DNA from: Alloalcanivorax marinus
GTDB lineage: Bacteria; Pseudomonadota; Gammaproteobacteria; Pseudomonadales; Alcanivoracaceae
Reading direction: 5' to 3'
Length of the DNA: 39,003 nt
Assembly (NCBI RefSeq): GCF_016906305.1
Contig: NZ_JADDOL010000024.1
Coordinates: forward strand, 1 to 39,003
Under the pieces are notes generated by a model, which did not search any database, had not been told where the DNA came from, and worked only from the letters and a program-made list of their open reading frames with translations. Position numbers and translations under genes: made by a program. Below, in pieces: positions 1 through 39,003 of this stretch (positions are counted from its first letter, which is position 1; the number at the start of each line of letters is the position of its first letter).

Positions 1-33
1 GTCCTGTTCTCAAGGGTCCCGGAAGGGCGTCGC
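1..33. repeat. Left copy of a 33-bp perfect inverted repeat
   Basis: The first 33 bases of the window are the exact reverse complement of positions 38946-38978. The copy may extend left of the window. It overlaps a short hairpin at 24-38 (AGGGCG, loop TCG, CGCCCT). The right copy also carries a GC hairpin, but the two diverge directly after base 33. The left copy lies beyond the porin terminator and the right copy between fecR and the next gene. A dispersed extragenic element is the simplest reading; no transposase is nearby. Confidence 0.75.
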
Positions 34-91
34 GCCCTGAGCCGCTGAGCAGTGAGCATCCGCGTCCCGGCTGGAGAAGAAAGCGCTGAAG

Positions 92-119
92 AAAAAATCC
101 GATGACGTCCGTGTCATCG
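92..119 (-). terminator. Rho-independent terminator of the porin gene
   Basis: Read on the minus strand, a 7-bp stem (CGATGAC / GTCATCG, 100-106 with 113-119, 6-nt loop) is followed within two bases by a run of six T (92-97). It sits 35 bases past the porin stop codon, in the correct direction to end that transcript. Confidence 0.75.
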
Positions 120-153
120 TTGCTCGGGAGAGCGAGAGACGGAATCGGCGGGA

Positions 154-1422
154 TCAGAACTTCACGCGGCCGCCGGTGGTGACGATGGTGATGTCTTCGT
201 ACTTGGGGTTGTAGCAGGTGCGGCCCGACGAGGTGCACCACTCGCCGCGCTCGAAGCTGTGAATCTTGGCGCCGGCATAGATATCGAACATTTCCGTGGG
301 GCTCCACACATAACCGGCGCCCACCACCGAACCCTTCTCGTCGTCCTTATTGCGATCCCGGGTCTCCCCGTAATGGATATCGAACGCATGGTGCCGGCTG
401 GGGCGGTAGCCCAGTTTGATATAGCGGAACTGGCCCAGCTCGGAACGGGTGGACGAGAAGGTGCCGGTGCGCTCGTCGGTGGTCAGCTCCGCCTCGTAGT
501 TCACCGCCGCCAGGGTGATGTTGAAACCGGTGTTGCTGTGAAAATAGGACACCGAGCCGCCGTAGGTGGTGACGTCCGGGTCCGCGTCCGGGTCGAAACG
601 CTGATCCGGGGTTTCCCCTTTGCGGGTGGCGATGGAGTAGCCCAGGCCCACCAGCATGCGACCGCCGGGCACGCGCAGACCGGACTTCATGCCGAACTGG
701 GTAATCGTTTCATAGTTGTCCGAGTCGCTGCCGTGGCCGGTGCTGGCGGACAGGGTCACCGGCCCGATGCGCGGGCTGTCGTAGCGGATACGGTCGTGGC
801 GGCCTTCGAAGTTGTAGTCGCGGATGCTGCCGCTGATGGAGGTGCGGTTGTTGTCGCCTTCCTGCAGGTCGAACGTCTCGGTGCCGGTGAAGTTGCCGTT
901 GGCGTCGAACTTGCGCTTGAACGAGGAATCCTTGAGCGCGTAGCTGAGCCCGCCGCCGATCAGGGACGGGTTACGGAAGCTGATCACGCCGGTGCCGGAG
1001 TAGTCCAGACGGCCGGTGTTGTAGGCGGCGCCTTCGCCGTGGCCCACGGTGATTTTGCCGTAGGGCGAGTCGATGAAGGCATCGGTGATGCGCTGATCGA
1101 AGTCCCCGTCGATGGATTTCTCTTCCGGGTTCACATCGTTGGACGGGTTGGAGAGGATTCCCACTTCCACCAGGGCGCCGCCGGTCCAGCCTTCCATCAG
1201 CCGCTGGGTGCCGCCGATGTGCACCCGGGTCGGGCTGTTGCGGTTGTCCACGTGGTAGAACTCGGTGCTGGAGCCCACGCCCAGATAGTCGGGGGCGTAG
1301 CCGTCCTCGACGAACATCACGGCGCGGTTGACCTGGCCGCCCACCTCGAACTCCGCCGCCAGGGCGGGGGCGGCGATCAGACTGGATACGGTGATCGCCA
1401 GGAGCGATTTCGGGGATCCCAT
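154..1422 (-). CDS. Outer-membrane porin (Gram-negative general porin type)
   Basis: A 422-residue protein predicted to form a trimeric beta-barrel channel for small solutes. The N-terminus is a signal peptide (MGSPKSLLAITVSSLIAAPALA, cleaved after an Ala-x-Ala motif near residue 22). The mature part starts EFEVGGQVNRA and the chain ends in GGRVKF; the terminal Phe is the usual outer-membrane barrel signal. Alternating strands and an N-terminal 'GGTQRL...GGALVEVG' stretch resemble the porin_4/OmpC-like family. The start at 1422 is chosen because GGAGGAAG lies just upstream; an in-frame extension to 1530 has no such site and no signal peptide. The gene is divergent from a LysR regulator and a peptide-type ABC operon, so it may admit the substrate of that importer. 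Substrate specificity cannot be read from the sequence. Confidence 0.85.
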   Translation of the reverse strand: MGSPKSLLAITVSSLIAAPALAAEFEVGGQVNRAVMFVEDGYAPDYLGVGSSTEFYHVDNRNSPTRVHIGGTQRLMEGWTGGALVEVGILSNPSNDVNPEEKSIDGDFDQRITDAFIDSPYGKITVGHGEGAAYNTGRLDYSGTGVISFRNPSLIGGGLSYALKDSSFKRKFDANGNFTGTETFDLQEGDNNRTSISGSIRDYNFEGRHDRIRYDSPRIGPVTLSASTGHGSDSDNYETITQFGMKSGLRVPGGRMLVGLGYSIATRKGETPDQRFDPDADPDVTTYGGSVSYFHSNTGFNITLAAVNYEAELTTDERTGTFSSTRSELGQFRYIKLGYRPSRHHAFDIHYGETRDRNKDDEKGSVVGAGYVWSPTEMFDIYAGAKIHSFERGEWCTSSGRTCYNPKYEDITIVTTGGRVKF

Positions 1423-1569
1423 GCTTCCTCCGGATATTGTTGTTTTATCGTGCGGCGTGCTTGTGAAGACGCGCTTTGTCGACAGTGGAGCGCCGCTGGC
1501 CGGCGCGATCAGGTTTACTTTATCCGCCACCGTTGATACTTATGTAAATTGAAAACATCCTATGAATAT

Positions 1570-1586
1570 ATGCGTTTTCTGCATCT
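1570..1586. promoter_or_regulatory. LysR-type operator in the lysR promoter
   Basis: On the minus strand this reads agatgcagaaaacgcat, an imperfect dyad TGC-N7-GCA that fits the T-N11-A pattern of LysR-type sites. The same 17-mer with one mismatch occurs at 2533-2549 in front of the ABC operon. Here it ends 18 bases before the lysR start codon, a position suited to autorepression. Confidence 0.6.
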
Positions 1587-1603
1587 GAAGGGTTGGCGCC
1601 GCC

Positions 1604-2518
1604 ATGAACATCAAGAAGTTGAAGTGCTTTCGCGCGGTGGTGATCCACGGCTCCCTGGTGTCCGCCGCCTCGGTGATGAACCTGAGCCAGCCGGCCACCA
1701 GCCGCCTGATCTCCACCCTGGAAGACGAGCTCAAGCTGAAGCTGTTCAAGCGGGAAAAACGACGGTTGGTGCTGACCCCGGAGGGCAAGAAATTCTATCA
1801 GGAAGCGGAAAAGATTCTCGCCAACCTGGAAGACCTGCCGCGCATCGTTCAGGAGATCAAGGAGGGTGGCCAGCGCACCCTGCGCATCGTGGCGTTGGCG
1901 CGCCTGGCCAACAGCCTGGTGTCGCCGGCGCTGGCGCGTTTCGTGCGTGAGCATCCGGAGCAGCGTTTCAGCGTGGACGTGCGCGGTCACCGCGACATCG
2001 AACAGTGGGTGGCCGGGCGCCACTACGACATCGCCGTGGCGCTGACCCGGCCCTGCAATCACCCGTCGGTGATTCAGCGCCCGTTTTTCGATACCGACGC
2101 CATGGTGATGGTGCCCAAGGGGCATCCGCTGGAGAGTGCCCGGTCGGTGACGCCGGCGCAGCTTGCCCGCCACGACATCATCGCCCTGGCACCGGGCCTG
2201 CGGCCCCGCTTCCAGATGGAGGAAATTTTCCAGAAGGCCGGGGTGGAGCTGCGCTGCAAGATCGAAACCACCTCCACCTCGCTGGCCTGCCAGATGGTGG
2301 TGGAAGGGCTGGGCGTGACCATCATCGACCGGCTGGCGGCCCTGGCGGTGGATCCGGCCCGGTTTGTGCTGCGGCCCTTGCGGCCCGCCTACCGGCTGGA
2401 ATTCGTGCTGCTGTTTCCGCCCGGTTTCGAGGAAACCCCGGCCACCACCGATCTGGTGCGTTGCCTGCGCGAACAGGTGAAAGCCTCGCTGGGACGGCAT
2501 GCGACCATGACCGGATAA
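1604..2518 (+). CDS. LysR-family transcriptional regulator
   Basis: A 304-residue DNA-binding regulator of normal LysR length. Residues 1-60 hold the winged helix-turn-helix (LKCFRAVVIHGSLVSAASVM..., then SQPATSRLISTLE), followed by the linker helix. From about residue 90 to the end lies the periplasmic-binding-protein-like effector domain. The gene is divergent from a porin and points at a downstream peptide-type ABC operon. A shared 17-bp dyad in its own promoter and in the operon promoter supports control of both. The inducer is unknown; by analogy it could be the imported compound or its breakdown product. Confidence 0.9.
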   Translation: MNIKKLKCFRAVVIHGSLVSAASVMNLSQPATSRLISTLEDELKLKLFKREKRRLVLTPEGKKFYQEAEKILANLEDLPRIVQEIKEGGQRTLRIVALARLANSLVSPALARFVREHPEQRFSVDVRGHRDIEQWVAGRHYDIAVALTRPCNHPSVIQRPFFDTDAMVMVPKGHPLESARSVTPAQLARHDIIALAPGLRPRFQMEEIFQKAGVELRCKIETTSTSLACQMVVEGLGVTIIDRLAALAVDPARFVLRPLRPAYRLEFVLLFPPGFEETPATTDLVRCLREQVKASLGRHATMTG

Positions 2519-2532
2519 AGGGCGGAATGAAT

Positions 2533-2549
2533 AGATGCACAAAACGCAT
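2533..2549. promoter_or_regulatory. LysR-type operator upstream of the ABC operon
   Basis: The sequence agatgcacaaaacgcat is a TGC-N7-GCA dyad (T-N11-A form). It differs by one base from the site at 1570-1586 read on the other strand. It lies in the AT-rich 130-bp gap between lysR and the binding-protein gene, about 100 bases ahead of the start codon, a usual place for a LysR activator site. Confidence 0.6.
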
Positions 2550-2648
2550 AGAAATATACGATATATTCAATTTTAAGATATAACGTCCCCGCCTAGACTG
2601 CCGATCAGCGTTCCATAACGTTTCGAATAACGATAAGCGGGAGGAAAG

Positions 2649-4184
2649 ATGGCGATTCGCTGCCCGGTCCGGGTGGTCACCTTCCTGATCAGCGCGCTGG
2701 CGGCGGCCCTTTGGCCGGCCACGGCGGCGGCGGGGCCCGACGACGATACCCTGGTGGTGGCGTTCTCCAAGGCGCTGACCACGGTGGACCGGCTCTACTC
2801 GATCCAGCGGGAAGGTCTGATTCTGTCGCGGCTCACCGACGACGGCCTGTTCTACGTGGACCCGGACACCCTGGAATTCGAGCCGCTGGCCGCCGCGTCC
2901 TATGAATGGGTGGACGACACCCGGCTGGACGTGACTCTGCGCGAGGGCATCCGCTTCCACGACGGCAGCCCGCTCACCGCCGACGATGTGGTCTACACCT
3001 TTCAGTGGGTGCTCAACGAGGACTCCGATACCAGTCGCGGCGCGGTGATTCGCGGCTGGCTGAAGGGGGTGGAGAAGACCGGCCCGCTGTCCGTGCGCTT
3101 CACCCTGAACATGCCGTATCCCATGGCGCTGCGCGATCTGGCCATCAGCATTCCGCTGCGCAAGCGCGGCACCTACGACGAGGACCACGACGACGGCCGT
3201 CCCCTTAACGGCATCGGCCCCTACCGGGTGACCCGTTTCAGCGCCGGCCGGGAGATCGTGCTGGAACGGTTCGAGGGCTACTACTCGGACAGCCCCAAGG
3301 CCCACCCGGCGATCCGCAACATGGTGTTCCGGGTGATTCCGGACGAGGGCACCCAGCAGGCGGAGCTGCTCAGCGGCGGCATCGACCTGATGATGGACGT
3401 GCCGCCGGACGTGGCCGACAACGTCAGCGCGCTGCCCGGCGTGGCGCGGCTGGAAGGCAACGATATCCGCATCGGCTATCTGACCCTGGACGCCGGCGGC
3501 TATTCCGGTCCGGATTCGCCGATGACCAACCTCAAGGTGCGACAGGCGATCAACCACGCCATCGACCGGGAAGCGATCACCCGCTATCTGGTGCGGGGCA
3601 ATGCCCGGGCCATTCCCTATGCCTGCCATCCGCGTCAGTTCGGCTGTGACTCGGACGGCCCCCGTTATCCCTACGACCCGGAAAAAGCCAGAAAGCTGCT
3701 GGCGGAGGCGGGCTACCCGAACGGCTTTTCGTTCAAGCTGTGGGCCTACCGGGAAAAGATCATCGCCGAGGCCATCGTCAATAACCTGGAGGCGGTGGGT
3801 CTCGACGTGGACCTGCGCTTCGTCAAGCTGAACGTGTTCTCCAAGGTGCGCAACGAGCACCGCATGGAGGCCTTCTTCGCCTCCTACGGCAGCGGCGGCA
3901 CGCCGGACGCCTCGGCCTCCACCGGCGTGCATTTCGCCGCCGACTCCTCGCGCAACTATTCCGGCGACGCGGCGCTGTCGCGCACCGTGCTGGCGGCGGA
4001 GCGCACCATCGACCCCGAGCAGCGCCGCCGCTTGTACCGCCAGGCCCTGGACCGCATCGCCGAGCAGGCGTACTGGGTGCCGCTGTTCTCCTACAGCCAG
4101 AATTATCTGCTCACCCCGGCGCTTTCGCTGCCGGTGCCGGACGACGGCGTGCCGCGGCTCTGGCAAGCCGCCTGGAGGCCATGA
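2649..4184 (+). CDS. ABC importer substrate-binding protein, peptide/opine/nickel family
   Basis: A 511-residue periplasmic binding protein (SBP_bac_5 family) that would deliver its ligand to the permeases encoded next. Residues 1 to about 28 form a signal peptide ending ATAAAG. The mature region has the family hallmarks: 'LREGIRFHDGSPLTADDVVYT' around residue 100 (the family signature) and 'AINHAIDREAITRYLVRG' around residue 310. Length is normal. A GGGAGGAAAG ribosome site precedes ATG at 2649. It is first in a seven-gene operon that ends with two hydrolases and a lyase. The ligand could be a peptide, an opine-like amino acid conjugate or another small acid, and cannot be told from sequence alone. 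Confidence 0.9.
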   Translation: MAIRCPVRVVTFLISALAAALWPATAAAGPDDDTLVVAFSKALTTVDRLYSIQREGLILSRLTDDGLFYVDPDTLEFEPLAAASYEWVDDTRLDVTLREGIRFHDGSPLTADDVVYTFQWVLNEDSDTSRGAVIRGWLKGVEKTGPLSVRFTLNMPYPMALRDLAISIPLRKRGTYDEDHDDGRPLNGIGPYRVTRFSAGREIVLERFEGYYSDSPKAHPAIRNMVFRVIPDEGTQQAELLSGGIDLMMDVPPDVADNVSALPGVARLEGNDIRIGYLTLDAGGYSGPDSPMTNLKVRQAINHAIDREAITRYLVRGNARAIPYACHPRQFGCDSDGPRYPYDPEKARKLLAEAGYPNGFSFKLWAYREKIIAEAIVNNLEAVGLDVDLRFVKLNVFSKVRNEHRMEAFFASYGSGGTPDASASTGVHFAADSSRNYSGDAALSRTVLAAERTIDPEQRRRLYRQALDRIAEQAYWVPLFSYSQNYLLTPALSLPVPDDGVPRLWQAAWRP

Positions 4185-5104
4185 CCATGCTGAATTATGT
4201 GATGCGCCGGGCTCTGCTGGCGCTGCTGGTGGCGCTCACCGTATCGTTCGGCACCTTCGCGCTGTTCTACTTCGCCACCGACCCGGCGCAGACCATCGCC
4301 GGCGAGGACGCGCCCCAGGAAATGGTGGAAGCGATCCGCGTGCAGTACGGCTTCGACCGGCCGATCACGGTGCAGTACCTGGACTGGCTGGGTGGCGTGC
4401 TGCAGGGCGACTTCGGGCAGAGCTATTTCTGGAAACAGCCGGTGGTGGAACTGATCCGCGAGCACGCCAAGGTGACCCTGCTGCTGGCGTTCTCGGCGCT
4501 GGCGGTGACCATTCTGATCGCCTTGCCGCTGGGCATCAGCGCCGCCCTGCGACCGAACAGCTGGGTGGACCGCTTCGCCTTGTCCACGGCGGTGTCGGCC
4601 CAGGCGATTCCCAATTTCTGGCTGGGCCTGATGCTGATCATTCTGTTCGCGGTGACCTTTCCGATCTTTCCGGTCTCCGGCGATTCCAGTTGGCGCCATT
4701 ACGTGCTGCCGGCGCTGGTGCTGGGCGCCAGTTCGGTGCCGGCGGTGATGCGCCTGACCCGCACCGGGCTGCTCGATGTGATGGGCTCGGACTATATTCG
4801 CACCGCCCGCGCCAAGGGGTTTACCGGCTACCGGCTGATCGTGCGGCAGGCGCTGCGCAACGCCCTGCTGCCCATCGTCAGCGTGCTGGCGGTGCAGCTC
4901 GGCAACAAGCTGGGCGGCTCCATCGTCACCGAATCGGTGTTCAGCATGAACGGCCTGGGCCGGCTGGCGGTGGAATCGATCTTCAACTCCGACATTCCCA
5001 CCGTGCAGTCCTTGATCCTGCTGTTCGTGCTGACCTTCGTACTGTTGACGCTGGCGGCGGACCTGATCAACGCCTGGCTCGACCCACGCATCCGGATGGG
5101 CTGA
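4181..5104 (+). CDS. ABC importer permease, DppB type
   Basis: A 307-residue inner-membrane permease forming half of the transport channel. It shows the DppB/OppB pattern: an N-terminal helix, a periplasmic stretch (DPAQTIAGEDAPQEMVEAIR, then YGFDRPITVQYLDWL), then five or so helices. The cytoplasmic coupling motif is 'DYIRTARAKGFTGYRLIVRQALRNALLP' around residues 205-232. The start overlaps the binding-protein stop (ATGA), so the two are probably translationally coupled. It pairs with the DppC-type permease that follows after three bases. Confidence 0.92.
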   Translation: MTMLNYVMRRALLALLVALTVSFGTFALFYFATDPAQTIAGEDAPQEMVEAIRVQYGFDRPITVQYLDWLGGVLQGDFGQSYFWKQPVVELIREHAKVTLLLAFSALAVTILIALPLGISAALRPNSWVDRFALSTAVSAQAIPNFWLGLMLIILFAVTFPIFPVSGDSSWRHYVLPALVLGASSVPAVMRLTRTGLLDVMGSDYIRTARAKGFTGYRLIVRQALRNALLPIVSVLAVQLGNKLGGSIVTESVFSMNGLGRLAVESIFNSDIPTVQSLILLFVLTFVLLTLAADLINAWLDPRIRMG

Positions 5105-5107
5105 ACC

Positions 5108-6034
5108 ATGACACTCAAAGAAACCGTGAACCAAACCGATCTGGCGGCGCCGTCGCCGCACCAGGAGGCCCTGGGGCTGACGCCGGGCCAGGCCGCGCTC
5201 AAGCGCGCCCGCCATCATCTCGGCCTGCAACTGGGGCTGGGCATGCTGCTGGTGATGGGCGTGTTCGCGCTGCTGGCGCCGTGGCTGGCGCCCCATGACC
5301 CCTATCTGCAGAACCTGTCCCTGCGGCTGCTGCCGCCGGCCTGGGTCGACGGCGGCCAGTGGCACTACGTGCTGGGCACCGACCATCTGGGGCGCGATTA
5401 CCTGAGCCGTATTATCTATGGCGCGCGCATTTCGATGATGATCGGTCTGGGCGCCGCCACCATCGGCGCGCTGATCGGCGTCACCCTGGGCATTATCGCC
5501 GGCTACTTCGGCGGCTGGCTGGATCAGGCGGTCAATTTCCTGGTTACCTGCCAGCTGGCGGTGCCCAGCCTGCTGCTGATCATGACGCTGGTGTTCGTGA
5601 TCGGCCAGTCGATCACGGTGGTGATCTTCGTGATCGGCGCCACCCACTGGGTGTTCTATCTGGTGGTCACGCGGGCCGCCACCCTGCGCATTCGCGAGCT
5701 GGATTTCGTGGCCGCCGCCGGCGCCATGGGCGCCAGCAAATGGCAGATCGCGGTGAAGGAAATCCTGCCCAACCTGGTCAACCAGATCATGGTGATCTTC
5801 ACCCTGGAAGTGGCGGTGGCGATTCTCAACGAGGCCACCCTGTCGTTCCTCGGCCTGGGCGTGCCGTCGCCGATCCCGTCCTGGGGGTTGATGATCGCCG
5901 AGGGCAAGACCGCCATGTTCTTCCAGCCCTGGCTGGTGATTCTGCCCGGCATCGCGCTGTTCGTGCTGGTGATCGCCATCAACCTGCTCGGCGACGGCGT
6001 GCGCGACGTCACCGTGACCAACAGGAGAAGCTGA
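5108..6034 (+). CDS. ABC importer permease, DppC type
   Basis: A 308-residue partner permease. A long cytoplasmic N-terminus (about 35 residues) precedes the first helix (LGLQLGLGMLLVMGVFALLAP). The OppC_N-like region follows with 'LGTDHLGRDYLSRIIYGARISM', typical of DppC/OppC proteins. The EAA-type coupling loop is 'LDFVAAAGAMGASKWQIAVKEILPN' around residue 200. It lies three bases after the DppB-type gene and one base before the ATPase gene, within one operon. Confidence 0.92.
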   Translation: MTLKETVNQTDLAAPSPHQEALGLTPGQAALKRARHHLGLQLGLGMLLVMGVFALLAPWLAPHDPYLQNLSLRLLPPAWVDGGQWHYVLGTDHLGRDYLSRIIYGARISMMIGLGAATIGALIGVTLGIIAGYFGGWLDQAVNFLVTCQLAVPSLLLIMTLVFVIGQSITVVIFVIGATHWVFYLVVTRAATLRIRELDFVAAAGAMGASKWQIAVKEILPNLVNQIMVIFTLEVAVAILNEATLSFLGLGVPSPIPSWGLMIAEGKTAMFFQPWLVILPGIALFVLVIAINLLGDGVRDVTVTNRRS

Positions 6035-6035
6035 C

Positions 6036-8105
6036 ATGAGCACGGAATCCCTGCTTGAGATCCGCGACCTGTCGGTGACCCTGCCCACCGACAGCAGCGC
6101 CCTGCGCGCGGTGCGCGGCGTCAGCCTGGACCTGCGCCGGGGCGAAACCCTGGGCATCGTCGGCGAGTCCGGCTCCGGCAAATCAATGACCGCCCTGGCG
6201 CTGATGAACCTGCTGCCACCGGCGGCCCGGCGCCAGGCCGCCGCCATCCGCTTCGGCGACGACGATCTGGCGGCGATGGGCGAGAAGGACCTGGCCGGCC
6301 GGGTGCGTGGCCGCCGCATCGGCATGATCTTCCAGGAGCCGATGACCAGCCTTAACCCGGTCTACACCATCGGCCGGCAGCTGATCGAAACCATGACCAT
6401 TCACGGTGGCACCTCGGTCGCCGCCGCCCGCCGCCGCGCCATCGAACTGCTGGAAAAGGTGGGCCTGCCGGACCCGGCCAGCCGCCTCAAGCAGTACCCC
6501 CACGAGATGTCCGGCGGCCAGCGTCAGCGGGTGATGATCGCCATGGCGCTGATGAACGAGCCGGAACTGCTGATCGCCGACGAGCCCACCACCGCCCTGG
6601 ACGTGACCATCCAGGCGCAGATCCTGCACTTGCTGAGCGAGCTGCAGCGGGAGCTGGGCATGGCCATGATTCTGATCACCCATGACCTGGGCGTGGTGTC
6701 GCGGGCCGCCGACCGCATCGCGGTGATGTACGCCGGCGACATCGTCGAAACCGGCACCACCGAGGCGGTGTTGAGCGCGCCCCGCCACCCCTACACGCAA
6801 GGGCTGCTGGAATGCGTGCCCGGCTACCGGGAAGCGTCCGCCCGCCGGCTCGGTTCGATCCCCGGTATCGTGCCGTCGATGACCGGCGAGATTCGCGGCT
6901 GCGCGTTCGCCGCGCGCTGCCCACGGGCGGTGCCCCGCTGCCACCAGGAGGATCCGCCGCGCCGCCCGGTGGCGGCGGGGCAGAGCGACGGGGCGGCGCG
7001 CAGCTTCGTGTGCCACGACCCGGAAGAGACCCGTGGCCGGGGCTTCGCCGGCGGCGACACCGCCACCGGCCCGGCAATCCGGCGCGGCGGCGACAGTGTA
7101 CTGCGGGTGGACGATGCCAGCTGCACCTTCTCCGTGCGGCGCGGGCTGTTCGGCAAACGCAAACCGCTGCGCGCCCTGGATCGGGTAAGCCTGGATATCC
7201 GCAAGGGCGAGGTACTGGCCCTGGTGGGTGAGTCCGGCTGCGGCAAGACCACCCTGACGCGCACCATCATGGGCCTGCAGACCCCGGACGCCGGCACCGT
7301 CACCCTGGCCGGCCGGCCCCTGGGCGAGCAACCGGCAAGGCAGCGCGCCAGGCTGATCCAGCCGATTTTCCAGGACCCCTATTCGTCCTTGAATCCGCGC
7401 CAGACCATCGGCGACCTCATCCGCCGGCCGCTGGTGATCAACCGGCTCGGCGACGCCCGCGAACAGCGCGCCAGGGTGCACCGCATGATGGACTACGTGG
7501 GCCTGCCGAGCCGCGTGTTCAACAGCTTCCCCGATCAGCTCTCCGGCGGGCAGCGCCAGCGCGCGGCCATCGCCCGGGCGCTGATTCTGGATCCCGAGAT
7601 CGTGATCTGCGACGAGCCCACCTCGGCGCTGGACGTGTCGGTGCAGGCGCAGATTCTCAACCTGCTGCTGGACCTGCGTGACGAGCTGGACCTGACCTAT
7701 CTGTTCGTCACCCACGACCTGTCCGTGGTGCGTCATCTGGCCGACCGGGTGGCGGTGATGTACCTGGGCGAGATCGTCGAGTGCGGCCCGGGGGAGCAGG
7801 TGCTGAACCGCCCCAAACACCCCTATACGCGGGCGCTGCTGGATTCGGCGCTGAGCATCGAGCCGTCCCTGGGCGTGCCGGCGCCGGATCTGGCCGGCGA
7901 CTTTCCCAATCCCATGAACCGGCCGTCCGGCTGCCCGTTCCACCCGCGCTGCCCGCTGGCCGATCAACGCTGCCGCCAGCGGGTGCCGGCCACCGAGACC
8001 CTGGACGGCACTCTGGTGAAATGCTGGAAGGCGGACACGCCGCCGCCGTCCGGCCCCCTGGATGTTCGCCCTGACCACAACAACAAAGAGGACGCCGCGC
8101 CATGA
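6036..8105 (+). CDS. Fused double ATP-binding subunit (DppD-DppF type)
   Basis: A 689-residue protein carrying both ATPase domains of a peptide-type importer in one chain, as in GsiA-like proteins. Domain 1 has Walker A GESGSGKS (43-50), signature MSGGQRQR and Walker [13 protein letters not shown]. Domain 2 has Walker A GESGCGKT near residue 397, signature LSGGQRQR and Walker [12 protein letters not shown]. Each domain ends in the cysteine-containing oligopeptide-transporter C-terminal motif ([14 protein letters not shown] and [14 protein letters not shown]), which in related proteins can hold an iron-sulfur cluster. All catalytic residues appear intact. It powers the two preceding permeases. 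Its stop overlaps the next start (ATGA). Confidence 0.92.
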
Positions 8106-9193
8106 ACGCAAGGCTGATACCGATGGCCGGGCTGCTGGCCCTGCTGGCCGCCTGCCAGGCCACCCCCACGCCCCCGGAGGCGTACACTGAAAGCACCACC
8201 GACGAGGCGGTGCAACCGGCCACCTTCGAACGCTACGGCACCTTGACGGTGGCCGCCGGCACCGAGGACAAGCCCCTGGACATGCGTCTCTGGTACGCGC
8301 GCCCGGACCAGGTCACGCCGAACACACCGGTGGTGCTGGTGATGCACGGCGGCCGCCGGGACGCCGACAATTACCGGGACTACTGGGGCCCCTACGCGAA
8401 GAAGTACAACGTGCTGGTGGTGGCGCCGGAAGTCACCCAGAAGGCCTTTCCCACCGGCTGGGGTTACCAGACCGGCAACTGGGTGAGCCGCGATTCGTCG
8501 TCCATCGATGCCAGCAAAGGCCACCGCAATCCGGTGGAGGAGACCTCCTTCGCCGCCGTCAACCGGGCCTTTGAAAGCCTGTGCGACCGGCTCGGCCTGA
8601 ACGCCACCACCTATGACATCTGGGGCCACGGCAGCGGCGCCCAGTTCGTGGCGCGCATGGTGATGCTCTACCCGCAGGCCCATATCGGCACGGCGGTGGC
8701 CGCCAACTCCGGCACCTACACCTTCCCGGACTGGAGCCTGCCGCTGCGCTACGGGCTGAAGAACACCGGCCTGGAACCGGAAGATCTGGCGCCGGCCTAC
8801 GCCCACCATCTGGTGATCATGCTCGGCGAGGAGGACAACGATCCTTCCCACCGGCTGCTCAGCAAGCTCGACATCGCCGAGGCCCAGGGCGCCCATCGCC
8901 TGGCCAAGGGCAAGAACTTCTTCGCCGCCAACAAAGCGATGGCCGAAAAACTGGGCGTGCCGTTCAACTGGGAGCTGCGCACCGTGTACGGCATTGGCCA
9001 CAGCGGCAGCAAGATGAGCGAACCCGGCGCCCGCTATCTGCTGGCCGGCAAGGCGGAGGAGCCGCTGTTCCCGCTCAAGCCCCGCGCCAAGACGCCGCCC
9101 GCCGATGAAACGCCCCGGCAACGGGAACAGCGCCAGCGCAACCAGGAACTGCTGCGCGGCTCCGGCACCGACGGCGAAGCCTCGCCGTTCTGA
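8102..9193 (+). CDS. Lipoprotein of the alpha/beta-hydrolase fold with altered nucleophile elbow
   Basis: A 363-residue protein with a lipoprotein signal (LLALLAACQA, lipidated Cys18), so it is probably anchored in the outer or inner membrane facing the periplasm. The hydrolase fold is visible: oxyanion-hole HGG at 82-84, an acidic EEDND at 243-247, and a late catalytic-type His300 in YGIGHSGSKM. Where relatives have the elbow GHSAGGQFV this protein has GHGSGAQFV (175-183): the nucleophile position 177 is Gly, and Ser is shifted by one to 178. It may be inactive, use Ser178 in a non-standard way, or act as a binding protein. The C-terminal 40 residues are charged and probably disordered. It is coupled by overlap to the ATPase gene and followed by a second hydrolase. 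Confidence 0.75.
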   Translation: MNARLIPMAGLLALLAACQATPTPPEAYTESTTDEAVQPATFERYGTLTVAAGTEDKPLDMRLWYARPDQVTPNTPVVLVMHGGRRDADNYRDYWGPYAKKYNVLVVAPEVTQKAFPTGWGYQTGNWVSRDSSSIDASKGHRNPVEETSFAAVNRAFESLCDRLGLNATTYDIWGHGSGAQFVARMVMLYPQAHIGTAVAANSGTYTFPDWSLPLRYGLKNTGLEPEDLAPAYAHHLVIMLGEEDNDPSHRLLSKLDIAEAQGAHRLAKGKNFFAANKAMAEKLGVPFNWELRTVYGIGHSGSKMSEPGARYLLAGKAEEPLFPLKPRAKTPPADETPRQREQRQRNQELLRGSGTDGEASPF

Positions 9194-9212
9194 ACCGCGC
9201 CAAGGGAAGGTT

Positions 9213-10013
9213 ATGAAACAGGAACGACAACGGATCCGCCTGAGCCACGGCACGCTCAGCTACCTGCACGCCGGCGACGGCCCGCCGGTGGTGTTCTTCC
9301 ACGGTCTCAACGGCAACGCGGAAAGCTGGCGCCGGCAGCTGGACGGGCTGGCCGGTTCACTGGAAATGTGGGCCTGGGACGCCCCCGGCTACGGCGACTC
9401 CGACCCGGGCGGCGACCATCTCGACGACCTGGCCACCGCCGCCCTGGCCTTTATCGAGCGGGTGACGGCCGGGCCGGTGCATCTGGTGGGCCACTCCATG
9501 GGCGGGCTGGTGGCCATGGCCGTGGCCCTGCGGGCACCGGAGCGGGTCCGGCGGCTGGTACTGTCCTGCACCCACCCGGGCCATGGCCTGAGCGGCGCGG
9601 ACGCCGCCGATGAGCGCTACCGGCGGCGCCTGCGTGAGCTGAGTGAGCTGCCGCCGGCGGAATACGGCGCGCGGCGCGCCCGAGGCATGCTGCCGGAAGG
9701 CACCGACCCGATGGTGGTCGCCGAGGTGGCGCGTATCGCCGCCGCCGCTCGCGCCGAGGGGATGGCCGCCGCCGCCCTGGCGATTCAGCGCGCCAACCTG
9801 CAACCGGTGCTGCCTGGTATCCAGGCGCCCACCCTGGTGCTCACCGCCGACCGCGACAGGGTGGCGCCGCTGGCCAAGGCGCGGCCGTTGCTGGACGGCA
9901 TCCCGGACGTGCGCCATCGGGTGCTGGAGGGGCTGGGGCACGCGCCCTACATCGAGGACGGCGCCGGCTACAACGCGCTGCTCGCGGATTTTCTGCTGCG
10001 GTCCGAGCCGTGA
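9213..10013 (+). CDS. Alpha/beta-fold hydrolase
   Basis: A 266-residue cytoplasmic hydrolase with no signal peptide. The oxyanion region is FFHGLNGNAESW (28-39). The nucleophile elbow is GHSMGG with Ser95. The acid is in TADRDRVAP near residue 213 and the catalytic His in GLGHAPYIE near 242. Length and motifs match the large group that includes 3-oxoadipate enol-lactonase and C-C or ester hydrolases. The start at 9213 follows an AGGGAAGG ribosome site; a longer reading from 9105 overlaps the preceding gene. The gene is coupled to the downstream lyase (GTG start overlapping its stop), which recalls the PcaD and PcaB pairing, though no other protocatechuate genes are present. Confidence 0.85.
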   Translation: MKQERQRIRLSHGTLSYLHAGDGPPVVFFHGLNGNAESWRRQLDGLAGSLEMWAWDAPGYGDSDPGGDHLDDLATAALAFIERVTAGPVHLVGHSMGGLVAMAVALRAPERVRRLVLSCTHPGHGLSGADAADERYRRRLRELSELPPAEYGARRARGMLPEGTDPMVVAEVARIAAAARAEGMAAAALAIQRANLQPVLPGIQAPTLVLTADRDRVAPLAKARPLLDGIPDVRHRVLEGLGHAPYIEDGAGYNALLADFLLRSEP

Positions 10014-11341
10014 GCCCGGAGGCGCTGTTCAGTACCCCGAGAAAAATCCAGGCCTGGCTGGATATCGAAGTGGCGCTGGCCCGCAGCCAGGCGGAACTGG
10101 GCATGATCCCGGTATACGCCGCCGTGGAAATCGCCCGCCAGGGGCAACTGGAGCGGTTCGACCAGCGCGCCCTGCTGGACGACATGGCGGCCACCAAGGC
10201 GCCGATCGTATCGCTGGTGAAGTTTCTGGCGGCGGCCTGCGAGGGCGACGCCGGGGGCTATGTGCACTGGGGCGCCACCACCCAGAACGTGATGCAGACC
10301 GCCGAGGTGCTGCTGCTGCGCGACGCCCATCGCGATCTGCTGGCACGGCTGGCGGCCAGCCTGGACGCGCTGGCCGGCCACGCCGAGCGCGGCGCCACAG
10401 TGGTGATGGCCGGGCGCACCCAGCGCCGCCACGCCCTGCCGATCACCTTCGGCTTCAAGGTGGCCGCCTGGATCGACGAACTGCTGCGCCACGAAACCCG
10501 CTTCCGGGAAGCGGAGCCGCGGGTGTTCACGCTGGTGTTCGGCGGCGCGGTGGGCGGCTGGCATTCGTTCGATGGCCAGGGCGAGGCGTTGCAACGGGCG
10601 CTGGCGAACCGGCTGAACCTGGGCTGCTTCCAGGTGCCCAGCCGCGCGGTCTACGACCATATGGTGGAGTACGTGCTGCTGCTCGGGCTGCTGGCCAGCA
10701 CCTGCGCCAAGGTCGCCCAGGAGCTGTTCACGCTGATGGGCGAGGAGATCGGCGAGGTGCGCGAGGACCTGGGCGAGGCGGTGGTGGGCAGCAGCACCAT
10801 GCCGCAGAAAGTGAATCCCAAGCTCTCGGTGCAGGTAATCGCCCTGGCCGCGCGGCTGCGCGCCCAACTGGGGCTGGCCCTGGACGCCGGCCAGATCAGC
10901 CATGAGGGCGACGCCGCCTCCAGCCAGATGCTGTACGCGGCGGTGGACACCGCCTGCCCGCTGGCCCTGGAGATGCTGGCCGCCTTCGAAGCACTGATCA
11001 CCGGCCTGCGCATCGAGCCCGACGCCATGCGCGCCAACCTGGCCCTCAGCGACGGTCTGATCAACGGCGAGAATCTGATGATGGCGCTGGCCCGGGGTGG
11101 ACTGGGGCGCCAACGGGCCCACGATCTGGTGCACGAGGCGGCGCTCACCGCCGGCCAAAGCGGGCGCCCCTTTCGGGAGGTGCTGGCCGGCGATACCCGG
11201 GTGCGGGCGGTGCTGGACGACGCCGGCCTGCGCGCCGCTCTGGCACCGGAGCACTATCTGGGCGACTGCGTGCGGCTGGCCGAACAACAGGCCCGCCGCG
11301 CCCGCCATCTGGCCGCCGACATCCGCCGGCGCTTGCCGTAG
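10010..11341 (+). CDS. Fumarase/aspartase-superfamily lyase (PcaB/adenylosuccinate lyase-like)
   Basis: A 443-residue enzyme of the superfamily that eliminates fumarate or related groups, or cycloisomerises carboxymuconate. Recognisable parts are the N-terminal FSTPRKIQAWLDIEVALARS, the active-site segment VHWGATTQNVMQTAE (85-99), GRTQRRHALPITFGFK (135-150) and the signature GSSTMPQKVNP (260-270). In adenylosuccinate lyases the GRT segment continues with a catalytic His; here it is Gln, closer to PcaB-type members. GTG at 10010 is taken as start because it overlaps the hydrolase stop and leaves a full-length N-terminus. It is the last gene of the importer operon, so the imported compound is probably its substrate or gives rise to it. 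The actual reaction is not known. Confidence 0.8.
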   Translation: MSPEALFSTPRKIQAWLDIEVALARSQAELGMIPVYAAVEIARQGQLERFDQRALLDDMAATKAPIVSLVKFLAAACEGDAGGYVHWGATTQNVMQTAEVLLLRDAHRDLLARLAASLDALAGHAERGATVVMAGRTQRRHALPITFGFKVAAWIDELLRHETRFREAEPRVFTLVFGGAVGGWHSFDGQGEALQRALANRLNLGCFQVPSRAVYDHMVEYVLLLGLLASTCAKVAQELFTLMGEEIGEVREDLGEAVVGSSTMPQKVNPKLSVQVIALAARLRAQLGLALDAGQISHEGDAASSQMLYAAVDTACPLALEMLAAFEALITGLRIEPDAMRANLALSDGLINGENLMMALARGGLGRQRAHDLVHEAALTAGQSGRPFREVLAGDTRVRAVLDDAGLRAALAPEHYLGDCVRLAEQQARRARHLAADIRRRLP

Positions 11342-11343
11342 CA

Positions 11344-11359
11344 GCGGTCGTTCGACCGC
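11344..11359. terminator. Palindrome between convergent genes
   Basis: A perfect 7-bp stem with 2-nt spacer, GCGGTCG-TT-CGACCGC, begins three bases after the lyase stop. It faces the small membrane-protein gene on the other strand. The same 16-bp core, inverted, lies at 33056-33071. There is no T run, so termination is inferred only from position. Confidence 0.45.
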
Positions 11360-11385
11360 GATAGAGGGGTTACGCTGCCGGGGCG

Positions 11386-11577
11386 TCAGCGACGCCGGGT
11401 GCGCATGGCCCAGGCCACCGCCGCCACCGGCAATCCCAAGCCCAACCAGGAGATCCAGTCCATCGCGCCGTCGCCGAGCAGCGCCGCCACCAGGCCGACC
11501 AGGCTGGCCAGGGCGATCAACAGCGGCACCGCGAAGATGCCGCCCAGGCCCCGGGAGGAACGGGACGCGCCGTTCAT
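11386..11577 (-). CDS. Small two-helix membrane protein
   Basis: A 63-residue protein whose start overlaps the stop of the PepSY gene (ATGA), so it is expressed with it. It has two hydrophobic helices, about residues 13-33 (GIFAVPLLIALASLVGLVAAL) and 41-57 (WISWLGLGLPVAAVAWA), and ends in a basic tail RTRRR. Small hydrophobic proteins often accompany PepSY proteins in siderophore-receptor loci, but I do not recognise the family. A role in the same iron-uptake unit is inferred from operon position. Confidence 0.8.
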   Translation of the reverse strand: MNGASRSSRGLGGIFAVPLLIALASLVGLVAALLGDGAMDWISWLGLGLPVAAVAWAMRTRRR

Positions 11578-12725
11578 GAGGCCCCCCCGGCGTGGGGCGT
11601 GGCCGGCGCGCCGGCCGTGCGCGCCGCCGGCTGGCGCCGGGCCAGCCACAGGTACAGCCCGCTGATCAGCACCACGATGGTGATCACATCCAGCACCGCC
11701 CACAGAATCTTCAGCGGCAGGCCGCCGTAATCCCCGAAATGCAAAGGCCCGGACAGGGCCAGGGTTTTGTTGTACCAGGGCATCTCGCGCAGGGCGGCGA
11801 ACTGGCCGGTGCGCGCGTCCACCAGGGCGGGGGTGACGATGTGCGAGGTCACCGGGGTGTTGCCGTGCAGAAACACCGCGTAGTGGAAGTCCGTGGACCA
11901 GCCACCGCCGGGAAAGGCCACGAACTGCAGGGTCTGGTCCGGCGCCGCCTGCTCGGCCTGCGCCACGGCGGCGTCCAGGGACGCCATTTCCGCCGGGGTG
12001 GGCACCGCGCTGCCCTGGTAGCCGGCGGTCAGGTCCGCCAGGGACTGGTTCTTCCAGGTGTCCAGAATCGGCGTGGCCAGCGTATTCACCACCCCGGTCA
12101 GCCCCACCACGGTGAGCCAGGCCACGGTGACGATGCCCAGCAGGTTGTGATAGTCCAGCCACTTCAGGCGCCGCGAGCGCTTCACCCGCAGGGTGCCGAA
12201 GTCCAGCTTGCGCATGAAGGGCGCGTACAGCACCACCCCGGAGATGATGGCGGCGATCAGCAGAACGCCCATGAAGCCGAGGAACAACGAGCCCGGCAGG
12301 CCCAGGAACATGTCCGTGTGCAGCTGCAGCAGAAACTCCATGACACCGTCCTGGTGGCCCGGTACCGGCTCGCCGCTGGTGCGGTCGAAGGAGGCGAAAT
12401 GCATGTCGCCGCTGGCGGCGTCCGGGGTCGGTCCGGTGGTCACGTTGACCACCGGCCGGTCGGTGTCGAAGCTCATGAACAGCGGCACTTCGCCGGGCCG
12501 GTTGGCCAGGGCCGCGTCCAGCATCCGGTCCAGGGACAGCAGCGGGCCGTCCGGATTGGCCGGCTGCCATTGATCCGTGTCGAAGGCCGCCTCGATCTCA
12601 TCGTGGAAGATCAACGGCAGGCCGGTCAGGCACAGCATCAGCATGAAGGCGGTGCAGATCAGGCTGGTCCATTTATGGATCGCGGACCAGATTCGCAGGG
12701 TGCGGTGTGGCATCGGTTGTCGCAT
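11574..12725 (-). CDS. PepSY-associated membrane protein (PiuB-like)
   Basis: A 383-residue inner-membrane protein of the PepSY-TM family. The N-terminal helix is IHKWTSLICTAFMLMLCLTG; further helices are near residues 155-185 (FLGFMGVLLIAAIISGVVLYAPF), about 210-235 and at the end (VITIVVLISGLYLWLARRQ). Members near siderophore receptors are often linked to reduction or release of imported iron; that role is by analogy. The start at 12725 or the Met four codons later is likely; longer readings begin with a Pro-rich, non-homologous-looking stretch. It follows the TonB receptor by 49 bases on the same strand and is overlapped by the small membrane-protein gene. Confidence 0.85.
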   Translation of the reverse strand: MRQPMPHRTLRIWSAIHKWTSLICTAFMLMLCLTGLPLIFHDEIEAAFDTDQWQPANPDGPLLSLDRMLDAALANRPGEVPLFMSFDTDRPVVNVTTGPTPDAASGDMHFASFDRTSGEPVPGHQDGVMEFLLQLHTDMFLGLPGSLFLGFMGVLLIAAIISGVVLYAPFMRKLDFGTLRVKRSRRLKWLDYHNLLGIVTVAWLTVVGLTGVVNTLATPILDTWKNQSLADLTAGYQGSAVPTPAEMASLDAAVAQAEQAAPDQTLQFVAFPGGGWSTDFHYAVFLHGNTPVTSHIVTPALVDARTGQFAALREMPWYNKTLALSGPLHFGDYGGLPLKILWAVLDVITIVVLISGLYLWLARRQPAARTAGAPATPHAGGAS

Positions 12726-12774
12726 GGGAAGACTGCCTGGGCGCCCCGGCGGATCGGGGCGCTGGGTGGTCGGT

Positions 12775-14940
12775 TCAGAAATCCAGGGTGGCGGACAGCA
12801 TGTAGGTGCGCGGCGCGCCAACGGTCAGGTAGTCGGAGCCCGGGAAGCCGCCCACGGAGGCCCAGTAGTCCTCGCCGGTGACGTTCTCCACCCGGGCACG
12901 CAGGGTCAGAAACTGGCTGTCGCTCAGAGCGATCAGATAGCGGCCGCCCAGGTCCAGCCGGGTCCAGCTGTCCACCTTACGGGTGTTGGCGGCGTCGGCG
13001 TACTGGGAACTGGTGTAGATCACCCGGCCGTCCACCGCCAGATCCGGCAGCTGAGGCAGCCGGTATTCCAGGTTCAGGTTGGCCTGGGTGTCCGGGGAGC
13101 CGATGGCTTCCTCGCCGTCCACATCCGTGTCGAGAAAGCTGACCCCGCCCAGAACGGTCAGATCGCGGGTCAGGTTGCCGTAGGCCATCAGTTCCACGCC
13201 GGTGTTTTCCTGGTCGTAGAGCTCCTTGTAAACATCGCCTTCGAGACCGGCCTCCGGCTTTTCGCTGCGGTAAACCGACAGGCTGCCGCCCAGGCTTCCT
13301 CCGTCAAACTTGACGCCCACCTCGGTTTGCTGCGTTTTGTACGGCTCCAATGCCTGACCGGCGTTCGCCACAGGATTGTTGTTGCTGTCCTGCGCGGGCG
13401 CCACGTCCCCTTTTTCCAGCCCCTCAATGTAGTTGGCGAACAGCGCGACCGACGGCGTCAGCTTATACAGGACGCCCAGAGAAGGCGTCAGCGCATGGTC
13501 GTCATAGTTGGCATTGCGCGGGCCGCCGCCATAGGCATAACTCTTGTCCTGGATGTTCTGGTAGCGCGCGCCAAGGGTTACTAGCAGACGTTCATCCAGC
13601 ATCGACAACTGATCAGCCAGCGCAAAGCTGCTGAACTGGGTTTTGATGGTCATTTGAGGGTTGTCGAGATTGCCGCCGGTGAAGGCGTTGGCGGGCGGGC
13701 GTGACACGGTAGTCGGATTATAAATATTGCCCGTTACTGAGGCGGACGACATCGCATAGGCATTATCCGATTTCAGTTCGTAGCGAGAGCCGGAAACGGT
13801 GAAGGTATGACCGATGGCGCCGGTGTCGAAGTTGACCCGCAGGCCGGTTTCACCGGTGATCACCGAATCCTCACGGGCGGTATCGAAACGGCTGGCGGTG
13901 TAGTCGCCGTTGGTGTCGTTCACGGTGGGGTTGGCGAAGATGGAGTTCTCCTCGCCATGGCGGGCGCCCACCGCCAGCCAGCCGGTGATGTTGTCGGCGA
14001 AGTCGTATTCGGCGCGCAGGGTCCCGAACACGTCGTTGGAGTCCGAGTAGGTCCAGGACTGGCCGATGGACTCGTCCGCGTCCGGGGCATCGCCGATGGG
14101 CACGCCGGCGGCGTAGGTGATGTTGGGCTGGCCGCCGTCCACGCGGTGCTTCTGGAAGCCCAGGTCGGCGGACAGGCGGAACACGTCCTCGCGGAAGTCC
14201 AGGCCGATATGGGCCATGGACAGTTCCGCTTCCTCGCCGTCCACGGCGGTGTCGCCGTCGCGGCGGGCCACATTGACGCGGGTGCCGAAGCGGCCGTCCT
14301 CGGAGCGCCCGGCGAAGTCCGCCGCCAGGCCGGTCTGGCCACCGCTGCGGGTGTCCAGGGTGATCTGGTTCAGGTCCCGGTTGGGGGCGCGCTTGGGCAC
14401 GATGTTGACCGCGCCGCCCAGGCCGCTGCCGCCGGGGGCGGCACCGTTCAGGAAGGTGTTGGCGCCGCGGAACACCTGCACCCGCTCGATGAATTCGGAG
14501 GCCAGGTACTGGCGCGGCAGCAGGCCGTAAAGGCCGTTATAGGTGATGTCGTCGGAGAACACCGGCAGGCCGCGCACCAGGTAGACCTGCTGGTAGTTGC
14601 CGAAGCCCCGCGCCACCCGCACCGCCGGGTCGTTGAGCAGGATGTCGCCGACGCTGTCGGCCTGCTGGTCCTCGATCAGCTGCTCGGTGTAGGTGGTGTA
14701 GCTGTAGGGGGTGTCCATCACGTCCTGGGTGCCCAGGATGCCGACCTTGCCGCCCTCGGCCACCTGGCCGCCGGCGAACACCTCGCTCAGACCCTCCTTG
14801 GAGGCGTCGGCGCTGGACTGCACCTGGACCGCGTCCAGGTCGTAGCTGCCGTCGTCGTTTTGCGCGCTGGTCTGGGCCTGGGCCGTGGCGGCAAGCACGG
14901 CGAGGGTGAGGGCGGAAAGCCGGAAGGCGGTCGGTCGCAT
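12775..14940 (-). CDS. TonB-dependent siderophore receptor
   Basis: A 721-residue outer-membrane receptor for ferric siderophores, powered by TonB. A signal peptide (residues 1-22, ending AQAQ) is followed by a TonB-box-like segment (LDAVQVQS). The plug domain contains QDVMDTPYSYTTYTEQLIED and 'VYLVRGLPVFSDDITYNGLYG', then 'ERVQVFRGANTFLNG' and 'GGAVNIVPKRAPN', typical of this family. The barrel ends in MLSATLDF with terminal Phe. No N-terminal signalling (STN) domain is seen, so it should not drive a FecI/FecR cascade. A Fur-like box lies 50-75 bases upstream. Roughly 13230-13800 (barrel region) shows much lower GC and different codon choice than the rest, suggesting recombination in surface loops. 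Confidence 0.93.
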   Translation of the reverse strand: MRPTAFRLSALTLAVLAATAQAQTSAQNDDGSYDLDAVQVQSSADASKEGLSEVFAGGQVAEGGKVGILGTQDVMDTPYSYTTYTEQLIEDQQADSVGDILLNDPAVRVARGFGNYQQVYLVRGLPVFSDDITYNGLYGLLPRQYLASEFIERVQVFRGANTFLNGAAPGGSGLGGAVNIVPKRAPNRDLNQITLDTRSGGQTGLAADFAGRSEDGRFGTRVNVARRDGDTAVDGEEAELSMAHIGLDFREDVFRLSADLGFQKHRVDGGQPNITYAAGVPIGDAPDADESIGQSWTYSDSNDVFGTLRAEYDFADNITGWLAVGARHGEENSIFANPTVNDTNGDYTASRFDTAREDSVITGETGLRVNFDTGAIGHTFTVSGSRYELKSDNAYAMSSASVTGNIYNPTTVSRPPANAFTGGNLDNPQMTIKTQFSSFALADQLSMLDERLLVTLGARYQNIQDKSYAYGGGPRNANYDDHALTPSLGVLYKLTPSVALFANYIEGLEKGDVAPAQDSNNNPVANAGQALEPYKTQQTEVGVKFDGGSLGGSLSVYRSEKPEAGLEGDVYKELYDQENTGVELMAYGNLTRDLTVLGGVSFLDTDVDGEEAIGSPDTQANLNLEYRLPQLPDLAVDGRVIYTSSQYADAANTRKVDSWTRLDLGGRYLIALSDSQFLTLRARVENVTGEDYWASVGGFPGSDYLTVGAPRTYMLSATLDF

Positions 14941-14991
14941 GTGTGATCCCCAAGTGCGTTATTCGAAGGATTCGATGGCTGCGACTATACC

Positions 14992-15016
14992 TATAATGAG
15001 AATGGTTTGCATTATC
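14992..15016. promoter_or_regulatory. Fur box upstream of the siderophore receptor
   Basis: ATAATG (14993-14998) and CATTAT (15010-15015) form an inverted repeat. A nested AATG-GTTTG-CATT matches the AATG-N5-CATT core of the 19-bp Fur consensus. The site is about 50 bases ahead of the receptor start and overlaps the stop codon of the TauE/SafE gene, so the receptor has its own iron-regulated promoter. Confidence 0.75.
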
Positions 15017-15755
15017 CGTGCAGGCCGCGCCAGATGAGCTGCACGCTGATCAGCGCCATGCACACGATGATCAGCCGGAAAAACGCCTTTTCGTTGACCC
15101 GCGCCTGCAGCCAGATGCCGCTGCGCACGCCGAACCAGGCCACCGGAATCAGCAGGGCGGAGGTGCCCAGGCTGTGCAGGGTCAGTTCGCCGAGCCAGAT
15201 AAAGGGGCCGATCTTGAGGGCGTTGATAAACGCGAAGGCCACCACGCTGGTGGCGATAAAGGTGGCCTTGGGCAGTTGCCGGGGCAGCAGATAGAGGTTC
15301 ATGGGCGGCCCGCCGGCATGGGCCAGGGTGCTGGTGAAGCCGGCGGCGCCGCCGCACACCGCCGCCCAAAGCCGACCGGGGCGGCGGTGCACGGTGGGTT
15401 TGAACAGCATATAGGCGGCGAAGGCGAGGGAGATCACGCCCAGCATCAGCCGCACCTTGTTTTCGTCCAGGCTGCCCACGGTCAGGGTGCCGATGACGAT
15501 GCCCACGGCGGCGGCGGGCACCAGCCGCTTCACCTCGCCGGCGTCGTGCTGGCCCCACCAGGCGCGTAGGCTCAGCAGGTCCATGACGATGAGCAAGGGA
15601 AGCAGCAGCCCGGCGGCCTGCAGGGGGCCGATGGCCAGGGCCATCAGCGGCACCGACAGGGAGCCGAAGCCGCCGGCGAACCCGCCTTTGGAGATGCCGG
15701 TGATGTACGTGGACGCCAGGATCAGCGCCCACGCCAGCGGGGAAAAATCCGGCAG
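15012..15755 (-). CDS. TauE/SafE-family membrane permease, probable CTG start
   Basis: A TauE/SafE-family transporter (anion or organosulfur export group) with about seven or eight helices. The conserved N-terminal segment TYITGISKGGFAGGFGSLSV and the repeat-like GFTSTLAHAGGPP later identify it. No ATG, GTG or TTG lies in frame between the upstream stop (near 15798) and that segment. The first available GTG (15653) falls inside the conserved motif. CTG at 15755 lies one base after the phosphofructokinase stop, and GAGGTG sits at suitable spacing before it. A CTG start gives 247 residues, normal for the family. A sequencing error is the other possibility. The substrate is unknown. Confidence 0.75.
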   Translation of the reverse strand: MPDFSPLAWALILASTYITGISKGGFAGGFGSLSVPLMALAIGPLQAAGLLLPLLIVMDLLSLRAWWGQHDAGEVKRLVPAAAVGIVIGTLTVGSLDENKVRLMLGVISLAFAAYMLFKPTVHRRPGRLWAAVCGGAAGFTSTLAHAGGPPMNLYLLPRQLPKATFIATSVVAFAFINALKIGPFIWLGELTLHSLGTSALLIPVAWFGVRSGIWLQARVNEKAFFRLIIVCMALISVQLIWRGLHG

Positions 15756-15756
15756 C

Positions 15757-17019
15757 TTACACCTCGAAGACGTCGTTGAGCTTCTTCGCCACCGGGGTCA
15801 GCTTCAATTCCGCGAATTGCGGCAGGCCGTTCTTGTAGGGCGGGTAGGATTCGCCGCCGATCAGCGGCTCCAGGTAGGCGCGGCCGGCGGGGGTGATGCC
15901 GAAGCCGTCCTTGCTGATGAACTTGCGCGGCATCTTCTTCTCGACGTTGGCCACTTTCTTGAGCGGCGCCTCGCCGATGGTCCAGCCGTACTTCTTGGTT
16001 TTCTTGCGCTCGATGGTGGGCATCACCGCGTTCTTGCCGGCCACCGCGAATTCCACCGCCGCGCGGCCCACCGCGTAGGCCTGCTCCACATCGGTGGCGG
16101 AGGCGATATGGCGCGCCGCCCGTTGCAGGTAGTCGCTCACCGCCCAGTGGTATTTGTAGCCCAGCTCGTTCTTGACCATCTGCGCCAGCACCGGCGCCAC
16201 GCCGCCCAGTTGCTTGTGGCCGAAGGCGTCGGTGGAGCCGGCGTCGGCCAGGAAGGTGCCGTCGGCGGTGCGCGCGCCCTCGGACACCACGATCACGCAG
16301 TAGCCCACCTTCTTGACCGTATCGTCCACCTTCTTGAGGAAGGCTTTCTGGTCGAAGGCGATTTCCGGAAACAGAATCACGTGGGGGGCGTCGTCGGGCT
16401 GGTCCTTGGCCAGGCCGGCGGCGGCGGCGATCCAGCCGGCGTGGCGGCCCATCACTTCCATCACGAACACCTTGGTGGAGGTGGCGCACATGCTGGCCAC
16501 GTCCAGGGCCGCTTCCCGGCAGCTCACCGCGGTGTACTTGGCCACCGAGCCGAAGCCCGGGCTGACGTCGGTGATCGGCAGGTCGTTGTCCACGGTCTTG
16601 GGCACGTGGATGGCCTGCAGCGGGTAGCCCATGGTCTTGGACAGCTGGGAAATCTTCAGGCAGGTGTCGGCGGAGTCGCCGCCGCCGTTGTAGAAGAAGT
16701 AGCCGATGTCGTGGGCCTTGAACACCTCGATCAGGCGCTCGTACTCGCGCCGGGAGGTCTCCAGGTCCTTGAGCTTGTAGCGGCAGGAGCCGAAGGCGCC
16801 GCCGGGGGTGTGCTTGAGCGCGGCGATGGCGCTTTTGCTTTCCTTGGAGGTGTCGATCAGGTCCTCGGTGAGGGCGCCGATGATGCCGTTGCGGCCGGCG
16901 TACACCTTGCCGATGGTGGCCTTGTGCTCGCGGGCGGCTTCGATGACGCCGGCGGCGGAGGCGTTGATGACGGCGGTGACACCACCGGACTGGGCGTAGA
17001 AAGCGTTTTTGCGCGCCAT
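15757..17019 (-). CDS. pfp: 6-phosphofructokinase, pyrophosphate-dependent type
   Basis: A 420-residue phosphofructokinase that interconverts fructose 6-phosphate and fructose 1,6-bisphosphate in glycolysis. The nucleotide/PPi site has GGGDS (112-116), and the catalytic segment is PKTVDND (140-146) with Asp144 and Asp146. Lys141 replaces the Gly found in ATP-using E. coli PfkA; that Lys is the known marker of PPi-dependent enzymes. 'VMEVMGRHAGWIAA' is the sugar-phosphate-binding segment. The start at 17019 follows AGGAG at good spacing; longer in-frame sequence upstream has no family similarity. The TauE/SafE gene follows one base after its stop. Phosphoryl-donor choice is inferred from residues only. 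Confidence 0.88.
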   Translation of the reverse strand: MARKNAFYAQSGGVTAVINASAAGVIEAAREHKATIGKVYAGRNGIIGALTEDLIDTSKESKSAIAALKHTPGGAFGSCRYKLKDLETSRREYERLIEVFKAHDIGYFFYNGGGDSADTCLKISQLSKTMGYPLQAIHVPKTVDNDLPITDVSPGFGSVAKYTAVSCREAALDVASMCATSTKVFVMEVMGRHAGWIAAAAGLAKDQPDDAPHVILFPEIAFDQKAFLKKVDDTVKKVGYCVIVVSEGARTADGTFLADAGSTDAFGHKQLGGVAPVLAQMVKNELGYKYHWAVSDYLQRAARHIASATDVEQAYAVGRAAVEFAVAGKNAVMPTIERKKTKKYGWTIGEAPLKKVANVEKKMPRKFISKDGFGITPAGRAYLEPLIGGESYPPYKNGLPQFAELKLTPVAKKLNDVFEV

Positions 17020-17157
17020 GGGGGGCTCCTGCGGGGATTCAGGCGCGCATTCTAGCTCAGGGAGAAAACAGTTACATGCCCGCGCCGGCAAAAGTGGAGT
17101 CCCGCGCCGGCCTTTGAAACAATACGCCGCCGACGCCAGCCCTGGACGCCCGAGACC

Positions 17158-17679
17158 ATGAACGCTCTGTTGAAACTCTATGCCGGCCTTTGCCTGTTCC
17201 GCCGTGGCCCCGAGGACATGCCCCCCATCCCGCCGCTGCTGGGCATACTGCTGGCATTCTGGATGGTGCTGCAGTTGCTGGCCGCCGGCCTGCAGACCGG
17301 CCTCACCCTGGCGCAGATGGTGGGCGCCCAGCTGATCGCCCTGGGGGTGGTGCTGGGTGCCAGCGCGGCGATCCTCACCTTCAAGGGCCTGCGCCAGCGC
17401 TGGCTGCAGACCGCCCTGGCGCTGGTGGGCGTGGACATTGCCCTGACCCTGGTGTCCTTGCCGCTGCTGCTGCTCGGCCACGCCGCCGGGGGCACCCCCG
17501 GGTTCGTCAACGGCCTCTATCTGCTGCTGATCAGCTGGCAGCTGGCGGTGCAGAGCTTCATCTTCCACCGCGCCTTCGCGGTGGGCCCGCTGCTCGGCCT
17601 GGCGCTGGCGTTCGGGTTGTTCATTCTCACGTTTCTGCTGATCGGGATGGCGATGCCGGAGGCGTTGCAGGCCGGTTGA
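17158..17679 (+). CDS. Small integral membrane protein of unknown function
   Basis: A 173-residue protein with four or five hydrophobic helices: about 25-45, 52-74, 83-105, 115-135 and 142-165. After an N-terminal amphipathic stretch it has the segment FRRGPEDMPPIPPLLG. The overall plan (short N-terminal cytoplasmic segment, then a compact helix bundle) resembles YIP1-like or uncharacterised inner-membrane proteins, but I cannot assign a family. It is divergent from the phosphofructokinase gene with 138 bases between, and convergent with the response-regulator gene. Confidence 0.8.
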   Translation: MNALLKLYAGLCLFRRGPEDMPPIPPLLGILLAFWMVLQLLAAGLQTGLTLAQMVGAQLIALGVVLGASAAILTFKGLRQRWLQTALALVGVDIALTLVSLPLLLLGHAAGGTPGFVNGLYLLLISWQLAVQSFIFHRAFAVGPLLGLALAFGLFILTFLLIGMAMPEALQAG

Positions 17680-17683
17680 CGCC

Positions 17684-17709
17684 GGATCGCGGCGGGACCG
17701 CCGCGATCC
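17684..17709. terminator. Perfect hairpin between convergent genes
   Basis: A 12-bp perfect stem, GGATCGCGGCGG / CCGCCGCGATCC (17684-17695 with 17698-17709), sits in the 31-base gap between the membrane-protein gene and the response-regulator gene. It would serve either strand. It shares the GATCGCGG outer stem with the hairpin at 33049-33078. Confidence 0.6.
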
Positions 17710-17710
17710 C

Positions 17711-18637
17711 TCAGCCGCTGGTCAGGCAGCGCAGCGCCATGCCCGCCGCCGCCGTGCGGTTCTCCACCCCCAGCTTGCGAAACACCTGCTCCAGGTGCTT
17801 GTTCACGGTACGCGGACTCAGGTCCAGAATCTGGCCGATCTCCCGGTTGGTCTTGCCCTGGGCGATCCACAGCAGCACCTGGGCTTCCCGGCGGGTCAGG
17901 TGCAGCTGCCGGCGCAGCAGTTCGCTTTCTTCCTCGCCGTCCCGTTGCAGCAGCCGGAACAGGCACTCGCCGGCGGCGGTGTCGCCCAGGTAGCGCAGGC
18001 GCAGTTCGGCGCCGTCGCCGGGACCGGCCGGGTCCAGGTCCAGGGCGGATTGGTCGCCGGGGGCCGGTTGGTGGTCGAGCCAGCGGCGCACCCGTGTGGC
18101 CAGGGCGGCCAGCCGGGGTTCCCGGTCGGCGCCGTGCAGGGCCAGGCGCTCCTCGGCGCCGGGGGTGGCCCAGCGCCAGCGGCCGGCGCGGTCGGTGGCG
18201 AAGGCGGCCTGGCCGAGCCGGTCCAGGGCGGTGTGGGCGCCGCGGGTGATGCGCGCGTTGTTCAGGTGCACGCGGATGCGGGCGATCAGTTCGTCCGGGC
18301 GCACCGGCTTGGTCACGTAGTCCACGCCGCCGGCCTCCAGGCCGCGCACCACGTCCTCGGCGTCGGTGAGGCCGGTCATGAAGATCACCGGCACCGCCGC
18401 CAGTTCCGGATGACGCTTCAGGCGCCGGCAGGTCTCGAAGCCGTCCATGTTGGGCATCAGGGCATCCAGCAGCACCAGGTCGGGCACCATTTTCTCGGCG
18501 ATGCCCAGGGCCTGTTCCCCTTCCAGGGCCACCAGGGCGGTGAGGCCGGCCCGGTCCAGGGCATGGTGGATCATGCCCAGGGAATCCGGGGAATCGTCCA
18601 CCACTAGGATGACGTCCTTTCGCGCCGCTTGGTTCAT
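17711..18637 (-). CDS. Response regulator, REC plus LuxR-type HTH
   Basis: A 308-residue two-component regulator. The receiver domain (about 8-125) has the acidic pair in VVDDSPD, phospho-accepting Asp58 in LVLLDALMPNMDG, Thr88 and Lys110 (DYVTKPVRP). A middle region of about 120 residues (130-245) is Arg/Ala-rich and unlike known domains, perhaps a divergent PAS-like linker. The C-terminus holds a LuxR/GerE helix-turn-helix: LTRREAQVLLWIAQGKTNRE and then LSPRTVNKHLEQVFRKLGV. Its start overlaps the kinase stop (ATGA), so the pair is co-expressed. The neighbouring amide-use genes are the probable targets; TGACGTA motifs upstream of urtA and fmdA are candidate sites. Confidence 0.9.
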   Translation of the reverse strand: MNQAARKDVILVVDDSPDSLGMIHHALDRAGLTALVALEGEQALGIAEKMVPDLVLLDALMPNMDGFETCRRLKRHPELAAVPVIFMTGLTDAEDVVRGLEAGGVDYVTKPVRPDELIARIRVHLNNARITRGAHTALDRLGQAAFATDRAGRWRWATPGAEERLALHGADREPRLAALATRVRRWLDHQPAPGDQSALDLDPAGPGDGAELRLRYLGDTAAGECLFRLLQRDGEEESELLRRQLHLTRREAQVLLWIAQGKTNREIGQILDLSPRTVNKHLEQVFRKLGVENRTAAAGMALRCLTSG

Positions 18638-21600
18638 GAGTGGGGCTCCAGTAAACGCATCAGGGCTTGGAAATCGAACCGCTCCAGGGCGGCCTTGAGG
18701 GCGCCGGCGTCGGTCTCCCCGAGCCGGCGCTGTTGTTCGGCGCGGGTCAGGGCGTCACGCAAGCCGGCCAGGTGACCGATTTCCGCCAGCGCCAGCAGTT
18801 CGTCGCGCAGGCTTTCGTCGAGCAGGGTGCGGGTGGGGATGCGGGCCGGCGGGGGCGGCGGGTCGTCCGGGTGGCGCCAGCTCAGGTTCAGGTGACGGGC
18901 CAGGCTGTCCAGCAGGCTGCTCAGTTTGAAGGGTTTCACCAGGTAATCGTCGTGCACGCCGTCGGCGCCCTGATGATCGTGATCGCGGGCGTTGGCGGAC
19001 AGCATCACCAGCGGGCCCCGGTAGCCCTGGGCGCGCAGCCGGCGCGCGGTGCGCCAGCCGTCCAGGCCGGGCATGCTGATGTCCAGCAGCACCAGGTCCG
19101 GCGGGTTCTGCGCCGCCAGGGCCAGGCCGGTGGCGCCGTCCGGGGCTTCGCTCACCTGGAAGCCCAGTGGTGTCAGCAGGTCGCTGACCAGCCCGCGGTG
19201 GGAGGCGTCGTCGTCGATCACCAGCAGGCCGCGGGCGGCGCCGTGGTAACCCACCACCGGGCGCGGGTCGTCCGCCTCGGCGGGCTGGCCGGAGACGGCC
19301 ACGCTGGAGAGCATCACCCACAGGCGGAACTCGCTGCCGCGCCCGGGGGCGCTGGTCACCTGCAGGTCGCCGCCCATGATGTCCACCAGCAGCTTGGTGA
19401 TGGTCAGCCCCAGGCCGGTGCCGTGCACCGCCGGCACGCCCGGTTTCCGGACCCGCTCGAAGGGTCGGAAAATGCGCTGCAGGTCCTCCTCGGCGATGCC
19501 CACGCCGGTATCGCGGATGGTGAATTCGGCCACCTGGTTGCGGTAGCGCACGTGCAGGGTGACCCGCCCCTGGCGGGTGAATTTGATGGCGTTGGAGAGC
19601 AGATTGATCAGGATCTGGCGCAGCCGCTTTTCGTCGGTGGCGACCCAGTCCGGCAGCCGCCCCTGGCTCTGGAATTCAAACTCGATGCCTTTGTCCCGGG
19701 CCTGCAGCCGGAACATGGTCACCAGCTCGTCGATCAGCGAGCGCAGCCGCACCCGGTTGCGGTACAGCTCCAGGCGGCCGGCCTCGATCTTGGAAATCTC
19801 CAGCAGGCCCTCGATCAGATCCGACAGATGGCCGGTGCTGCGGCGGATGGCGGCCACCGCCTCGCGGCGGTTGGCGGGGATGTCCGGGTCGTGTTCCAGC
19901 AGCTGGGCGTAGCCGAAGGCGGCGTTGAGCGGCGAGCGCAGTTCGTGGCTGAGGCCGGTGAGGTAGCGGCTCTTGGCCTGGTTGGCGGCCTCCGCCAGCT
20001 CCTTGGCCTTCTGCAGCGCGCGGTCGGTTTTTTCGTGGGCCTTGATCTCGGCGGTGAGCATGCGGGTCTGCCGCTGGGACTCTTCCTGGGCCACCACCCG
20101 GCTCTCATGGGCCAGCACGAACAGCCAGGCCACCACGCCGCTGATGATCAGCAGAATGGCGAACACCTTGGCCAGGGTGGTGGCCATCAGCTGGCGCACC
20201 GCCTCGTTCTCCACCGGCACCTGGTAATAGACCAGGGCGAGCAGCCCGGCCATCACCAGCGACACCAGCGTCAGCAGGCCGAGAAAATGGCCCAGCCGCG
20301 AGCGCAGTTGCTGCAGCAGGCGCTCCGGCAGCACGCCGCCGAGCCAGTCGATCAGCTGCTCCTGGAAGCGGGCGTGGTGTTTGCAGGCGTCGTTGCAGCG
20401 CGCGTCCAGGGAGCAGCACAGCGAGCAGATCGGGCCGTTGTAGGCCGGGCAGAACGCCATGTCCTCCTCGTCGAAGCGGTGCTCGCAGATGCAGCAGGGC
20501 TGGCCGCGCACCGCGGTGGCCGGCTCCGGACGGCGGGCGATGTAGTAGCGGCCGCCGGTGAGCAGGGCGATCAGCGGCGCGGTGACGAAGGCGGTGAGCA
20601 GCGCCAGGAACGACGCCAGGGCGCTGGTGGTGTCGCCCCACAGGCCGGCCCGGGCCAGCAGCCCCACGGCGGTGGCCAGCAGCATGGCGCCGAACCCCAC
20701 CGGGTTGAGGTCATAGAGGTAGGCGCGCTTGAACTCGATGTGTTTGGGGCTCAGCCCCAGGGGTTTGTTGATTACCAGGTCCGCCACCAGGGCGCCCATC
20801 CAGGCCACCGCCACCAGCGCGTAGCTGCCGAGAATCGATTCGAACGCCCGGTAGATGCCGATCTCCATCAGCACCAGGGCGATCACCACATTGAACACCA
20901 GCCACACCACCCGGCCCGGGTGGCTGTGGGTAAGCCGGGAGAAAAAGTTCGACCAGGCGATCGAGCCGGCGTAGGCGTTGGTGACATTGATCTTGAGCTG
21001 GGACAGCACCACGAAGATGCCGGCCAGGGCCAGCAGGGTGGCCGGGTGGGCGGTGATGTGGCTGAACGCCACCAGGTACATGTACATGGGCTCCTGGGCC
21101 TGGCTTTGCGGCAGACCATGGGAGAACGCCAGCACCGCCAGGAAGGAGCCGAACAGCGCCTTGAGCGCCCCCATCACCACCCAGCCCGGTCCGCCGGCCA
21201 GCATCGCCAGCCACCAGCGCCGCCGGCGCCCCGGGGCGGGTTCCGGCATGAAACGCAGAAAATCCACCTGCTCGCCGATCTGCGCCACCAGCGAGAACAG
21301 CACCGTGGCGGCGGCGCCGAACATCAGCGGATTGAAGCCGTCGGCGCCGGCGTCCAGGCCCGGGAAGCCGGCCCAGCGTTCCAGGGACGCCGGGTCCTGG
21401 AACAGGATGAACACGAACGGCGCCAGCTGCAGCAGCAGCCACAGCGGCTGGGTCCACACCTGGAACCGGCTGATGTAGGTGATGCCGTGGGTCACCAGGG
21501 GGATCGCCACCAGGGAACTGACCACATAGCCCAGGCTCAGCGGCAGGCCGAACATCACCTCCAGGGCCAGCGCCATGATCGCCGCTTCCAGGGCGAAGAA

Positions 21601-21984
21601 GATAAAGGTGAAGGAGGCGTAGATCAGCGAGGTCAGGGTCGAGCCCAGATAGCCGAAGCCGGCGCCCCGGGTGAGCAGGTCGATGTCGACCCCGTCGCGG
21701 GCGGCGTAATAGCTCACCGGCAGGCCAAGCAGAAACAGCACCGTCATCACCGCGGCGATCGCCCAGACGGCGTTGGTGAAGCCGTAGTTGAGGGTGGCGG
21801 CGCCGCCGATGGCCTCCAGCGCCAGAAACGAAATCGCCCCCAGGGCGGTGGCCGCCACCCGGCCGGCGGACCAGCGCCGCGCCGCCTTGCCGGTAAAGCG
21901 CAGCGCGAAGTCTTCCAGGGTCTGGTTGGCGACCCATTGGTTGTAATTGCGCCGCACCCGGAAGATGCGCTGCTGAATGGCCAT
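18634..21984 (-). CDS. Hybrid histidine kinase with NCS1-type transporter input domain
   Basis: A 1116-residue membrane sensor. Residues 1-490 resemble an NCS1 (nucleobase/allantoin-type) permease: YNQWVANQTLEDFALRFTG (14-32), 'GVDIDLLTRGAGFGYLGS' (98-115), 'YISRFQVWTQPLW' (170-182) and about twelve helices. Residues 497-537 form a cluster of nine Cys with two His (CCIC, FCP, ICSLCC, RCNDAC), a likely metal site. Two more helices (about 566-586, 604-626) and a coiled coil (630-670) lead to HisKA with His680 (LSHELRSPLN). The ATPase domain has N-box Asn798, DTGVG (825-829) and GTGLGL (855-860); the receiver has Asp968 and Lys1017. A C-terminal segment (1050-1116) follows. Start 21984 is chosen because homology begins there. 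It is divergent from urtA. Confidence 0.9.
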   Translation of the reverse strand: MAIQQRIFRVRRNYNQWVANQTLEDFALRFTGKAARRWSAGRVAATALGAISFLALEAIGGAATLNYGFTNAVWAIAAVMTVLFLLGLPVSYYAARDGVDIDLLTRGAGFGYLGSTLTSLIYASFTFIFFALEAAIMALALEVMFGLPLSLGYVVSSLVAIPLVTHGITYISRFQVWTQPLWLLLQLAPFVFILFQDPASLERWAGFPGLDAGADGFNPLMFGAAATVLFSLVAQIGEQVDFLRFMPEPAPGRRRRWWLAMLAGGPGWVVMGALKALFGSFLAVLAFSHGLPQSQAQEPMYMYLVAFSHITAHPATLLALAGIFVVLSQLKINVTNAYAGSIAWSNFFSRLTHSHPGRVVWLVFNVVIALVLMEIGIYRAFESILGSYALVAVAWMGALVADLVINKPLGLSPKHIEFKRAYLYDLNPVGFGAMLLATAVGLLARAGLWGDTTSALASFLALLTAFVTAPLIALLTGGRYYIARRPEPATAVRGQPCCICEHRFDEEDMAFCPAYNGPICSLCCSLDARCNDACKHHARFQEQLIDWLGGVLPERLLQQLRSRLGHFLGLLTLVSLVMAGLLALVYYQVPVENEAVRQLMATTLAKVFAILLIISGVVAWLFVLAHESRVVAQEESQRQTRMLTAEIKAHEKTDRALQKAKELAEAANQAKSRYLTGLSHELRSPLNAAFGYAQLLEHDPDIPANRREAVAAIRRSTGHLSDLIEGLLEISKIEAGRLELYRNRVRLRSLIDELVTMFRLQARDKGIEFEFQSQGRLPDWVATDEKRLRQILINLLSNAIKFTRQGRVTLHVRYRNQVAEFTIRDTGVGIAEEDLQRIFRPFERVRKPGVPAVHGTGLGLTITKLLVDIMGGDLQVTSAPGRGSEFRLWVMLSSVAVSGQPAEADDPRPVVGYHGAARGLLVIDDDASHRGLVSDLLTPLGFQVSEAPDGATGLALAAQNPPDLVLLDISMPGLDGWRTARRLRAQGYRGPLVMLSANARDHDHQGADGVHDDYLVKPFKLSSLLDSLARHLNLSWRHPDDPPPPPARIPTRTLLDESLRDELLALAEIGHLAGLRDALTRAEQQRRLGETDAGALKAALERFDFQALMRLLEPHS

Positions 21985-22024
21985 GGATTCCGTTGTCCGC
22001 AAAAGCGCTCTCAGGGAACGCGAA

Positions 22025-22037
22025 GCACGAATCGTGC
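22025..22037. promoter_or_regulatory. Palindrome in the kinase/urtA divergent promoter
   Basis: GCACGA-A-TCGTGC is a perfect 13-bp palindrome 41 bases upstream of the kinase start. It may be an operator for the kinase-regulator operon. No family of regulator is identified. Confidence 0.35.
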
Positions 22038-22107
22038 CTGAATCATTATGGGCGGGCCCCCCGACCCGTGTACGCGAGCTTAGAGCGGCCGCCGGGGCCC
22101 CGGAATG

Positions 22108-22134
22108 CGTCAAATGACGTAGGCCCATGACGTA
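22108..22134. promoter_or_regulatory. TGACGTA repeat cluster upstream of urtA
   Basis: CGTCA-AA-TGACG (22108-22119) is a perfect 12-bp inverted repeat. TGACGTA occurs at 22115-22121 and again in the same orientation at 22128-22134, 13 bases apart. The cluster is about 90-115 bases ahead of urtA, a good activator position. The reverse complement TACGTCA occurs at 29379-29385 upstream of fmdA. The response regulator encoded nearby is the best candidate to bind here. Confidence 0.5.
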
Positions 22135-22222
22135 TTCGGCGAATGGGCGCGCCGGGGGCGGCTTTCCATACTCGTTGGCGATCACACATGCAGCTCATTC
22201 ATACGCTGACGAGGGGAACACC

Positions 22223-23479
22223 ATGAAACAACGGAACCATCGCACACCGGGGCGGGCGCGCCGCCTGCTGGCGGGGCTGGCCGCGCTGCCGGCGCTGGTC
22301 GCACTGGCGTCGCCGGCGTTCGCCGCCGGGCCGCCCACCGCCGAGGTCAACACCACCGACCTGGCGGTCACCGACGACACCGTCAAGGTCGGCATTCTGC
22401 ATTCCATCACCGGCACCATGGCGATCAGCGAGATCGGTTCGGTGCAGGCGGAAAAGCTGGCCATCAAACAGATCAACGAAAGCGGCGGCGTGCTGGGGCG
22501 CCAGATCGAATTCGTGCAGGAAGACGGCGCCAGCGACTGGCCCACCTTTGCCGAGAAAACCCGCAAGCTGCTGCGCCAGGACAAGGTGGCGGCGATCTTC
22601 GGCTGCTGGACCTCCGCCTCCCGCAAGGCGGTGCTGCCGGTGATGGAACAGTTCAACGGCATGCTCTATTACCCCACCTTCTATGAAGGTCTGGAGCAGT
22701 CGCCCAACGTGATCTACACCGGCCAGGAAGCCACTCAGCAGATCCTCGCCGGCATCGACTGGGCGGTGAAGGAGAAGGGCGCCAAGACCTTCTACCTGCT
22801 CGGCTCCGACTACATCTGGCCGCGTACCTCCAACAAGATCGCCCGCAAGCACATCGAGAAGAAAGGGCTGAAAGTGGTGGGCGAGGAGTACTACCCGCTT
22901 GGCCACACCCAGTTCAACTCGGTGATCAACAAGATCAAGCTGCGCAAGCCGGACGTGATCTTCGCCTCCGTGGTGGGCGGTTCCAACGTGGCGTTCTACA
23001 AGCAGATGAAGGCCGCCGGCGTGGACTTCACCGACGAGAGCCCGCTGCTGCTCACCATTTCCGTCACCGAGGATGAAATCCGCGGCATCGGCGGCGAGAA
23101 CGTGAACGGCATCTACGCCTCCATGAAGTACTTCCAGAGCCTGGACAACGCCAACAACAAGGAATTCGTGGCCGCCTTCAAGGACGCCTACGGCGACGAC
23201 ATGGTGATCGGCGACGTGACTCAGGCCGCCTATCTGGGCCCCTGGTTGTGGAAGATGGCGGTGGAAAAAGCCGGCTCCTTCGACATCGACAAGATCCGCG
23301 AAGCGTCACCGGGTATCGAGTTCAAGAAAGCCCCGGAAGGCTACGTGCGCATCCACGAAAACCACCACCTGTGGTCGAAGACCCGCATCGGCCGGGCGCA
23401 ATCCAACGGTCAGTACGAAGTGGTCTACGAGACCAAGGAATTGATGGAGCCCGACCCGTTCCCCGAGGGCTATCAGTAA
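22223..23479 (+). CDS. urtA: Urea/short-chain-amide ABC transporter binding protein (UrtA/FmdD type)
   Basis: A 418-residue periplasmic binding protein of the branched-chain amino acid/amide family. The signal peptide runs to about residue 34 (ALASPAFA). The mature part has the UrtA/FmdD hallmarks 'VGILHSITGTMAISE', 'IFGCWTSASRKAVLPV' and 'YYPTFYEGLEQSPNVIYTGQ'. ATG at 22223 is chosen because GAGGGG lies eight bases upstream and it leaves a normal signal peptide. UrtA binds urea, and the close FmdD of methylotrophs binds short amides. The amidase and formamidase in this operon make amides the better guess, but both are possible. Confidence 0.9.
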   Translation: MKQRNHRTPGRARRLLAGLAALPALVALASPAFAAGPPTAEVNTTDLAVTDDTVKVGILHSITGTMAISEIGSVQAEKLAIKQINESGGVLGRQIEFVQEDGASDWPTFAEKTRKLLRQDKVAAIFGCWTSASRKAVLPVMEQFNGMLYYPTFYEGLEQSPNVIYTGQEATQQILAGIDWAVKEKGAKTFYLLGSDYIWPRTSNKIARKHIEKKGLKVVGEEYYPLGHTQFNSVINKIKLRKPDVIFASVVGGSNVAFYKQMKAAGVDFTDESPLLLTISVTEDEIRGIGGENVNGIYASMKYFQSLDNANNKEFVAAFKDAYGDDMVIGDVTQAAYLGPWLWKMAVEKAGSFDIDKIREASPGIEFKKAPEGYVRIHENHHLWSKTRIGRAQSNGQYEVVYETKELMEPDPFPEGYQ

Positions 23480-23488
23480 CCGTCCGTA

Positions 23489-23522
23489 CCCGGCGCCCGC
23501 CTGATGGGGCGCCGGGCTTTTT
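23489..23522 (+). terminator. Hairpin with T run between urtA and urtB
   Basis: A 10-bp perfect stem CCCGGCGCCC / GGGCGCCGGG (23489-23498 with 23507-23516) is followed by CTTTTT (23517-23522). It lies inside the operon, so it most likely acts as a partial terminator that leaves the binding protein more abundant than the membrane parts. Confidence 0.8.
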
Positions 23523-23545
23523 CCCGTCCGCAGGGGAGTCTTGCC

Positions 23546-24472
23546 ATGTTCGCTGATTATTCTTCCACGGAATTGCTGTCCATCTTCGCCATGCAGGGCT
23601 TCGCCGGTCTGTCCCTGTTTTCCGTGTTCGTGCTGATGGCCATGGGGCTGGCCATCATTTTCGGGCAGATGGGGGTGATCAATATGGCCCACGGGGAGTT
23701 CATGATCCTCGGCGCCTACACCACCTATCTCACCTCCCAGTTTTTCCAGACTTACATGCCCGGCTTTTTCGCCGGCTACTTCTTTGTCGCCATGGTGCTG
23801 GCGTTCCTGATTTCCGGTGCCCTGGGGGCGTTCGTGGAGTGGGCCATGGTGCGCCATCTTTACCGACGACCGCTGGACACCCTGCTGGCCACCTGGGGGC
23901 TCAGCCTGATCATGCAGCAGGCCTACCGCAGCATTTTCGGCGCCCGGGAAGTGGGCGTGAACCTGCCCGACTGGATGATGGGCGCCTTCCAGGTCACCGA
24001 TCTGGTGGAGCTGCCGGTGAACGGGCTGTTCGTGATGATCATCGCCCTGTCCATCGCCCTGGCCGTGTACCTGCTCATGTTCCGCTCCGGCTGGGGCCGC
24101 AAGGTGCGCGCCGTGGTACAGAACCGGCCCATGGCCGAGGCGGTGGGCATCAACACCGCCGGCGTCGACCGCGCCACTTTCGCGCTGGGCTGCGGCATCG
24201 CCGGGGTGGCCGGCAGCGCCTTCACCATGATCGGCTCCACCGGGCCGTCGTCCGGCCAGGCCTACATCGTCGACACCTTCCTGGTGGTGGTGTTCGGCGG
24301 CGCCCAGAGCCTGATCGGCACCATCGTGTCCGCGTTCAGCATTTCCCAGGCCCAGTCCACCATGGAGTTCTTCCTGAGCGGATCCATGGCCAAGGTGCTG
24401 ACGCTGCTGACCGTGGTGATCATTCTGATGTTGCGTCCCGAAGGGCTGATGGCCCTCAAGATCCGTCGCTAG
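23546..24472 (+). CDS. urtB: Amide/urea ABC transporter permease (UrtB/FmdE type)
   Basis: A 308-residue LivH-family permease with about eight helices. The motif 'MGLAIIFGQMGVINMAHGEFMILGAYTTY' (about 33-61) is typical of UrtB/LivH. Urea-specific UrtB proteins usually carry a long N-terminal periplasmic extension (over 500 residues in total); this one lacks it and is the length of FmdE/LivH proteins, which favours amides. ATG at 23546 follows GGGGAG. The gene sits behind the intra-operon hairpin and nine bases ahead of the second permease. Confidence 0.88.
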   Translation: MFADYSSTELLSIFAMQGFAGLSLFSVFVLMAMGLAIIFGQMGVINMAHGEFMILGAYTTYLTSQFFQTYMPGFFAGYFFVAMVLAFLISGALGAFVEWAMVRHLYRRPLDTLLATWGLSLIMQQAYRSIFGAREVGVNLPDWMMGAFQVTDLVELPVNGLFVMIIALSIALAVYLLMFRSGWGRKVRAVVQNRPMAEAVGINTAGVDRATFALGCGIAGVAGSAFTMIGSTGPSSGQAYIVDTFLVVVFGGAQSLIGTIVSAFSISQAQSTMEFFLSGSMAKVLTLLTVVIILMLRPEGLMALKIRR

Positions 24473-24481
24473 GAGTCCGCC

Positions 24482-25657
24482 GTGAAATCCTCCTCTCCGC
24501 TTAGTTGGCTGAAGTCCCGGGAAGGGCTCTACTATCTGGCGCTGGCCCTGCTGCTGGTGGTGATCCTGCCGCTGGCCCTGGACCCGTTCCGTCTCAACAT
24601 GGTGGGCAAATACCTCACCTATGCCTTCGTCGCCATCGGTCTGGTGATGTGCTGGGGCAAGGCCGGCATTCTCAGCCTCGGCCAGGGCGTGTTCTTCGGT
24701 CTGGGCGGCTACTGCATGGCCATGTTCCTGAAGCTGGAAGCGTCCACCCCGGAGGCCACCGCCCACCAGTCCACGCCGGGTATTCCCGACTTCATGGACT
24801 GGAACCAGGTGACCGCGCTGCCCTGGTTCTGGGAACCCTTCCACAGCTTCTCGTTCACCCTGATCGCGGTGCTGCTGGTGCCCGGCCTGCTGGCCTTCAT
24901 TATCGGCGTGGCCATGTTCAAGCGCCGGGTCAGCGGCGTGTACTTCGCCATCATCACCCAGGCCATCGCCTCGATCCTGACCATTCTGATCATCGGGCAG
25001 CAGGGTTACACCGGGGGCGTCAACGGCATCACCGATCTGCAGACGCTGATGGGCTGGAGCATCCGCACCGACGCCGCCAAGACCACCCTGTACTTCGTCG
25101 GCGTGGGCACCCTGTTCGTGTGCCTGTTCGTGGCGCGCTGGGTGCAGAACAGCAAGTTCGGCCGCATCCTGGTGGCCATGCGTGACCAGGAAAACCGGGT
25201 GCGCTTCTCCGGCTACGACGTGGCCGCGTTCAAGATCTTCATCTTCTGTCTGGCGGCCATGTTCGCCGGCGTCGGCGGCGCCCTGTTCACCCTGCAGGTG
25301 GGCTTCATGTCGCCGTCGTTCGTGGGCATCGTGCCGTCCATCGAGATGGTGGTGTTCTGCGCCCTGGGTGGCCGCTATTCGCTGCTCGGCGGGGTCTACG
25401 GCGCGCTGCTGGTGAACGCCGCCAAGAGCGGTTTCTCCGAATCCTTCCCGGAGCTGTGGCCCTATGCCATGGGCGCCCTGTTCATCGGCGTGGTGCTGGC
25501 GTTTCCCAACGGGCTGGCCGGTCTGTACCGCCGCTATGTGATGCCGCTGGAAGACCGCCTGTTCAGCCGCAAGCCCGCCGCCAGGCCGGCCAGGCCGGAA
25601 CCGGCGCGCCGCGAGGACAAGACGCTGCCCGATCACCTGAGTGTGGAGAAACCCTGA
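24482..25657 (+). CDS. urtC: Amide/urea ABC transporter permease (UrtC/FmdF type)
   Basis: A 391-residue LivM-family permease with about nine helices. Family features are 'GLVMCWGKAGILSLGQGVFFGLGGYCMAMFLKLE' (around 55-85), 'GVYFAIITQAIASILTILII' and 'QQGYTGGVNGITDL', all seen in UrtC. It starts with GTG at 24482 behind GGAG. The last 35 residues are Arg/Pro-rich and cytoplasmic. Its stop overlaps the next start (TGATG). Confidence 0.9.
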   Translation: MKSSSPLSWLKSREGLYYLALALLLVVILPLALDPFRLNMVGKYLTYAFVAIGLVMCWGKAGILSLGQGVFFGLGGYCMAMFLKLEASTPEATAHQSTPGIPDFMDWNQVTALPWFWEPFHSFSFTLIAVLLVPGLLAFIIGVAMFKRRVSGVYFAIITQAIASILTILIIGQQGYTGGVNGITDLQTLMGWSIRTDAAKTTLYFVGVGTLFVCLFVARWVQNSKFGRILVAMRDQENRVRFSGYDVAAFKIFIFCLAAMFAGVGGALFTLQVGFMSPSFVGIVPSIEMVVFCALGGRYSLLGGVYGALLVNAAKSGFSESFPELWPYAMGALFIGVVLAFPNGLAGLYRRYVMPLEDRLFSRKPAARPARPEPARREDKTLPDHLSVEKP

Positions 25658-26400
25658 TGAACAAAGACGATTTCCTGCTCGCGGTGGAAGGGCTGACCGT
25701 GTCCTTCGACGGCTTCAAGGCGGTGGACGACCTGTCCTTCTATCTGGAGCCCCAGGAGATCCGCGTGATCATCGGCCCCAATGGCGCTGGCAAGACCACC
25801 GTGCTGGACCTGATCTGCGGCAAGACCCGCGCCACCGCCGGCTCGATCCGCTTTCGCGGCAAGGAGCTGACGAAAATGAAGGAGCACCAGATCGTGCACG
25901 CCGGGGTGGGGCGTAAGTTTCAGAACCCGTCGGTGTTCGAGGACCTGACCGTGTTCGAGAACCTGGAGGTGTCCTATCCGATGGGGCACACGGTAATGGG
26001 CTCGCTGGCGTTCAAGCGCGACGCCGCGGTGATCGAGGCGGTGGAAAGCGTGGCGCGCACCATCTTTCTGCACGACCTGCTGGCGGAGCCGGCGGGCCTG
26101 CTCAGCCACGGCCAGAAGCAGTGGCTGGAGATCGGCATGCTGCTGATCCAGAAGCCGGCCCTGCTGATGCTGGACGAGCCGGTGGCCGGCATGTCGGTGG
26201 CGGAGCGCAAGAAAACCGCCGAGCTGCTGCGGGTGATTACCCGCGACCACACCGTGCTGGTGATCGAGCACGACATGCAGTTCGTCGGCGATATCGCCGA
26301 CCGGGTGACGGTGATGCACCAGGGCAAGGTGCTGTCCGAGGGCTCCATCGACCACGTCAAGAACGACCCCAGGGTCATCGAAGTTTATCTGGGCCACTGA
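25657..26400 (+). CDS. urtD: Amide/urea ABC transporter ATPase (UrtD type)
   Basis: A 247-residue LivG-type ATPase. Walker A GPNGAGKT at 40-47, the degenerate signature LSHGQKQWLEIG typical of UrtD (about 152-163), Walker B LLMLDEPVAGM and switch His in VIEHDM are all present. 'GRKFQNPSVFEDLTVFENLEVS' is the UrtD-type Q-loop region. The start overlaps the urtC stop by one base, and a longer reading back to 25456 lies inside urtC. It forms the heterodimeric ATPase pair with the next gene. Confidence 0.92.
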   Translation: MNKDDFLLAVEGLTVSFDGFKAVDDLSFYLEPQEIRVIIGPNGAGKTTVLDLICGKTRATAGSIRFRGKELTKMKEHQIVHAGVGRKFQNPSVFEDLTVFENLEVSYPMGHTVMGSLAFKRDAAVIEAVESVARTIFLHDLLAEPAGLLSHGQKQWLEIGMLLIQKPALLMLDEPVAGMSVAERKKTAELLRVITRDHTVLVIEHDMQFVGDIADRVTVMHQGKVLSEGSIDHVKNDPRVIEVYLGH

Positions 26401-26417
26401 GGCCCCGGGAGGAGCGC

Positions 26418-27107
26418 ATGCTTACCGTCGACCATCATTCCGTTGCCTACGGGCAAAGCACCATCATCCGCGATCTCAACCTGGGCATCGGCGAAAACGA
26501 GATCGTCGCCGTGGTGGGCCGCAACGGCATGGGCAAGACCACGCTGATGAAATCGCTGATCGGCATGACCCCCACCCGGGCCGGCCGGGTCACCCTCAAC
26601 GACACCGATCTCACCCCCCTGAAGAGCCATCAACGGGTGCGCGCCGGCCTGGGCTTCGTGCCCCAGGGGCGGATGATCTTCCCGACCCTGACGGTGCGCG
26701 AAAACATCGAGACCGGCCTGGCGGCGGTGGGCGAGAAGAAAGTGCCGGCGGATCTCTACGAGCTGTTTCCGGTGCTCGAGGAAATGCAGCACCGGCGCGG
26801 CGGCAACCTGTCCGGCGGCCAGCAACAGCAACTGGCCATCGCCCGGGCGCTGGCCACCCGGCCCAAGGTGCTGCTGCTGGACGAGCCCACCGAGGGCATC
26901 CAGCCGTCCATCATCCAGGACATGGCGCGCACCCTGAAGCGCATCCGCGATCAGCGCGGCCTGTCCATCGTGGTGTCCGAGCAGGTGCTGAGCTTCGTGA
27001 TGGACATCGCCGACCGCATCCTGGTGATCGAGAAAGGCGACATCGTCCACGAGGAAGCGGGCGAGGGCGCCGACCAGGACAAGATCGCGGGCTACCTGTC
27101 CGTTTAA
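26418..27107 (+). CDS. urtE: Amide/urea ABC transporter ATPase (UrtE type)
   Basis: A 229-residue LivF-type ATPase. Walker A GRNGMGKT at 34-41, signature LSGGQQQQLAIARAL, Walker B VLLLDEPTEGIQPS and 'VPQGRMIFPTLTVRENIETGL' match UrtE. ATG at 26418 follows GGGAGGAG by a few bases. It completes the five-part importer, and the amidase gene follows 36 bases later. Confidence 0.92.
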   Translation: MLTVDHHSVAYGQSTIIRDLNLGIGENEIVAVVGRNGMGKTTLMKSLIGMTPTRAGRVTLNDTDLTPLKSHQRVRAGLGFVPQGRMIFPTLTVRENIETGLAAVGEKKVPADLYELFPVLEEMQHRRGGNLSGGQQQQLAIARALATRPKVLLLDEPTEGIQPSIIQDMARTLKRIRDQRGLSIVVSEQVLSFVMDIADRILVIEKGDIVHEEAGEGADQDKIAGYLSV

Positions 27108-27143
27108 TCCTTCTTTCAAGCGAACCGCCGAGGAGCGAATCCC

Positions 27144-28184
27144 ATGCGACACGGAGACATTTCCAGCAGCCCGGACACGGTGGGCGTGGCCGTGGTCAAC
27201 TACAAGATGCCGCGCCTGCACAGCCGCGCCGAGGTGCTCGACAACGCTCGCGCCATCGCCGACATGATCCAGGGCATGAAGCAGGGCCTGCCGGGCATGG
27301 ACCTGGTGATCTTTCCCGAATACAGCACCATGGGCATCATGTACGACCCGGACGAAATGATGGACACCGCCGCCACCGTGCCCGGCGATGAAACCGCCAT
27401 CTTTGCCGCCGCCTGCCGCGAGGCCGATACCTGGGGCGTGTTCTCGCTCACCGGCGAGCGTCACGAAGAGCATCCGGAAAAAGCGCCCTACAACACCCTG
27501 GTGCTGATCAACAACCACGGCGAGGTGGTGCAGAAATACCGCAAGTGCATTCCCTGGTGCCCCATCGAAGGTTGGTACCCCGGCGACACCACCTACGTCA
27601 CCGAAGGCCCCAAGGGCATGAAGATCAGCCTGATCATCTGTGACGACGGCAACTACCCGGAAATCTGGCGGGACTGCGCCATGAAGGGCGCGGAACTGAT
27701 CGTGCGCTGCCAGGGCTATATGTACCCGGCCAAGGACCAGCAGGTGATGATGGCCAAGAGCATGGCCTGGGCCAACAACTGCTACGTGGCGGTGGCCAAC
27801 GCTACCGGCTTCGACGGCGTTTACTCGTACTTCGGCCACTCGGCGATCATCGGCTTCGACGGCCGCACCCTGGGCGAATGCGGCGAGGAGGAAATGGGCA
27901 TTCAATACGCCCAGCTTTCCGTCAGCCAGATCCGCGACGCCCGCGCCAACGACCAGTCCCAGAACCATCTGTTCAAGCTGTTGCACCGCGGCTACTCCGG
28001 CGTGCACGCCTCCGGCGACGGCGACAAGGGCATCGCCGACTGCCCCTTCGAGTTCTACCGCACCTGGGTGATGGACGCGCAGAAAGCGCAACAGAACGTG
28101 GAAGCCATCACCCGCACCACGGTGGGCGTGGCCGACTGCCCGGTGGGCGAGCTGCCGGTGGAGGGCAAGGAAAAAACCGCCTGA
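27144..28184 (+). CDS. amiE: Aliphatic amidase
   Basis: A 346-residue nitrilase-superfamily amidase that hydrolyses short aliphatic amides (acetamide, propionamide) to the acid and ammonia in the cytoplasm. It is the same length as the P. aeruginosa enzyme and, from memory of that sequence, nearly identical over long stretches (N-terminus MRHGDISSS, and [20 protein letters not shown]). The catalytic triad is in the same positions: Glu59 (FPEYS), Lys134 (KYRK) and Cys166 (IICDDG). A GAGGAG ribosome site precedes ATG. Unlike Pseudomonas, amiC, amiR and amiS are absent nearby; the Urt-type transporter and the kinase-regulator pair take their place. Confidence 0.97.
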
Positions 28185-28198
28185 GGTTTTCCAACACC

Positions 28199-29236
28199 AT
28201 GCCGTTTATCAACGACCGGCTGGCGGACAACCAGGAACAACGGGACCGCCAGCGCCACGCCAACGCGCCGCCCAGGGCCAGCCGCTTTGTGTTCGAACCG
28301 GAGCGGGTCATGGCGCTGCTGCGCGCCCGGCTGGTGGGCCAGGAGCCGGTGCTGGCCGCCCTGGAAGACACCCTGCAGGTGCTCAAGGCGGACCTGGCGG
28401 ACCCGCACCGCCCCCTGGCCGTGCACCTGTTCGTGGGCCCCACCGGGGTCGGTAAAACGGAAACCGCCCGCCTGCTCGCCGAGGCCATTCACGGCCGCCC
28501 CGATGCGCTCTGCCGCATCGACATGAACACCCTGGCCCAGGAGCACTACGCCGCCGCCCTCACCGGCGCGCCGCCGGGCTACGTGGGCAGCAAGGAAGGC
28601 CACACCCTGTTCGACGTGGACGCCATCCAGGGCAGCTTCAGCAAACCCGGCATCGTGCTCTTCGACGAACTGGAAAAAGCCGACACCACCGTGCTCCGCA
28701 CCCTGCTCAACGTCCTGGAGCGGGGCCACCTGCCGCTGTCCGGCGGCACCCGCAGCCTGGACTTCCGCAACAACCTTATTCTCATGACCAGCAACACCGG
28801 CGCCGCCGACGCCGCCGCCCGCCGGCGCCGCCGGGACCAGGGCTGGCGCCGCTGGCTCGGCGCCTCACCGAAACGCGAACAACGCCGCCTGGACCAGGCC
28901 CTGCGCGCCCGCTTCGACCCGGAATTCCTCAACCGCATCGACGCCATCCACCACTTCCAGCCCCTCGGCGAGGACCGCCTCGACGCGCTCCTCGACATCG
29001 AACTCCATAAACTCCACCAACGCCTGGCCCGCCGCGACCTCACCCTCACCCTGGACAACACCGCCCGCGCCTGGCTCCGCCAACACCACGACCCCCACTA
29101 CGGCGCCCGCCACCTCGCCCGCCGCCTGCGCACCCACCTCCACCCACCCCTCGCCCGCGCCCTCCTCAACCACCCCGACCGCACCCACTTCCACGCCACC
29201 CTCCACCAAGACCACCTCCACATCACCCCCGAATAA
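28199..29236 (+). CDS. amiB: AmiB-type AAA+ ATPase (single ClpB-D2-like module)
   Basis: A 345-residue ATPase made of one AAA+ module like the second domain of ClpB. Walker A GPTGVGKT (80-87), pore-loop segment GAPPGYVGSKEG (123-134, aromatic Tyr128), Walker B VLFDELEK (153-160), sensor-1 region LILMTSNTG, arginine-finger segment RARFDPEFLNRID and a C-terminal sensor-2 GAR motif are all present. There is no N-domain or first ATPase domain, so it is probably a small hexameric remodelling factor. In P. aeruginosa the equivalent gene (amiB) also follows amiE; its job is not settled. ATG at 28199 lies 14 bases after amiE. The last third has unusual composition, with CTC replacing CTG for Leu and G almost absent from the coding strand. 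Confidence 0.85.
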   Translation: MPFINDRLADNQEQRDRQRHANAPPRASRFVFEPERVMALLRARLVGQEPVLAALEDTLQVLKADLADPHRPLAVHLFVGPTGVGKTETARLLAEAIHGRPDALCRIDMNTLAQEHYAAALTGAPPGYVGSKEGHTLFDVDAIQGSFSKPGIVLFDELEKADTTVLRTLLNVLERGHLPLSGGTRSLDFRNNLILMTSNTGAADAAARRRRRDQGWRRWLGASPKREQRRLDQALRARFDPEFLNRIDAIHHFQPLGEDRLDALLDIELHKLHQRLARRDLTLTLDNTARAWLRQHHDPHYGARHLARRLRTHLHPPLARALLNHPDRTHFHATLHQDHLHITPE

Positions 29237-29261
29237 CCCCGGCCCCCGCAAAGCCCCCGCG

Positions 29262-29343
29262 CGACGCTCCAAAAGAGCGAGCTACAGCCACCTGCCAACG
29301 CCACCATTCACCGACGGAGCCGCCCACGACGCTCCAAAGGAGC
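29262..29343. repeat. Pair of short direct repeats downstream of amiB
   Basis: The 17-mer cgacgctccaaaagagc (29262-29278) recurs with one change (a to g) at 29327-29343. Each copy can fold as a small hairpin GCTC(C)-AAA-(G)GAGC. They lie in the 243-base gap between amiB and fmdA and look like extragenic REP-type units. They may end the amiB transcript or mark mRNA ends. Confidence 0.5.
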
Positions 29344-29378
29344 AAGCCCACCGCAACGAATAACGCCCCACGGCACAA

Positions 29379-29385
29379 TACGTCA
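29379..29385. promoter_or_regulatory. TACGTCA motif upstream of fmdA
   Basis: This is the exact reverse complement of the TGACGTA found twice upstream of urtA. It lies about 95 bases before the fmdA start, at the same distance as the urtA copies. On its own a 7-mer is weak evidence; the matched spacing in two co-functional promoters makes it worth listing. Confidence 0.35.
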
Positions 29386-29479
29386 TCCAACGTACCTCCC
29401 TCGGCCCTTTCACCAATGCCCCCCACCGTCCATGCTCCTTAATCTAACAACCAAAACAGGCTTGCCAACCGGAGGCACC

Positions 29480-30709
29480 ATGGCTGACACCATCATCAAG
29501 ATCGACCTGAAAAAATCCCCCTACGACAACGAAGGCGTCCACAACCGCTGGCACCCCGACATCCCCATGGCGGCCATGGTCAAACCCGGCGACGACTTCA
29601 TCCTCGAATGCCACGACTGGACCGGTGGCCAGATTCACAACGACGACAACGCCGAGGACGTGCGCGACGTGGACCTCACCCAGGTGCACTTCCTCACCGG
29701 CCCGGTGGGCGTGGAAGGGGCGGAGCCCGGCGACCTGCTGGTGGTCGATATCCTCGACATCGGCACCTTCGAAGAAAGCCAATGGGGCTTCAACGGCTTC
29801 TTCTCCAAACAGAACGGCGGCGGCTTTCTCACCGAACATTTCCCGGAAGCCCAGAAAACCATCTGGGACTTCAACGGCATGTTCACCAAGTCCCGCCACA
29901 TCCCCGGCGTGGAATTCGCCGGCCTGATCCACCCGGGCCTGATCGGCTGCCTGCCCTCCAAGGAAATGCTCAAGGAATGGAACGACCGGGAAAAAGCCCT
30001 CTACGACACCGACCCGGACCGGGTCCCCGGCCTGGTCAACCTGCCCTACGCGGACACCGCCCACATGGGCAAACTCAAGGGTAGTGAAAAGGACGCCGCC
30101 GCCGCCGAGGGCGCGCGCACGGTGCCGCCCCGGGAGCACGGCGGCAACTGCGACATCAAGGATCTGTCCCGCGGCTCCCAGGTGTATTTCCCGGTGTACG
30201 TGAAAGACGCCGGCCTGTCCGTGGGCGACCTGCACTTCAGCCAGGGCGATGGCGAGATCACCTTCTGTGGCGCCATCGAAATGGCCGGCTGGATCCATCT
30301 GCGGGTGAACCTGATCAAGGGCGGCATGGAGAAGTACGCCATCAAGAACCCGATCTTCAAACCCAGCCCCATGGCGCCCAAGTACGACGACTACCTGATC
30401 TTCGAAGGCATCTCCGTGGACGAGCAGGGCAAGCAGCATTATCTGGACGTGCACATCGCCTACCGCCAGGCCTGCCTCAACGCCATCGAGTACCTGAAGA
30501 AATTCGGCTACACCGGCGCCCAGGCCTACTCGCTGCTCGGCTGTGCCCCGGTGCAGGGTCACATCAGTGGCGTGGTGGACGTGCCCAACGCCTGCGCCAC
30601 CCTGTGGCTGCCCACGGACATCTTCGACTTCGACCTCAAGCCGGGCGTGGACGGACCGCAGCACAGCGTGGCGGGCAGCACCGACGTGCCGCTGGCGAAG
30701 GACAAATAG
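29480..30709 (+). CDS. fmdA: Formamidase (acetamidase/formamidase family)
   Basis: A 409-residue enzyme of the FmdA/AmdA family that hydrolyses formamide to formate and ammonia, a metal-linked hydrolase unrelated to AmiE. Family features include 'HNRWHPDIPMAAMVKPGDDF' (18-37), 'DWTGGQIHNDDNAEDVRDVD' (46-65) and a central HPGLIGCLPS. ATG at 29480 follows CCGGAGG at good spacing. The 243-base gap ahead of it, with repeats and a TACGTCA motif, suggests a promoter of its own. fmdB follows 14 bases later. Together with AmiE this gives the organism two amidases of different fold for short amides. Confidence 0.93.
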   Translation: MADTIIKIDLKKSPYDNEGVHNRWHPDIPMAAMVKPGDDFILECHDWTGGQIHNDDNAEDVRDVDLTQVHFLTGPVGVEGAEPGDLLVVDILDIGTFEESQWGFNGFFSKQNGGGFLTEHFPEAQKTIWDFNGMFTKSRHIPGVEFAGLIHPGLIGCLPSKEMLKEWNDREKALYDTDPDRVPGLVNLPYADTAHMGKLKGSEKDAAAAEGARTVPPREHGGNCDIKDLSRGSQVYFPVYVKDAGLSVGDLHFSQGDGEITFCGAIEMAGWIHLRVNLIKGGMEKYAIKNPIFKPSPMAPKYDDYLIFEGISVDEQGKQHYLDVHIAYRQACLNAIEYLKKFGYTGAQAYSLLGCAPVQGHISGVVDVPNACATLWLPTDIFDFDLKPGVDGPQHSVAGSTDVPLAKDK

Positions 30710-30723
30710 GGGAGGGCGCGAAC

Positions 30724-31056
30724 ATGCCGCTGTACGACTACAAGTGCGCCGAGCACGGCCTGTTTCATCAACTGGTGGAGGTGGCGGACGCGGGGGAAGC
30801 CCGCGCCTGCCCCACCTGCGACACCCTGTGCGCCCGGGTGATTCTGGTGGCGCCCACGGTACTGGACATGGCCCCGGACCGGCGCGCCGCCTTCGCGCGC
30901 AACGAACGGGCCGCCCACGAACCGCGCCGGGGCAACCTGCACTCGGAAAAGGAACAGGGCTGCTGCCACCACGCCAAAGCCAAACCGAAGGTGTTCTATA
31001 CCGCCGACGGCAAGAAGATGTTCCCCTCGGCGCGGCCCTGGATGATCAGTCACTAA
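30724..31056 (+). CDS. fmdB: FmdB-family zinc-ribbon protein
   Basis: A 110-residue protein beginning with the FmdB-type start MPLYDYKCAEHG and a second Cys pair CPTC (29-32), which together with Cys8 would bind zinc. The C-terminal half carries a second cysteine/histidine patch (GCCHHAK) and a conserved-looking end KMFPSARPWMIS. FmdB is a small protein found next to formamidase and was proposed as a regulator in methylotrophs; its real function is unclear. ATG at 30724 follows GGGGAGGG. It ends the amide operon. Confidence 0.88.
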   Translation: MPLYDYKCAEHGLFHQLVEVADAGEARACPTCDTLCARVILVAPTVLDMAPDRRAAFARNERAAHEPRRGNLHSEKEQGCCHHAKAKPKVFYTADGKKMFPSARPWMISH

Positions 31057-31058
31057 CC

Positions 31059-31137
31059 AGTTAAAAGTTGAAAGTTAAAACGCGGGCACGGCCTGTCGGT
31101 TCGGCAAGGCCCTGCCCGCGCCTTTCAACTTTTAACT
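31059..31137. terminator. Long nested palindrome between fmdB and the MaoC gene
   Basis: Outer arms AGTTAAAAGTTGAAAG (31059-31074) and CTTTCAACTTTTAACT (31122-31137) are a perfect 16-bp match. Inside them CGCGGGCA (31081-31088) pairs with TGCCCGCG (31113-31120). A degenerate further copy of the TTTCAAC / CTTTTAA text follows to about 31160. It lies between convergent genes and may stop transcription from both sides. Its size and AT-rich arms, unlike the rest of the window, also suggest a small dispersed element. Confidence 0.65.
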
Positions 31138-31156
31138 TGTCACTTTCAACGCGCTT

Positions 31157-31615
31157 TTAAAACAACACCATCCCCAGACTTTCCGCGATGCACGCCGGTT
31201 TCTCGCTGCCCTCCAGTTCGATGGTGATCTCGTTGCAGAGCAGGTAGCGGCCTTCGCCTTTCTGTTGCACGGATTTCATCACGAAGCGGCCGCGTACGCG
31301 GGCGTCGGCGGGGACCGGGGCCAGGAAGCGGCAGCTGTTGAGGCCGTAATTGATGCCGGCTTTGACGCCTTCGATGGTGTAGATCTGATCCTTGAACATG
31401 GGAATCAGCGACAGGGTCAGGTGACCGTGGGCGATGGTGCCGCCGAACGGCGACTCCCGTTTGGCCCGTTCCCGGTCCACGTGGATCCACTGGAAGTCCC
31501 CGGTGGCCTCGGCGAACTGATCGATGCGCGCCTGGCTCACCGTCATCCACTCGGTGACGCCCAGTTCCTTGCCCACCCAGGCGTTCAGTTCCTCGGGGCT
31601 GGTTATTGTCAGCAT
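31157..31615 (-). CDS. MaoC-like hot-dog-fold hydratase
   Basis: A 152-residue single hot-dog protein of the MaoC/(R)-specific enoyl-CoA hydratase group. The hydratase-2 dyad is seen as Asp40 and His45 in ATGDFQWIHVD, followed by PFGGTIAHGHLTLSL, the family's second conserved segment. It would hydrate short enoyl-CoA thioesters, for example in fatty-acid or polyhydroxyalkanoate metabolism; the NodN-like subgroup has the same pattern and unknown substrate. ATG at 31615 follows GGAGAG. It is divergent from mpl with a 71-base gap. Confidence 0.88.
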   Translation of the reverse strand: MLTITSPEELNAWVGKELGVTEWMTVSQARIDQFAEATGDFQWIHVDRERAKRESPFGGTIAHGHLTLSLIPMFKDQIYTIEGVKAGINYGLNSCRFLAPVPADARVRGRFVMKSVQQKGEGRYLLCNEITIELEGSEKPACIAESLGMVLF

Positions 31616-31686
31616 GGTCTCTCCTCGAACGATTCAAACAAGCAGCCGATGTTGTATCCTGCCTGCAGCTGATTTTCGAGGTTTTC

Positions 31687-33045
31687 ATGCACATCCATAT
31701 TCTCGGTATCTGCGGCACCTTCATGGGCTCGCTGGCGTTGCTGGCGCGGGCCAGGGGCCATCGGGTCACCGGCTCGGACCAGAACGTCTATCCGCCGATG
31801 AGCGACCAGCTGGCCGCCGCCGGTATCGAACTGATCGAAGGCTACGACCCGGCCCAGCTGGATCCGGCGCCGGATCTGGTGGTGGTGGGCAACGCGCTGA
31901 GCCGGGGCAACCCGGCGGTGGAATACCTGCTCGACCAGGGGCTGCCGTACACGTCCGGCGCGCAGATGCTCGCCGAGATCGTGCTGCCCGGGCGCTGGGT
32001 GCTGGCGGTGGCCGGCACCCATGGCAAGACCACCACCAGTTCCATGCTGGCCTGGATTCTGGAGCACGCGGGGCTGGCGCCGGGCTATCTGATCGGCGGC
32101 GTGCCCGGCAACTTCGGGGTGTCCGCCCGGCTCGGCGAGACGCCGTTCTTCGTGGTGGAAGCGGACGAATACGACACCGCCTTTTTCGATAAGCGCAGCA
32201 AGTTCGTCCACTACCGGCCGCGCACCGCCATCCTCAATAATCTGGAATTCGACCACGCGGATATCTTCGCCGATCTGGGCGCCATTCAGACCCAGTTTCA
32301 CCATCTGATCCGCACCATCCCGTCCCAGGGGCGCATTATCCTGCCGGCCGGCGAGGCGGCCCTGGAAGCGACCCTGGAGAAGGGCTGCTGGAGCGAGGTG
32401 GAGCGCTTCGCCGAGGGCGGCGCGCCGGGCTACCGGCTGGAGCGCGCCGACGGCGGCGCCTTCACCGTGCTCGATGGCGACCGCGAAGCGGGCCGGGTGG
32501 AGTGGGACCTGACCGGCCGCCACAACGTCAACAACGCCATGGCGGCGCTGCTGGCCGCCCGCCATGTGGGCGTGACCCTGGCGGACGGTGCCGCCGCCCT
32601 GTGCGAATTCCAGGGCGTGAAGCGGCGTATGGAACTGCGCGGGGAGGTCGCCGGCGTGCGCGTCTACGACGACTTCGCCCACCACCCCACGGCCATCGCC
32701 ACCACCCTGGAGGGGCTGCGCCGCAAGGTCGGCAAGGAGCGGGTGCTGGCGGTGATCGAACCCCGTTCCAACACCATGCGTCTGGGCCGGCACCGGGATG
32801 CCCTGGCGGCCAGCACCGCCGACGCGGACCGGGTGATCTGGTATCAGCCGCCGGGGCTGGACTGGTCCCTGGACCCGGTGGTGGCGGACTCGCCGGTGCC
32901 GGCCTCGGTGTCGCGGGATCTGGAGGAACTGGTGGCCACGGTGGCCGCCGAATCCGGCCCGCTGCACGTGGTGGTGATGAGCAACGGTGGCTTCGGCGGC
33001 GTGCACGAGAAGCTGCTGACGGCGTTGCGGGCCAGCCACCGCTGA
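31687..33045 (+). CDS. mpl: UDP-N-acetylmuramate:L-Ala-gamma-D-Glu-meso-DAP ligase
   Basis: A 452-residue Mur-ligase-family enzyme that attaches the recycled murein tripeptide to UDP-MurNAc in the cytoplasm. The N-terminal nucleotide-binding motif is HILGICGTFMGSLA (3-16), where MurC has GIGG; the ATP loop is GTHGKTTT (110-117). Also present are 'EADEYDTAFFDKRSKF' and 'NNLEFDHADIF', hallmarks of Mpl, and 'DDFAHHPTAI' in the C-terminal part. ATG at 31687 is chosen because the Rossmann motif starts there. Length matches the E. coli enzyme. Confidence 0.95.
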   Translation: MHIHILGICGTFMGSLALLARARGHRVTGSDQNVYPPMSDQLAAAGIELIEGYDPAQLDPAPDLVVVGNALSRGNPAVEYLLDQGLPYTSGAQMLAEIVLPGRWVLAVAGTHGKTTTSSMLAWILEHAGLAPGYLIGGVPGNFGVSARLGETPFFVVEADEYDTAFFDKRSKFVHYRPRTAILNNLEFDHADIFADLGAIQTQFHHLIRTIPSQGRIILPAGEAALEATLEKGCWSEVERFAEGGAPGYRLERADGGAFTVLDGDREAGRVEWDLTGRHNVNNAMAALLAARHVGVTLADGAAALCEFQGVKRRMELRGEVAGVRVYDDFAHHPTAIATTLEGLRRKVGKERVLAVIEPRSNTMRLGRHRDALAASTADADRVIWYQPPGLDWSLDPVVADSPVPASVSRDLEELVATVAAESGPLHVVVMSNGGFGGVHEKLLTALRASHR

Positions 33046-33048
33046 GGC

Positions 33049-33078
33049 GCTGATCGCGGTCGAACGACCGCGATCAGC
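33049..33078. terminator. Perfect hairpin between mpl and tonB
   Basis: Arms GCTGATCGCGGTCG and CGACCGCGATCAGC (14 bp each, 2-nt spacer AA) lie four bases after the mpl stop and nine bases from the tonB stop. The inner 16 bp is the inverse of the palindrome at 11344-11359. It would serve both convergent genes, although no T run is present. Confidence 0.65.
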
Positions 33079-33086
33079 CTTGTGGT

Positions 33087-33881
33087 CTACAGAGTGTAAT
33101 GAATCGGCACGGTCACCGAGATCGGCTGGCCGGCCAGTTCCGGTGGCGGCTCGGGGAAGCGCAGCCGGCGCACCAGCTCCAGGGACTGCTGATCGAGAAT
33201 GCGGCTGTCCGAGCTGTTTTTCAGGGTCACGTCCAGCGCCCGGCCATCGCCGTTGAGCTGGAAGCTCACCTCCACCACGCCCTGCTGCCGGCGCATGCGC
33301 GCCCGCGCCGGGTATTCCTTGTTGTATTCGATGGTGTCACGCACCTTGGCCAGGTAACGGTTGAGGAGGTTGTCGTGGTCGCCGCTGCGGTGCACGCCCT
33401 TGCCCGGGTCGCCGGCGCGGCCCTTCTGGCCCTGGGGCTGCTGCTGCCCGGAGGCGGTGCGGGTTTGCTCGTCCACCTGGTCCGCCGGCGCCGCCGGTTG
33501 CGGGGTGGGGGCCGGCTCCGGCTGGGGCTCCGGTTGCGGCTCGGGCTCCGGCACCGGTTCCGGTTTCGGCTCCGGCTTGGGCTTCGGTTTGGGTTTCGGC
33601 TTGGGCTCGGGCTTCGGTTCCGGCTTGGGCTTGGGCTTCGGTTTGGGTTCCGGTTTCGGCTCGGGTTTGGGTTCCGGCTTGGGCTCCGGGGCCGGCTGCG
33701 GCGCGGTGCTGACGGTGTCGCGGGTGGGTTTCTCGGCCAGGCTCAGGGTTACCGCCCGCTCCACGCCGGGCTTGGCCGGACGGCCGCCGGCCAGGGTCAG
33801 GCTCTCGATGCCCACCAGAAAGGCGCCATGGGCCAGCAGGGCCAGGGTCCAGGCAAGAATCAGGCGCGGTTTACGACTCAC
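33087..33881 (-). CDS. tonB: TonB-family energy transducer
   Basis: A 264-residue protein that spans the periplasm and transmits proton-motive energy to outer-membrane receptors. The N-terminal anchor is LILAWTLALLAHGAFLVGIESL. Residues about 62-133 are a rigid Pro/Glu/Lys rod (repeated PEPKP and PKPK units). The C-terminal TonB domain ends with 'VSFQLNGDGRALDVTLKNSS', then 'RILDQQSLELVRRLRFPEPP' and ITVP-like VTVPIHYTL. It overlaps the upstream exbD gene by ATGA and is last in the exbB-exbD-exbD-tonB operon. The rod repeats are prone to slippage, so its length could vary between strains. Confidence 0.9.
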   Translation of the reverse strand: MSRKPRLILAWTLALLAHGAFLVGIESLTLAGGRPAKPGVERAVTLSLAEKPTRDTVSTAPQPAPEPKPEPKPEPKPEPKPKPKPKPEPKPEPKPKPKPKPKPEPKPEPVPEPEPQPEPQPEPAPTPQPAAPADQVDEQTRTASGQQQPQGQKGRAGDPGKGVHRSGDHDNLLNRYLAKVRDTIEYNKEYPARARMRRQQGVVEVSFQLNGDGRALDVTLKNSSDSRILDQQSLELVRRLRFPEPPPELAGQPISVTVPIHYTL

Positions 33882-34348
33882 GGGGCGCTCTCACTCCGGG
33901 TGACCAGACGGACTTCCTCGACGCCGGCATCGCGCAGCAGGTCGAGACTTTGGCGCAGGGTTTTCAGGGGCGTGCCGGCGTCGGCCAGCAACCGCACCGG
34001 GTCCTGCTGCTCGGCGGCTTCGGCTTGCTGACGAATCAGGGCTTCCTCGGCGCGTTTGCGGTCGCCTTCCGCCTGATAGTCGCGCACCAGTTCGGCGACC
34101 TGATCGGCGTCCACCGGCTGGCCGTCGTGTAGCAGGCGGCCGTCGGTGTCCAGCACCAGCAGCAGCTGTTCCAGGTCTTCCTCGGTGCCGGCGCTGGCGC
34201 TGTCCGGGGCGGTGGCGTCGCCTTCCGGGCGCGGCGCCAGCTGGCCGGCCACCATGAAGAAAATCAGCAGCAGGAACACCACATTGATCAGCGGCAGCAC
34301 CGGCTCCAAAGGCGGGCGGCGGCCGCTGTCCGGCGATTCCAGATTCAT
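33878..34348 (-). CDS. exbD: ExbD paralogue with Asn in place of the essential Asp
   Basis: A 156-residue ExbD/TolR-family protein. The single membrane helix is LPLINVVFLLLIFFMVAGQL (19-38). In E. coli ExbD the matching residue is Asp25 (LIDVVF), needed for proton use; here position 22 is Asn (codon AAT). The periplasmic part carries an extra charged coiled-coil-like insertion (about 90-115, rich in Glu, Arg, Ala) not present in the neighbouring ExbD of 126 residues. It overlaps both neighbours by ATGA. It may work as the non-protonated half of an ExbD heterodimer. Confidence 0.88.
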   Translation of the reverse strand: MNLESPDSGRRPPLEPVLPLINVVFLLLIFFMVAGQLAPRPEGDATAPDSASAGTEEDLEQLLLVLDTDGRLLHDGQPVDADQVAELVRDYQAEGDRKRAEEALIRQQAEAAEQQDPVRLLADAGTPLKTLRQSLDLLRDAGVEEVRLVTRSESAP

Positions 34349-34725
34349 GGCATCAACTCCAGCTGCACATCCTTGACGCCGGCGGCGCGCACCGCGTCCA
34401 GGGTGGCCAGGGCGGCCTGCAACGGAGCGTCCGGCTCGCCGGTGATCAATACCGTGCGGCCGCTGTCCAGGTGGTCGGCCAGCTCATCGACGGCGTAGCG
34501 GTGTTCGCCGATCGCCACCCGGCCGTCCGCTTCCACGGTCAGGGTCAGCCAGTCCCGATCCTGCCGGTCGGCGCTTTCCTCGGCGGGCAGCACGTTCACC
34601 GGCAGGTCCTTCCAGTCGCCGAAACGGCTGGCGAGCATGAAGAACACCAGCAGGATGAACACCACATCGATCAGGGGCGTCAGGCTGATGCTCGGTGAAC
34701 GGTGACGTTCCGGTTCCAGATGCAT
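34345..34725 (-). CDS. exbD: ExbD biopolymer transport protein (canonical)
   Basis: A 126-residue ExbD protein with the usual plan: short cytoplasmic N-terminus, helix LTPLIDVVFILLVFFMLASR with the proton-carrying Asp20, and a periplasmic domain ending AAGVKDVQLELMP. It is the catalytic-type member of the tandem pair; the downstream paralogue has Asn at the same place. It follows exbB by four bases. Confidence 0.92.
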   Translation of the reverse strand: MHLEPERHRSPSISLTPLIDVVFILLVFFMLASRFGDWKDLPVNVLPAEESADRQDRDWLTLTVEADGRVAIGEHRYAVDELADHLDSGRTVLITGEPDAPLQAALATLDAVRAAGVKDVQLELMP

Positions 34726-34729
34726 GGTG

Positions 34730-35419
34730 TCAGCCGGCCACCGCCTGGCGGCGAGGCGCTTCGTCGGCGGCCTGGGGGCGGGCCGCCGGCGCGCTGTCCG
34801 CGGCGCCGCGGATCTGCACCTTCAGGCGGGCCAGACGGTCCTGCAGCTTTTCCCGGCAAAGCTCGATGGTGCGGTCCGCCCAATGGAAGGCGGCGAGGGC
34901 GGGAATCGCCACGGTGAGACCGGCGGCGGTGGTGATCAGGGCTTCCCAGATGCCACCGGACAGAATCGACGGGTCCACCTGGGAGCCGGCGGATTCCAGC
35001 GCCTGGAAGGCGCCGATCATGCCGAATACGGTACCCAGCAGGCCCACCAGCGGCGCCAGGGCGCTAATCACTTCCAGGGCCCGCAGGCCGCCGCGCATTT
35101 CTTCCAGGGCCTCGCGCCCCCGGCGCAGGCTGTCTTCTTCCCAACTGGCCGGAGTCATGCCCCGGTTTTGCCAGGCGGTCAGGATCACCCGGTCGATGGG
35201 GGCATTGCCCGGGGTGTCTTCTTCCGGGGCGCGGCCGCGTTCCAGGCTGTCCAGCAGGGCGTCCGCCTTCTTGCTGGAGACCGGGCGCAGGCGCGCGAAT
35301 TGCAGAATCTTGGCGATCAGGGTGGCGAGGCCCACCACTGACATTAGAGCGAGTACCCACATGGCCGCGCCGCCGGCGACGAACCAATCGGGAAGTTGAA
35401 ATTGCAGGAAAGAGGTCAT
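34730..35419 (-). CDS. exbB: ExbB/MotA/TolQ-type proton channel subunit
   Basis: A 229-residue three-helix inner-membrane protein. Helix 1 is near residues 14-36 ([23 protein letters not shown]). The two channel helices are near 115-140 ([24 protein letters not shown], with the LAPLLGLLGTV family signature) and 160-185 ([21 protein letters not shown]). It forms the pentameric ring around an ExbD dimer. It is the first gene of the tonB operon, about 95 bases downstream of a Fur-like box. Confidence 0.92.
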
Positions 35420-35514
35420 GTCCGGACTCCTGTTGACGGGCGGCCGTCGCCATCGGGGATGGTCGTAACAGGACGGTGCCGCCAGAGTGCCGGGAGTCTA
35501 GCACTTGCAACACT

Positions 35515-35529
35515 GAATGCAAGTCATTC
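35515..35529. promoter_or_regulatory. Fur-like box upstream of exbB
   Basis: GAATG-CAAGT-CATTC matches the AATG-N5-CATT core of the Fur consensus. It lies 96 bases upstream of exbB. A second overlapping inverted repeat, ACTTGCA (35503-35509) with TGCAAGT (35518-35524), is also visible. Iron control of the tonB operon is expected from known biology. Confidence 0.6.
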
Positions 35530-35571
35530 CTATTTGCACCCAAGCAGGGCAGGAAGGGGAGGAAAAGCAGG

Positions 35572-35600
35572 CCCGAAAGCGGCCGGTGACCGCTTTCGGG
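35572..35600 (-). terminator. Terminator of the NlpE-like gene
   Basis: An 11-bp perfect stem, CCCGAAAGCGG / CCGCTTTCGGG (35572-35582 with 35590-35600), lies 21 bases past the stop codon on the minus strand. A CTTTTCC stretch follows a few bases on, so a rho-independent terminator is likely. Confidence 0.7.
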
Positions 35601-35621
35601 GCAGGACGGGTCCGGGAGGCG

Positions 35622-36047
35622 TTACTGCTGCATCAGGGTGTAGTTGAACTCGGAATCGATGCGCTGGCCCTCGGCGTTCAGCAGCTCCACCGCGTTGGTG
35701 GCGTTCTGCAGAAACCGCATCTGCTCGTCCGGCTGATCCGGGTTCAACACGAACACCGGGTAGTCGCGACCGTCCATGTCGGTGTGCTGCACCGCCCAGT
35801 TGCCTTTGTCGCTGTCGCGGTCCTTCTCGCGGCCCTTGCCCAGATAGGTCTGGTCGAGCTCATAGCGGGAAGCCTTGCCGTCCTGATCGCGGTACAGAGT
35901 GAGCGTGGTCTTGATACCGGCGCAGTCGGCACAGGGCAGCACGCCCTGATAAACGGTGCTGCTGGCTTTCGGATCCATGGGCTGGCTCTGGCAGGCGGCC
36001 AGGGCCAGGGTACCGGCAAGACCAAGGGTATAGAGTGCTTTCTTCAT
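35622..36047 (-). CDS. NlpE-like lipoprotein
   Basis: A 141-residue lipoprotein. The lipobox LALAAC places the lipidated Cys at 19. The mature protein begins with the NlpE N-terminal pattern: 'SSTVYQGVLPCADCAGIKTTLTLYRD' with the CxxC pair Cys39/Cys42. E. coli NlpE is larger (two domains) and signals surface adhesion and lipoprotein stress to Cpx; this short form corresponds to the N-terminal domain only. The start at 36047 is taken because the signal peptide MKKALYTLGLAG begins there, behind GGGAGA. It stands alone with its own terminator. Confidence 0.82.
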   Translation of the reverse strand: MKKALYTLGLAGTLALAACQSQPMDPKASSTVYQGVLPCADCAGIKTTLTLYRDQDGKASRYELDQTYLGKGREKDRDSDKGNWAVQHTDMDGRDYPVFVLNPDQPDEQMRFLQNATNAVELLNAEGQRIDSEFNYTLMQQ

Positions 36048-36163
36048 GGAGTGTCTCCCTGACAACGAATCAGTGTGTCCGATGTTGGACAGTCATCAGT
36101 ATAGACAACACCCCGTGACGTGGTTCACGGCTTTAACAGAGTTTAACCGGCGTCAAGCGGCCG

Positions 36164-36256
36164 TCACGAGCCCCGGCGGCGGGCCAGATAACGTTGCACG
36201 CCCTCGGAAATCAGGAACCCCAGGGCCAGAGCGATCAAGAAGTAGAGTAGGATCAT
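36164..36256 (-). CDS. Possible 30-residue single-helix membrane protein
   Basis: A short reading frame encodes 30 residues: a hydrophobic helix (ILLYFLIALALGFLIS, residues 2-17) followed by a basic tail (VQRYLARRRGS), the usual plan of a bacterial one-helix miniprotein with the positive end in the cytoplasm. GGGGA lies five bases ahead of the ATG. A 7-bp inverted repeat AAACAGT-GAGTT-ACTGTTT (36340-36358) is upstream. The gene lies between nlpE and the GST gene. I do not recognise a family, and the frame could be chance, but topology and ribosome site support it. Confidence 0.5.
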   Translation of the reverse strand: MILLYFLIALALGFLISEGVQRYLARRRGS

Positions 36257-36339
36257 AGTTCCCCGCATCGGTCGAAAAGCCGACTTCATCCCATCCGAAT
36301 AGTGGACTCACAGCAGATTAGGCCGGTAAATCGCCTTAA

Positions 36340-36358
36340 AACAGTGAGTTACTGTTTG
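36340..36358. promoter_or_regulatory. Inverted repeat in the 36257-36512 gap
   Basis: AAACAGT-GAGTT-ACTGTTT is a perfect 7-bp inverted repeat in an AT-richer stretch about 85 bases upstream of the possible miniprotein. It could be an operator or a weak terminator. The rest of this 256-base gap shows no gene; it ends in a GC hairpin at the GST stop. Confidence 0.3.
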
Positions 36359-36489
36359 TGCTTTGTAATTATTCAGAACCGGGGCGCCCGACCTGGAATC
36401 GAGCATAAACGGGGGCGGGGGTGGCGTCAGAAATGGCTGGTCAGTTTTTGATCTGTGTCACAAATTGCATTGGCCGGTGACGTTCCGCG

Positions 36490-36514
36490 GACGCCCCCGG
36501 CCGGGGCGGGCGTC
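36490..36514 (-). terminator. GC hairpin at the GST stop codon
   Basis: GACGCCC (36490-36496) pairs with GGGCGTC (36508-36514) around a CCGGCCGG core. The arm overlaps the GST stop codon. No T run follows, so a terminator role is only a suggestion. Confidence 0.35.
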
Positions 36515-37184
36515 AGCCGCCCAGCAATTGCAGCGGGCCGCCCCGCTCGATGGCGCGCTGGTAGGCGGGCAGCGCCTCCACCCGTTGAATGAAATCGCGG
36601 ATGCGCGGCAGGTTGTCCAGATTGGCGCGGCTGGCGGCGGCCTGCAGCGGGAAGCTCATCTGCACGTCCGCGGCGCTCATTTGGTCGCCGGCGAACCAGG
36701 TGTGGCGGGACAGGTGGTCCTCCACCAGCTCCAGCTGGTCCTGGATGCGCGGCTGCAGGAACTGGCTGTTCATCTTGCCGCTGATCTTGCGGGCGATGGG
36801 CTTGGCGAAGAACGGCATGGGCGCGTGGGCCACCCGGCCGAACACCAGCTTCATCACCATCAGCGGCATCAGCGACCCTTCGGCGAAATGCATCCAATAG
36901 ACGTAATCCAGCCATTGCGGCGTATCGGTGGCCGGTTTCAGGCGGCCGTCGCCGTAGCGCTCCACCAGGTATTCGATGATGGCGCCGGACTCGGCCATCA
37001 CCACGGCGCCGTCGCTGATCACCGGTGCCTTGCCGAGCCGGTGCACCCGCCGCAGGCTCTCCGGCGCCAGGCTGGTGTTCGGGTCCCGCTTGTAATGTTC
37101 GATCTCGTAGGGCAGCTCCAATTCCTCGAGCAGCCAGAGGATGCGCTGCGAGCGCGAGTGTTCCAGATGGTGAACGATGATCAT
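36513..37184 (-). CDS. Glutathione S-transferase family protein
   Basis: A 223-residue cytoplasmic protein with a thioredoxin-like N-terminal domain (1-80: MIIVHHLEHSRSQRILWLLE, then 'GKAPVISDGAVVMAESGAIIEYLVERYG' containing the cis-Pro and the Glu-Ser pair that holds glutathione) and an all-helical C-terminal domain (90-223, with 'WFAGDQMSAADVQMSFPL'). ATG at 37184 follows GGGAG; a longer reading to 37388 has no homologous look. Members detoxify electrophiles or reduce peroxides; the exact substrate is unknown. It is divergent from the FecI-type gene. Confidence 0.9.
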   Translation of the reverse strand: MIIVHHLEHSRSQRILWLLEELELPYEIEHYKRDPNTSLAPESLRRVHRLGKAPVISDGAVVMAESGAIIEYLVERYGDGRLKPATDTPQWLDYVYWMHFAEGSLMPLMVMKLVFGRVAHAPMPFFAKPIARKISGKMNSQFLQPRIQDQLELVEDHLSRHTWFAGDQMSAADVQMSFPLQAAASRANLDNLPRIRDFIQRVEALPAYQRAIERGGPLQLLGG

Positions 37185-37296
37185 GGTGGCTCCCGGCCGC
37201 GATGAATGAGAAAACCCCGCGAGCATAGCACCCCAACGGGTATCGGCCACATCACCGAAAGCGACCGGCGATTGACCGGGGCCGCCGGGGAATAGA

Positions 37297-37317
37297 GAAT
37301 GAGAACAATTCACATTC
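37297..37317. promoter_or_regulatory. Fur-like box upstream of the FecI-type gene
   Basis: GAATG (37297-37301) and CATTC (37313-37317) flank AGAACAATTCA, giving the extended two-dimer form of a Fur site (AATGAGAACAATT plus AACAATTCACATT). It is 37 bases ahead of the sigma-factor start, so iron repression is likely. Confidence 0.65.
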
Positions 37318-37353
37318 AGGGCGTTTGCCCCGCTTGCCGTTGGAATCCCGTTC

Positions 37354-37917
37354 ATGGACACCTCCGAGTCCATCGCTGATCTGTACACCGACCACCACGG
37401 CTGGCTGCAGCGTTTGCTGCGGCGCCGCCTGGGCTGCTCGGAGACCGCCGCCGATCTGGCCCAGGACGCCTTTCTGCGACTGCTGGCGCGGCCGCGCCGG
37501 TTCGACAGCCCCGCCGGTGCCCGCGCCTACCTGAGCCGCATGGCCCGGGGGATGTGCGTGGACCTGTGGCGGCGCCGGGAGATCGAGCAGGCGTGGCTGG
37601 CGGCCCTGGCGGAACAGCCGGAGCCGCTGGCGCCCTCCGCCGAGGACCGGGTACTGGTGCTGGAGACCCTGTGCCAGGTGGACGCCATGCTGCGGCGGCT
37701 GCCGGAGAAGGTGGCGCGCGCCTTTCTGATGGCCCAGCTGCACGGCCGGAGCTACAAGGCCATCGGCGCGGCGCTGCGGGTGTCCGAGCGCACGGTGAAG
37801 AAATACATGGCCCGGGCCATGCTGGAATGCGCCCTGCTGGAAGTCCGTCTGCAGCGGGAAGAGGACGGCCACGCCGCACCGCTTCCGGCGCCGGTGGATT
37901 CCGGAGCCGGCCGGTGA
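37354..37917 (+). CDS. FecI-family ECF sigma factor
   Basis: A 187-residue extracytoplasmic-function sigma factor. Region 2 covers about residues 5-75: LYTDHHGWLQRLLRRRLGCS, then 'AADLAQDAFLRLLARP' and 'AYLSRMARGMCVDLWRR'. Region 4 covers about 110-160: 'MLRRLPEKVARAFLMAQLHG' and the helix-turn-helix 'YKAIGAALRVSERTVKKYMARAM'. It directs RNA polymerase to genes for siderophore uptake when the matching receptor signals through FecR. It lies behind a Fur-like box, and its stop overlaps the GTG start of the FecR gene. Confidence 0.92.
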   Translation: MDTSESIADLYTDHHGWLQRLLRRRLGCSETAADLAQDAFLRLLARPRRFDSPAGARAYLSRMARGMCVDLWRRREIEQAWLAALAEQPEPLAPSAEDRVLVLETLCQVDAMLRRLPEKVARAFLMAQLHGRSYKAIGAALRVSERTVKKYMARAMLECALLEVRLQREEDGHAAPLPAPVDSGAGR

Positions 37918-38900
37918 GCGGCGGCGAGGGCGCGGGCCCGGACCATCGAAGCCTGGAGCAGGCGGCGCAATGGTTCGCCCTGCTCGGCGACGACGCCGTC
38001 TCCGAGGCCCAGCGGCGGGCCTGGCGCCACTGGCTGAGCGCCAGCCCCGATCACCGCCGGGCCTGGGAGTACGTGGAGGCGGTGGGACGCCGCTTCGCGC
38101 GGCTGCGCGACGATGACGCGGCGCTCAGCGACGGCACCCTGCAACGGGTGCGCCAGCAGCGGCTGTTGCGCCGGCGGGCGCTCAAGGGGCTGGCGGCGTT
38201 GGCGGGCACCGGCCTGCTGGCCGGCGCCGGCTGGCGCTACACGCCACTGCCGTCCCTGGCCCGGGCCTGGCGGGCCGACTACCGCACCCCGGTGGGCCAG
38301 CGCCGCGCCCTGACCCTGGAGGACGGCACCCGCCTCTGGCTGAACACCGACAGCGCCGTGAACCTGGATTACGACCGCCACCACCGCCGGCTCACCCTGG
38401 TACGCGGGCAGGTGCTGGTGGACACCGGCCGGGACCCCCGGCCCCTGGATCTGATCACCGGCGATGGCGAATTGCGCCCCCTGGGGACCCGCTTCGACGT
38501 GCGCCAGGAGGACCGGGGCTCGCGGTTGGCGGTGTACCAGGGCGCGGTGCGGGTGCGCACCGCCCACGGCGGTGAGGAGCGGCGGATTCCCGCCGGCCGC
38601 CGGGTGCGCTTCGACCGCGAGCGGATCGGCCCGGTGGGCCCCGCCGACCCGTCCGCCGAGGCCTGGACCCACGGACTGCTGGTGGCCGAGGAGCGCCCTC
38701 TGGGCGAGCTGGTGGAGGAGCTGGCCCGCTACCGCCACGGCCACCTGGGGGTGGCGCCGGACGTGGCCCACCTGCCGGTGATGGGCACCTATCCCCTGGA
38801 CGACACCGACCGGGCCCTGGCCATGCTGGAACGGGCCCTGCCAATCCGGGTCCGCCGGGTGCTGCCCTGGTGGGTCACCCTGGAACCCGCGGCGCCCTGA
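37914..38900 (+). CDS. FecR-family anti-sigma/signal transducer
   Basis: A 328-residue inner-membrane regulator. The cytoplasmic N-terminus has the FecR_N (DUF4880) pattern 'LEQAAQWFALLGDDAVSEAQ' and 'WRHWLSASPDHRRAWEYVE'. A single helix near 86-105 (LKGLAALAGTGLLAGAGW) precedes the periplasmic FecR domain: 'RTPVGQRRALTLEDGTRLWL', 'LVRGQVLVDTG', 'GTRFDVRQEDRGSRLAVYQG'. The C-terminus has the STN-like fold 'PLGELVEELARYRHGHLGVA'. GTG at 37914 is the start because it overlaps the sigma-factor stop and leaves a complete N-terminus. It senses the occupied receptor and controls FecI. Confidence 0.9.
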   Translation: MSGGEGAGPDHRSLEQAAQWFALLGDDAVSEAQRRAWRHWLSASPDHRRAWEYVEAVGRRFARLRDDDAALSDGTLQRVRQQRLLRRRALKGLAALAGTGLLAGAGWRYTPLPSLARAWRADYRTPVGQRRALTLEDGTRLWLNTDSAVNLDYDRHHRRLTLVRGQVLVDTGRDPRPLDLITGDGELRPLGTRFDVRQEDRGSRLAVYQGAVRVRTAHGGEERRIPAGRRVRFDRERIGPVGPADPSAEAWTHGLLVAEERPLGELVEELARYRHGHLGVAPDVAHLPVMGTYPLDDTDRALAMLERALPIRVRRVLPWWVTLEPAAP

Positions 38901-38945
38901 CCCCTCCCCACCACCACGACGGTGTGTATCCTCGAGCGCGTCCGG

Positions 38946-38978
38946 GCGACGCCCTTCCGGGACCCTTGAGAACAGGAC
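38946..38978. repeat. Right copy of the 33-bp inverted repeat
   Basis: This is the exact reverse complement of positions 1-33. It lies between fecR and the next start codon (38996). Its inner end holds a small hairpin GGGCG-A-CGCCC (38944-38954). The right copy ends 18 bases before the downstream ATG. Confidence 0.75.
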
Positions 38979-38995
38979 GTTCGAAAGGGAGCCTA

Positions 38996-39003
38996 CATGG
39001 ACG
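38996..39003 (+). CDS. First codons of the next gene (partial)
   Basis: ATG GAC G follows the ribosome site AAAGGGAG at good spacing, 95 bases after fecR. Only two full codons are in the window. By gene order a TonB-dependent receptor with a signalling domain (FecA type) is expected, but nothing in the window shows it. Confidence 0.5.

Follow-up and report, generated by a model that had tools for sequence, protein, structure and literature searches.

The window, a stretch of 39,003 nucleotides on one contig of Alloalcanivorax marinus, carries a hybrid sensor kinase with a LuxR-type response regulator directly downstream of it, the two frames overlapping by 4 bases. Running divergently from the kinase are urtABCDE, amiE, a gene for a Clp-like ATPase (putatively AmiB) and fmdA, and a predicted operator lies in front of urtA and another in front of fmdA (Table 1). 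The kinase chain is made up, in order, of an NCS1-like transporter, an eight-cysteine module, a helix hairpin with a putative coiled coil, HisKA, HATPase_c and a receiver.

Table 1. Genes, protein domains and predicted sites of the sensor locus, in window coordinates
Feature	Position	Strand	Residues or length	Basis and remarks
Receiver-LuxR response regulator, predicted operator binder	17711..18637	-	308 aa	Pfam, position
Hybrid sensor kinase	18634..21984	-	1116 aa	ATG start
Receiver domain (Asp968)	18901..19224	-	921-1028	Pfam, sequence
HisKA (His680) and HATPase_c	19312..19977	-	670-891	Pfam, sequence
Two long helices, hairpin into putative coiled coil	19993..20298	-	563-664	Secondary structure of the model
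Eight-cysteine module, CxxC-x11-C-x7-CxxCC-x5-C-x3-C	20383..20496	-	497-534	Alignment, model
NCS1-like transporter domain	20515..21984	-	1-490	AlphaFold, Foldseek; PF02133 in 4/7 relatives scanned
Predicted operator upstream of urtA, ATGCGTCAAATGACGTAG	22105..22122	.		Matrix score 24.6
urtA, substrate-binding protein of urea/amide ABC transporter	22223..23479	+		TIGR03407 over cut-off
urtB	23546..24472	+		TIGR03409
urtC	24482..25657	+		TIGR03408
urtD	25657..26400	+		TIGR03411; ATG picked by eye in frame 25456-26400
urtE	26418..27107	+		TIGR03410; candidate start
amiE, aliphatic amidase	27144..28184	+		NF009802 over cut-off
Clp-like AAA ATPase	28199..29236	+		Best match ClpB C-terminal part, below model cut-off; candidate start
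Second predicted operator, upstream of fmdA, ATACGTCATCCAACGTAC	29378..29395	.		Matrix score 19.3; not used for matrix
fmdA, formamidase	29480..30709	+		NF045496 over cut-off; candidate start
Small CxxC protein, FmdB-like by position and appearance	30724..31056	+		Inside ORF 30604-31056

The sensor frame was read as in the initial annotation, and it is not a chance one, since at least 592 relative stretches were confirmed in one genome scan. The kinase histidine and receiver aspartate named there were likewise found by both Pfam and direct inspection of the sequence: HisKA (residues 670-736), HATPase_c (783-891) and Response_reg (921-1028) all score above the Pfam cut-offs, with His680 inside the motif SHELR and Asp968 inside LLDISMP. 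This is the make-up of a hybrid histidine kinase, namely a HisKA domain with its histidine, a HATPase_c domain and a C-terminal receiver with its aspartate. Residues 574-666 gave a few weak Pfam matches below the cut-offs. An HPt-like tail was considered and rejected: of 155 frames, 12 carry the histidine of the AEIG-H stretch at 1067, 7 have Y or F in its place and the other 136 lack the motif. Because the tail beyond the receiver lacks a conserved histidine, direct phosphotransfer to the separate regulator would be more likely than a step through an in-chain HPt domain.

The nature of the input domain is less apparent from sequence. Neither PF02133 nor any other Pfam family matched residues 1-490 of the window protein at E<=1, so that the transporter call needed other evidence. 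This came from an AlphaFold model of residues 1-665 (pLDDT 84.4, pTM 0.83), for which the window protein was aligned with 58 genome-contig relatives. The first five Foldseek rows for the model were Mhp1 (2jln, E 5.3e-10) and CodB (7qoa_B, TM by target length 0.80), both of them NCS1 proteins, at identities of 17-19%. SLC5-type and related folds appeared at rank 6 and lower; these folds are related to NCS1, so the difference is one of rank. The Amt fold was not seen among the best 50 of 566 rows (E<=10). Profile searches of the PDB pointed the same way once relatives without a kinase were included: a profile of 33 fused sensors alone returned no transporter and three weak matches (best E 0.94; one PDZ-binding Cys-rich protein and two RING/zinc-finger proteins), and a 12-row profile that included stand-alone relatives found CodB at E 2.3e-8. 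In addition, PF02133 scored above its cut-off in four of the seven stand-alone or distant relatives scanned (L009, L092, L030 and L110) but not in the others (L028, L029 and L101). The NCS1-type fold proposed for residues 1-490 in the initial annotation is thus retained, and we conclude from the model that this part would represent a divergent branch of that fold.

Clues to the function of the sensor come from the genes around it. Annotation covered 80 genome neighbourhoods (L081-L160), six plasmid loci and 80 further loci, the two sets of 80 overlapping in part (L164 has the coordinates of L081); it was made by blastp with the window proteins and Acinetobacter urease proteins, and genes were labelled only where matches exceeded set limits of identity, score and coverage. 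After removal of exact duplicates and of the window copy (L001), 152 distinct fused sensors remained, and 136 of these had at least one urt, amidase/formamidase or urease gene in the sequence available up to 9 kb away; as rows share ancestry, neither these nor the operator counts below are independent events. By class, urt genes were linked to 129, amidase/formamidase genes to 95 and urease genes to 17. A LuxR-type regulator lay directly downstream in 135 of the 145 fused sensors with at least 1.2 kb of sequence there; of the other ten, all but L207 had a regulator or receiver frame in the vicinity. Among 57 relatives, moreover, the sensor occurred in 21 of 22 genomes with FmdA versus 3 of 35 without it (Fisher p 1.9e-11, uncorrected for relatedness). 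Two of the three genomes with the sensor and no FmdA have urease-type neighbourhoods (L086 and L087), and the third (G048) holds a partial frame near a contig end. The association with amide-use genes that had been proposed from the window thus extends to its homologues. Of the two outcomes named beforehand as contradicting the initial annotation, a lack of NCS1 similarity in residues 1-490 and homologues devoid of both the cysteines and the amide linkage, neither was borne out.

Taken with the NCS1 fold, this linkage supports the earlier suggestion of a transceptor for amides or urea. Quite probably, the protein is a transceptor-type sensor kinase for urea or short amides that acts through the adjacent LuxR-type regulator and an operator. 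The NCS1-fold domain would bind external urea or a short amide such as formamide or acetamide, this ligand being suggested by gene context alone. One could narrow the ligand to urea, the amidase genes then being co-regulated on account of the joint occurrence of urea and amides. The urease-linked members and the family name of UrtA speak for this, as do two full-length urea carboxylase-type genes in the window's genome; however, urt genes occur together with amidase/formamidase genes in 94 of the 152 sensors, amide and urease genes together in none within range, and no match to urease alpha was found in the window's genome. A ligand restricted to urea is, consequently, possible but rather unlikely.

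Equally doubtful is the idea that the input domain is a working amide or urea importer, with the kinase sensing flux or intracellular substrate instead of an external ligand. The fold is kept, and kinase-less relatives occur beside amide or urease genes. L101 has, in the position of urtA, a stand-alone permease that shares 54% identity with the window's input domain and faces the sensor across an operator, with fmdA and amiE next in order; the stand-alone permeases of L028 and L110 adjoin urease genes. CbrA is reported to take up histidine (PMC13022988), but Ks-Amt5 is described as binding its ion without translocating it (PMC5764959). Furthermore, the window sensor is already accompanied by an ABC uptake system, urtABCDE.

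Between transporter and kinase lies the cysteine module, which had been annotated as a cluster of nine cysteines with histidines over residues 497-537. The window protein does have nine cysteines here (497, 498, 500, 512, 520, 523, 524, 530 and 534), and eight of them are kept in all 155 fused kinase frames (the window's included) and in all five proteins with other outputs. Position 498, by contrast, is variable, with Cys in 67 of the 155, and no histidine is found among the invariant positions of the module in the alignment. In the model, the module forms a two-strand hairpin (509-512 and 517-520) and then a helix from 521; hairpin and helix were also predicted when it was modelled alone (pLDDT 70, pTM 0.48). 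Foldseek matches to the module alone, among the 50 listed, were mostly RING, PHD, FYVE, LIM or similar domains, and as the best E was 0.44 the resemblance to a treble-clef zinc finger is a lead only. Beyond the module, the model shows short helices and then two long helices (563-588 and 594-664). A four-helix STAC bundle is absent from the predicted structure between transporter and kinase.

The initial annotation took the cysteine cluster to be an addition between transporter and kinase, and this view was not upheld. The L101 permease, which has no kinase, carries all eight cysteines, the kinase-less L029 permease keeps five with the core among them, and the CxxC...CxxC core is kept in the kinase-less permeases L028 and L110 and in the distant L030; the distant permeases L092 and L093 have none of the module cysteines. 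Because kinase-less permeases carry all eight cysteines or the core, sequence comparison indicates that the module came with the transporter and belongs to its end. Its role would most likely, at little better than an even chance, be that of a zinc-stabilised coupling piece, such that a conformational change of the transporter could pass through the cytoplasmic module to the helix hairpin, the coiled coil and the kinase. A more active part is conceivable, with the module as the actual sensor of zinc, nickel, iron or redox state, tuning costly amide and urea enzymes. Urease needs nickel, conservation of the eight cysteines is complete in fused kinases and in proteins with other outputs alike, and the neighbours of one sensor without linked urea or amide genes (L226) resemble, by eye, a molybdate ABC transporter. 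The presence of the module or its core in kinase-less permeases suggests, however, that it predates any signalling role, and sensing by the cysteines themselves is accordingly improbable.

A further element of the system is a palindromic site in the gap between sensor and urtA. Exact spaced dyads were counted in 112 divergent sensor/urtA gaps (109 distinct) and in five shuffled sets; ATACG-N8-CGTAT occurred in 41 of the gaps, no dyad in the shuffled sets occurring more than 2-3 times. The consensus built from the spaced dyads, ATACGTCAnnTGACGTAT, is probably an operator, predicted to lie upstream of urtA and of some fmdA genes. A matrix score of at least 13 was reached in 102 of the 109 distinct gaps, from which the matrix itself was derived, versus 1 of 1,090 shuffled ones. 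Counts per gene were made on distinct upstream regions, with duplicates and L001 left out; gene starts here, as for the dyad counts, the 48 loci and the distant urt operons described below, were estimated from blastp alignments. On this basis, the site was present upstream of urtA in 109 of 125 regions (mostly sources of the matrix) and absent from 16, and it was present in 21 of 97 regions upstream of fmdA, whose sites had no part in the matrix. Upstream of urtB-E it was found once in 473 regions (urtB 0/121, urtC 1/118, urtD 0/118, urtE 0/116), upstream of amiE in 1 of 38 and upstream of ureC in none of 19. Another 48 loci had been picked for a differing neighbourhood, mostly urease-type or rearranged; of these, 20 had a site scoring at least 13, some in gaps that had served for the matrix, and 28 had none.

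Within the window, the two best matrix sites are those in front of urtA and fmdA, and the third scores 5.7. The pattern TRCGTCANNTGACGYA has one exact occurrence in the 4.05 Mb genome; the search with one mismatch does not reach the window's fmdA site, where two positions deviate from the pattern. A one-mismatch match on contig C6 had no matrix support and was set aside. A scan for a sigma-70 promoter at the operator found none. Because site and regulator co-occur, we infer that the adjacent LuxR-type regulator, rather than another protein, would read the operator. The kinase would phosphorylate this regulator, and a regulator dimer would bind ATACGTCAnnTGACGTAT, which lies some 105 bp ahead of urtA and, at some loci, also ahead of fmdA; binding would then be expected to switch on the genes for uptake and breakdown.

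The sensors without linked genes provided a test of the operator outside the sample from which it was derived. Of these 16, 12 have less than 6 kb of sequence on one side (one of them, the second sensor of L094, has a further sensor and urt genes at its locus); the flanks are complete in the remaining four (L226, L228, L231 and L234). In the genomes of L226, L228 and L234, whose sensors have no urt genes nearby, there is a single occurrence of TACGTCAAATGACGTA per genome, immediately in front of urtA in a distant urtABCDE operon. Downstream of this operon, two of the three genomes carry urease alpha and accessory genes, and that of L234 has urease alpha on the same contig as the site, about 21 kb away. 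A looser form of the pattern had one further match in the L226 genome, and a backward-pattern control gave 0, 0, 0 and 1 matches for L226, L228, L231 and L234, respectively. The L231 genome (Azospirillum) has a urease gene away from the sensor and no match to the operator pattern.

The sensor is widely distributed. With residues 1-640 as query (E<=1e-10 for the genome sets, E<=1e-5 for plasmids), matches were found in 24 of 57 relatives, in 18 of 369 genomes sampled within the class and in 54 of 398 sampled within the phylum with the own genus included; a few of the genome matches were stand-alone or partial. Among 72,556 plasmid records, 534 matched, 342 of them from Klebsiella, and in 513 a single place covered at least 80% of the query. 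Viral contigs held no relative of the sensor. The input module is also found with other outputs, including PAS-GGDEF-EAL in L107 and PAS-PAS-kinase-receiver in L108, and with a kinase that lacks a receiver in L154 (by Pfam) and in L099 and L155 (by eye).

A quick tree, rooted for drawing only, was made from 99 transporter domains of 169 module frames, after removal of domains shorter than 380 aa and of near-copies; L227, which has an in-frame stop, was left out of the alignment. The 92 fused-protein rows form one branch (SH-aLRT 88, below the starred level of 95) beside four stand-alone permeases; the fork at the base of these two groups is not settled by the tree, and the branches leading to the distant permeases are very long. 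Within the fused group, the earliest branches are L107, L108 and L099; L154 and L155 diverge further in. L226, L228 and L234 cluster with L194, L216 and L140, whose neighbours are urease genes. Hydantoinase-family genes are annotated next to the distant permease L030. In the fused loci, as annotated with the blastp queries given above, a connection with nucleobases or hydantoin was not noticed.

These combinations bear on what the input domain does. That the protein is an ordinary hybrid kinase with a transporter-like membrane anchor, nitrogen status reaching it through other inputs, is very improbable, for although general nitrogen control is the usual alternative for urea- and amide-use genes, residues 1-665 of the window protein share 56-87% identity with the 58 fused relatives, numerous transporter positions being invariant, and the whole input has been joined to unrelated outputs. 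On balance, we favour a broader reading in which the NCS1-fold transporter-kinase class would be built on a portable urea/amide cassette (transporter, cysteine module and membrane hairpin) that has been joined to hybrid, simple and PAS kinases and to a c-di-GMP enzyme, and that with one regulator and operator would govern urea and amide use in Alpha-, Beta- and Gammaproteobacteria, including enteric plasmids.

Transporter-fused kinases have precedents in the SLC5/STAC kinases (PMC5715377, PMC9100948, PMC13022988, PMC4834066) and in the ammonium sensor kinase Ks-Amt5 (PMC5764959). CbrA, CrbS and RpuS of the former group likewise join a transporter to a kinase. CrbS is described as a hybrid kinase with a LuxR-type regulator, an imperfect palindrome in target promoters and control of small-nutrient use (PMC5715377, PMC9100948), for which the window sensor has observed or predicted counterparts. 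The latter differs, however, in a predicted fold that ranks nearer to NCS1 than to SLC5 (SSS, 13 helices), in having, by predicted structure, a cysteine module and helix hairpin where the four-helix STAC sits, in the absence of a PAS domain by Pfam and in its probable targets, the urea and amide genes. Membership in SLC5/STAC was considered and rejected on the modelled linker and on the Foldseek rank below NCS1, and the suggestion of a separate sensor family holds. Ks-Amt5 resembles the window sensor in using a nutrient transporter domain, fused to a histidine kinase, as the sensor, but has the Amt fold and another ligand, and a cysteine module goes unmentioned in the portion of the paper available (PMC5764959). 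Mhp1 and CodB share the fold of the transporter part; unlike them, the window sensor has a kinase fusion, a C-terminal cysteine module, the low sequence identity given above and a urea/amide context.

Gene orders that look like that of the window appear in the available text of two further papers. In Ectopseudomonas guguanensis G3, a hybrid kinase and a LuxR-family regulator accompany a urtABCDE operon, and fmdA has the locus number that follows (PMC13296017); in Dechloromonas aromatica RCB, genes for a 1131-aa histidine kinase, a 308-aa receiver and UrtA are consecutive, with urease genes further on (PMC2907700). In those portions they are given as genes, with no transporter domain, cysteine module, ligand or operator, and kinship of the two kinases with the window sensor is suggested by gene order and size. 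CbrA has been called a rare transceptor (PMC13022988), and SLC5/STAC signalling proteins are described as occurring across bacterial phyla (PMC9100948). The NCS1-type sensor family would be a widespread counterpart with its own transporter fold, linker and predicted operator, which makes ligand, coupling and regulon directly testable. In the open-access literature, titles and abstract openings among the matches listed described no NCS1-kinase family, no urea or amide sensor of this kind and no such operator.

Amidase genes are also controlled by AmiC-AmiR, a binding protein with an antiterminator, which has this control in common with the window sensor and differs from it in architecture. AmiC-AmiR is mentioned in PMC13209695, in the available part of which amiC and amiR were looked for in one urt-fmd-ami cluster and not found. 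The NCS1 sensor and its regulator are candidates for the regulation of urt-fmd-ami clusters, including the cluster on enteric plasmids. An AmiC-AmiR-like pair was seen, by eye, on contig C28 of the window's genome.

The input module of the sensor, in which an NCS1-like transporter is joined to an eight-cysteine module and a helix hairpin, was also found on other outputs, including a PAS-GGDEF-EAL protein (L107), a PAS kinase (L108) and kinases that lack a receiver (L099, L154 and L155). For two of these receiver-less kinases, L154 and L155, fmdA occurs within 9 kb. A kinase and receiver at another locus (L159) carries the hairpin and a cysteine-rich remnant, and no transporter match was found in the genome of this locus; the gene is probably a decayed or shortened copy.

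Plasmids also carry the input module, with Klebsiella contributing 342 of the 534 such records. The neighbourhood was examined in one of these 342, Klebsiella variicola plasmid pX39-1 (L025), where the sensor, a homologue of its response regulator, urtABCDE and an annotated formamidase gene occur together. The regulator homologue is present in the DNA and absent from the annotated gene table.

Another locus (L195) contains three matches to the predicted 18-bp operator, located before urtA, a displaced urtC and the sensor gene. Upstream of an unlinked sensor (L226), which has no urt, amidase/formamidase or urease genes within 9 kb, lie genes that resemble by eye those of a molybdate ABC transporter.

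Elsewhere in the A. marinus genome, proteins resembling by eye AmiC, AmiR and a double nitrilase occur in a locus running to the end of contig C28 (L247), and a fragment resembling sensor residues 422-489 lies near that end. The frame of a stand-alone NCS1 permease is interrupted by a contig end. No match to urease alpha was found in this genome, despite two urea carboxylase-type genes. Finally, an open frame of 1124 codons runs antisense to the kinase gene; such frames are common in GC-rich DNA.

Coordinates of the additional features
Feature	Location	Strand	Remark
Stand-alone NCS1 permease	L009 (A. marinus, C1 end) 5393-6742		PF02133 above cut-off
Urea carboxylase-type gene	A. marinus C45:254597-258196		full-length
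Urea carboxylase-type gene	A. marinus C23:91411-94998		full-length
Kinase and receiver	L159 8944-10812		
Molybdate ABC transporter-like genes	L226 4694-7402		
Antisense open frame	window 18667-22041	+
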